DNA of 64,000 nt, taken from positions 11,316,261 to 11,380,260 of the forward strand of contig OZ007576.1 in NCBI GenBank assembly GCA_963931925.1. Direction: 5' to 3'. The translations under genes were made by a program, and so were the position numbers. Position 1 is the first letter of the stretch, and each line of letters begins with the position of its first letter. Origin of the DNA: Onchidella celtica. Taxonomy: Eukaryota > Mollusca > Gastropoda > Systellommatophora > Onchidiidae. Shown piece after piece: positions 1 to 64,000 of this stretch. Under the pieces are notes generated by a model, which did no database searches, had not been told where the DNA came from, and worked only from the letters and a program-made list of their open reading frames with translations.

Positions 1-71
1 CATAAGTTGGATCCCAAATTGTCAGTATAATGTAAATAATTTGTAAATAAATCAAATTTAACACAACAAAC

Positions 72-3000
72 CTCTTCTACACTTTTATGGGTTGCTATCA
101 CTGCCTTCACAGCAGCCCGTTGCTCATCATACTGTTCTTGTTCAGAAAGCAGACGCTTAATGTTATCCACTTCTGCATCTTTAGTGTGCAGCTGTGCTTC
201 CAGGTCCGCTTTCTCTTCCACCAGGACCCTTGCCTGTTTTTTCTGTGTTGTGTTCTTGCGTCGCAAGTCTGCATTGACTTTTGCTATACGCTCAAGCTGA
301 GCTTGTAACTGCAGATAAAATCAGGTACCGTATGGTTGAGTAGTGGTTTAGAGACAGAGAGAAAAGACATGGCTGAATGAGATAGGAATATACCTAAGAG
401 GCAAAGTCCAACAGATAAGACAGGTGAAGCAAGGATAATTTATATCTTCATGATTTTCCCCTTGTCAACAGTAGTTCGTTTACTCGTATTTTACCTGTAC
501 TTTTGTTATGATAAAATTTCTCAATTCATAAAAACAAAGTATAAGTTTATTTGTATATATCGCATTCGTTAACAGCCTAGCCTCGCTGGTTTTTTATTTA
601 TTCCACTTTGAAAGAGCAGAAATGTGTCTCTCGGCTAGCAATATTTGCTTAAAGCATGAAGGATTAAACACACCGATTTTGATTGGACTGGTGGTATGCA
701 ATTTCATTCTCCATAACATTTATCGCATTGAAATGGCTACAATGCTACTGACACAATTGCCTGTAGTGCAGTAGATGTCTTATGTAAGCCAGACCTAAAA
801 ATCCAGATTGAACCATCTTCATATAATACAGATCTTTTAAGAAGTATACAGTAATTCATATAATCTCAAACAACTCTTACACAAAACTGGTCTTTCGTGG
901 CAACCTTTTTCCACCAATGTACCTAGCGTAAATGTCAAATTTGATTCAACTTACTGCATCACAGTCCACTCCTTTTTGACTCAGCTCTCTCTTCAAGCTT
1001 CGCAACTCTTCCCTCTGTTTATCTACAGTTTCTTTAAGTTTTGTTAACACTTTGATTTCTTCCTCTTCTGTCTCTGTAGAGTTAACATTAAAACAGTAAA
1101 GACTAGATACAGCATAAGGGCAAATGAATAAGATCGCTGAAAGTAATGTCCAGAAAATACATGATACCATAATCAACAGTGTTGAGTATAAATATTATTA
1201 GTAATATTACAATTCTTTCAAAATTTTATTATTATATTTTCTTGTTGTTTGTTTCTAACATGGTGCTTTGAAAAATTCAATTGTTTTTGTTGGGTTTTTT
1301 TTGGCCCACATTTTAACTTTGGCCATACCCTGCCAGGTTTTCTATGGTTTCTTTTCTTACAACAATTATTCAACGACCAGCCATTTTCAGCACAAACTGA
1401 ACTTGCAAAAGCAGGTCTTGAGAACCCATTAGTATTGTTACAGCTGGTGCGTTGAAATACTTCAACAAAAAACATAAAAATAACACTTTAAGTCGCACTT
1501 TGTCACATATAATGGTAAAATTTCAACATCAGTGCTGGTGGGAGCCACACAAAGAATCTGACTTCAAATAATTCTTACACTCTGCAGGTGTATTACTATT
1601 GGCTTTTAACAGACAGATATGTAGAATGAGTATGACTTTTACCTTGTCGTTTTGCTGTAAACTCAGCAACAACTGCATGTTTTTCATTGCGTGCACTGTC
1701 TTTCAAACGCTTGTTTTCATCCTGCAGTCTGTTCACAACACAAAGAAGTTCCTTTACTTCAGATTGCCAGTTTTCTTCAATAGCTTCAAGTTCCTGGAGT
1801 AACAAATCAAAACAAGTCCATGACATAATACTAGAGAATTTTCAATGGAGTAGAAAAAATATGGAAATCTCATACTCTGAAATTTCATGCTCAGTTTTGC
1901 TGAACACTACTGGACCAGCACACAGAAAAACAAATGAGCTGTCCAACATTCCTATGGTTTCATCATCACTATTCTAGGCATACAGTGAACAAATGCCAGA
2001 CTTAATAACCAAACTGAGGATGGCATTTTATTATGGCCATGAAACTGTAAGAGGCAAACATACTGCCACAGTAAAAATATAGTTGGGAAAAGTATGAATA
2101 CTCTTCTTTTCAGAGATATTCTCAATTATAAAGTGGTTATAATATATCTGGTATGCCAAAATTACAGCCAGAACTTCACAGAATTCACAAGACCTCCCTC
2201 TCCCATCCTTTTCTAGATTCAGGCGACACCAAAGATTTTTTCCCCACTTCTTGAATCCTCCCAGTGCCCTCTGATAACACATAACACAGATAAAACACTG
2301 TCTACATTGGGGGTTTGTTTATAAGTAAATTCACATGTTAGGTGAGTTTTATTTCTTGTAAATCTGCAAGGGTATTTTAAGAGCCACATTATAAATATTA
2401 CGTTGTCACTTCATGTGACTGCATCTTGAGTGGGAATTCTTTTAGACTCATACCATGGAACTTGGAACATTCACAAAAGGTCATGGGGAAAATGTGATTC
2501 TTAATTTCACATCACTCATGGGAATTCTTGGTCTTCTCATGCCACTGGCCTACAGATAGCTAAGCCTACAAATTTTATAAGCAGTGAAATAATACACTTC
2601 AGTACATTTTTTATTATAAACACCAACTTCAAATCTTGAGCCATGGCTAAACTTAACATTCAGCATACACCTGATCTCTTGAACTTTTTTTTTCTTCATT
2701 AAACCTTTTCAATTTGTGACACTGTGTTCATCATTCTTTCCCTCCTCTCGTGTTGAGGAAAATCAATGTGTCAAGCCAAGTTGGAGCATTTTAAATAAAA
2801 ATGCTATCCAGCAATGCCTGATATACAGCGATACACTTAAAAACAGAAAAATACCTACACTTTCCTCCACTATGAATTGGACCTCATTGAAAATGTACTG
2901 GATATGACTATGACTACCATGTGGTCATGAAACACCTCATGAAACACCTACATTGATTTAACCTTTCTGATAAGTTACTGTCTCAGATAACCATTATGAT

Positions 3001-6000
3001 ATATCACAAGGTCAAATAACTGACACAATTTCCATCAGACAATGTCAGATTTATACATTATCCACATCCTACACTGTCTCCCAGAGGCATACTGATAAAA
3101 TTTCACATTCAAAATAAGAAGTATTCAATCTATATTTCACACTTCCTAGAAATAAATATTCTCAGTCCACAATAGAGTAGGCCTACTTAAAGACTTACTT
3201 TTAAATCTAACAATTATCTGTACTAAAGAAAACTGATCAACAATCATCAAAACTTTCCCATCTGAATCCCATGTGAATTGTGTACTGCGCCTGGCAGGCT
3301 GCGTTACAATTTGCTCTGTAGTTTCTGTGTATTTTTAGTATTTCATCACTGGATTTCATTTCTGAAACTTTGTGGACTGTTAGTTCAAGTGACTGTGATC
3401 ATTTTGGCATAAAAATTATGAGATTTGGTGTGAAAACTAGCTGGATTTTCAAGAGTATTTCTTACATGATGGAGTTTTTTATATTGGCCATAGCTATATT
3501 CAACCTTTCACGCTTCGTTTCGAGATTCGTGTTCACTCACGCGCCTATCCCACACACAGACCACACAGGTAACAGGGGAAATCCCCAGTCAAGATTTATT
3601 GCCTTGTCACCCTACGGCCAGCGACGGGCAGAGTCGGAGAATGAAAGGGCTATCTGGTTACAGGACAGGGGGGGGGGAACTAAATTATACCCTGTGCAGA
3701 AGGAGTTAACATCTGTGCATATTGTGTACACCAAAGATCAGTTGAGGAGTGTAAAGAGTCAACGCACACACCCTGTGCCATCAACCCTACTAAATAAACT
3801 GTCTATTTTAGGTATCAAAAGACAGCCTTGTTCGTGTGGAGCAAAGAAGGTTAAGAGAGGAAAACGGGGTGGCCGTAGAAAGCAGCGGCGGATCCAGGTT
3901 GTAATGTCTAACCGTGGAGCGGAGACAAAACAAAAACGGAAGGCTACAATTTCACCTAACTTGATTACTATTGACACTAGACTGAACACACAAGATCTAT
4001 CTTCAAATTTAAAAGTTATGTTGCTCAACACTCAGTCTGTCCGAAATAAAACTGCTATTGTCAATGATTTGATATGTGAAATGAACGTCGACCTCGCATT
4101 TCTTACAGAAACGTGGCTGTTAGCTAGTGGTGATGAAATAGCATTGCATGATCTAACACCCCAGGGATTTAAAACAACATCATTCCCACGGCTTACAGGC
4201 AGAGGAGGAGGAGTATGTTTGATGTACAGAGAGTCCATCCATGTATGTAGTAAGAGAATATCCCACTATGCCAGTTTTGAATGTATGGAATCGGAAGTTG
4301 TCTTGAATAGTCGGCCCTTTACCTTCCTGTGCATCTATCGGCCCCCTCCAAACAGAATGAACAAATTTACCACCAAAAACTTTATTGAGGAATTTCAAGA
4401 CCTAATTGACCCATACATGGGCAGAAAGCATCGACCCATCGTTTTGATTCGGAAAGCGACCAGGATGCAATGGCTATGAAAAACATTCTAGCCACTCGAG
4501 GAATTATACAAATCATCAACAGCCCCACCCATAACAAGAATCACATTCTAGACTGGATTGTTATTGATGAGAACACTGTTTCAACAAAAAATCTCCAGGT
4601 AGCGGACAAAGCCATCAGCGACCATTATGTCATCACGTTAGAGTTAGACATTGAAAAACCGGGACCGCGTAAACGTACGATCACCGGCAGAAATGTAAAA
4701 AACATGAACCAATGTCAGTTTCATGCAGACTTGGAAAAGCTCAGTCCGTCCCACAGACTAATAAATTAAACAGACTGGATGATCCCATTGTGTGACGTCA
4801 CAAAACAGCGAAAGGTCATGAACCATTCGCCACATTAGATTTACGGTTGCGACCGACGCTTCAGCACAGTTACAATGCAGCGGTCGTTAAAAGTCCAGAC
4901 GGTCATAATTTATAACAATTAAAAAAAGGCAGCTGTAGACAATAAAATGAAAGGATAGGCAAGACAATGCATTATCAATACATGTACAACCAATCTTGAC
5001 AAATAAAAAGAAATTTCTAATGCAGATAGAACTAAAATCGGAATTTCCCGAGCGGCGGCCACGTTGGTTATGCGGCCGCATCTCATTAACTTCCGTAAAA
5101 AACGACACAGCCCGAAGCTTGTGTTTCCAGTCTGGTTATTTATTAGTCTGTGGTCCGTCCATACTACAAAGCCCAAACAAAGTCGAACGTGTATAATGTT
5201 CATATGCGCGAGCTGCTAGACCGACACGCCCCTCTTCGCACCAGGACTGTTTCAGAACGACCCTCAGCACCATGGATGACGCTAGACATCAAAGCGGCTA
5301 AGGCTGAACGACGACAGGCAGAGAGGAAGTGGAGAGTGACAAAACTAACAGTACACAGACAAATATACAAACATATGCATCATAGAGTGAAAGAACTGAT
5401 CTGTGCTGCTAAAAACGAATTTTTTAATTACATGATATCAGATTGTACTTCAACGAGGAACTTATTTCGATTAAGTAAATTTCTTTGTGGTAAAGCAAAA
5501 TCAAGCGCATTTCCTCAGTATATCCCACAAAGTGAGATAGCTGACAGTTTTGGCAAGTATTTTAGTGAAAAAATCTCAGCAATACGATCAAAACTTGATT
5601 TGTCTTCCGCACCACCACCCAAATTTGAATCATTTGCTGGCACTGAAATGTCACGTTTTGGCACTGTTTCAGTGGAAACTGTTAAGTCAATTATAAAGTT
5701 CTCCCCACCTAAGTCTTGCTGCCTGGACCCCATTCCAACACCTGTGTTAATTGACAACATAGATACTTACTTATGGATTAATGGGTCTAGGGTAGCGTTA
5801 GCTAATAGTCGACCCATCTCCTACTGTCCACCACTTATCCAACTTGTTTTTGAAGGTGTTTATGTTCTCTGATGATACGACTGATTCTGGAAGTCCATTC
5901 CAAGCACCAACAATGCGCTGGCTAAAAAATTTCTGTCGAATTTGGGATAACGAGCGAGGTTTTTGTAGTTTAAGGCTGTGACCGCGTAAGTGGTCTGAGG

Positions 6001-9000
6001 AAGATCGGTTGAAAAACTGAGTCCATTCTACATTTTCAAAACCTTTTAAGAGTTTAAAAACTTCAATCAAATCCCCTCTCAGTCGTCTCTGTTCCAGGGT
6101 CAGTAGCTTCAATTTTTCCAGTCTATCATTGTAAGGAAGATCTCTGATTTCTTTAACTAGTTTAGTAGCTCTACGTTGCACTCCCTCAATGAGCTGGATG
6201 TCCTTGACATAGTAGGGGCTCCAGGCTTGGTAGCAATACTCAACATGAGGTCTGACATATGTTTTGTATATCACACTAAATGTTTTTGTGTCAAGATGAT
6301 GGAACGATCGCTTAACCATCTTTAGGACTGAATTTGCCTTCTTTACCGCTTGCACACAGTGTGTGGTAGGTTTCAAGTCGCTCGTAATAACCACACCCAG
6401 GTCCTTTTCTACACTAATGTTTTCCAGGTCTTTCCTTGTCATACCATCTATCATTGTATAAGTGAAATCAATCTTCTTTGCTTTGTTCCTCTGCATTTGC
6501 ATGCTTTTACATTTTCCGACATGAAGCTTTAATAGCCATTGATCCGACCAGTCTACAACAGAGTCAAGGTCTTTCTGGAGGTCATTACAATCTTCTACAC
6601 TTATCACAGTTTTCCACATCTTTGTGTCGTCTGCAAAAATCTTTACGTCACAGTGAACGATTTCTGGAATGTCATTTACATACAGAAGAAACAGTAGCGG
6701 TCCCAGAACTGATCCCTGTGGTACACCGCTATTTACTGGAGACCAGCCCGAAAAATTTCCTTCCACACTCACCCTCATTTTTCTGCCTACAAGGAAGGCC
6801 TCAATCCACTGGCAAATCTTTAGGCTTATTCCGTAACTTCTTACTTTCACAAGAAGGCGCTGAAAAGGCACGGTGTCGAAGGCCTTTTGGAAGTCCAGGA
6901 AAACACAGTCCACCTGTTTCCCCTCAGCAGTGTCCTGGGTCCAGCTCTCTAGAGTTTCCAAAAGATTTGTTAAACAACTTCTGCCTTTCTGAAAACCGTG
7001 CTGATGACGTGAAAGCATGACGTGCTTATCCAGGTGTTCAACAATCTTGTTCCTGATGACAGTTTCTAGAAGTTTACAGATAATGCTGGTAAGTGCCACT
7101 GGTCTATAGTTAGACGGCTGGGATCTATTCCCTTTCTTAAAGATCGGGCTGACATTTGCCATTTTCCACTCTGTAGGGAGTACTCCAATATCAAGGGATT
7201 TCCTAAACAACATATATAATGGTTTGGCCAAGGCATAGCATTCTTTAAAAAACTTTGGATGTAGCTTGTCAGGCCCTGGTGACTTCTCGGGTTTGAGCTG
7301 GAATAGAAGTTGAGTAACATCATTTTCTGTAAACTGGATATCGTTTAAAAAGTCGTCATTTCCAACTCGCGGAGTCAATACTGGACAATCTCCATCGGGT
7401 TCATAAATGTATACTGATTTAAAAAAAGAATTTAATGTCTCTGCTGCTTCTTTACGTGTCTGTGTACATGTGCCCTCTTCAGTCATTAGATCTGGGATAC
7501 TAGATTTAACACTTTGCTGCTTCTTGACGTAGCTATAGAAGTTTTTAGGGTTTTCTTTGAAAGAGTTTACTAGCTTGGTTTCATAATCTGCTTTAGCCTG
7601 ACGGCACACTTTTGTGGCTTCATTTCTCATCTTTACATAGGCTTCATGATCTTTACCTCTCCCAAGCCGTTTGTATCTTTCATAAAGGGCATGCTTTTTC
7701 TTTATTACCTTGAGTGCCTTCTTTGTAATCCATTGTGGTCTTTGATTTTCAGATGGAGGCTTTTGTTTGGGAACAAACTTGACAGCAATGTTCATTACTA
7801 CTTTCTTAAAAGAATTCCAGTTTTCATCTATATCTGCACTGATCAGCACCTCCTCCCAATTTTTTTCCTCAAATGCTGTATTTGCTGCCTTGTAGTCACC
7901 CTTCCAGTAATTTAATTTGTCTTTAGGTTGGTCAATAGTTACACAAGACTGTATTGGTATTTCAAAAAGCCACTGAATACCCACATGGTCGCTTTTTCCT
8001 AGGGGCGCACATGGCCGAATATCACTTACTTTTTCCTCATCTAGAGTAAAAATCAGGTCTAGAATAGATCTACCTTCGCAAAGTGTTGGGAAGGTCACAT
8101 GCTGGGTAAGGTACATATCCAGGATCTTGTTAAGAAAAATACTGGGAAAAGCTGATGGCGCTTCAAGATTATCAAAATCAATCTTAGGCATGTTAAAGTC
8201 CCCCATCAGTAGTATCTCCAATGATTTCAATGTATCGATTCTTTCAAGCACGTTTATTACACTACTGTTTTGCTCAGCAGAACTGTCTGGGGCTCGGTAG
8301 CAAACTCCGATAATTAAATCTTTGTCATGTCCTACCCTCACTCTGCAAAAGATAGCTTCGACTTCTAGGTCCTCTGTAATGTCACCTGCCGGTGAAGGGT
8401 TTAGCTTCTCACTTATCAACAGGAACACTCCACCCCCTCGTCTCACGGATCGATCCTTTCGAAAAAGGCAGTACCCATCAGTCCTAAACATCCTGTCTGG
8501 AACAGTGTCTCCACCCCATGTCTCGGAGTTTCCAATTATATCTGGTTTATTTCCGGCGACAAAATTTTTAAACTCATCAATCTTATTTATTAAACTTCTT
8601 GCGTTAGTGTAATAACATGAAAATTTAGAACTGTTTATATTAGTAGAAACTCCTGTACAATCTTTTATGTTTTTACTTCTTAACTTGAGGGCTTGTCCGG
8701 TTTCCTTCTTTGTCCCGGGCCCGGCCATGGGTGACGCTTCTGAATATTTCCTCTGAATATCACCAGATCTTTTTCCCCCGCTGCTTCCCTTTTTTTTAGC
8801 TCTTCCACCAGCTTCTTTCTCTCGTCTCTCTCTTTCATAGTCATATCCTTCTTTATGTGGCAGTTTTTTAAACCCTCATCCTCTCTCTCCGCTAGCTTCT
8901 TTGATGATCTTAACAATGTGGCCTGCTGGATCTTGTTTTGCAGTTTCACTTTCATGGGCCTAGTTTCTCCCTTCTTCACACTGTCTTCCCTACTGCCAAG

Positions 9001-12000
9001 TCTGTGACAACTCACAACCTCAATGTCTTTCACCTCGATCTCTTCACATATTTTCAAGAATCTCGCTTTATCATGATCAATCCTTTTCTTATAATCCTTA
9101 TCGTCACATTCTGGGACTCCGAACACAATGACATTTGCTTTTCTCTCCTCCCTTTCCATAAGTTCTTTCTGAGCCTCTAAGACCTTCTCACCTGCAACGG
9201 TTTCAAAAGTGTCGTCAATCACATTCACTCGCTTTTTTATAATGTTCACTTCTTCCTGACTGTGCACAACTTGCTTCTCAAGTGAAGATACCCTCTCCTC
9301 AGTTTGTTCCTGCCTAGCTTCTAGTCGGGCTAACGCTGATGTAATTTTTAAGACATTTTTATCGCAGTGCCGACAATACCAATGAAAGCCTTTTCGAAGG
9401 TCACCAAGACAATTTATCATATTGTAGTTCTCTTCAGAAATTCCCTCACAAACTGCATGGAACCAAAATTCACATAGCTCACAGCATAAGCCACTGTCAT
9501 TTTCCCCTACAGTTTTGTGGCAAACACCACAATCACTGTCCCTATGCTCTTCATCATCGTCTTCAACCTCTGACACTAGGATAGCACCTGATCTAACTTC
9601 TGACACTTTAGGAGCAGATACAGATTTAGATTTCCCTGACCCGCCATTCTGAACCTGCTGACCTGATTTGCTGGGTCTAGATCTAGTATCAACAGTTTCG
9701 TCAGGCTTGTTGCTGTTTTCAGCGAGGCACTGGAACAGATTTGTTTTCACACTCTCAGGTTGTGAAGATGATCTAGATCTGGTTGATGAAACCGAACTAC
9801 GGCTGCCTGTAGCTTTCCTGGTGTACATGGTGGGACAGTTTGGAGGTAGGAACTAATTTGCATACAACTAAACCCAAGCCCAAAAATCACTCCTAGTACA
9901 GCTTTGCTTGAAAAATCACTATCTATCTATCCATGAAATGTTTCAAATTTGTCACTTTAAACTAATATTATTAGTCGTTTTCCTCAAGGCAAAACACAGC
10001 CGCCATCTTGAATGATGACGGATAGTTTTGCTGAGATTGTTACAGTTATTATTAACGAATCGCTCCAGTCAGGAACAGTCCCATCACCTTTTAAACAAGC
10101 AATCGTCACACCCCTTTTGAAGAAGAACAATTTGTCCCCAGAAGAATTGAAGAATTTCAGGCCCGTGTCAAATCTTCCATTTGTATCAAAAATTTTAGAA
10201 AAAGTAGTTCTTGGTCAATTGAAGAACCACCTGAGTCAAAATAAATGAAGTGTATCAATCTGCCTACAGGGAATTCCATAACACAGAGACTGCCCTTCTC
10301 AAAGTTCAAAACGATCTCTTGTGTGCTGCTGATGGAGGGATGGTTGCCATCTTGGCCCTCCTTGACCTTAGTGCAGCTTTTGATACTATTGACCATTCTA
10401 TCCTCATTGAGAGGCTAGATAAGACCTTTGGTTTATCTGGGACTGTTCTCAAATGGTTCAAGTCATATCTATGTGACCGTACCCAATCAGTTCTTGTAGA
10501 TAGAAATATGTCAACATCTTTCAAACTACATTTTGGTGTGCCCCAAGGATCTGTATTGGGTCCTCTTTTGTACACGCTGTATACACAGCCACTTGGTTCA
10601 ATCATAAGAAAGCATAATGTGAAATATCATATGTACGCTGACGACACCCAGCTGTATATGTCTGTTCCACCCTGTGACATCAAGAAACTAGTTACTTCTA
10701 TAGAGTGTTGCACTGATGATGTGAAAAACTGGATGGAATCTAACAAGCTAAAGATGAATGAAGATAAGACTGAAGTGATATTGTGTAACACAAAGAGAGG
10801 ATGGAATCCGAGTGATGTGGGGAATATCTGCATTGGGAATGAGAACATATCTTTTTCAGAGAAGGCTAGAAATTTGGGGGTATATTTTGACTCAAAGCTT
10901 TCCATGCATTTCCATGTTCATAATTTGTGTAGAACCATCTACTGTGAGATGCGCAGAGTAAGTCAAATGTCATCTTTTCTAAGCGAAGACTCTGTGAGGG
11001 TCTTGATCTCATCGTTTATATTTTCTCGCTTAGATTACTGCAATTCCCTTCTTGCGAACTTACCCAATGAAACTTTAAACAGACTGCAACGATTTCAAAA
11101 CCAAGCTGCTAGAATTGTCTTAAAGAAGGAAAAGAGTGAACACATTATCCCCATGCTTATTAAACTGCACTGGTTACCAGTTAAGTTGCGAATCCAGTAC
11201 AAAATAGCAGTTCTGTGTTACAAGTGCATAAACAAAACTGCACCACCTTACCTTTCCACTCTGGTAGAGCCCTACTCACCACCTCGTTCTTTAAGATCAG
11301 GCGATCAGGGCCTTCTTAAGATTTTTAACTGCAAGTCAAAGAAACTAGGAGGCAGAGCATTTACACACTGTGCCCCGCACATCTGGAACTCACTGCCAAA
11401 ATCATTGCGGGAAGTATCTACCGAGTCAAAATTCAAAACTGGTCTAAAAACCCACCTTTTTAAAAAACACTTTCAGTTGTGAAGTCTCATTCCCAATCCA
11501 TTTATTTTCTCATTTCACTTTAATTTTGCTGTTTTATCGTTTAATTTCTGTCTTATAGTATGTTATGTGTGTGTATCTATGTATACAATGTATGTGTAGC
11601 AGAGAGAGAGAGGGTGAGAGAAGAGAGCGTGAGTTGCAGATGGAGAGAACACGACTTTCTGTAAAGCGCCTAGAGCAAACAGTTTGGATTGGGCGCTATA
11701 TAAATGATCTTCATTATTATTATTATTATTATCTTCTTCTTCTTCTATTGTACAAAAAAAAAAAAAAAAAAATCAATCTTCTGAAGGAATAATGGACAAG
11801 TTTCAACTGAAAATTATGGTGTAATAGATCTAAGAACATAATTATATTGCATTATATCTAACTACTAAGCAAATTATGAATATCCGGCACATTCTCAATG
11901 TCACAGTAACTTTGATTAAGGCAGGTTTCAGAAAATTGGGTCACAATGACAGTTCAGATTTCAGTGTCTTATAGTTTCATAAATATTGTTTTTCTTGAAT

Positions 12001-14777
12001 ATTTTGATTTCAGCCCATAGATGATGATCAGAAGAAATAAAAATTATAAATTTGTTCATATATCATGTTTTTGTGTGTTTTTCTTCTACTTTTTTGTGCT
12101 GCGAATGTCATATATTTGACATGCAAAACTTCCCTGAATTTACATTGACAACAAATAATCATTGCTACCAACCTGACACAGGTAATATTGTTTTTGAGTA
12201 CGGAATGGTGGCAAAATGGTTGCTGGTGTGTATAAACCCTAAAAAAAGTCCCCAGAAGCAAAATAAAATAAAATAAGAAGGTTTACATTTAGCCAAATGT
12301 TGCGCAACGTGTCCGTCAAAAAGCTGACCTGCTTCAGACAGTAACTAAACTGCTTTAAAAATAATTAAGTCCCAATTTTCACAATCAATAATAAAAAAAA
12401 AACCTTTAAAATGGTATGAAAGAAAAAAAATTAGTTGTTTGTTTTAAAAAAAGTGAAATCCAACACTAAATCTCGCGAGGCACGTGTCAGTCAAAGTCAC
12501 GTGACTGTCGCACGCAATCTTTCCTGTTTCGTTCTTTTGTTGTTGAACACCAACTGGGTTCACTTCCGGGAGATACAAAATCTGTTTGCAAAACAGATAA
12601 GTGCTGTGTTTTTTTACTCCTTTCTATTTGTCATAGTTTTTGTATTAAAAATGTTTGTCAAAACAATTCGCAACGGTGATTTTGCAACAGCTGATGCAGG
12701 TCAGAAAACTTGGGAATTGAAGACCGATAGATTTTATCATGTTTACCATATCCTTGTAATCGGCAGCCTTTCCAAGTATCTTCCCAGTATGATTAAGGGT
12801 TCAAACAAAGTCAAACGATGCGGTTTTAAAATTTTTAATAGGTGTCTTCTAATGCCCTACCCAAGCTTAGGTGTGATAGTCAAGTCACATGTTTTGACTG
12901 ACAGAAGTGCCTGGCTAGGGAAGTCTGAAACCCCAATTTTCCTGTTTCTATTCTGCCTACTTGTGAAGCGCTCTAATGGCCGACTTCCTGGCTATGCGAC
13001 CGACCCGATTTGTTTAAATTTTTCAGCCCTATGGCTGCCGCTGCTGCGTAGCTTCACTAAATTGGAAATTGTAACCCCCATGTCACATCTGATAATGAAT
13101 TTTGACACACTTATTGAGAAATGAATGAACTAAAAGAAGAACCTATTTACATTGGAATGCTGAAATGTGCTTGTTGGTTTTGTGAATGTGAAATGCTGAG
13201 CGGGGATGTGTGACACTACCTCTGCGACAGACGGACAATACACTTATTAATATTACACACTATTGCATCCCATCCCGTTTGTTGTCCAAGCATACAACAC
13301 TACCCACACAAAGGCAACACACTAGTACATGCATGTACTATACAATGTACTACAAGCATGTGCTGACCAATACATGATGTAGGCTTAGAAGGATGAACAG
13401 GCCTATTGGATGACCATGTGTAATAATATAGCCTACATTAATTGTAGGCCTCACCCATGCTTTACAGTTCAAACTGAGTCAGTACTGACAGTGACAGTAG
13501 GCACCTAAAGATTACCTGGTGATATCATTTACTATCTATAGTGACTATAGCTATTCATGCACTGTTCTTCCTCTCAAAATTGTATACAAAACTGGGGGGA
13601 CACTGGCCGGCCGGATATGGCCTGGTTGAACACATGGCGGCGTCATAGACAAAGCCGGATTCGGCTGGGTTGAACATCGCGGGCCATATTTAAAGGCCGG
13701 GTTAAACACAAAACACATTTTAAATTTTGTAACAGTTAGTGTAATACTAATAGTGAGTTTCAAACCTAAAAAGCATTAATCCATAGCATAAGACAAGTAC
13801 TTAGCTGTTACTGTTTCAGTTTTATACTGTTTTTATCTATCAGAATTCCACAATTTCTAACAAAATTTCATGACCTGACCTATTCAGACATCCATCATCC
13901 ATAATTTGAGTCATGTCTTCATCATGCAGGGGTCAGTTCAAATGTCAAAAATGGAGAAAGGAGTCAATCAAAGGTTAAGGTTTCAGGTTTAAGGGTTATT
14001 TGTTGAACTAGATCTAAATCTAGGTGACATTCATTCACTCGTATTTAGCCTATTCAAAGATCTGATTACAACAAGATACAGAATGTCATCATTATACTAG
14101 ATCTAAAATCTAGTAGTATTAGACTGATAAATTACAAGTATCCAAAATTTTGGCATGGCTATTAGATAATCTCTATAAGTCTAAATAGAAATTGTAGATT
14201 TTAAAGCACATATCGTCATATGTCATAATTATTAAGTTTAAAAACAGGTACCTAAGACTAAGTTAACACTAACAGACTCCATCAGAATAGGCTAACCCCT
14301 TGGCCTTGCCTTGTGTTGTAGTTAAATTACACAGCTGGATTCTGTAAAACCCTAGTGAAATGACACCCACCAAACACCAATTGGCAAGGCATATGAAACA
14401 AAACAAATAGATCTAGATAGGAACAAACTCAACAATTAGTCTAGTATAAGTATCTGATAATCTATTACCTGATCAAACTTTGCTCTCTCTTGTGCCTTTT
14501 CTGCTTTTTCAGCTTCAAGTTTTTCAACTTTATAACGTAATAGATTTATTTCTTCAACATCCTTCTCGTACCGAGATGCTAGTGTCTCTAACTGTTCTAG
14601 AGATCTAATGACTCTCGGCATCAATTCAGTGACGGCATCATTCCCGTAGTTGTGGATAAGTTTGTCGAATTCATGTGCGATGCCAGCCGCCTGATCATAC
14701 ACATCTGTGACTGATATCACATGAACTTCTTCACTAGCCATAATTCTAGCGCTGTGCAGACATCGCATGGCATCCAT
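72..14777 (-). CDS. RILPL1: RILP-like protein (RILPL1 type), 5' four coding exons; 3' end off window
   Basis: Coding exons, in order on the minus strand: up to 14777-14469, 1793-1643, 1073-955 and 308-72. All have GT-AG borders and compatible phases (0, 1, 0, 0), and the last ends at a GTTTGT donor, so the gene continues left of base 1. Exon 1 encodes an RH1 domain (TDVYDQAAGIAHEFDKLI, then LMPRVIRSLEQLE), followed by coiled coil. Exon 3 holds the family stretch LKETVDKQREELRSLKREL and exon 4 continues the coiled coil. The C-terminal RH2 domain, which binds phosphorylated Rab8/Rab10 in this family, is not in the window. RILPL proteins act in ciliary content and lysosome/centrosome traffic. 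ATGs occur at 14777, 14768 and 14741; the last has the best context (A at -3, G at +4) and may be the true start. The first intron is 12.7 kb and filled with LINEs. Confidence 0.85.
309..954 (-). other. RILPL1-like intron 3; nothing else seen
   Basis: The intron has a GTAAGT donor and a TTTTATCTGCAG acceptor. It is AT-rich with no recognisable repeat or gene. Confidence 0.5.
1794..3279. other. RILPL1-like intron 1, 3' part; no feature recognised
   Basis: AT-rich sequence between the acceptor of exon 2 and the left end of the L2-like LINE. Short open frames here have no recognisable similarity and are treated as chance. Confidence 0.4.
4752..5152. mobile_element. 401-bp non-autonomous DNA transposon with 8-bp target repeats, inside the L2-like LINE
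   Basis: The left end starts CACAGACTAATAAAT and the right end is its reverse complement (ATTTATTAGTCTGTG); the inverted match continues for about 26 bp with a few changes. GTCCGTCC occurs directly on both sides (4744-4751 and 5153-5160), an 8-bp target-site duplication. Eight-bp duplications are produced by hAT and P-superfamily transposases, and the CA start fits either. There is no coding capacity. It interrupts the L2-like frame just after the endonuclease, so it is younger than the LINE copy. Confidence 0.75.
5798..8728 (-). CDS. CR1 LINE ORF2: endonuclease and reverse transcriptase
   Basis: 976 residues with no stop. The endonuclease runs from about 35 to 255, with ETW at 69-71, GDFN at 176-179 and SDH at 246-248. 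The reverse transcriptase spans roughly 480-750, with SNYRPVAL, FLDFQKAFDTV, SGVPQGSVLGPLL and the catalytic FADD at 698-701. The C-terminal part includes IYKTYVRPHVEYC and WNGLP. Length and order are those of a full CR1/L2-group ORF2, which nicks target DNA and copies the element RNA at the nick. The ATG at 8728 lies inside the end of ORF1. All core motifs are present, which is unusual for a copy inside a host intron. Confidence 0.9.
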   Translation of the reverse strand: MAGPGTKKETGQALKLRSKNIKDCTGVSTNINSSKFSCYYTNARSLINKIDEFKNFVAGNKPDIIGNSETWGGDTVPDRMFRTDGYCLFRKDRSVRRGGGVFLLISEKLNPSPAGDITEDLEVEAIFCRVRVGHDKDLIIGVCYRAPDSSAEQNSSVINVLERIDTLKSLEILLMGDFNMPKIDFDNLEAPSAFPSIFLNKILDMYLTQHVTFPTLCEGRSILDLIFTLDEEKVSDIRPCAPLGKSDHVGIQWLFEIPIQSCVTIDQPKDKLNYWKGDYKAANTAFEEKNWEEVLISADIDENWNSFKKVVMNIAVKFVPKQKPPSENQRPQWITKKALKVIKKKHALYERYKRLGRGKDHEAYVKMRNEATKVCRQAKADYETKLVNSFKENPKNFYSYVKKQQSVKSSIPDLMTEEGTCTQTRKEAAETLNSFFKSVYIYEPDGDCPVLTPRVGNDDFLNDIQFTENDVTQLLFQLKPEKSPGPDKLHPKFFKECYALAKPLYMLFRKSLDIGVLPTEWKMANVSPIFKKGNRSQPSNYRPVALTSIICKLLETVIRNKIVEHLDKHVMLSRHQHGFQKGRSCLTNLLETLESWTQDTAEGKQVDCVFLDFQKAFDTVPFQRLLVKVRSYGISLKICQWIEAFLVGRKMRVSVEGNFSGWSPVNSGVPQGSVLGPLLFLLYVNDIPEIVHCDVKIFADDTKMWKTVISVEDCNDLQKDLDSVVDWSDQWLLKLHVGKCKSMQMQRNKAKKIDFTYTMIDGMTRKDLENISVEKDLGVVITSDLKPTTHCVQAVKKANSVLKMVKRSFHHLDTKTFSVIYKTYVRPHVEYCYQAWSPYYVKDIQLIEGVQRRATKLVKEIRDLPYNDRLEKLKLLTLEQRRLRGDLIEVFKLLKGFENVEWTQFFNRSSSDHLRGHSLKLQKPRSLSQIRQKFFSQRIVGAWNGLPESVVSSENINTFKNKLDKWWTVGDGSTIS
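8680..9828 (-). CDS. CR1 LINE ORF1: PHD-finger, coiled-coil nucleic-acid-binding protein
   Basis: 382 residues starting at an ATG. The N-terminus is Ser/Arg-rich. Residues 100-155 form a PHD-like zinc finger (Cys100, Cys103, Cys116, Cys119, His124, Cys127, Cys152, Cys155). About 160-225 is coiled coil. Next comes an RRM-like segment beginning near NVIVFGVPE, as in L1-type ORF1 proteins, then a charged C-terminal region. In such elements ORF1 binds the element RNA and forms the particle used in reverse transcription. It overlaps ORF2 by 49 bases in another frame, so ORF2 is probably reached by re-initiation or another unconventional mechanism (inference). Confidence 0.85.
   Translation of the reverse strand: MYTRKATGSRSSVSSTRSRSSSQPESVKTNLFQCLAENSNKPDETVDTRSRPSKSGQQVQNGGSGKSKSVSAPKVSEVRSGAILVSEVEDDDEEHRDSDCGVCHKTVGENDSGLCCELCEFWFHAVCEGISEENYNMINCLGDLRKGFHWYCRHCDKNVLKITSALARLEARQEQTEERVSSLEKQVVHSQEEVNIIKKRVNVIDDTFETVAGEKVLEAQKELMEREERKANVIVFGVPECDDKDYKKRIDHDKARFLKICEEIEVKDIEVVSCHRLGSREDSVKKGETRPMKVKLQNKIQQATLLRSSKKLAEREDEGLKNCHIKKDMTMKERDERKKLVEELKKREAAGEKDLVIFRGNIQKRHPWPGPGQRRKPDKPSS
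9995..10010 (-). promoter_or_regulatory. YY1-like motif at the 5' end of the CR1 LINE
   Basis: On the element's sense strand the motif reads CAAGATGGCGGCTGTG, starting about 10 bases from the 5' end. AAGATGGCGGC is the core YY1 site. Human L1 has a YY1 site at the same place, where it sets the transcription start; a similar role here is inference. Confidence 0.4.
11743..12430. other. Poly(A)/poly(T) tract and intron sequence; no gene seen
   Basis: An A-run (about 11754-11772) directly follows the L2-like (ATT)n and CTT-rich tail. The rest is AT-rich RILPL1-like intron. Confidence 0.4.
12471..12570. promoter_or_regulatory. Cluster of promoter-type motifs in RILPL1-like intron 1
   Basis: Within 100 bases lie TCTCGCGAGG (12471-12480), an E-box CACGTG (12481-12486), the palindrome GTCACGTGAC (12496-12505) and an ETS-type CACTTCCGGG (12561-12570). 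GTCACGTGAC is the exact core of the CLEAR element bound by TFEB/MITF proteins at lysosomal genes. ETS and TCTCGCGAGA motifs typify TATA-less promoters. The AT-rich surroundings make the cluster stand out. It could be an internal or antisense promoter; no transcript evidence is available. Confidence 0.35.
12651..13124 (+). other. Unassigned 158-codon open frame downstream of the promoter-like cluster
   Basis: The frame begins MFVKTIRNGDFATADAG and runs to a stop at 13124. No domain is recognised. A GCAG|GTCAGA donor-like site follows the 16th codon, so only the first few residues might be exonic if the cluster upstream drives a transcript. The remainder is Leu/Ser/Phe-rich and looks like read-through. 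It may equally be chance. Confidence 0.15.
13590..13715. repeat. GC-rich imperfect tandem repeat
   Basis: Three imperfect units of about 40-45 bp each carry a CCGG..GGTTRAACAC core (for example GGCCTGGTTGAACACATGGC and CGGCTGGGTTGAACATCGC). The patch is markedly GC-rich within AT-rich intron DNA. Confidence 0.4.
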
Positions 14778-14881
14778 TGAAAATGGTGGAGCGGAATTCC
14801 ATGTCAAAAGGGACAAATGTATGCGTCTCGTGAACTTGATTCATGAATCCATCGATCGACTCAGCCTCCACTCAGAATCCA

Positions 14882-16674
14882 TCGATCTCGTGATGTTGGA
14901 GTTATAGAACTTGGGCTAAGAGTTGCCAGAGTAGGGATAACAAATAAGTCAAAGACAATAAACGACAACAACAACAAAAAATCTTATGAAATCCAACATT
15001 CTGGAAAAATAAGATACCTCTATTGACAGTTTTAAATCATACTTTGTTTTAAACAATGTTGTCATAAAATGTGGAATTATATCTAGAGGTTATGGTTGGA
15101 GTCAGGGTTACGGATAGGGTGAAATTTCGGCAACATGCCACAAGGAAGCTGACTGATTCTATGATGGTCCTGTCGTTAAGTCTCTGATTCTTGTACCTCG
15201 AGTGGGTAAATTTAGCATAATGATAAAATAATAATTTTCTTTCAAAACAAAAATTCTACACTGCTCCCAATTTTTCCCCTCTGAATTGTGAGATGGAATG
15301 GCAGCTTTTAAAATGCCATCGGTGTTCTCCTCCATGTTGAATTTCTCACAAGAGACTGAATAAATTCGGTTCGAGTTTCAAATTTCACTCACATTTAACT
15401 GGCAGAAAGTGCCCACAGATCCTGCAAAATTGTCGACTAGCCTATCGATCAAGAACAAAAAATTATGAAAAGGTCCAACTTGGCATATAGTCATGGTCTG
15501 ACGGGGGATGAATGTAGACCTACGCATCTAGGGTTAGGACTAGGCTAGCCTAATTTACATGTGCACAAGGGTCCTGGAATTTCCCGTAAAATCAATAGCT
15601 GGATTGCGGAAGGAAAACACGCGTATATAATGTTCTTAGAAAAGCTCCCAAGAATAGCATAATTCAGCCAGACTGAAGCAGATCCAAGTAATCATTAAAT
15701 CTGATAAAACTTTTACTTAATTTGGAAAGACCCTAGAATTTAGCATAGACCTGTCTAGATCTACTATAAATTATTTAGCAGAATGTCAGTAAAGTAGAAT
15801 CCGGTGTAGATCTAGATCTAACTAGACAAGAGAACGTTAAAGTACATATTATATTGTTTCTGTTTTGTTTTTAATAGACATGTGTTGCTCATCAGCAAAC
15901 CGTTGTGAACGTCACGGAGTTCTCCTATTTGCCGTCGGTGTATTGGCATTGCGAGCCAGGTCGAAATGGGCGGAAAGAACAGCCGATCATAACTTGGCGG
16001 ATGAGAACTTAGAAATCGCAATATTGTTTTCGGGAGTTATTTTCTGTTTTATGAGATCTTTTAAAACTTTACGGTTCGGATTCCAAATGTTACTTCAAAT
16101 TTTCACCAGCTTTTCCGGGAACCACCCCCTTGGTGAAGATCCTGAGACCCCCTCCTTTTTTCCCTCACATTCGAAAATATTGTCATTAATTTTTATTTAC
16201 ACAGCACGGAAGAAGACAATAGTTTAATGTAGTGGTCTGGTACCACGTACTGCTCATAGTTCTATTTAATATAAAACAAAGTATTGAACATAAAGTTGTT
16301 ATTCATTTTCTGCCATGACCTTCACGAAATGTGAAACTGAGCCCAATAAGTAGGCCTATCAAGACGATAATAATAATTAATATGTATAACTTGTGACAGT
16401 TATCCTGTACTGATATCAATAGCACAAAAAAGACTTATCTAGTTGGCAGTATAACTTGTGACAACTAGGCAGTGTAAACACTTTCTAAACACTGGCATAC
16501 TTGACAGCAACCTAAATAATTTGCTTTTAACTTTTACTTCCTTTTTTTACTTTCTAACAGGTGCACAAGACAGCATAGGCCTACATCGGAAAGTGGAGAA
16601 TTATAATTAGGTATGATCATTATTTTATAGTTTATAATAATATTGTGGATGACTTATCAATAAATCTCATACTC
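14882..16674. other. Intergenic DNA between divergent RILPL1-like and rhodanese genes; no gene supported
   Basis: This interval should contain the RILPL1-like promoter and may hold the 5' non-coding exon of the rhodanese gene. Two copies of AGAATCCATCGATC (14843 and 14874 area) lie just upstream of RILPL1. The short open frame at 15865-16227 has no recognisable domain. Confidence 0.4.
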
Positions 16675-16685
16675 TTATGTACCAT

Positions 16686-17355
16686 CATCATCATCATTGC
16701 CTTTCTCACCCTGGATCAGGGTATAGGCCACCAACAAACACTTTCCATCCCTCTCTATCATGGGCCAGCCTCTTTACATTATTCCAAGTCTTTCCGCTTC
16801 GTTGCACATCATTTTCTCTGGCTCTTCTCCACGTTCCGCGCGGTCTTCCTCTTGATCTCTTGCCCTGGGGATTCCAATCCAATACCTTCTTCGTGATGCT
16901 GTTTCCTGGCCTCCTGAGAGTGTGGCCGATCCATCTCCATCGCCTCCTACCAATTTCCTCTCTGACTGGGCTCTGTCGTGTTCTTTTCCATACAATTTCA
17001 TTGCTGACCTTGTCTGTCCATCTGATCTTAAGTAGCTTCCTCAAACATCTGTTGATGAAAACTTGGATTCTCTTTATGCAGGCCTGAGACGCATTCCAAA
17101 TCTCACATCCATACAACAGGACTGACTTCACGTTCGAGTTGAATATCCTCAGCTTTGTTTTTAGAGATATATCCTTGGTTCTCCAAATCTTGCTTAAGGG
17201 CGTGAAAGCTGCCTGTGCCTTTCCAATTCGTGCTTTGACTTCTGCCTCTGTTCCTCCCTTATTGTCAATGATACTACCAAGATAGCAGAAGGACTCTACA
17301 TCTTCCAGTGGTTGATCTCCTACTCTGACTTGTGCGCTTGGGGGTGCAACAATTT
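16686..17355 (-). mobile_element. 5'-truncated RTE-type LINE with perfect 11-bp target repeats
   Basis: The minus strand encodes the end of an RTE ORF: FCYLGSIIDNKG, LLYGCEIWNAS, IRWTDKVSNE, RRRWRWIGHTLRR, DWNPQGKRSRGRP. It ends in a short (ATG)n tail at the left. TTATGTACCAT lies directly on both sides (16675-16685 and 17356-17366). The perfect duplication shows a fairly recent insertion of a 670-bp truncated copy, upstream of the rhodanese gene. Confidence 0.9.
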
Positions 17356-17583
17356 TTATGTACCATGCAGTAACAATTTCATGGATATACAGTCAGCACA
17401 ATAGATCACTGGATTGAAAGACACCTTAACTGGTTCACATAGGTGGCTCTTCCAGTCTCTCATAAATAATATGGAAATATAAAGATAGTGTTTCCTGACG
17501 CACTGGTTGTGGAGGAAAACAACTTATTACAACCATTTAATGTCATTTGCCTTTGTTCTTATCTCCAGATTCTGTCTGTTACA

Positions 17584-20500
17584 ATGTCGTCCGCAGACCC
17601 AGATGACCATGAGGCTTCAAATCCTGGCTTTTTCATGAAATCTACAGTCAAAACAATTTGTCTGAAATATCCATCTGTGAAAAATATTTCCACCACAACA
17701 TTGGCCAAATGGCTTAAAGCACCTGAAGAAAGAACGGTGGTCATGTTGGTAAAATTACATTGTACCTTGTCACAGTTTCTTTATTAATTGTATGCTTGGG
17801 AATTTAGAGAAATATTTATTGATTAGGAAACTCCCAAATTATTTCATAATTGATCGTTTTTCAAGCTGACAAGAGCAATGTGGAGCTGTCTAGGAAATTG
17901 AACTTTTAAATCAATAGTGTTTGTTTTGTCAGGGGCTAATGTTGTGTGGTTACAGCGCAGTTTGTGATGGAAATTAGATAAGGCTGGGATGTATGTAACC
18001 AAGGTACGTCAAGTGAAACTGGCCACTATGGGTATTTGTTAAATACACCAACGCCAGGCATTTTCTGACTTGTCTCTTCCCCTCTCTTTAAATGATAATA
18101 ATAATAAGCCATTTTTGTAGCACCTGATTCCACAGAAGAGTGCTCTAAGTGCCTAACAGTTCTCTCAGTCACACAACACACATTTTCATCAACCTATACA
18201 TAATCACTGTCTCAAGAATGTTACATGTCCTGGATATACGCTTTTATAAACAACGCTGTTTTAAGTTTTCTTTTGAATTGGATCAAGCTGTTTGAATGTT
18301 TCACATGATCAGTCAAGTCGTTCCACATTTTAGGTACACACACCGAAAAAGCTCTTTCTCCCATGATACATAAGTAAAATTGTGCTTAACAATCATCTTC
18401 TCTTAGCCATATTGCAACACTGTCAAAAAAGCTGATAACTGTTCGCTGTTAACATATTTGGTAAAATATTATCAGCTTATCCAAACACTATAGATCAGAT
18501 ATGAATGTAATTATAAACAGTACCTCTTTAGCCATAGCTTCAAGTTTCCTAGACACAATCAGTCATATAGATAGTCACTTGCTAATGTCTTTTGCAGGAT
18601 TCAAGGCCAGAAGAAGAATATGCAGTCAGCCATTTGGGTGGAGCTGAAAGAGTGAACTATGAGGAGAAAGATATGGACAAGATAATCAAGACATTTGAAA
18701 CAAAATGTGAAGGTGCAGTAGACTGAGCTGAATCTTGCAGGAGCAGAGTTGTCTGTTCATAATTGATTGCAACCTACTTACTCTTCTGAATTTGATCTCA
18801 AATTTATATTTTGTGTTTCAGAATCTAGCAGGCCTAGTGTTCATGGAAATGAGATAATCTGTAAGACTCTTGTGAGCTACAGCAAAGAAATAAATTTACA
18901 GTGCAATCCTAATATCTTGACATCAGTGGGACCGTCTGACTTGTGTCGAGTAAAGAGAAAGTCGAAATAGCAGATTAATGGTGGAAGAGAGAAAAAAAAA
19001 AGGGGGGGGGGGGGGGGAATCAAACATCACCATAATGGGAAGTGTCCAATAAATAATGCAATTATATCCCTTTTTCTTTTATCGTCATACTGTCACCCGT
19101 TCCTCCAATATCATTTTGTGTGGAGTGGTTGCGTGGCAAAGATTTGTCGATATCGGAGAAATGCTGTGACTATCAAATGCGCAGTGCTTTACTTTTCTTT
19201 TTTTTTTTTTAACCTCGACCTGACCGTTTCTTCAGAAGACGTGATGATACCCATACACACACAGTATGGCAGTTAACCGAGAGGTCAAGATCTAGTATCA
19301 CCGGCACACGAATGTTTTGTGAGGAAAAAAAATTACTCAGTCTGCAGTACTGTGTACTTTTACTGCTGCACGCTTATGCAAGGCACTCCACACTCGCGTT
19401 ACTGAAGCCAAGGGTCATCCTCTGTATCCACACACCAACTCTCCTACCCCTCCCCGCCAGCACCGCAAAAACAAATAAAGAGGTCTTATCTGCAGGGAGT
19501 TACTTGGGCATTTTTGGTAGCACAGTAGTAGATCTAGTGCACTTGTTTTGCCGCGGTCAGGGAGAAATGTGTCGATATAAGAGGAAAGAATGGCATAACG
19601 CGTCGAGTTACGAGGAAATATTTAGTAGCATTAAAGAAGGAACAGGCTGGGACTTAAAAATTGTGTCGAGTTACCCAGAATGTCGAGAAAAGCCATGTCG
19701 GGATAAGTGGATTGGACTAGTTTTATCTCATGCAAAAATTACTCACAAAAAGAAAAACAAAAAAATTGTGTGAACAAGCACGCACATTCCACTTTGCTAC
19801 ATACTAGTGTTCAGACAATATGGTGTCCTTGAGTCCAGGATTGTGTGGTTTCTGAAAATCATGTCAGATGCAAGAATTTTGATTTCAAGTAAAGCATTTT
19901 GCTCTGAGAAATTTTAGTGCACTACATTGGTTATGCACTGCATCAAACCACAAATATATAGGGCTTAGGTGTTTATGATTTATTTTAATTACCTGAAATG
20001 TCATTAGCTGAGAATGAAGTTCTACATGAGCAAAAAAAATAACAACTACGGTACTTGCTTGGTCAAGATCTGAGTTAAGCGCATTTTACTGCAGCTGACA
20101 CAAAATCACACTATCAAAATTCTGCCGCCTGTGCTCATTACAATAAAGAGGACTGAACTGCCACACTGTTATGTTCCCAATTGGCCTATTGTGTGCTAAT
20201 TTTGTATCATTAACTTGATTGTGGCTTTTGTCTTGCATTTTTTACCTTTTTACAAGCAGAACACTTTTCAGCTGTCACTGTCAGATTTCGTTAAAGTCCT
20301 CCTGTAATAGTTTTCCTGATTTTAACCAAAATGTGCAAATAAGTTTAAGATCATGTCCAAACATTTAATCATGAAACTATTACAATGCAAAAGAACTGAA
20401 AGGAAACCAGACTGTATAGGGCACATCAGAGTTCATGTGCTGTCCTTTGGGGAATGTCTGGTCATACATGAAATAAGCCAAATTGGGATTGTTTGATCTG

Positions 20501-22110
20501 TCATTCCTGTAGTTTCTGATGGTTTTGGATGTTTAAACCGTTACGAATACATCATATTATTTGTTTGTGTTCCCAGGTAAACCTAATCCAACTGTTGTAT
20601 GTTACTGTGCTGTCGGATACAGATCATCTATTGTTGCCAAAAATCTGCAGGAATATTATCAAACAACTGGTATGAACTTTTACTGTTTTTTTTTTTCTTC
20701 TGAGTAAATGTTATTAGCCCTTGCATTTTACCAATGGATCTCTGCATCATGTCATCACTTTTTTTTTTTCCTGAATTGAGAATCTCAACTACAGCTCAGT
20801 CTCAGTAATCAATAAATGTAATGTTATGAGCAAAAGCATGAAATAAACTTTATGCAAATTAATTTTGGCTTTTATTTTCTGGTGGCAAAGATTCTGTTGC
20901 TGAGGGTTTTTTTTGTGTTTATTTTAATGGAAAACTGTTTTTCCTGTCAATTACTGAAGAAATTTTGCCACAAAAGCCTTTTACTTGGGGAAAGTACTCA
21001 GGAATGGAATGGTGGACTAAAAAAAAAAAAATATTTTCTTTCTGTGTGCGTACATCACCCATTACATATCACGATAACATCAAGAAAGTCAGCCAGCTGG
21101 AAATAAGTGAACTAACTAGGAAAGCTAAGGACAGGATTGGGTGGAGGAGATTTTGTCGTGACATCCACTGTAGCAGCTAACATCGATGACGATGAAGCCG
21201 ACAGGTGAGGTGACATCACTGTCACTTCCAGTCCAGACAGTTCAGTGGCAGTAGTATTTCAGCTAATCATGCCATCCAACTGAATATGTTTTTGTTTTTT
21301 TTTTCACTGGAGATTGAACTTATGTTGAGTATATATTCCAGCCGTTCCTTATGTTGAAGTTGATGAATCCTCCTTTTCTAAATTTTCTTCAGTATGAACT
21401 GAAACTTCTATGTCCAGATAATCAAATGTCACATTTCAGTTCTGATCCTGATAGAATTGACATATATTCTCAAATATTTTTCCTCTCTTTAACCTCCAAA
21501 TTCAGACCCTTCATTTGAAGTTCAGCATGTACCCCAGAACCATAAATGTGGATACTTTTATGTATCCTAGCTGTCCCATGCAACTCAAATCCCTAAATAC
21601 AATAATTAAGTTAGGGAATTTTCATGATGTGGAAATTCCTTTGAATCATAGAATCTAAAATCTGAAACCCAGGAGAGCTCTTTGTTTCTGGAGAGCCTCA
21701 GCATGATGCTGCTGTTAAATTTGATCCTGAGACATATAGGAATCCATGTACTTTGCGTATAATGACCCAAATCATAAATTCTCTTTAACTCTGAGAACCA
21801 GAGGATAACTGTGATGCTGCTCTTTTCTTTGTTGTTTTAGCCTTGAAGCATCTGTCTGAACAGCAGACTTTAATGATGGTGCACTTTTGGGCTTTTGAGA
21901 CTCACTTTGTATGTAATCTTGCCTTTATTTTTATTTGCAGGGAAAAAGCCAGTGCCAGAAATCTACAATTTGTCAGGTTCCATATTCCAATGGGCCAATG
22001 AGAGGAGATCTATGGTTGATGCAAATGGTAGACCAACTGTGTATGCACATCCTTACTCTGGCTTCTGGGGAAAATTACTGGATGCACAACTGAGGAAAAC
22101 TGAAGTGTAA
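17584..22110 (+). CDS. Single-domain rhodanese-like sulfurtransferase
   Basis: Four coding exons: 17584-17748 (the exon itself begins at 17569 after a TCTCCAG acceptor, so a 5' non-coding exon lies upstream), 18598-18712, 20577-20669 and 21941-22110. Phases agree throughout and give 180 residues. The domain starts near TVVMLDSRPEEEYAVSHLGGA (residues 51-71). The active-site loop is C-A-V-G-Y-R-S with the catalytic cysteine at 104, the Cys-x-x-Gly-x-Arg-Ser form seen in thiosulfate sulfurtransferases. The C-terminus carries EIYNLSGSIFQWANERR. Rhodaneses pass sulfane sulfur through a cysteine persulfide; the physiological substrate cannot be told from sequence. No targeting peptide is obvious. 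Introns 1 and 2 hold a LINE piece and a pogo-like element. ATTAAA at 22419-22424 is a possible poly(A) signal. Confidence 0.85.
18094..18368 (-). mobile_element. 3' fragment of an L2-like LINE in the rhodanese gene intron
   Basis: On the minus strand it reads GERAFSVCVPKMWNDL, then SLIQFKRKLKTALF and a stop, followed by a short 3' UTR and an (ATT)n tail at the left. This is the C-terminus typical of L2/CR1-group ORF2 and resembles the end of the large L2-like copy at 11.3 kb. ATGATA occurs at both edges (18092-18097 and 18363-18368), a possible short target repeat. The copy is severely 5'-truncated. Confidence 0.75.
18899..19720 (+). mobile_element. Non-autonomous pogo/Tigger-like element, copy 1
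   Basis: It begins CAGTGCAATCCTAATATCTT after a TA and ends near GGATAAGTGGATTGGACT, an imperfect inverted repeat of the start. Internal TGTCGA-rich motifs repeat near both ends. It matches the element at 45660-46438 in inverted orientation over nearly its whole length. The CAGT start and TA target are typical of pogo-type Tc1/mariner elements. The open frame at 19312-19773 is non-coding repeat. The right TA is not preserved. A poly(G) run lies at 19002-19017. Confidence 0.75.
19721..20576 (+). other. Rhodanese gene intron sequence; nothing recognised
   Basis: AT-rich intron ending in a TTTGTGTTCCCAG acceptor before the active-site exon. Confidence 0.4.
20670..21940 (+). other. Last intron of rhodanese gene; nothing recognised
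   Basis: GTATGA donor and TTATTTGCAG acceptor. It contains poly(T) and poly(A) runs only. Confidence 0.4.
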
Positions 22111-23239
22111 ACATTATTCATGCAAACAAATGCTTTTTATGTGATCACTGAATAATGAATTTGCTAAGTAGCCAGTGCTCCTGTGATGCCAGTTGTGAAT
22201 CACTCAAGAAAAAATTTTGTGTGAAATGTTATGGCTGACGTTTTTTTGTGGTGAAATGATTTGCTTAAGTCATAAAAGTAGCAGTGTCTTGTGCCATGGG
22301 CTGTATGGATGATAAGGAAAGAATTTGACATAGAAACACAGCCCAGTTCAGAAACCTGAACTTGGCAAAGTTGGAACACATTTCAAAGAGTGAAATGAAA
22401 GCAATATGAATGAATTGTATTAAACTTTACCCAAAAAATAGGACTTACATCATAAATGCACAATGAAAGATGTTTTAAATGAATCAAAAGGGAAAAGGAA
22501 AGACGAAACTTTACAAGCACATCTCTAGGCCAACACATTTATATATTTATATGTGTCATTTTCCGAGGTCGTTGTATTTTCTGGGAGGTTTACATTTTAA
22601 TAACTTCGTATGAAAATCCTGTTCTGGTTCACTGCTTCAGTTATTACTAAATTTACTAATGATAGTTCTTCAATTTTTCCAGCTCTATTAGCAGTGGATA
22701 TCTGGTAATTTCAGGAATTTTGAAGCACTTTTGCCATACAGATTTCAGATTTGTGTAAAGGACAGGGAAAGAGAATTTGGATCTTGAAAAGCAGCTGGTT
22801 CTGGTGTCCTTAGGGGGGGGGGGGGGGGGGAATTATAAAAATTTTGATCATTATTCAAAATGGGACCTTAAAACTGAGAATTTAAAACACGATGAGTAGA
22901 TTAAAGGATTGTTTATTTGTAGTCAGGGTATTTTGATTATGCTTACCTTGGCATTCAAACTTGCAATGCGTTTGCACAATTTGCTACTTGCACAAGATAT
23001 ATTTGGTGCAATTCAAAGTGTTTTCTACATTATTTTGTCCAGTTAAATTTTATGCAGGTAAATTACCAATATGCATGGAGCCAGTATTTGTACAAGGTTT
23101 GAAGATCATAATTGTAACTAGATATATTTTTTTCCTTTTACATATATATGTAGACAAGTGATCACTCAGAGCAAATTATTGTATGTACTTAGAGGCAAGT
23201 GTTAAAGATACATTTTTTAATCTTTTCTCTTGGTGCTAA
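22111..23239. other. 3' flank of rhodanese gene; poly(G) run
   Basis: AT-rich DNA with an 18-G run at 22813-22830. No gene is seen. Confidence 0.4.
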
Positions 23240-23681
23240 GATGTTTGAAGGGCAAAGAGCTGATTGGCAGAAGCCAGTGCAAAAGATACATTTTATACTT
23301 GTTTCATGCTATGATGTCTCAAGGGAAGAGGGCTGACTTTCCAGGTGGGTGTTGTTGTGGCTATTTGAAACCACTCTTCATTCATTCCTCCTTCTCCCTC
23401 CATGTTGATGTTTCCAGGAGTCTCTTGAATTACCAAAGAATATCCTGATTATTAATAATAGATGTTTGAAGGGCAAAGAGCTGATTGGCGGAAGCCAGTG
23501 CAAAAGATACACTGAAAACTTGTTTCATGCTATGATGTCTTAAGGGAAGAGGGGTGACTTTCCCGGTGGGTGTTGTTGTGGCTATTTGAAACCACTCTTC
23601 ATTCATTCCTCCTTCTCCGTCCATGTTGATGTTTCCAGGAGTCTCTTGAATTACCAAAGAATATCGTGATTATTAATAATT
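23240..23681. repeat. Tandem duplication, two copies of 221 bp
   Basis: The unit starts GATGTTTGAAGGGCAAAGAG at 23240 and again at 23461. The copies differ at only a handful of bases, so the duplication is recent. No coding function is seen. Confidence 0.9.
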
Positions 23682-24501
23682 ATCAGGGATTGCTTTGTTT
23701 TGTTTTTTTGTTGATATGTAACATAACAGTTGATATTAGTTGTATTAAATTATACAATTTTTATGTTGCTTTTCATTATTCCAATGTCCTTTAGAAAAAG
23801 AAAAATTAAATGGCAAAGAAAGGAGTGGAGCTCTGTGGTATGAGTTAGCAGAAAATGAAAATCCAATAGTATAGTATTAAGGACCACTACAGTATTTCAT
23901 GCGTCTTTATCACAGTGTTTATTACAATACAATGTTTCTTTTTCCGTCTTGACTGCAGGTAAAATGTCAAATGCTGATATCCTGTGTCCTGAAGATACTT
24001 CCTGTCTTTCAATCTTGAGTGATGAAAATTTGTAGATTGAATGTCAAGTGCTAATACAATGTTTCTGTTGTCCCCCAGACAGCGCATTTATGTATATATT
24101 TCAAAATTGACTCTGCATCTACGAATACCGCGCTAGTACATTTGTTGTCATTAATTTACACACATAATAAAATATGCCATTTTATTACTCTGTGGTACTG
24201 ACAAAAATCTGATTTAGCCATGTTTTACCATGCTCTTGAAGCAAATAAGTAATTTTTTGTGTATAATCTGTGTTAGGCAGTTTGTTTTTTTTTCAAATTA
24301 AAAAGTTACATGTTCAAATCAGAATAACTCTCTCTCTCTAGCACAATGTTCATTCTCTCTGTGTTTGTGAGGGAGAGAAAGGGATGAAACTGCAGTGGTG
24401 AAAGAGAAAAATTAAAAGCTTTTTTGAATTATGTGCCCAGCAGCTTGCAGTTTATGTATATTCAGTGATAAATTAACAGACTAAATTGTGTACATCAAAT
24501 C

Positions 24502-24744
24502 GAGGGGTGCCTGCACAAACATCGTAACTGGAAAATTTTGAATTTTGTTTTTTGGCTTATTCTGTTTCACCATGGTAAGTACTACATTTTGACATGATGG
24601 GAATTCCATTATCAAATTAATTGACCTAATTATTGATGAGGATTTAAAGGTCGCAACAGACATTTGATACTTCATGTCAAACTTTCAAATCGCTCTCCTG
24701 TAAAATTTGCAAAACTGGCAATAGTCTTTGCACGGGCACCCCTC
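24502..24744. mobile_element. Small inverted-repeat element (MITE-like), about 243 bp
   Basis: The ends read GAGGGGTGCC inward from both sides. The inverted similarity continues imperfectly for about 45 bp (TGCAAA, then GTAACTGGAAAATTTT against TTGCCAGTTTTGCAAATTTT). AAATC lies at 24497-24501 and, one base out, at 24746-24750, so the target repeat is uncertain. Confidence 0.5.
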
Positions 24745-24759
24745 AAAATCATTTTTGCT

Positions 24760-27093
24760 GATTTTTTTGTTGAGATAGCCATCTTGCTCAGTTGCATAAT
24801 GATTTCAAAATAAATGAGTGTTGCATAAAAATCTTCTTTGTTTTTTGTCATTTATAGGTATGTGTGTGTGTGTATTTTCGGGACTCAGATTTAATTTATT
24901 CTATACTGTACAGTAAACACAGCATTACATGTCTGTTTTGTCACAAGTAACACAGCAGCTCATTTTGACATATTTAGGGGAGTTCTCACAAGAAGAAGTT
25001 CTTCAATATGGTTCTGTTACAATTTTTCCCATACGTCACCACATGAACTATGAAGCACAAGTTGATAACACATACAGTTTCTGGCCCCACACAATTATCA
25101 TGTTGAAATATATTGGGAATTTCCATTGTGCAAGGATGCCCCACATCATTTGCTGCATCAGTCGCACCATCCAAAACTAGAAAAAGCTTCATAACTATAT
25201 GAAATAAATTAAGATCATGGCTTGTAATACAGTCCACCAGTTCTAGATTGGATAAGTTTGTTCATAAATAATAAGCAGCGAATTTCATGAGTGACATTCA
25301 CCAAAAGACTTCAGCTATGCTACTGTTAACATATAGCTATTGTGAAGAACAAATCAATTCCCATTTCCACAATAAAAGTGCACCATAAAAGATTTTTGGA
25401 TTATTTTTTTTTTAGAACAATCTCTTTTCAGATGAAAGTTTTGTCAAGGTATGTTAGTTGTGTATCTGTGTATGGGTTGAAAAGGGGGGGGGGGGCATAT
25501 CACGGCTGATGCAGATGAGAGAGTGCTGCAGAAATGACTATGGATTTTGTAGGATTTGGACCTTGGATTTCTCGCACCCGGATCAACTGCTCCATAAAAA
25601 CTTCCCAACTCTTCCCACGAAATACTTGATACAGGTGTGTTGGCTCTCTAGGACCTGGCTCTTTTAATTTTGTTATTTATTATTTTACTTATGTGGCCAT
25701 TGTTCTGTTATTTCCACATTCACAAATTTCGGAAAGATTAATGCCCTGGAAAGATGTAAAAATGAACTGAGTTGTTATTACCTGAGCTCTTCTCTTTATC
25801 ATTAACATGGAAATTGTACACCCTTATAGACTTGACAAGGTTCTGAGAGAACTAATGCATCCCATCTGTTCAATTTGTAACAGATTCATTGCTTGATGCC
25901 GTTTTTTTTTTTTTTACTCATGTTCTCCTAGAACAGCAGAGAGCTTAGTTTGCCGCTCTAAATAAACCTTATCATAAATCAATGCCCTGGAAACGTTTCA
26001 GATGGTGGTCTTCTTTGGGATGTTTTGTCACTCATCCCTTCCATGAACGTAGGACTAACCGTCCATCAATTTTGGGGACCCTCTCCCTCTTCATGTGCAC
26101 GTTTCATACGCTTGGCTTCAATTCACACCCCCCCCCCCCCCGACTCCAAATGCGAGGGTACGGCCCGAGACTCAATACGGCCAATAAATTGTTGACTGTC
26201 GATAATAAGGCCTTGATATTCTGAAATTATAAACGACATTATGCACTGACTACAACTGTATTTGATTGTTTCATTTGACACGTAGCCTATATTTGGATAT
26301 AATCCTAAATCTCATTTGAATGAAAAAATATAAATCCATGTAATACTAAAACTTTTCATTCATTACCATGGAGCTCCATGTTCATTACCGAAACTGAAAA
26401 ACGTATGTAAGCTTACAGAATCTCCCTCCCTCCATGTACGCTTTTAATACCCTGCAGGTACCTCCCAATTTCCCTGCGTACGTTTTTTTGTTCTTTTCTT
26501 TTTTTTTACTTTCAGCTTCGGCTGAACATTGACTGTCCTACCGCTTCCGTGCGCTTCTCCGATAGCCGTGCGAATATACATGCCGTGAAACTTAATGATA
26601 TAAACTGCTGTGAACTACAATAATTGTATAAATTCCGCGAATTTTGGGGACAAGTTGAGTCAATGAGTGTAACATCGGATTCATTCAAATAAAAAATCGG
26701 TAATTTCGGACTTTTTATAACTTTGTAACATTTTTATTCGAGCGATTCACCATTGGATTTAATGATTCTACGGCAACCGAACTCCCATCCAATGTAGAGT
26801 GGGCTGTGTGTGTGTGTGGGGGGGGGGGGGGAGTACATGTACGGTAGGACTTAACGACTTACGATAAATCTTCTCAACTTCTATTTATTAGAACTGCGTT
26901 ACAGTGACAAATTCCTGCAAAGGTTATGTGTTTGCTTTTCCAATTACTACACAAATTAGCACAGACCTTTAAAAACCTTAGTGTATCACCCCATTGTTAA
27001 ATTTTACTTTTAGAACTGAGCTAAATGTTGGAACGTTATTTAGATCCATGTAGCATTCCATGATACGTTAATAACATTTGCAGTATTTTGCAG
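24760..27093. other. Intergenic/5' flank of DCTPP1; no further gene supported
   Basis: Contains G- or C-runs at about 25486, 26130 and 26818. The 5' non-coding exon of DCTPP1 probably lies here but could not be placed. Confidence 0.35.
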
Positions 27094-27117
27094 GTTTCCA
27101 CTATCTACCAGAACGCC

Positions 27118-30100
27118 ATGTCAGAGAAAGCCATACAGACAAATGTTTCAAGACCAGAGGAAAAACATGAAGGCACTACTGACAACAGTGAAACCAGATC
27201 AGAAAAGATGATGGAAAACCCCAGTGCTAATGCCAATGGTGTGGAAAAGGATGGCAATGACTCATTTTGCTTCAGTAATACAAGCCTTGAGGATCTGTAA
27301 GTTTTGATATATATGCCCCAAATACATGAATTGATAAACATTTATATTTTTGTTAATGAAGACAGTGCACAAAGTTTCAGTCACAGGATCTACTGCCTAT
27401 GAGTGGCTCTATTGTTAATAGCTGTCAAGATTTGACTGATTTTTATGTGAACATATGACAGCAGAACTTGTCTGAGTGATATTGGTTTAAATGCGCTATG
27501 TTTAACTTGGGAACAGTCACCAAATGTGGGAGTTTGATCCAGTAGATTGCAACATGATTGTACTTGTTCTAAAGTCTTGTGGTACATGGTGACTAAATGT
27601 CTGTGAGTATATTTATCATCATGACACATAATATAAAGTGATTCACTACCATTTTGTAATGAAGGCTCTGGGCCGATATTCTTGGGTATTGTGAACCTAC
27701 CTTATCACATCTGTATGCACCTGGGGAGATCTAGGGTAGATGAACAAAAAAACTAAATGAAAATTATATGCATAATTGCAACTAAAAATGTCTTTTCGAG
27801 TAGATAGGACAGCTCTGGAATCAGAATGCCAATATGCTTGGACTCAGAGTTCAAATGATAATTGTGGATTGTGTAATATAAAATAAAAATGTTTAGTGCA
27901 GCTGGGCTTAGACCCTTAACAATACTCGCGATCATTGAGCTCTTTGACCTGCAAGGGTTAAATCAGTGAATCCGTTACCTTGGCACTATTGTGCTTTCCT
28001 CTAACTTATGTACTTGCTTAGAATTTTATGTTCTTGTCATGTTTTGACCGACTACTATCGCACAGAAGCAGTTTTTAAGATTTGATCTTTGAGAATCAAG
28101 AATTATGGGGCTAAATCCTATTGATTTGATCTTAGTGTATTAAATTTTATACATTATTTGAAATTAATTCAGCACCACAGATGCCAGCTTGATCATGAAT
28201 GATGAGATTTTGAAAAGATAAATTTGTATCATAAATAATGGTACGTAATATAAAGTGATTCACTACCATTTTGTAATGAAATACATTTCATTCAATTTGT
28301 GAAGTTTTGAAAAGAAGCTGCATTTCAAGTGTTATTTTAACATTTTTTATTACCAATTTACAGGAGAAAACTAAATGAGCAGTTCATCAAGGAACGTAAC
28401 TGGCATCAGTTTCATAGTCCTCGTAATGTCCTTTTGGCACTAGTTGGAGAAGTTGGTGAGCTGGCTGAAATTTTGTAAGTAATTGATAAATTTTTCAATG
28501 TAAAAATGTAATTTAGCAGTGTTCAACTCGCTTACAGTCACAACAATCATATACCACAGTTCATATTTCTGACATACAAAAAAATTACAATTATCACTGC
28601 AACTTCTTCAATCTCATCTGTGAAATATTTTCTTTGGGAAAAATATCCATTTGCAGATGAAATTTTCAAGCCAAAATTCTCTTTTTTTTTTTTGAATCAG
28701 TATTTTTCTACTGTTATTCTTTGCTGCACTAAAATAGTGAATTCGCCAGCAATGATTGAGTCAAGTGAAAAAATATTTTTGAAAAATCACGCAACCTCAC
28801 AGTATCAGAAATTGCATGTGTTGCCTAATAATAATAGGTAGTCCAAACTGATTTTTACTTTTTCTCACAACTCACCAGTTATTGTCTAATCTGATGGAGC
28901 TTGCTTTTCAAAGAATTTTGATACCAAATTTGTCATTCTGGCTTGAAGGGTTTGAAAGTTATGGCATTTTCAAAAGTGAAAAAAAACATCTTGAATTTGC
29001 TACCTTTTGCAAATTGCACAGTAGTCCATTCAATGAATATTTATTGAGTCAGGGCATTAAAAATGATCAGTTTGCAAGTCAAGAGGGTGTACATTGCACT
29101 CAATGTTTTTTGAGGGATACAAAATAGTACAAGCATCTCATTTTACTTTTTTTAGTCATCAAACTTCGTCCGATGTCAATTTTGTGTGAACTCTTACAAC
29201 TACAAGGAAGACAAAAATAATGTTGTTTTTTTTTAATTGAAAAGGATGTCAACCGTGTTGCCATTGACTTAGCACTGAGTGTCACAAAAAAGTGATGAAA
29301 TTAAGCATTGAATGGGTCTATAAAAACAGTCGGCGCTTTGCGCCGAAACATGCCGTAATTCTAATTTTGGCACACTCTGAAAAAACAAAGGCTGAGGTTC
29401 ATTTGTGTATAATTTTGATCCTGATCCGCCAGTTTCTCGATCAACAAACTTTTCAACAAACGATTTTTAAAAGAATTTCAACTTAAAACAGGATGAAAAA
29501 TACATTGAATTAAATCTTATTTATCTGGCTTTCTGTGTGAGCTATTTTCAAACACGTGCGCTACATTGGTGCGACGCTCCCTGATCCTTTGTTATGGGGG
29601 AGTCAAATCTGTATGTGCGGCTCAGGGCGAAAACGGCAAGACTGTGTCTTGTTCAAGCAATAAAAACACATGGCTACACACATTGATTAAACAATGCAAA
29701 AGAGAATATACTTTGACAGAGGAAGAATTGAACTTTAATTTGATGTAGGATACATGCCATTTTACAAAAACACACAGCAGTAGTAGCCTTGTATAGTTGT
29801 AATGATGGCGTAAAATTATGCCAAAAAACGTTCTTTCGCCCCTTCAGCGGGGCAGTTTGGACTACCTACTATTAATTGTGATGTCATATTAATTTTGAAT
29901 AATCATCATCTTAGCAGGTGCAATATCAAACCTGCTAAAAAATTGTCCAATTTGAGGGTGACCCCATTAATATTTTTAATGTGCCAAGTATGTAGATAAA
30001 TCAGTATTTCAGGTGTTGCTTATATTATTTGAACATGCTAAAGCGCCCGTTCTATGAATGGTACTATGGACATATTTTGACATAATCTGGGCAGGCCTAG

Positions 30101-32025
30101 GCCTTGCCTAGAGATAAACCTGACTCCATCCTCCTTCTCCCCCACCCCCCCCCCCTCCCCAAGAAATTTCTCCTATCCATGCCATCTCTTTCCCTCCCCC
30201 CCCCCCTTTTCTCCTCAACACCCATCCCTCTCATCTATCTCCCCTTCCCCCTCCCTCTTTCCCTGATACATGCTGTAATGCCAGATGTGCTTAGAAGTTG
30301 TAGTTTCCCCAACCTTAGTCGACTGACAAAGCTGTTACAATTTTCAAATGGCGCTGCAAAATAGCAACTTTTTGAAACAACCTGAACACATTTTATATAT
30401 ACTTCGTTCAACAATCATTTTTCGTGTGCTACACAACACACACTGATGAGCGCATGTCTTGTTTACTTTCAAGCAGGCCACGCTCAAAGGAAATGGTATA
30501 TTCGATACTGTGTATCAGTTTTGCTCGCGCCCAGTAAAGAGGTTGCGGAATCGTCATCCATAACAATCATATAAACATACATCACGGCCTCCATGCAGCT
30601 AGACAGGATAAAAAACAGTAGGCCTATGCCTAGATATACCAAAATTGTGAGTGTCTCGCTTTAAAGGCCATGAAATGTTTAGACGTCATGCAGAAGTTTG
30701 CACAAAATGACAGCCTTCGATACTGAATATCGATTGCTACACCCATACGCAACACTCTAACAATCATAAAAACTACACCAAGAATTTAGTCTGGGTTTAA
30801 ACGCTGAGGCATTTCACAGTTTTTAAAAAAATAAAAGAAATGATGAAATGCAAAAACTAAGCTAGCCAGGGTACTTGGCAGTATCAAAAACGGTAGTATG
30901 CAAATTTTCAAGTGTCTAGCTTGAATGGCTATGAAATGCATAAGCGTCAAAGACAGTTTACCCCCTGCTCTCATTATTATAACATTACTGTGCAAGGTGA
31001 TGGCACTTCAGTAAAATTAGATGAAGCCAGCGATTTTTACTTTGTCTTTGGAAAGCTAGTCAGTGTTGCTAGCTTACAAGAAAAGTTGGATGAAATGACG
31101 TTCACTCACACTGCCTACGTTTTTAAAATCAGGGATTCAGTCAGACTGGAGAAGTTACTTTGTTCTGATATGGTTTTGGTGAGGGTACTTTGTGTTTAAC
31201 AGATTTTATTAGTCAGTCTTGGATACACTTTTTTGCCTAACACAGATTAAGTGGTCACCCCATTATAGAGGAAATGAATTTTCTATGTAAGATTTGCTGA
31301 TTTTGCGATTATTTTCATTTTTCGTTTCCATTTCAGCCAGTGGAAAGGAGAGGTTTCAGAAGGTTTACCAGGTTTGTTAACATTTTTGTCAAAATCAGTT
31401 TTATGCATGTACAGCAATAAAATTAAATTTGTAGAGCAGCTCTTGAGCCAAGAACCAATGGTCTGGTAGGCAAATTAATACTCTTTATTGGTCATGGATT
31501 TTTAAAAATGTTTTTTATTTTGGTATTATCAGTGAAATCAGTAAGATAAACATAGTCAAAAATCATGAATGAATATTCTGTGCTTGTCATTTTGGTGAAA
31601 GCCATGACTTAACTTCATTTACAATTCGCGTCGGCCTAAGTTCCAGGATTTTTAGTTCCCTCCAGAGCATATAATTGTTATTTTTGTTGATAACTTTCAA
31701 CATACAGGAAATTACTGGCCAGAAGGCCAAAAAAACTTATTATGACAACTGCTTCATATTGTCATATATGCACCTAACATGTTGATGTATGGTTTGAATT
31801 GTAATTTAGGCATTTTTGTCCCCTTTATTATCAGAACTGAGCCAGGCTGAGAGAGATCATGTTGGGCAGGAACTGAGTGATGTTCTAATCTACCTCATTG
31901 ATTTGGCATGTAGATGTAAAATTGACTTGCCAAAGGCTGTTGCCAGCAAGATGGCTGCCAATGCCCTCAAATATCCAGTGGAGAAAGCTTATGGTCGAGC
32001 AAATAAATATACTGATTATAAATAA
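27118..32025 (+). CDS. DCTPP1: dCTP pyrophosphatase 1 (all-alpha NTP pyrophosphatase, MazG-like)
   Basis: Coding exons 27118-27296, 28364-28474, 31337-31371 and 31835-32025 give 171 residues. The first begins within an exon whose acceptor ends at 27093, implying an upstream non-coding exon. The N-terminal 50 residues are acidic, polar and probably disordered. The fold starts at FCFSNTSLEDLRRKL and includes ERNWHQFHSPRNVLLALVGE and then FQWKGE. The metal-binding acidic residues of the family are at Glu89 and Glu92 (GEVGELAE) and Glu121 and Asp124 (QELSDVLIYL). The enzyme hydrolyses dCTP and modified dCTPs such as 5-methyl- or halogenated dCTP to the monophosphate plus pyrophosphate, protecting DNA from misincorporation. 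It lacks the long C-terminal tail of the human protein, ending NKYTDYK. Intron 2 holds a 1-kb DNA element. Confidence 0.95.
28837..29866. mobile_element. 1.03-kb TA-flanked inverted-repeat DNA element in a DCTPP1 intron
   Basis: A perfect 14-bp terminal inverted repeat (GGTAGTCCAAACTG at 28837-28850, its complement at 29853-29866) is flanked by TA on both sides. No transposase is seen, so the element is non-autonomous. A GC hairpin (CGGCGCTTTGCGCCG) lies at about 29331. Family is unassigned; a Tc1/mariner-type or other TA-targeting transposase is likely. Confidence 0.6.
30130..30270. repeat. Polypyrimidine (C/T-rich) tract
   Basis: Dense CCTCCC/CCCCC sequence in DCTPP1 intron 2; low complexity. 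The 86-codon open frame across it is Pro/Leu/Ser composition only. Confidence 0.7.
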
Positions 32026-32076
32026 GTAAATATATATTTGCTTTTATGATTATGTTGACTTGTTGTTAAGGGACAC

Positions 32077-32082
32077 AATAAA
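32077..32082 (+). terminator. Poly(A) signal of DCTPP1
   Basis: AATAAA lies 52 bases after the stop codon and is followed by a T-rich stretch, a normal arrangement for 3' end formation. Confidence 0.6.
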
Positions 32083-33551
32083 TGTTCTTTTTTTTAAATG
32101 CAGTGCTTGTGTCGTCATTATGAATGAGTTTGTACGATTTGTGCTCTTAAAATACATCTTTCATTACAGTATATGAAATCAAGCCAAGGTCTGTAATTTC
32201 AAATCTGTAATTAATAAAAAAAAAATTGAGGAAAAACTCATTAGTAACTCGCAAAGTTATTTTCGCTTTCAGGAGTGAATTTTCTCATATTTGCTGAAAC
32301 ATTTCACACCAAACATTGAAAAAATAAAACGCTTTGTCCCATTGTAGTACACCAGCGGTGCCATAGGGTACATTTTCATACGTAGAGAGATGCAGTGCTT
32401 ATGGATAAATACCTGGGTAGGTTGATCTTACATGTACCTTCTGCCTGTTCCTAGACGTTAATCAGTATTCTACTGTGCTGAGGCTGATTTTGATCAATCA
32501 CTTCTATAGGGCAATTGATATGCTTATAATTAATATGACCCATGAATGAAAGGTACTAATCTTGGTTGGGGTTAACCAATGGTAGATTATGTCATCTCAC
32601 AAAGATGATTTATAGCTCATCCCCTTAGAACGACAAGGTTGCAGTTCCCTTCCATTAACTTTTGAGAAATTGGTGCTTGAACTTTCATGTGCCCATAGCT
32701 TTTAGAAATACGGCTTTTTCTTTTTAGTAATATTTATCAATTACACACTGAATCCGCTTAATACTTTGGCACACAATGGAGAAAGCATGTAGAAGTAGTG
32801 TATAACTCAGTTCAGCCAAGAGGTGGAGACAGAACCTTGTCATTCTAAGGAGATGAGATGTTTGACCCAATTGGTTTGGTTCAATGAAGTAAAAAAAAGG
32901 CAAACAATACTGAACAGTCAAACAAAAGAACAAAGCCCATGTGCTGTGTGATCGTGAGGTATCAGAAAGCCCAAAGGCAAATAATTTAATTTCAGAATAA
33001 TGAGAAATAATTAAAAATGTGACTATGTAATATATATTAATAACAGCTGTAGCTTACAAACACATCTCCAACCCCTACATGAAAACTAGTAAGTGTATTC
33101 ACACAACTGCAGATGACATTTTTTTCCCCATTTCCTATTTAAGAATGGCAGATAACCTTTCTGGACTGGGGAAATTTAATCATTTTTTTGTATCAAACCT
33201 ATGAAATTATAACAAAGTTGATTTTACATATGATACACATCATTTCCAAGACAGGAAATATTTTTAGCAAAAGACATGATTTAAATACATTTTTTTTTTT
33301 TCAATTAATATTAACAAACAAACACACATACAATACCATAGTAATCATACACTTACATACACGTTCCAGCTTTATTATTTGATCTCAAAGGATACTATTA
33401 TTTATTAATCAAGGAGCAAATTACATGTACATGTATGTATCAACTTTATGTTACTGAAATCTACATCTCAAACAGCATTTTGTACATTTTACATTAGATA
33501 CATTAGAGTCTTATATGAGAATGAACTCAATCGTCTCAAATTTTTAGTTTC
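32083..33551. other. Intergenic DNA between DCTPP1 and the DIRS fossil; no gene seen
   Basis: AT-rich sequence without recognisable repeats. Confidence 0.4.
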
Positions 33552-35888
33552 ACTTCATTATAGTCTGTATTCCAGACTGAAATGAGAGAGAGCACATGTG
33601 CCGTCAGTCATCAAGACGCTGCTTGTCAGGAAGCAAGACGTGGTTTTCAAATTTCAGGACTGTAATCTGTGATTTTAGTGTGATTGTGCTTTCAATCGGA
33701 CTTATTCAGATAAGTATTGTGATAAATTTAATTTGTGTAGTTCAGTGTACCTGAAAACTCTGAGAGGCACGGATTTCTCCCGTAAATGTGAGAAACAAGC
33801 CGGGAGAAGCCTCAGGGATGGCCAAGGTCAAACTAGTCAAAGTACTACTATCGGTAGCGCTATCATGGCCGAGGCAACAAGGCTGACAGACCAAAGTTGG
33901 TCACATTCCCCATGTAGACATAGATCTAATGATGAGGACAGTGATGTATCTAATGGGAAAAGGGACGCCTCACCTCTTGCAACTAAATCTAAACAATTTA
34001 CCATGAAGGATATGTTTCCTCAGAGAACACTTCATGGGACCAATAAATCTAATTCTAAACCAGGAACATCTAATGAAGCCGGTAAAGAAGACCACCAAAA
34101 CAGCCAAATAAAAGAAATGATGACGGCCATCAGTAACATACAAAATCAGGTTTTATTCCTGATGGAAAAATCGAGGGACAGGTCCTGTTCGAAGTCAAGA
34201 ACAAAAGATAGATATAAATCTAGATCCTCATGTCAGAGTAGATCTACCTATGACCAGAGGCTTTGCAATTTAGATCACTTGTATGGAACGTAAAATTTAC
34301 ATCACTGCTTCACATATTCCAGGCGTGGAGAACATTTTAGCTGATGGTTTATCCAGAAATCACAAGGCAAAGCTAGAATGGAAACTAACTCCGAGTGTTT
34401 CTGAAATAATTGCACATAAATTTGGACCTTTTGATGTGGATTTATTTGCATCTCCTTTGAACTATCAGTTCAAACCATATGTATCCTGGAAGTCAGATCC
34501 AGATTCTATGTTCATTAATGCATTTCATTTAAACTGGAGTAATGTTTATACATACTGTTTTCCCCCATTCAGTATTATTCCAGCAGTTCTTCAGAAAGTA
34601 GAAAAAAAAGAAGGAGAAATGTGCATAACTGTGTCTTTCTGGAAGACACAAGTATGGTTCCCAACACTGGGACGACTTCTAGTGACAAATCCTGTGCATT
34701 CGCCTCATCAGAAGAAACTGCTAATTCATACTACAGACAACAAGAGAGTGCATCCCTTGATCAACAAAATTAATTCTAGTGGCATGCAGGCTATCAGGAA
34801 AAACTTACAAAAGCATGGCATTTCAGAAAACGCTATCATACTATCAATATCATCTTATCATACTGGGGGTTGGGAACAGTTAAACAATATGAAACATATA
34901 ATATGCAAGACAGTGGATTGAATTTTGTGGTACAAAAAAAACCCAGAATACCTTGTGACCCAAACGTACGCAATGTGCTGTCGTTCTTGACAATTATATG
35001 AAAAGAATTTAGGATATAGCACTATAAACTGTGCCAAGAGTGCCATAGCATCCCTAACTTTTACGGGACATGATGATTACTATCATATTTTAATAAAACA
35101 ATTTATGAGGGGAGTGTTCCATAGTCGATCTTCCTTGCCAAAATATGCTGTTACATGGAACCCTGAATTAGTTTTGAACCTACTAAAAGAGTGGGCTCCA
35201 CCCACGGCAGTATCTTTGAAACTGCTGGCAGTGAAAGTTGCAACATTATTGTTATTGCTTTCTGCCCGAAGGGGACAGACTATTGTGAATTTAAACATCA
35301 AGAATATTTGCATTTCTGGTGATGAAGTGAGAATTCCCATTGTGGAGCTGACAAAAGCGTCAAAATAGGGCAAACATGATCCAGAGATTGTATTGCCTAG
35401 TTTCACTGATAAGAGACTTTGCATTGTCACATACATGAATTTAAAAGCGTACCTAAATCGCACTTCAACCTTACCTCGAGGTACATATCAATACTATTAA
35501 GCTACAACACTCCACTTCCACACAGACCTATTACCCATGATACCCTGAATCATTGGATTCGATGGGTAATGACAGAAGTGGGAGTAAACATGGACAAATG
35601 GACAAATTTAAGCCTCACTCACTCAGAAGTGCTACAACCAGCCTTGCTAGTCAGAGAAATGTATCTCTGAGAACAATATTGACATCTGTTGCATGGCGGA
35701 GTGAATCAACCTTTGCCACATATTATAAGAAACCTTTGGACAGAAATACTGGGGACGTTCCCAAAGGCTATAGCAGGCCTACGGCAAGATTAAGGTAAAA
35801 CAATTGCTTGCTTTGGGATGACAGGGTGGTAAACGGCCACTGCTTTCAGGCCCTCGTTTCGGTCCAGAATACGGAGTATAATGAAGTA
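33552..35888 (+). mobile_element. DIRS-type retrotransposon fossil (tyrosine-recombinase retroelement)
   Basis: Recognisable parts, in order: a gag-like ORF1 region rich in Ser/Arg/Lys (33733-34280), an RNase H end with the HIPGVENILADGLSR motif (about 34310-34360) and a tyrosine recombinase region (about 35105-35800) with LLLLSARRGQT and HSLRSATTSLA motifs. The ends are inverted repeats of each other (CTTCATTATAGTCTGTATTC at the left, its diverged complement at 35860-35886). Inverted ends plus a tyrosine recombinase in place of an integrase identify the DIRS order. The copy is shorter than a full element and broken at several points (roughly five or more). The family is old here but the end repeats are still readable. 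Confidence 0.8.
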
Positions 35889-35890
35889 AA

Positions 35891-36121
35891 ACTAACAGTT
35901 AAACTATCCTTGGTGGGGTTTAATTGTGGTTTTATGAGTTATACGAAGTATGAAGGACTGAAATGCCCACCCTGTCCCTCCCTTATTTTATTTCATTCGT
36001 GGCCATTTACACATTCAAAAATGACTGACGGCGCATGCACGCTCTCTCGTTTTAGTCCTTCATACTTCATATAACTAATAAAACCACAATAAAACTGCAC
36101 CAAGGATAGTTTAATTGTTAG
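35891..36121. mobile_element. Fold-back MITE with about 70-bp arms
   Basis: The left arm (CTAACAGTTAAACTATCC, then TTGTGGTTTTATGAGTTAT and GAAGTATGAAGGACT) is repeated in reverse complement at the right, with a short loop between. TTAA stands near both ends, hinting at a piggyBac- or Kolobok-type target, but similarity runs past it, so the exact ends are uncertain. It directly abuts the right end of the DIRS fossil. Confidence 0.65.
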
Positions 36122-37956
36122 TTAAAATCAGGCTGTGGACCAGATTGATCCTTTCAGTGTTCATAAAGGTACGTCATGTCAATAAAATGAATCCCTGGCC
36201 AGATTTACATTGAAAATGAACTTTAGATGAAAGCGTTGGTGAGCCTTCCAATTCACATACATATTGGCTTGGCCAAATTTTGTGACATCCAAGGTTCACC
36301 CTCTACCATCTTGTATACCCTTTCTCACTGTACGGCAAGGCAAGATAAACTGGTATGAGCTTTACTTGGTACATAGGACTGTTAGAGCTAGTACATTTGG
36401 CCTGTGTGTCTAAAGACACTTATATTATGGAGCCATAGACCTTTTTAGCACACATTTCTGAACCCTTTTTGTATTGCCTGCACCTCTTCACTCATCAGCT
36501 GACCTTTAACCTTTTCATTTTCTTAGTCAACATAACAAACAGAAAATATAAGATCTTAAAATAAGAGACAATCTTAAAGCTTCTTCATGACACGTTTCAG
36601 TGAAAAGAAAAAAAATATTTGAAACCAGACACTATTATGAAGCGCGTTGACCATGAGGGAAATGCACCCACATAAACTGAAAAAGTACATGAAGCACAGG
36701 CTTCCTCTTTATACAGCCATAAGAAAAGCAGATGTATTTGAAAACTGATTTGAGTGAAGTAGCTTCACTGGTCCCTTGAAGCTCACTTCTCACAGACTGC
36801 AATATATTTCCTGTTTCACCAATTATCAGAAATGCGGAGCAAAGACGCAAAATTCCATAAAGAGGGGGTTCTTGCTTCGTGAATGACGAAAAAAGGTTTC
36901 CATTCACTTTTTTTTTCTCCTCTTCTCTTAATCAATTTTTGTCCCCTTTAACACATCCAAACAAAAATTCATTACTCTGATGCTCTTAGTTAAATTCCTT
37001 TTATCTTTTTCATGATTTTGATAACCATTTAAAAAATCCATATATCACACTTGTTCAAGATCAAGGAATCACATCACATATCTGATTATATTTCCAAATA
37101 GCGCTTCATTAAAAAAAAAAAATCACAGGCAAAGATCAAGTATGTATTCTTAAAAAAAAAAAAAAGACATAATGATAGCAATAATAGCCTTAAAATCTAT
37201 TTAGAATGCTCTATAGTCATGAGATGATAAGCTAAATTGCTGATAAATGAGAACAATTGAAATAAACCAAAAGATATTAGGTTTATGAATTACGATGTAT
37301 TATTATTATGACATTATGAGGGACGGTGACAGTGTACATACAATGTATAATTTTCTATGTCCACCCACTGCCAGATTGGGCCAGTGAAAAACAAATTATA
37401 ATGTATCACATTGCTTCTGATGAAGCGTTTTAAAACACTCCAGTTTGAATTACAAGAAGGGTAGGGGTGTTTAATGATTTGCCACAGGGCACTTCTAGTT
37501 CTTGACTTTCCAATTTGTCCACATCACCTATCATGCGCAAAAACTGAGAGTCTCTTCTTGGCCATGTAATTTATACTACCTCTGAATGGGTTACAATTGA
37601 ATTCATTCCAAGAATAATGAAATCCACTTTCTTAATGAGTTTATGGTGCATACGGTATTATTATGAATAACTGATATGTAAAAAATCAAAGAGAAATTTC
37701 TACCAGCCAGCTAGCAGTATCTCAAAAACTAATAAATGAAAAACACTCTAAATTAAAGATTTGAATAACAAGACAAAGAAAAGGTTTTCCCATGCATATA
37801 AATGCGTCAACAAATGCATAGGGTCAACAAATGCATAGTCCAAGCAAAAGCAACAGAAAAAAGAAAATATTAAAGAAGGCACTATAATATAATTATCAAA
37901 AAGTTGTCCCTAAACCACCTGGGAATGGAATTCAAGATTTTTTTCTACATTCATAT
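36122..37956. other. 3' flank / probable 3' UTR region of the ABHD3-like gene
   Basis: AT-rich; no gene seen. Transcription runs leftward into this interval, so part of it is probably 3' UTR; the poly(A) site was not fixed. Confidence 0.35.
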
Positions 37957-40900
37957 TCATTCATTTTTGATACCATGCTCCAAAATTGCAGAGATGTATT
38001 GCTTGTACCATCTATACATGTAACTTCGCTCTCGTGGAAAAGTTCCCTCTAGGAATCCAATGTGTCCCCCTCGTCTGGTTTTTATTATGGCAATGTTATC
38101 ATTTTCCTCTGCATCTTTCATGGGTATTGCTGAAAACAAAAGAAAATTACGATAATCTCAAGGTAGAAGTTATATCGGCCATATAGCCAATATACCCACT
38201 ACAGGATTCCTGTAACCACCTGGTGGCCAATGTCTGGAAAAGAATTCTGTGGCCATGTCACTAAGAAATATTGTAGACAATCAGCTAAACAATCCAAATC
38301 CTAAGCCTAAACCTTTGTTTAAAACTCACTGTCCAAAGAAAACCCAATTTGGACACATAGCACTGTTTATTCTTAAATTTTCAAAGCTTCCAGTCATTAC
38401 GAAATGTCACTTACGGCTTCCTAGATCATAATGGGCCAGTTGGTTTATTCACTATAATACATACTCTTTGATTTATGATGATATTGAATCTCATAAGCAC
38501 TATGAATTGTAATTGAAGAATAACAGATAAATGTATTACAAGAATTATTCCTTGACATTAACTATGGGAACAGGCACTTTACATTTTTCAAGTTAACATC
38601 TTGCATTTGTGTAGCTCTTTTTATAAACATTCTGCATCGTCTTTTATCAGGGTAAACAGTTACCAGGGTATGAGAATAATCTGACTTTCAAAATCTGCAA
38701 GCAACCATACTTTTAGATTATTGCATAGAAATCTTTAATATGACCTGTAAACTTACAATGCTCAGGAGAAAATGGATCATCGGCTGCACTCAAACATAAA
38801 ACTGGCTTGGCTAAAGCATGGACTTTTGTATGCAGAGATGCTTCTGTATAGTAATGGTCCACAGACTCGTAACCAAATACTTTGGATGTAAATCTTTCAT
38901 CAAAGTCCTTTATGGATTCACTCTATAACAGATGAAAATAAAAGCAAAAAATGAAATCGTCGGTTGGCTGTTGGAACCTCGTTAAGTCCATTTTTGGGCA
39001 AATTCACTTTTTTTAAAAAATGGAATCTATAGCACGAGACGCATCGGATGCACTTGAAAAAACGAAAAAATTCTGCTTAGTAGTTGAGAAAAGCGATGTT
39101 GTAATTCCGTGTTATAACCTTGTTAACGTACAGCTGGCGGAATGTCGGCGCTTGAACCTGGCTAAAATCGTTTGCCAGGTTATGCACCACTGGCAACGGC
39201 CAATTGTTGGCGTTTGAACCTCATTAAACGTTTAGTTTAGTAGCGTTTAATACTAAACGTTTAGTAAACGTTTAATAGCATGGTTATTACATGTACCAAT
39301 TGTTGTCGCTTGAAAATGAAGAAAAAAGTGAAAGTCGACAAATGTAGCGTCGATGTAAAAATCATTATTTCGTAGTAGTGCATGATTGTATCATGTTTAC
39401 AAATAACAAAACTGAAGAAGGGCAGTCATGTAGCATACCCTGTAACTCATAATTATTTTAAAGGGTTTGGAGATACAGGGAATAGGTTATTGTGTACAAA
39501 ATTCACACACGCATGCACACACACAGGCACACAGAGTAATTAGGTTTTTACCAAGTTTGAAATGACTTTATATAATTATAGTTATGTGCCAGTAAAATCA
39601 TTGAGTCTGGGGACGAATAAAAAGTGGACACTTTGAAATAGTCTAGATATCAACCGGCGTATATTTTGCGTCCGAAGTCAGAGATCTATTGTCATTAATG
39701 TAATCACCGACGGTAGGGTAAACTTGAATGAATAGATCAAAGGAAGGGCGGCAGCGAGTTTACGGCCTTTGAAGTTGCCGCTCAATGGAGTGGACACCGT
39801 CTTTGAAGAAAGTAAGACAAGACCGGCGAATATGGGCGGATCAAATGTGATCAAATAAGGGAATGGTAAATATTATTTTGGTAAATATTTTGAGTTAATT
39901 GATCAATCTGTAATTAATCATGCGAATCTTCGCCCCACCCACACTTTAATAGCTATAAATACTGTCAGTCTGATATCAATCAGTGATGAGACAAAGTAAA
40001 GCGCCCCACTATCTGAATTTTTGAATCCAGTGCTTTCCAGTATGTAACACATAAGTCACTGTGCATTTCCAGTTTGTTATTTTCAACGTTTCCTCTGAGC
40101 AGAGGACAATGCATGGTGCAATAAGCACTTTCAAAACCTGTTAGAGGAAGATGCCGATCGCAGGAGCCTTTAATTGACGTTGCACACAAACCTTACTGGT
40201 GTGAAAGTAGATCTCTCAAAGAAACACAGAGCAGTTCTCTCAGTGCACTAAACTGCAACCCTCTCTCAAACAACTATGCTGGAACTCTCTTGCAGAACCA
40301 AGTGCACAGCTCTCAGAGACCCTATGTGGAACTCTCTCAAAGAACAAACAAGTAACTCTCAAAGAACAAAAATTAAAATTACCCAAGGAACTGAAATGCA
40401 GCCAGCTCAAGGAGCAAACGAACAAATCTCTTGCTCTCCCCCCCCCCCCTCTCTCTCTCTCTCTCTCAGAACCAGAGCGCCACATTCTCAAAGTGCAAGA
40501 TGCAGCTCTTTCAGGGGGCAGCTCTCTCAAAGACCAGATTGCATCTCTCTTAATAAAGAACCAAAGTGCAGCGCTCAACCCCCCTTCTCTCTCTCTCTCT
40601 TTCTCTCTCCCTCCCTCTCTCTCTATCTCTCTGTCAAATAACCAGAGTGAATGTCTAACTCAAAGATCCAGTGTGCAGTTGTCTCTCAAAATACCTGACT
40701 GCAGTTTCTCTCACAGCCCCAGAATGCAGATTTATACAAGAACCAGAGTGCACCTCTTTCAAGTTGGATCTCTCCCAAAGAACCAAAATGCAGCTCTCTC
40801 TCTCAAAGGACTGGAGTGCATCTCTTTCAAGTTTCATGCCTCTCAAAGAACCAAAATGCAGCTCTCTGTCAAAGAGCTGGAGTGCACCTCTTTCAAGTTG

Positions 40901-41682
40901 GATCTCCCCCAAAGAACCAAAATGCAGCTCTCTCTCAAAGGACTGGAGTGCATCTCTTTCAAGTTGCATCTCTCCCAAAGAACCAAAATGCAGCTCTCTC
41001 TCAAAAGACTGGAGTGCATCTCTTTCAAGTTTCATCTCTCTCAAAGAACCAAAATGCAGCTCTCTCTCAAAGAGCTGGAGTGCACCTCTTTCAAGTTGCA
41101 TCTCTCTCAAAGAACCAAAATGCAGCTCTCTCTCAAAGAGCTGGAGTGCACCTCTTTCAAGTTGCATCTCTCTCAAAGAACCAAAATGCAGCTCTCTCTC
41201 AAAGAGCTGGAGTGCACCTCTTTCAAGTTGCATCTCTCTCAAAGAACCAAAATGCAGCTCTCTCTCAAAGAGCTGGAGTGCACCTCATTCAAGTTGCATC
41301 TCTCTCAAAGAACCAAAATGCAGCTCTCTCTCAAAGAGCTGGAGTGCACCTCTTTCAAGTTGTATCTCTCCCAAAGAACCAAAATGCAGCTCTCTCTCAA
41401 AGGACTGGAGTGCATCTCTCTCAAAGAACCAAAATGCAGCCCTCTCTCAAAGAACTGGAGTGCACCTCTTTCAAGTTGCATTTCTCTCAAAGAACCAAAA
41501 TGCAGCCCTCTCTCAAAGAACTGGAGTGCAACTCTCTCAAAGAGAGAAAGAGAGCGGCACGGGCAGGTGGATGCGGCTGGGGAGGGGGCAGTGAGCAAGG
41601 ACATAACATAGACAAAGATAGACAGAGGGAGAGACGGGCAGATAGAGAGAGAAGGGAAGGGACATGGAGAGAGAGAGAGAAG

Positions 41683-41757
<75 letters not shown>

Positions 41758-44700
41758 ATAGTAGAAATAGTAGAAAGAGAGATTTAATGATGTATTTAAT
41801 GTCTTTTGTAAACAAATGACATGTAATACTTTGTGTTACTAAAGAGTCAAGTGTGAATAAATAGTTTGGTTTAGGCTAGACAGTAAATCATACATTTATA
41901 TTACATTCATTCGCTCGGTGATGGTATGATACATAGGAAATAAACGAAGTGAAATACTAAGTTTCGAGGGATAAATTTAAAACAGAACTAAAACGGCAAA
42001 GACAACAATAAATGCCTCCGAGGCACTTTTAAACATATTTTTACTATGCCCAAAGAAAGGTAGCGAGGTTATACGATCAGCCAAGCGGCGCGATGTGTGC
42101 GCTTGAACCTCGTTAAAGCTTTAGGCAGGTTCCAACAGCCTACTTCGGCGTGTTATAACCTGCTTAACTCTGGTTATGTAATTACAGTAGGGTTGTCGTC
42201 AAAATGCAATATACGGCACAACTACTGGTCAAGAACATAGGCTAGATACCAAGTTACAGCTCCCAATGATGAAAACTACTAAAGATAATCAGTTTTTTCC
42301 TTCTCCTGTAAAATTTTGATTTTGGACTTAAGGAGGTTCCAACAGCCAACCGACGAAATACCCATTAAAATAGCACACATTAACAAAGAAGAGACCAAAA
42401 ATGAAAACAAATGGTATTATGAAGAGCCGATATGAGAGATCTGTATTTTTTCTCCTGAAATTCAAATTTTTCAAGCCTGCCATTTTCCTCCTATACATCA
42501 TAAGAAAGCACAAGAAATTAAATCCACAAAGGAAACTGTAAATTTCAAAACACAAACACTCTCTGGCCAAACTAGGATAAAGAGAAATGACTGGACAGAC
42601 TTGTTCCATCCTCAAATCAACATACAGTCGAGCACGCAAAACTCGAATTCTTCAGGGTGGCTTCATCTGGTTTGAGTTTCCTGAATTTCGAGGTATACAT
42701 TACGCATTCATCATGAAGTATTATTATTGAAGGAAAATAATAGTTAATACAGTTGCCAACATGTACCATGGATTACCTCCCCTACTGTGGGATGCCAGAG
42801 AAATGTGTATGCGCCTGAAGAAATGTCCCAGTTGTCGGCACAGCTATTTTTGAGTTAGGGGGTGAAAAGGTCGAAAAAGTCGTGCCTAGTCGGAAATGTA
42901 CTTCTAGCAGAAAACACAAGTTTAACCATTTCTAAATAGCATATGAAAAGGATTTTGGAATATTTTATGTTTAAATATTATTTTATTAATTATTTGTACA
43001 ACATGTGACTCTTCAGGAAGTAATATTGGAGTGATTGTTGCTAGGGGACCGTGGACTAATTACAAAGCCGTTATAGAGATAACATTGAGTAGTGTTCACT
43101 GCTCATTTATAGTTTACCGTGTAACATGCCACGGTCCCCTAAAAACAGCCAAGTCGGAAGTTTTTTGGATCTTGTTAGGAGAGCGCAGTATTTTACACAG
43201 AAAGCTAGAGCTGAGCAGTGAGCACAACTCAGTAGTTTCCCTATTTGCCTTTGTAATAAAACTACACTCCTCCAACAATATTCAAAAAGTCTTCATGGGA
43301 GAGAGCTGTTAAAGCTGTTTTTCTCAAAAGTTTGTTTTTGCCCCGTCTTACAAAATGTGTCATATCTTCAAAACTACTTAAGATATTGGAAAAAATTTTA
43401 AAAGCAGCGTGTTCAGCATTGACTTTTCTAGAAGAATATGCCCTTATCTCAAAATCCAAATTTTGCCACAACTGGGACCTTTCTCCAGGCACACACACAA
43501 ATAATCAATTCTGTCTTCCATCAGCTAATTTGCATACATACCCTGAGCACATGGGCTGCATCAATATCCACATGCCGCTCAAACAAGTGAAGATTTCTGG
43601 TGGAAGTAACAAAAAGATTATCAAGCTACTGTGTGTCAGTCTAACATCTTGAGATAACAGGGGCAGCAACCTTTCAGTTGCAAGAATTAAATGACAAAGA
43701 AGATAGATATAAGTACCAAATCAAGAAAAAAGAAGTATAAGTACTTGAGGCATTAAATCAAATTGCAGAATTAACTTAATATTTGGTAAAAGATTCTTAA
43801 AACTGTTTAATGTAGTAATCGTGTGTGTATTAAATTCAAAATACAAGGCTTATATTTTAAAAGAAAGAAAACTATTCTTTTTGCATGCCTTTCTATAAAA
43901 GAAACAAATTATGGTTGTATCTTGACGGCAACTTTTATATTCCTATATAATATGACACTGCCAAAGTTTTCAGACCGACAAATGTGTCTTCATAATGTTA
44001 CTGACATCGAATTTTCGTATCCATGTGGATTTACTATCATTTCCTCATGATCTTCAATTTCAACTGGTTTATACGTCAACTTATCATCCTTCCTTAAGAC
44101 TGTAGTAACTCAAAAGTTCGAAAAAGCCTGTTGTAGGGGGAAGATAGTCTAATTACATAACCAAATAGAGAAAATAGTGAGTTGTGTTCACTGCTCAGCT
44201 GTAGCTCTTTATGTAAAAAAAAACTGCACTCCTCTAGCAACAGCCTTTTTTCGAATTTTTGAATTACTACAGTCTTAGGAAATGGTGATGAATTTGGCAT
44301 GGCAAATGTTTAGTGGAAGTTTACGCTGTAAATTTCAGATATATGTGCTATATATTCATGCCAAAGAAACCTTACGGACCTACATGTGGTTTGTACACAA
44401 ACTTTTATGAGAAGCTTGACTGATGACAGTCTCCATAAAACAGTGTACACTAGTTATCTTGGCAACGAACCCCCCACTCACAGAATTTACTTACCAGTGA
44501 GATAAATAAGGAAAATAAATTAAGACCAGGGAAAAGTGTACATTCATGAATTCTGACTAAGTCATGTTCTTGTACATTAGGTTCTATGGTGACACCAAAC
44601 ATCTTTGGTAGTAGAAGATGCAGCATGATAGAGAATGTGATTAGGTTGTACGAAAACTCATGGAAAGAGTTTGAAATCTGGGATGGAAGTTGTCCGGAAA

Positions 44701-47700
44701 TTTTCTATTTTCGGAAGCTTTTTTTAAAGTAATAAACAGTTTTATCTATGTTATCTTATGTAGGTTTGGGTCTATACAAATACACATGTACATGTGTGTA
44801 TTGCAGTTGGTAGTGGCACATTAGGTCAAAAGTTTAGGAAATTTTTCTGTAAGTAGTTCCCACCCCTATGAACACACACAGAGGATTTCTTTGAGTTATT
44901 TTCCAATAGTACTTAATCATGGACTCATCATGTTAAGTAAAAGCACTAATCTGTCTTCTCACATTGTGGCTTAGCGTGAAATGGCTCCAAGGAAAAGTAA
45001 AGCAAGGCACACAAAAAAGGCATTATTCACACAAATATTAATGTATGATATAATTTTACAGGCAAAATGAAACAAATCACCACCTTGGGAAAAAAGCACA
45101 ACAATGTGCATGACAAATGCAAAGGTGCTGAATAGTATATTTGCGTGTTGGCAGGAAGAACTCACTTCTGGACCAAATAGCGCAGGGATTTAGCCAGGGT
45201 CTTGTTGAAGAGATAATAATTTATAGCTTTATCCAATGAATCAACAGCTGCAAAGACATCCCATCCCACCGAGATGCACATCGCAGCTTTCAAACCGGCA
45301 CCAGTTTTTGCCATATAGTTGAACAGGATCATGCTGAAACCGTTAGCATTTGGTCAAATGAAGCACAGAGTACATGAAAGCACAGAATGAAATCAATCAG
45401 AGGCTGAGTATGACCATCATTCATAGTCCATTATGCTGCATGTGAAAGCAAAGCAGTGTCATCCTACAAATAATTCTGTAACTGTTTTCTGCAAGTAAAT
45501 GGAAAATGTATCACTGAGGTGTCTGGTATCATGAACCTGAAGTTTTGACTCCTTTTCTCTTTTTTGTGTCTATAATCAGTTGATCCACCAGCGATGCAAC
45601 AAGCATCTCAACAGTCCCATAGGGCCTAGACTTATTCTGAACAGTCTCACCTGCATATACAGCCCAATCCACTTATCTTGACATGGCTTTTGTTGACATT
45701 CTGGGTAACTTGACACAATTTTTAAGTCCCAACCTGTTCCTTCTTCAATGCTACTAAAATTTCCCCGTAATTAGACGTGTCATTCCATTCTCTCCTCTTA
45801 TATCAACACATTTCTCCCTGACCAGAGCACAAAGTGCACTAGATCTACTACTGTGCTGCTCAAATTGCCTACGCAACTCCCCTCATATAAGACCTCTTTA
45901 CTTCTTTTTGCGGTGCTGGCGGGAAGGCGTGGGAGAGGGTGTGTGTGGACAAGAGGATGACCCCTGGCTTCAATAAAGTGAGTGTGAAGTGTCATGCAAA
46001 AGTGCATGGCAGTAAAAGGAAATAGTACTACAAACTGTGGATGTTTTCTGGGTTTTTTTCACAAACCATTCGTGCTCTGTTGATACAACGACTTGACCTA
46101 GATCTCTTGGTTAACTGCCATACTGTGTGTGTATTGATATCATCACTTCTGAAGAAATACTCAAGTTGAAACTAAAAAGAAATAGTAAAACACTGAGCAT
46201 TTCGTGTATCACTACAGTATCTCGCCGATATCGGCAAATGTTTACCATGCAACTGCACCACGCAACAATGATACTGGAGGAACGAGTGACAGTATGCCGA
46301 TAATTATGTTGATGATGTTTGATCCCCCCCACCTTTTTTTTTTGGTTCTTTTCCACCACTAAACTGATATTTTGACTTTCTCTTCACTCGATGCAATTCG
46401 GACGGTCCCACTGATGTCGAGATATTAGGATTCCACTGTATATACATGGATTTCCAAAGAAAGACTCCTTTCTGTCTCATCCACCCTAAAGCACAAATAT
46501 ACTTTTATAAGCTTACGAATCCATGCATCTGAATTAGCATCTAAAACATAAATAACGGGTGATATGTAGCAAACAATAGCAAATGGCCGATCAACCAGCG
46601 TATTGACCATGCATGACCAGTTGTTTCACTGATGATCTAGACGCTTCGATTTTACCCTACGCTTCGATTTTACCCTAACTGAATTTGTACTGCCTACTTT
46701 GTATTCGGTCTGACGAACAATACTGGATCTAGAATGCAAAGCAAAAAGCAGTCTATATTTGTCGCAGCATCACTTGCAAAGCAGTTTTATTTTGGAAGGA
46801 TTTGAGACCTTTTCACAATTAATGTTTAAAGCAAATTACATCACAGGAGACAAATGTTGCCAAATTGCATAATCAAGCTGCATTCCAGCCAAAGCATTTT
46901 TCATCAAATGGGGCCATTGAATTATAATGCAAGAACAGCTTTATAATAGCATGGGGTATACATATGACAAATGTCAATTGTTTGATGACTAAAGCCAGTT
47001 TCAACAGCAGCTATGATAATGCACAACTCAAGCCTTTGATTGATTTCACTGGGAAAGAAATGCATAAATTACTTACTTTTCAAAAATTCTACACAGCATT
47101 TTAGCCAGACGATTGTTGAGAATCCAGAAATTTACAGTTTGCTCCAGCGTTTTGGTGGATTCTAGCAAATCATAAGCCGGGGAACAAACCATTGCTGCAA
47201 TAATCTGTGCTTGACTGCCAGTTTTAGCTAGGTAGTTGAAAAGGATTACTCTAAACAGAAAAGGGAATACACATGAAACTGCAACGATTCATTGTTATGA
47301 AATACGACAGTTCTAAGGCTGAATGCATAGTAAACCTGACAAAGCGCCATAAAAATTAAGGATGAGGACATAAAGGTAGGACAAATGAAAAATAAAGAGA
47401 TAAAGGCCATGACGCCAGAAACTGTCCGGGAAGAATGCTGCCTGTTGCATTTTTCTCGGCAAGATGAAGACTAGTTTAAATAAGATGTGGAGAATTTTGT
47501 CACAAGCCATATTGAATTGCAACACTTTAAATCTGCAACTCTTACATAAATCAAATAACAATCTGAATGCATGATTTGAAATCAGCATAAAATATGAAAT
47601 TCCAAAAATCTATGAATCAAACCCCTCAGTAAGAGATAAGAAGCAAGTTATTGTCAGCAATTTTCTACTATCAGATTATTCATATTTGCCTCAAACTGAA

Positions 47701-50700
47701 ACATGACCTTAAGCACAAGTAGTGTAATCCCTAAGAATGAATTATCTCAATGTATATTCTTAGCAGTTCTCCTCTGCATTGAATAGCAGGCTACTCACCC
47801 TCCCAGAGATACTCCCACACCTACAACAGGGGCATCTGGATACTTGCTTTTGACATGATCAATGACCAATTCCAGGTCCTCAGTATTAGCAGCACAGTAG
47901 GTACGCGGAGTCTGTGTTGTTATAATTAGATTCAATAAAGCACACTTAAGAAAACAATAAAACAATTTCTATTTTGTACAAACTGACTGATCAAATGTAC
48001 ATGTCTTAAATCTGTTGGAAATCCTGACATTACACTGAGACGTACTTAATGTGCTCATCGTAGACATTTTTACAAATTTAAAGTCTGTCAGATTTGTCAG
48101 TAAAATATGAGGATAACCTGCAAAACATGAGCTCCATAGTTCTTAAACTGCCTATAGAGCCATGCAATTGTGAAATATATTTGTGCTTGGCACTAGTCCA
48201 ATAACATATGGCACCTTGAGGTGTTCAAGCCATTTATCACATTCTTCTCTTGGACCTCATACAACAGAAAACCACCCATTTTCCAATTAAAAGGATCTTT
48301 GCCATTCACCACACATAAATGGGAACATACATTACTTGGATTCAGATACACCAGACCATCAAGAAATTGGCACGAATGTACATGTGATCCTTCAGTAAAT
48401 GCTACTGATGAAATGAGGTCATGATTTAAAGGAATGCTGTACTATTTTCATTTACTTTCCCTGGTTTCTATTTGTTTCACAGGCTAAACAGACAGTCGCC
48501 CAATTCATTTCCTACCTTCAGGTCGGTATCCCCTGTTCCTCTATTGTTGAATACAACACTTCTGTAGCCCAAGTCCGTTGCATCATGCACCATGTGGAGA
48601 ATATAGTTTTCTTTACTGCTGCCTGTTGAAAGAATCAATATTATCAAAATCCTCTCTCTCACTTCTGATTTGCCTGCCTCAAAAAAACACACAAACATAA
48701 CTTCTCTCTCAATTTCTGTCCTCCTGTATGGTGACCATAGAGATACTATAATAAACTAGAGTCCGCACGCATGCACAAGTGCAACGCGTCGCAGTGGCCC
48801 CAATTGGCCTACATGCGCGCCATGTTGACTTGGGAAGGATTCGCTAGCGAGCAGGCGCTGGCTGTTCGACATCTCAAGGAATAGTAATCCCATCCCCGCC
48901 AATAATTATGTCAAAGTCATAATAGATATACTACAAATACGATGCAACTCAGGCTGTTGTTGCGGAGACAGTTTTTTTTACATAGAAAGCTAAAGCTGAA
49001 CAGTGAACACCGCAATATTTTCTGTTTGGTTTTGTAATCAGACTACGTCCCCCAAACAACGTTCTTCAAAATAACAAGTTCATAACTGGTAAAACTAGGA
49101 AGAGTCAGGGAAATTACAACATGCATAGCTTTGAAAAGAAAATCATGAGAAGGGCATGTTAGTAGTATATAACAAGGAAAAATGTTCACCTTCATACAGA
49201 AACAAAAAATATATATATTTTAGAGGTATAACTGGATCATATAAATAAAGAAAGAAAGAAGAGAATAGACATGAAAACTTTCAATTTTCTTCTCTCTCCG
49301 CACCAGCTTTTTCTTGCTATTTCTTAATTCAGCGGCCTTTGCACAGCTTTCTTTTCTTTGCATAAATTAATCTCTGCCTTTGTCCTCTCAAGATGATCTT
49401 CGATTGAGTGGTGGGCATATGAGTGATCTAGATCATACATACATGCCTTGGCCGGGGGGGGGGGGGGGGGGGGGGGTTGTTCAGCTCTCAGGATTTTTCC
49501 TCTTTGTGGGAGATGGTCTTCTTGGAGTTGGCAGTTTCTGCTTGAGGGAAGGATAATTTTCGAAAACAGATGGAATTGCCTTTGGTCTTAGTGTCTGTTT
49601 ATCGAGCCCTGCGTAATTGTCAGAGCTTAGGAAGTGAGCACTACACACTTAGTCATTCTTGGTTGGATACCAAGGCTTCCCATTCTCAGTTTGTCTACTT
49701 ATTCTGGCAATCCATTTAGCCAATCTCTCTGATTCCTTCCACGGAAAGCAAAAAAAAAAAAAAAGCAAAAAAATAAGTCACAATAAAAAATTGTTGTTAT
49801 TGTTTGATAAATAATATCGACTGGCATTTTCCATATTGTTGTATTATGTGCATCTTTGCCTTTTCAGGAAAATGAGGATTGAAAATTCAAAGAGTTGTGT
49901 AACATCTGGGGTTTGTTCCAGACCTTTCAAAATCGAAACTTAAAGATTGGAATGGCACTTATAATGAAAAGAGGAGTGAGAGAACCACTTTCATGACAAA
50001 GGCTAAAAAATCAGCACAGTGTCGCAAACAACAATATGGCAATGCCCCACGATATACTCATATTGATAAATATATTACAATAGGTTTTGATCTTTAGCCC
50101 TTCCCTATTGTCAATCCAATGCACTAAATGATCAAGTTGTTTGGACGTACGTTTTATTCATATCAAAGAGGAATTAGGCCTATGGAGATAACCTTGCCAC
50201 CCAGTCCCATCATGGCTGTCTGTTTTAACTGAGACAATCCAAAACACAAGGGTGATGGGGGTGGGAGGAGAATGATGCAGTACGATGACACGTAAATCTA
50301 GACATTATTAGCCCAGAGCATTTAACGTCCTATCTCCTTGAAACTGAGCCATCACTGTGCAGTCAACTCGGGGCCGCTTTGGCACTTGTTCATAAAAGAC
50401 CCAGGTCTTTGATTCTCTTCTGCCTTTCCTCTCCCCCCCCCCCCCCCCCCCCCCAGTCTTTCCTGTGTTTCTTCGCAAATGTGTAATTATAATTAAGACA
50501 AATGGATGTACAAATCACAGATGGCGTGCGTGGGAGAGATTGAAAGATGTTGTTATCGTAAACTGGGCTTGCTCAGCCTTAGATGGGAAGTGCAGAAGGA
50601 TAGAAATGATTTATGGAATTCTGAACCATCTTGCATACAGAAAAAATAACCCTCTGACTTCCGAAATCGCCACCCCAAGTCAAAATGGTCGCCACGAGAC

Positions 50701-52991
50701 TCTAATAGTTCCACGTCGTGTGACACCGTGCGCACTCTAGCGTAATAATATCTCTATGATGGTGACTGATAACTGAAGGGATTAGAATTAGAAGGGGTGT
50801 GATTGCCATTTGACTGCTTTTGAGAAAAGAAACAAAAAACATCATTTCAGTATAAACCAATCAAATTAAAATTTAATATTTTAATGTTTTACCCGATGGG
50901 TTGATGTCAGTGAGGCAAACATTCATTAAATCTGATTGGTTTACACTGAAATGATGTTTTTCACTTTATTCTCAAAAGCAGTCACATGGTGCTTAGATCC
51001 CTTCTAATTCTAATCCCCCAAATTTTATTTCGCAAAATCATTTTCAAAGAGAATGTTTTCACTGGAAGGACAGAAAGGTAGTGTTTTGACACCAGTTCAT
51101 AAATTCTCAAAAATGGAAAGACAGCAGGTGTGAAAACGTGTAAAATGATGACAATAAAACCTGTTAGGCCTGGCAGCAGAAGGATAGTTGGTCTTGTATC
51201 CTGAGGATAAGTGCTGTTGTTACTTTCTTCCCAATCAAGTCTGATTTCCCCACCATCAGGGGTTTTTAAATATTCACTGCAAAAGAACACAAAATGAATG
51301 TTTATACAAACAATCAGAAATATATATTAATTAACAGCTTTTAAGTTAGGTAAAACGTACTTAGTTGAAACTTTGAGCATTTGAATTACCCAAAACTTAT
51401 TCAAGATGCATCTCTTTGCCATCATTTATTCTAATTTCACTCTGATGTTTGTGACATGGTATGAACATGCTTGCTCTTAAAATGATTTGGATATTAAAAA
51501 ATATGGGTACCTGACGCTTCATGTACACTGTGACAACCTATTTTCAAAAACTTTCATATTTTTCGCTACTTTATAGAACACTTTCTATCACACAATTTTA
51601 CTGTCAAACACAAGCAATGAAAGTTAATATTACATATTTTACATATGTTTTTCATTACCCACCAAAAGTCACCAGAGTTCCAGATTGTTATTCATTAACC
51701 TTTTGCCGCCAAGCCCAAACATCCTTCCTTCCTTTACCAGCATAACAGATTTTTGGGTAGAATAGAAAGACAACCGGAGGTATGAAAAATTAAGAGTGTA
51801 AAACATGCCAGAGCAATGTTGGCCAATATGTTGGCCTCAAGGCAGTTATGGCATGAAACGGGAGGGCTGATATATTGGCTGTGCAGCGGTCTTCTGCAAC
51901 ATATGATGGGCTGATATATCAGCCTTGTGGCAGCAAGAGGGTTAATGTTACAGGACATGAAAAATGTTTAAACTTTTAATTTTTTTTCTTTAACCATCAA
52001 AGTCACCAGAGTTATGGACTGTTGTTGACTAAATGATCAAAGTTTTAACTTACCTTTTGTAATCGACTGCAGGACTGGATTGGATCACAACCCTAACAAT
52101 AGTCTGAACTCGAGATTCAAAACACCACCATGTTGGCCAGAATTTCTCTTTCGCAACAGGACAATGTTGAAATAGAAACTTCCTCAGCCTTTGATCTCCA
52201 CAAGCTATGACAGGTTTCTTGAAAGATATGATAAGAAAATATTGTTACAACTACCAAAAGCTGAAAACATTTTGTTGAGTTAAGACAATTAGGGAATGTA
52301 AACAAACACAGCATTAAAAATGATATGATGACAAATGATCACCTCAAAATATTGGTTTATGGTAAGTTGGCTATCTATATTATAATAAGGATGGCAATTT
52401 CATACTGTGAGCCAAAAATTGTTATACCATAAAATACTTTCAATTTCTTCATTTCACTTTTTCTTCATTAGTATCAATCAAACATCCACAATTCAGAAAC
52501 TCTACCGTACAAAAAAATGATCTGGTGCCTGAATTAATTCATGTGAAAAAATAAAACAGTCATAAAGTTGTATTCCAAACAACCTCATAAGGGATGAAAA
52601 CGGTACAAAATTAAATAACTTGGCAGAGGGCCCCCAAGGAACAAAAAGACCTTCCAGTAATTAACTAGGACATGAGATGAAGTTGTGGTATCAAATTCTA
52701 ACCTGTAGTCTCATAAAAGTAGATAGATAGCGATAGATACCATTTGGCTGGGTACAAAATGATGCAGAATTTCAATCTTCGATGAACATTTTTCACTAAA
52801 GTTTGAACAACAGAGTGACATTAAGGGAAAACAATATAAATTACGACCTACAGGTACCAGTGTTCTTACAATTTACTCACCTTTACTACATACACAAAAT
52901 AGTAAGTGGCATAAAGCCCTGCAAAACAAAAGGAGGCTGCAAAAGATGGGTGTTCTAGAGTTTTTGTGACAAATGACCACAGGATTTCCAT
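37957..52991 (-). CDS. ABHD3: ABHD1/ABHD3-type alpha/beta hydrolase (phospholipase), nine exons, one in two versions
   Basis: Coding exons on the minus strand: 52991-52881, 52217-52054, 51276-51161, 48622-48516, 47911-47799, then either 47250-47077 (6a) or 45333-45166 (6b), 43596-43542, 38922-38757 and 38129-37957. All junctions are GT-AG with matching phase, giving 390 residues with 6b or 392 with 6a. Residues 17-36 are an N-terminal membrane anchor. Family landmarks follow in order: [62 protein letters not shown]. The nucleophile is Ser201 in GVSLG, with Asp326/327 ([11 protein letters not shown]) and His356 (GGHIGFLEG) completing the triad in 6b numbering. ABHD3 cleaves medium-chain and oxidatively truncated phosphatidylcholines at membranes. 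ABHD1 is the close alternative name. A 5' UTR exon near 54640-54720 is possible but unproven. Confidence 0.93.
40210..40754. repeat. Degenerate flank of the 66-bp minisatellite
   Basis: Irregular CTCTCTCAAAGAACCAGAG-like units of about 30-40 bp, with CT-rich runs at 40437-40467 and 40584-40630, grade into the regular array to the right. Confidence 0.65.
40755..41545. repeat. Minisatellite, 66-bp unit, about 12 copies
   Basis: The core AAAGAACCAAAATGCAGC recurs at 40777, 40845, 40911, 40977, 41043, 41109, 41175, 41241, 41307, 41373, 41423 and 41489. The spacing is 66 bp except for one 68-bp and one 50-bp step. Each unit looks like two related halves that both start CTCTCTCAAAGA. Because 66 is a multiple of 3, long repetitive open frames appear on both strands. 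Confidence 0.92.
41640..41754. repeat. (GA)n microsatellite
   Basis: Nearly pure GA dinucleotide run, longest from about 41690 to 41754. Confidence 0.95.
43037..43150. mobile_element. Small fold-back repeat, copy 1
   Basis: The ends TAGGGGACCGTGG and its complement face inward. The core GTGTTCACTGCTCA is shared with three other copies in this gene. Confidence 0.6.
43171..43280. mobile_element. Small fold-back repeat, copy 2 (inverted)
   Basis: Same family in reverse: AGAGCTGAGCAGTGAGCACAAC, shortened here to its core, lies between GTTAGGAGAG and CTCCTCCAAC ends. Confidence 0.55.
44071..44309. mobile_element. Small fold-back repeat, copy 3, with long outer arms
   Basis: Arms of about 60 bp match in inverse orientation: CTTAAGACTGTAGTAACTC on the left against the complement of GAATTACTACAGTCTTAGG on the right, then CGAAAAAG and GTTG..TAGGGG. 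The centre is the shared GTGTTCACTGCTCAGCTGTA core. Confidence 0.65.
45166..45333 (-). other. ABHD3: ABHD3-like alternative exon 6b
   Basis: 168 bp with the same phases as 6a, a GGTTTCAG acceptor and a GTGAGT donor. It encodes [18 protein letters not shown], then [20 protein letters not shown] and [15 protein letters not shown]. It is the version closer to vertebrate ABHD3 (SVGWNTFACSESLEK). A pogo-like element (45660-46438) sits between it and 6a. Confidence 0.88.
45660..46438 (-). mobile_element. Non-autonomous pogo/Tigger-like element, copy 2, between exons 6a and 6b
   Basis: 779 bp flanked by TA on both sides (45658-45659 and 46439-46440). On the minus strand it begins CAGTGGAATCCTAATATCTC and ends GTGGATTGGGCTG. 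It is the inverted counterpart of the copy at 18899-19720. No transposase is encoded. Confidence 0.8.
47077..47250 (-). other. ABHD3: ABHD3-like alternative exon 6a
   Basis: 174 bp, phase entering after two codon bases and leaving after two, with a CTGTTTAG acceptor and a GTAAGT donor. It encodes [20 protein letters not shown], then [19 protein letters not shown] and a LNNRLAKML stretch. It aligns end to end with exon 6b at about 20 of 55 positions. Relative to 6b and vertebrate ABHD3 it lacks the SVGW motif. The frame is open and the splice sites are canonical, so it does not look like a dead exon. Confidence 0.8.
48957..49067. mobile_element. Small fold-back repeat, copy 4, nested in the 2.0-kb element
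   Basis: Contains GAAAGCTAAAGCTGAACAGTG and TTTTGTAATCAGACTACGTC-like cores of the family (core positions about 48982-49052), in the same orientation as copy 2. Confidence 0.55.
49454..49476. repeat. Poly(G) run, 23 bases
   Basis: Uninterrupted G run; length in the assembly may be unreliable. Confidence 0.9.
50433..50454. repeat. Poly(C) run, 22 bases
   Basis: Uninterrupted C run near the other end of the same 2.0-kb element. Confidence 0.9.
50777..51018. mobile_element. Long-armed MITE in ABHD3-like intron 3
   Basis: Arms of about 85-90 bp pair in inverse orientation: GGGATTAGAATTAGAAGGG, TGACTGCTTTTGAGAA and ACATCATTTCAGT are all repeated as complements between 50935 and 51018. The loop is about 70 bp. 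It starts 10 bp beyond the right target repeat of the 2.0-kb element. Its own target repeat is not clear. Confidence 0.7.
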
Positions 52992-54190
52992 CAGGTAAAA
53001 TATTCCAAAGGTCTCCTCTAGAATATTGGGCTTCTGACGAGCTCTACCAACACTTTGATAGATTACCTATCTTGTTGATTTTTAAGGTACAGCTCTCAAA
53101 ACTCAGTCTGCAGAAGAAGATAAATGCCAATTGGTGAATAATTAACAATTAAAACTAAAGGTCCTCACATGCACTAATGGCATTAATGACTCACACAAGA
53201 CAAGCAACATTGTATGAATACTGCTTTCAATATAATAAATAATAAATAAATGCACCAGCTGTGGGTCATCATGTTCTGGAAATGAATTCTTTTGCAGTAC
53301 ACTATTTTGAACACAGTTCTCATGGCAGCTGATGCAATATATATATCATTCAAAATGTAGATCATCAAAAAGCACATATATGATATGCTGTTGCAGTACA
53401 TGTCTGTTATCTGTAACCTTGAAGCACAGAAAGGAACGTTTACTTTGCATGCCACTTAAAGTGTAAAGGAAAAGTAAGCATTTCTAAGTGTGTCTCACTT
53501 TGTAAGGTAGGTTGTAATCATTTCAATTATCGTGCACTAGAGGACTTGTACATTTATTTTCAATTTAAAATTGATCAGGAATGACCTTGACCTGTGCAAG
53601 CTGGTTAGAAAAAAGGCCATTTTGGACTGAAAGACAATAAACAAAAACAAAATAATGCCTTCAGGCACCGATTTACATGATGACAAACTAACATCCAGGA
53701 AAGATCAGATAAATGACCAATAGATCAACTGGTAGACCATTCACCTGCAAAGCAAAGGGCTTATTTTCAGCATCTAGTTTATGTTTTCTTCTCCCACTAA
53801 TCCTAATGGTAAAAAGGGTTTGATATTGTTTTTGGTTCTTTTCCATTTGAACTGTCTCCTCTGCAAAACAAGTCAATTTCTTTTCAATCTGCAGCTCTTT
53901 CTCTATCCACCATCTCTTTTTGATTTCGTCTCTCCTCGTCCTCTTCATTTATATGTGTGTCTCTGTCTCTCTCCCCAGCTGAACCACTTTCACTTTCAGT
54001 TTTCTTACAGTTTAACATTTTGAAAACTTGGAAGTCTCAAAAGACTTATCATTCACTCCGTTGCCACGGAGTTCAGCCACTAGCCCACTACTTACTTAAA
54101 AAAAAAAAGAAAAAAAGCAAGATCATGATTCAAATTCTTCATGCTGGAGCTACTAAATAAAAAAAACTACAACAGGAGGTGGGGGGGGGG
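52992..54190. other. Upstream region of the ABHD3-like gene
   Basis: The start of the transcript should lie here or a little farther right. No second coding exon was found upstream of the ATG at 52991. Short open frames show no domain. Confidence 0.35.
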
Positions 54191-54504
54191 GGCTGCTAGT
54201 TAGTATAATGACTTAAACCCACTGTGCTATGAAGTTTGTCTGATTTGGAGAATAACAAATTATTATTAGGGCTGTAATTTCATAGTGAAAAGTGAAATGA
54301 TTATAGCTATTAATCTAGCTCAGAATGCATTACGACCATTACGGGAGGGCTGCTAGTTAGTATAATGACTTACTCAGTGTGCTATGAAGCTTGTCTGATT
54401 TGGAGAATAACAAATTATTATTACTATTAGGGCTGTAATTTCATAGTGAAGAGTGAAATGATTATAGCTATTAATCTAGCTCAGAGTGCATTACGACCTT
54501 CTTA
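54191..54504. repeat. Tandem duplication, two copies of about 157 bp
   Basis: The unit begins GGCTGCTAGTTAGTATAATG at 54191 and at 54348. The copies differ by small indels (an extra TTACTA in the second) and a few substitutions. A poly(G) run precedes the first copy. Confidence 0.88.
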
Positions 54505-55763
54505 CTGACTCACCGTGCCCTGACTGATTCAAGCACTTAAAAGTCTGTTTCAAACTTTCAAATTAAGTTATTTCTATCCCTTGTATAGGCCAATGTGAAA
54601 TGAGGAAGAAAAATTATTATTTACCCTCCTGTGGTGATCCGTCCCTGTTCTGAAGTGACACCTGCTGTCGCTCTTGCTTTCTGTATCAGAACAACACACG
54701 ATGAACATTTGATGAAATAAAAAAAAAAAAATCTACGATTCAACGAAAGTCCAAAGCTCAAAGGATTTGGATGGGCCTACTTTTTTTGGTCAAAAGTCCA
54801 GATCTAGACTAGTCTAGACCAATCCTACTATCACTACTGAGCCAATACCAGTTGGTCGCAGACTGATGAAACTTATCATTATCTGCATTTATTGCCGAGC
54901 AATGACTGCGGGTCCAAAGTCTATGCATGGCAAAAAGCGATTGCTGATAACAAAGCTACGGGATGACCGATATGATTTATCCATGAACCGAAGACGGCCT
55001 AGTTAGTAGCTATTCGCAGTTATCTGCGAAAAACCTGCAGGATATTCGCAGCGATGAACAAAAGGACCTGTGTGTATTCGCAGTCGCCCACAGATTAGCC
55101 ATGGGAAATTGGGCTCAAAAAGTAAAGTTAGACTTATCAAGAATGCAAGATGAATTAATTGACGACTCCTAATTCCCAGACTGACTGGCGTTTACCAACC
55201 ACTGTAGGAATTTTTGCAGACAGTATCCAACTGAAAACGAGTAGGCCCTATGTCCCTTTCTGTAGCCCTACTATATACACTGTTCACAGACGCGGAGATG
55301 AGAATTTGATGAGATCTTCGTTCAAGCAAATGATATAATGGAAGTATCTCCAAGAACAATTCATATACATTTTTCCAGATGCTTCGAGAATATTGGTGGA
55401 AAGTACAACATAATTATTAGTGTCAAACAAGGCATCCATGTATGCCATGTATAATTAATATGACACGATGTCGGACATTTTTTAAGGACCCCCCCCATAA
55501 TTCAAAGACCAGTTTGACATGTACGTTTGGCTAACTATGGAGTGCTGAAATAAAAAAAATGGATTGGACAAGTAAACTTGCAACTGTGAAGGAGATTCCC
55601 CAAAATGATATCAGAAGGGAAATGGTGCAAAGATGGAAGGTGGATGAATGAAAAGGGGAGTTGCAAGACTCGGATTTAAGGAGAAGACATCTGAGGAGAA
55701 CAAAATATTCTGGAGGAGAAGGATAAAAATTATGAAAAACTTGGAAAATAAATATGATGATGA
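54505..55763. other. No gene supported
   Basis: Contains a possible minus-strand 5' UTR exon ending at a GTAAAT donor (about 54640-54720). Nothing else is recognised. Confidence 0.3.
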
Positions 55764-55935
<172 letters not shown>

Positions 55936-56185
55936 GATATGCCGATATATCGGCCGGGAGGGGCCAGTTCTTGCCAATGTCCAAAAACTTTGGCACAGAG
56001 AATTTTCCCTGAATTTTACTGTATCTTTAACGATATGAAAAGTTGGAGGTCAACACTTTTATTATGAAGAGCAAGCCGCCCTGACTTCATGTGAGATTCA
56101 AATCATATAATACCCTGTTTCTTTTAACAAAGTTGATAAAGTCACTGACTTTTGCAATACAAAGTCTGTCATTGTCCTTTTTTTC

Positions 56186-56800
56186 AATAAGATAAGATAA
56201 GATAAGATAAGATAAATTTTATTCGTCCTTGTACAAGGAAATTTGTTTTGATCATTGAATACATAACAATACAGTTACAGAAGCAGAAAGTATGATACAT
56301 AGCGCACACACACACATATATACACACACACTGATAAATTAACTAAATTAACAAAATTAACAGTGCACACAATATGCTTCCCTAACTAAAACACATTGAC
56401 CTGACACGCAGGACATAATTCAACTGTGCACAGATTACGATCAAGATGACGACATTATTGTAACATCCTAGTTGATGATGGAATAAACGATTTAAAGTAG
56501 CGCTCAGTTTTAGTTTTCTTTGACAACAGCCTTAAACTTCTTACAGATCTTATATATTCCTTGTTCAGGGGATGTTGGGGGTCATTTATAATAATATTAG
56601 CTTTTTTAATACAAGCACCAGTGTACAGCTCATCAAAATATGGCAGATCACAGATACAAATTTTGGATGCTTTTTTAATTAATTATTGATCTTATTTTTA
56701 TCTTTTTGTAAGATGTTTCCTCCCCAACAGACAACTCCATACATCAAAACGCTCTGAATAGCCATGGTGTAAAATATTTTCATATTTATTTTGTACCCAG
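56186..56800 (-). mobile_element. 5'-truncated LINE 3' end with (TTATC)n tail
   Basis: The minus strand encodes an RT C-terminal region: KIFYTMAIQSVLMYGVVCWGGN, then separately ICDLPYFDELYTGAC, DPQHPLNKEYI and FIPSSTRMLQ before a stop. The tail is five to six units of (TTATC), read as GATAA on the plus strand at 56191-56215. The AVVCWGG-type motif and the PxHPL block occur at the end of CR1/Rex-group and related LINE ORF2 proteins; the clade is not certain. The right limit is approximate. Confidence 0.7.
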
Positions 56801-58180
56801 AGAATTCGCATGAAATAAACACGAGGATTAGCATCTTAAATCTTTGTTGGATTGGACATTTGCTCGTCTGTTTTCTCTCATTGTTCTTTGCCCGTCGCAG
56901 TGATATTGTTTTCCTTTTCTGTGTGTGGATAAGAATTTTGCAGCAGTAATGTGACGACACGAAAAGATTAGTTCACGGACGATTGTTTTGTATGAGGGTG
57001 CTTGGAGTCAAAGAGAATTTAATATTTGCTGGGCGTAGTTGTGTGGCATGCGGTATGTGAAGATCCACCGTAGGACATGCGTGTTCTGGTCACTTTCATC
57101 TGCATGTTACAAAGGTTATCTTAGACTTTCGACCTTATGGGGCCATGGAAGGTCAAGAGGATTGTTTTGACCACAAGGTCGCTGTCACTGTGACTGTTAT
57201 TGGTGTCACTGTTTATAGCGAGGTGTGTCTGATTGTTTAATTATTTTAATCTATTTTTAAATTCTTCCTTTGCCCTACCCACTCTTTAAAAAAAAAGGAA
57301 CAAAAATCTTCCACATCAGTGTTAACTCACCCAGTGATGATTTATTCTACCACAAACTGACACATGACACTGTTATTCACATACAGACATTTATGTTTTT
57401 CAATTTCGTTTTTTCATTTCTTGTTCTACTTCTTTTAACCTCCCCCCCCCCCCCCCACACACACTCTCTTATCTCTTCTCGTCCCTATACAAAGTACGTA
57501 CAACTCCTTTTTTTCTGTCCTTTTTTTTTCTCCCATGCCCATCCCACTTTTAGCTCTCTTCTTGTTGTGCAGTTAATTTATTCGCACTTCTGGAAAAAAA
57601 TAAATTATTCTGAAATATACTAAGTATATGTTCATTCACTTAGACTTGTTATTAGTCATTGGGTTTGTAACAAATGGAAAGAAATCCCCGTCAACGAATC
57701 TGTGCTAGAAGACGTACAGCAAATTTGTGCCAAAATAACTGCTTTGTCTCCGCAGCTTCCCCGTTATGGTTTTTAATGAAATCCTTGAACACAGAAGACT
57801 AAAATATGACCAGTGAGGTCACAATGTTTGCTTCCACTTTTCACGACTTATTGTTTACATTATCATCTAGAAAACAAACATTTCGGGCGACAAGAGTATT
57901 GAACAACACTGCAATGTCAAGGGCATAGTTTCATTTTCGGCTACAGATGCACAGAATCTCACACAAAATGTCTGATTTGATCATCCTTGGGAAAACACCT
58001 GACTGTAAAGGCGACGTGAAGTCGGTGATGGGTGTCCAGATAGGAAGGAGGTGTGCGCGCTTTGAAATTTATAATCTTTGGCCTCTACAGGAAGTCTAAA
58101 CACAAACATCCAAGCAATGGCAAGGTCAGATTGGAAAGTATGAGAGAGCGAAAGAGAGAGGGAGGGCGCGAGAGAAACCT
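56801..58180. other. No gene supported; low-complexity patches
   Basis: Includes a C-run at about 57441-57456 and T-rich tracts. Open frames are composition-driven. Confidence 0.35.
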
Positions 58181-58796
58181 GCAGAGTGAGTGAGAAAGGG
58201 AAAGAGGAGAGAGAGAAGACGGCAGAGAAAGAGAGGGGAAGGGGAGGGGCAGAGAGAGAGGGAAGAGAGAGAAAACGGCAGAGTGAGAAGAGGACAGAGA
58301 GAGAGAGAGTGAGAAAGAAAGAGAGGAAAAGGAGGAAAAGAAAAGAACACAAGGGTTGTGAAAAACAGAATATGCATGTGTCGGTGGGGGGCATGGGGTT
58401 GGGGGTAATAATAGATAGCCCTCCCACCATGTGCGGGGATAATGTGTATGCCATGTTAATAGAAATTTATATTGCATTATTTGATTTAAGCAGAGTGAGT
58501 GAGAAAGGGAAAGAGGAGAGACAGAGAAGAGGGCAGAGAAAGAGAGGGGGATGGGCGGGGGCAGAGAGAGAGAGGGGGGAGAGAGAGAACAGGGCAGAGA
58601 GAGAAGAGGACAGAGTGAGAGAGAGAGTGTGAGAAAGAAAGAGAGGAAAAGGAGGAAAAGAAAAGAACACAAAGATTGGGAAAAATAGAATATGCACGTG
58701 TCGGTGGGGGCAATAATAGATAGCCCTCCCATCATGTGCAGGGATAATGTGTATGCCATGTTAATAGAAATTTATATTGCATTATGTGATTTAAGC
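58181..58796. repeat. Tandem duplication of a 309-bp unit containing a GA-rich block
   Basis: GCAGAGTGAGTGAGAAAGGG begins each copy (58181 and 58490). The unit is about 190 bp of GA-rich sequence plus a unique part (GATAGCCCTCCCA, then ATGTGTATGCCATGTTAAT). The unique parts are nearly identical while the GA blocks differ more, and the first has an extra G-rich stretch. Confidence 0.9.
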
Positions 58797-61700
58797 TTCC
58801 CTCTCAGCATTTTTTTGTACCGTCCTGCAATTTGTAATGTTCAGTTTTGTTTATGCTTACCATTTCATTTCACTGCAATGGCCGATCTGCAATTGTTGTT
58901 ACAGTATTTTGTTTCGTTTTGTTTTCGTCATCTGATGTTGTCTCTTGTTATCTACAATATCGAGGGGTATTTGCCATATTGTTGTACCCGGTACCGGTAA
59001 GCGACATTTTGCTGATTTTGAGATTTTGACATAAAAGTGGTTCTCTCACTCCTAATTTCATCATGTATAAGTGTCATTCTACCTTATACCTACAGTTGGG
59101 TATTTTCCAGAGTATAAAATATGCAGTTTGTGGATACTGAGCACAAAGTATATGATTCTTTTCGTATTGGGAATTTCTACTTGCATGAATTTATATTTTG
59201 GTACCGGTACACCGAAGATCGGCCTTCACGGACCAAAAAGGTATCTCTTCTCTGCATTGCGTAATAATTTGGTCTGCTTATTTTCCAGTCCTCTTACAAT
59301 TTTATTAAGTGTGCGATACTCACATCAAGCCCTTTAATTCACATGTCTACTGCAGTTCCAACACTCAATACAACATTCAAATAGTATGGAGAAACAGTGT
59401 CGAGCTATCATGTGTATCTGTAGGTCACTTGTGGTATATCTGCAGTCTGATGGAAAACACCACAATTAATTTGCCACTGGGTCTGTAGGTAGAAGAGTGA
59501 ATAGAGAGGGTGTTCCAGGTTCTCGAAACATGGCCACTATCAAAATTAAATTGTTTTTTAAATTTCAAAATTTTGCATTAGTTGGATAAGAAGGCGTGGA
59601 CCAGAAAACTAGTCGAAGTCGTTTATTGATAGAGGCAGGGATTATCAGCCTCCACGCCAATTGGACGTCTTCAGTTTTTATTGGTCAATGGTAATACTGA
59701 AATCCTGGCAAAAAAACACCCAAACTCTTTCTGTCTATACTACAACAAAGGCAAGTACCATAAAAAGACTACTAACAGAATTAGCTTCTTCCATGGCACG
59801 AGTCCAAGGTAGCCGGACTTATTGTGGAATACCGTATGCTCCCAACTCCTCTGGCCAAAGTTTCATGGCTATTGTACTGGTGTCCTTCAACACTGACATT
59901 ATATGTATTAGGGTGTGATTTTGGGCATTGGTTATTTTCCCGTTGGCATCTTGCGGCAGCTTTGTTTTCATTTTGTCGCCACAGTGCTTTGTTCCTTGAC
60001 CAACATAGACGGGATTCAAGGGTCAGAACTATTACTGTTATTTGCGATACAGTTGCCACTGAATGCACAGAAAATTTGCAAATCTTTGTTCACAAACTGT
60101 CTTTAATCATTGTCAAACACTGGAAAATATTCTAAACCCCAATTCCTTCAACTGTTAAATTACATTGGCACTGACGTGTATTTACACAATGGTCTGACAT
60201 CCCTTTACATAAGAGATTTGTGTCGCCATGCACCAGTTTTGTGTCTTCAGAATATTCCTATTTACATAAATAGTACGTAGCTCGTTAGAGTACAAGTACA
60301 ATGTAGCCGCACTGCTTTGAACATGTTATTTTTCAGTTATACAACAGATTACCTAATTGGTAATCCTACCAGTGACCTACATAATTATATACACAACTAC
60401 ATGTCATCGTTTCCCATATTATTTCAATGTTGTATCGAGTGTTGAAACTGCAGTGGGCATGAGAATTAAAGTCCTCGATATGTATATAACACATCTTGGA
60501 ATAAACCAAAGTCAGTTTAGAGACAACCTGATGCACATTGTTTCAAAACGATGCAAAGGAGGTATTGTTCTGATATAAATTCATTTGAATATTTGCCATT
60601 TCACCATATGTTGGTTTTAGCGTGATGTATGTGTAACGTCTTGCTAAATCATTCCCTGTTTTAAAATATAAAGAGATAAAAAAAAGTGGAGGTTTATGAA
60701 AAGCTTCTCCTCCTTTAACAAAAAAAATATACAGGCCTATACATGTATACTTATTTCGCAATTTCAATCGCTCGCGCTTATGTGTGTGTGCCAGGTGTCA
60801 AGAAGGCCAAGATGTGCAGCACAGAACGTTTGGGCCACGATAGATGTTTAGAATTCATCCCGTACGAGAGAAGTGTTACAGTTGGAGACATCAAGGTCAC
60901 GATTTGCATCTTGAGTGTTGACTTTCTGCTCCTGTGTCCTTCCATTTCACTTGTTGTTTTTTCTTTGTTCCTGGTAGATAAACCCCAGGAGCTCAGGAAG
61001 AGCTTGGTTAAATTCTGTGAAAACTATTCTTTCCTGTCCCAATCTGTGGTTTTTATACGTTTTTTTTAAAAATGGTCATTAAAAAAAAAATCTTTCTAAG
61101 TTTAATGGAGAAGCCGAATGTTGAAGGTACAAAACGAATGTCATTACAGTTCGTTATATTCATCATTATCATCCATCGCAGTCACCCAATTATATATCAT
61201 TCCTAATGAACATTTAAGTCATGTGGCCATAGTGGGTTTTGCACAGTGATTTTTTTGGGGAAAGTGCAAGAGAGGGTTAAGGATCACATTTGGCTTGCCG
61301 GTTGCAATAAACTTTTCTTGATGAAATGGCCATAATATCGACCTTGGAAATTGACCACAAAGTGGTCACAAAAAGCCTATTGTGAGTATATTAGTCATAT
61401 AACCCAAAGAGCCTCTACCTTACTTATTTCATAGCTGAACCACTGTTGTGGTTCCCGTTAGTCATTTTGTTCTGTTGTCTTATTTTCCATCAACATTACA
61501 TTTGTTCTTAACGTTTGACAGAGAAGCAAATGAGAGTTTCCTGTTGCAGAAAACCATATAACATGTGTATTTTTCTTGGGCATTTTTATGTAAGTTTTGA
61601 TTTTGATGCGCACTGAACAAAACTTTGAATTCACAAAACGCTTCAAAGTTTTCAGTCCTCATTTTCTCGAAAAGGCAAAAATGCAAATACAACAATATGG

Positions 61701-64000
61701 AAAATAACTGACGAAATCTTTCTACCCGGCTACAAGCTGTAAAATCCCCATTGCAAGTGTTCATGGAAATTCAGCATTGTACTTCTCCCTTTCCCACACT
61801 TCCCATCCTAAGCTAAATGCATCAAAGGGGGAAAAATCAACACTTTCGAAGTCTTTGTTGGTTTTGTCTTTTGCATGTGCGGTGAATCATACTTCGCATG
61901 GAGACATCACAAGGCGCTTCTTTTCGTCACAGAACTGAGAATTCCACGCCCAGATCAAGCAATGCATCGACACATGTGAATTTTTTCAAAATAATCGAAA
62001 CAGTGATGTTGGTATCGCTATTAGTTGTAAATTGATACTTAAATGTGCTCAGATACCATGAACATCTTGTTTGTATGTGTTTGCTTCTTTGCTATACATA
62101 ATATTCTTCCAATTGTTCATGTTAGATTGATTTTTACATAAGTGCAGGCCAAATGAATTGGTTTCCTTAATATCGCTGCAAATCAGGATAATAATCTATT
62201 CGATCCCTAATCGTCAAAATCGTTCTTTGCCCCGCAATGACTTGACGTCTCGGACGGTGACATGTTTCAGATGTGTGACATTCTCCAGACCCAAAGAGGA
62301 AACTCCTTGACTTCCTGACGCAGGGAAAAAAAATAATAACAGGAACAATGGTGTGCTTGGTGATCATTTTTCCTTTGCTTTATTTAGGATTGCTATAGCC
62401 CCGCCGCCTTGCCCACTGAAAAAATGCCTCCTGTGGGCGGAGAAAGATTTTTTATAAAAATATTCTACGGACATTGGCCCTTCCCTGTTCTGTATTTACC
62501 TCCCTGGCACCTGGCATAAGAGATACATCTGGCACACATCTGTTCTGTTCTTGCCCATATATTACGTATAAATTTACATTTCGCTCTTTAAAATAGCTTG
62601 TTTGTCTCGTGCAACTTTCATTGTTTTGAAACCAAAAAAAAAAAGAAAAAGCGAATTTAAGAAAATTCTTGTCCAAAGCTGGTGAGAGTATACAGTTTAC
62701 AGATCTTAAGTACCTGGAGGTGAATTTTCTTGAATGAAAATTACAAATGATTAATGTAACGGGGGGGGGGGGGGGGGGGAAATGGGTCACACTGGAGAAT
62801 TTTTCTTTTTTTTTTTAAGGGGGAGGGGATGGGGTGGGGAGATTCATCTAGGCCTTGTGCTGAAAAAAAATTAAGATAAATCACACACTAAAACACATGC
62901 GTCTGTTATGAAAAACTCTAGGCCTCTTGGAGTCTGAGGCGACTGACATCCACACTCGATGGGGGCCATGGAGCTACTCCATGATATGGGGACAGGAGAC
63001 AGAAGGAATTTATTTAAAATTAAAATTTAATGTACCTCCCCATTTAACAACGGAACAAAACATTTTTTTTTCCACCCAAAATTGTATCTTTACCTATATC
63101 TTCTCTGCGCCCCAAAACTTGTTGTCGGATTAAACGTGTAAATTCCACCTCCCGCAAAGTAAACAAATAAACAAATCAATCAATCAATCGAATGAGACGT
63201 GTTAGCTTGGAATTAAAGTGGGCGATCTTTCTTCTTGTATTTCATGTTATTGTGAAGCTACAACCCATAAATTATTTACACATAAAAAACAACAACAAAA
63301 TACGCGCACACACACACACACACCTACACACTTATGTGATTAAATTTAAAAATATTGAGGGACATAATAAAATTTGAAACATCCAGATATAGATATGTGG
63401 GTCGTTTATCTGCAAAACAATTAACACTCAGACACAAAGAATATCTGCGTGTGATCATTTATAACGTTTTGAGTTTATGTTTACTAGGCGTCAGCTCTAT
63501 GACAACTACATTGCACCGGTAAAGCTGGGTTTTCATGTGCACGGAAAAGGAAACGGCAAAGTAAACGGAAACATCAAAAACCCTTAGAGCAGTGAAATAG
63601 AAAGAATGTTTTCATATGTCCGGGAACGCCGTTTCTGTACAGATGGAAACACTCCTTCTTTTTTACTACTTGAAGGATTTTTTACTTTTCTACTGCCGGT
63701 TCCTTTTCCCTGCACATGAAAACACAGCTTAAGGCTCACTGATGACAGCACAAACAACAACAACAACAAACTTTGGGAAGTAGGGGGGCTATCCATTAAC
63801 ACGAAAAAAAAATAATAAAAAAATGAATCTAATTGGAATCTGATATTTCAGAAAAGAGATAAAACAAACAAGTTTCAATTTAAATTGTTGGTGCTGGCAT
63901 ATTTTGATAACAGAAAATTTAATTGATCTGGACGCATGATTTATATACCATCATGAATGTGTCAAAACAAATACCCCTCGTCCTTTAATCACTTAATATG
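58797..64000. other. No gene supported to the right edge
   Basis: AT-rich DNA with a 19-G run at 62761-62779 and a (CA)n patch at about 63306-63322. Short open frames at 59661-60135, 60743-61069 and 62167-62790 were examined and show no recognisable domain. Confidence 0.35.

Follow-up and report, generated by a model that had tools for sequence, protein, structure and literature searches.

In the coq-2 gene of nematodes, annelids, and molluscs, the homologous exons 6a/6e are reported to be mutually exclusive (PMC7434440). These exons are exchanged within the core of the enzyme and are tied to a substrate switch; RNA-seq data support the splicing there, and removal of the exon in C. elegans supports the function (PMC7434440). 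Similarly, in human CYP4F3, one lipid enzyme gene is reported to gain two substrate preferences through the choice of either exon 3 or exon 4 (PMC12380495, PMC3022543). In a catalogue of tandem duplicated exon substitutions in human, fly, and worm, in which homologous exons replace each other, 236 human events are given, half of them internal, and the genes concerned are enriched for ion transport, membrane, and muscle or brain terms; the main text of this catalogue does not name ABHD (PMC9741552). Vertebrate ABHD3 is reported to be a phospholipase acting on medium-chain and oxidatively truncated phospholipids (PMC8389839), and in rodents an alternative or cryptic exon of Abhd3 is reported to be under hnRNP L control, in an account of that exon that describes no homologous pair (PMC5974433).

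Here we describe two homologous exons, 6a and 6b, in an ABHD1/3-like gene of the gastropod Onchidella celtica, analyzed within a stretch of 64,000 nucleotides (assembly GCA_963931925.1, contig OZ007576.1, hereafter C10, positions 11,316,261 to 11,380,260; "the window," to which all coordinates below refer unless a contig is named). The nearest precedents for this pair are coq-2 and CYP4F3. The former differs in its transcript and functional evidence, whereas our pair is read from the genome sequence only; the latter differs in that it encodes a P450 rather than a serine hydrolase and in that its choice is reported to be tissue-specific (PMC12380495, PMC3022543). Among the open-access reports on ABHD3 splicing that we consulted, we found no description of an exon pair of the 6a/6b type.

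Results

Gene structure and family

In keeping with a molluscan source, the genome has 33 matches to PF14830, a molluscan haemocyanin domain that gave no match in any of 14 prokaryotic control genomes. The ABHD1/3-like gene lies on the minus strand, as do all of its exons given below, and runs from approximately 52241 to its stop codon at 37957; the upstream end is approximate because it is the 5' limit of an upstream coding exon (KKPVIACGD...VDYK, 52054..52241). We keep the exon count of the original prediction, in which the exon carrying the nucleophile motif GVSLGG (47799..47911) is exon 5. This exon is preceded by exon 3 (...LLLPGLTG, 51161..51276) and exon 4 (48516..48622). Downstream of the 6a/6b pair lie exon 7 (43542..43596), which can follow 6a or 6b in frame, exon 8 (38757..38922) with the catalytic Asp motif AADDPFSP, and exon 9 (37957..38129) with the catalytic His motif GGHIGFLEG and the TGA stop.

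A working copy of the human ABHD3 sequence matched the gene exon by exon, with tblastn segments 31 to 71% identical, and the partial proteins of the two isoforms matched Pfam Abhydrolase_1 with E values of 2.5e-12 (6b) and 2.2e-12 (6a). The hallmarks of the ABHD1/ABHD3 (YheT-like) family are present, namely a GxSxGG nucleophile, a DDPF Asp, a GGHxGF His, and an N-terminal part before the hydrolase domain; these motifs are general background on the family and were later seen in our alignment. Judged by its motifs, the predicted product is an ABHD1/ABHD3-like (YheT-like) serine hydrolase. Its triad motifs and domain are arranged along the protein as in vertebrate ABHD3, of which the working sequence, in contrast, has one form of the block encoded by exon 6.

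The intron after exon 3 contains a foldback (50778-51017) with arms at 50778-50838 and 50957-51017 (80% complementary) and second arms at 50835-50870 and 50926-50961 (92% complementary). A long repetitive array with several frames open on both strands (40655-41600) lies in the intron that separates exon 7 from exon 8. Elsewhere in the window, open frames of 1025 residues (5798-8875, minus strand) and 415 residues (10235-11482, plus strand) resemble, by eye, a retrotransposon endonuclease and reverse transcriptase, and an open frame at 14436-14840 (minus strand) resembles the start of a RILP-like protein.

A homologous, phase-matched exon pair

Exons 6a (47077..47250, 174 nt) and 6b (45166..45333, 168 nt) are adjacent and internal, lie between the exon of the catalytic serine and exon 7, and are both in phase 2-2. 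Both are supported by splice sites, translation, and profile score, and a genome search with the 6a block led to these two exons; their borders read TTTAG/AGTA ... AAAA/GTAAGT (6a) and TTCAG/CATG ... AGAA/GTGAGT (6b). On re-checking, the coordinates, strand, GT-AG splice sites, and phases given in the original prediction all agreed with ours. The alignment along the whole length, which it had put at about 20 of 55 identical positions, has the same residue in 22 of 55 internal codons with one 2-residue gap (24/57 with the two shared boundary codons), and its score of 114 compares with a maximum of 21 among 2000 shuffles. Either exon or both had also been predicted to join exons 5 and 7 in frame, and translations with 6a, 6b, both, or neither are indeed all in frame, giving 300, 298, 356, and 242 residues, respectively, from the exon starting at 51276 to the stop.

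The intron flanks of the two exons share little or no similarity: global alignment of the 200-nt flanks scored -36.0 upstream (shuffle mean -37.8, best of 200 -21.5) and -23.5 downstream (shuffle mean -36.3, best of 200 -21.5). Because the downstream score lies near the top of its shuffles, some intronic similarity is possible, and with it a less extreme age of the duplication.

A tblastn scan found no third copy of the block in the window, and none was found in the 1.14-Gb genome when the 6b isoform and the 6a block were used as queries and the best candidates were scored. The sole other genome match to the block was weak and fell in an ABHD2-like gene on C16 (33% identity, E = 0.14). A second ABHD1/3 gene was likewise not found in the genome, where an ABHD1 query led to the present locus and to a gene at C10:7379095 (29% identical). 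The latter (C10:7379095-7379586) is a further ABHD-like gene with its C-terminal half in one 241-residue open frame that includes an Asp motif, a His motif, and ISPCYDA.

Constraint on both exons and fit to bacterial relatives

Between 6a and 6b, identical bases at codon positions 1, 2, and 3 numbered 29, 41, and 20 of 55 codons, and identity at position 2 exceeded that at position 3 (Fisher p = 1e-4). We ran 3000 neutral simulations matched to the third-position identity of the pair in this one genome. The number of identical residues averaged 6.0 and never rose above 19, short of the 22 observed, and only 13 of the 3000 runs kept both frames open. The codon-position pattern and the simulations together indicate that, for most of the time since they arose, both copies have been maintained as protein-coding sequence. 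Both 6a and 6b thus show purifying constraint as protein; one of them may have lost its function very recently.

We compared the block with prokaryotic members of the YheT/ABHD3 family; the search yielded 389 relatives, and among the 80 best, which we retained, both motifs lay in a single frame in 74. Against the profile of these 74, 6a scored 23.2 bits, 6b 14.9, and the working human ABHD3 sequence 25.5, and each exon outscored every reported shuffle of itself (best 6.3 for 6a and 7.7 for 6b; 426 and 451 reported out of 500 each). A second copy of the block was absent from the 74 aligned bacterial rows and from the working human ABHD3 sequence. After the core strand, the bacterial rows carry the motif S-[VA]-P-[FYL]-x-L, in which P and L are invariant (74 of 74) and S occurs in 73 of 74 rows; here 6a reads S-P-A-Y-D-L and 6b S-V-G-W-D-V, so that the third position of the motif is not P in either exon.

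The original prediction held that the SVGW motif is kept only in 6b and that 6a may have strayed. Measured against vertebrate ABHD3, the statement on SVGW stands, and 6b is the nearer copy (45% identity to the working human sequence versus 31% for 6a). Measured against bacteria, 6a retains Y-x-L, whose L is lost from 6b, and 6a beats 6b on the bacterial profile. With the older Y-x-L part retained in 6a and an SVGW of vertebrate type in 6b, the picture of a strayed 6a is too simple, and the higher profile score of 6a makes it unlike a relic. A tree of the 58-residue block gave no order of events: the AU test rejected none of four constrained topologies (p 0.41 to 0.55), and we place no weight on the grouping of 6a with human ABHD1 in the unconstrained tree (59% support). 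A scan of viral contigs gave 7 pattern matches only and no relative.

Predicted position of the block

Consistent with the prediction that the swap leaves the triad untouched, the Ser, Asp, and His motifs were found in exons 5, 8, and 9, outside 6a and 6b, and the block lies directly behind the nucleophile motif of exon 5, as had also been claimed. Solved structures matched by sequence were general α/β hydrolases only (best E 3.5e-4 with one isoform and 6.6e-10 with the bacterial profile), and for this reason the block was placed by general knowledge of the fold together with the alignment. In this placement, the block should supply three pieces: the helix that backs the nucleophile, the core strand that comes next together with its loop, and the beginning of the cover over the active site. 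Given this α/β-hydrolase topology, a change in substrate preference is a fair inference, and exchange of 6a for 6b may alter acyl or head-group preference.

Splice sites, introns, and complementarity within the 6a-6b intron

The introns before 6a, between 6a and 6b, and after 6b are 548, 1743, and 1569 nt long. The pyrimidine fraction at the acceptor is 0.80 for 6a, 0.50 for 6b, and 0.45 for exon 5; the donors read GTAAGT in 6a and GTGAGT in 6b. Double inclusion meets no frame block because 174 and 168 nt are both multiples of 3, so neither frame nor decay could remove a double or an empty product. The 6a-6b intron is too long for simple steric exclusion, and a mixed intron class is absent, both exons having common GT-AG sites. 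Thus, with all four combinations in frame, a long intron, and one intron class, none of these features enforces the choice. Blocks by frame, short intron, or mixed class aid some mutually exclusive pairs and are not required.

Among ten pairings of 150-nt flanks, the start and the end of the 6a-6b intron formed the only outlier (-73.4 kcal/mol, z -4.5); the other nine gave z values of -1.5 to +0.7. No docking/selector pattern, in which a single site would pair by turns with a selector beside each exon, was seen among these flanks; weaker or more distant sites may exist. The predicted duplex of 81 pairs joins one arm at the start of the intron (46966..47076, minus strand, core AGTGAAATCAATCAAAGGCTTGAGT) to another whose end lies ∼25 nt upstream of the 6b acceptor (45359..45480, minus strand, core ACTCAGCCTCTGATTGATTTCATT). 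None of 1500 dinucleotide shuffles was as strong, nor was any of 150 in a separate set, but equally strong pairing occurred in 9 of 3000 pairs of segments drawn at random from the window. When the whole intron was folded, 58 end-to-end pairs formed, a number equalled or exceeded in 1 of 60 shuffles; of the six other introns of the gene, one formed 56 such pairs and one 44. Gapless helices across the halves of the 6a-6b intron were matched by 1 of 60 shuffles, and a whole-intron search for such helices between different introns gave nothing unusual.

Each arm matches the genome at its own place only, in a search that skips very common words, and an interspersed repeat (45661..46443, minus strand) lies between the arms; the idea that the pairing represents the inverted ends of a transposon is weakened accordingly. 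The repeat has a second copy in the window at 18894-19718 (76% identical). In SF1, a bridge between intron ends is reported to draw the donor and acceptor of a single intron close to each other (PMC10790352), and in known exon clusters outer introns are reported to pair with inner introns, and inner introns not with each other (PMC6071210). By analogy, the pairing of the intron ends may promote joining of 6a to 6b as easily as prevent it. The pairing is a sequence oddity that points to no particular outcome.

Recovery of the coq-2 pair

As a positive control, a UbiA-family search followed by the same self-comparison recovered the coq-2 pair in the O. celtica genome as a 131-nt exon (C6:33839535-33839665) and a 134-nt exon (C6:33843366-33843499) separated by 3.7 kb. 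Its exons share 22 of 43 exonic residues, with 28, 33, and 20 of 43 codons identical at positions 1, 2, and 3. This pair (within C6:33838001-33848000) is consistent with the reported rhodoquinone-linked splicing. None of four pairings of its exon flanks stood out (z -0.6 to +1.0), unlike that between the ends of the 6a-6b intron. The ABHD3-like pair resembles the coq-2 pair in kind, and the control is silent on the transcription of 6a.

Discussion

The 6a/6b pair is a genuine tandem exon duplication of long standing, retained by selection in a gene for a lipid hydrolase. We consider it probable that exon 6 was duplicated in tandem long ago and that both copies have been kept as alternatives, with an mRNA normally containing 6a or 6b. 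The homology of the exons, the constraint on both, the profile fit of 6a, the lack of further copies among the best-scoring genome candidates, and the recovery of the coq-2 pair make alternative use likely; each exon is probably used in transcripts, and the choice between them may be exclusive. The two isoforms would then have the catalytic Ser, Asp, and His in common, supplied by exons present in both. As expected from the fold, they would differ in the nucleophile-backing helix, the following core strand and loop, and the first part of the active-site cover. By default, the choice could be made by splicing factors acting on the stronger acceptor of 6a and the weaker one of 6b; the complementarity between the ends of the 6a-6b intron is a candidate for modifying that choice.

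Several alternatives have to be weighed against alternative use. If 6a and 6b were normally joined in one mRNA, the protein would carry the block twice. Such double inclusion stays in frame, is suited by the GTAAGT donor of 6a, and could draw on the complementary ends of the 6a-6b intron, since such ends bring donor and acceptor together in the reported SF1 case (PMC10790352). We nevertheless hold it to be unlikely: the block is single in the 74 aligned bacterial relatives (of the best 80 of 389), 6a and 6b each still fit the single slot of the family, and, given the α/β-hydrolase fold, a further helix-strand unit inserted after the nucleophile and ahead of the Asp and His would probably drive the triad apart. 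It is similarly doubtful that 6b is constitutive and 6a a rare or tissue-limited cassette, which would make the pair alternative without being exclusive. The greater closeness of 6b to the working human ABHD3 sequence and the lack of an enforcing mechanism in frame, introns, or flank pairings speak for such an arrangement; however, the pyrimidine tract of 6a is the richer one, although exon 5 manages with less, and the better score of 6a on the family profile is unlike that of a minor exon. Finally, 6a could be a defunct remnant of an ancient duplication and no longer be spliced. This is very improbable in view of its open frame, both of its splice signals, the codon-position signature, and a family-profile score above every reported shuffle.

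A more far-reaching proposal, which we put forward as improbable, is that one gene with two pocket-side blocks replaces the vertebrate arrangement of two genes, and that a helix clamping the 6a-6b intron sets the choice. Vertebrates have the two genes ABHD1 and ABHD3. Under this proposal, 6a would lie near an ancient S-x-x-[FY]-x-L type and 6b would be of the ABHD3 type, and a single-copy RNA helix at the ends of the 6a-6b intron would choose between lipid remodelling and a second, different activity.

Returning to alternative use of 6a and 6b, exchange of the block with a constant triad would be a clean natural experiment on the choice of acyl chain or head group. The ABHD3-related phospholipase family is poorly understood, and the exon pair could show what determines that choice within it. 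If alternative use is true, this gene would be a further mollusc enzyme, after coq-2, that doubles its function by duplication of an exon and not of a gene.
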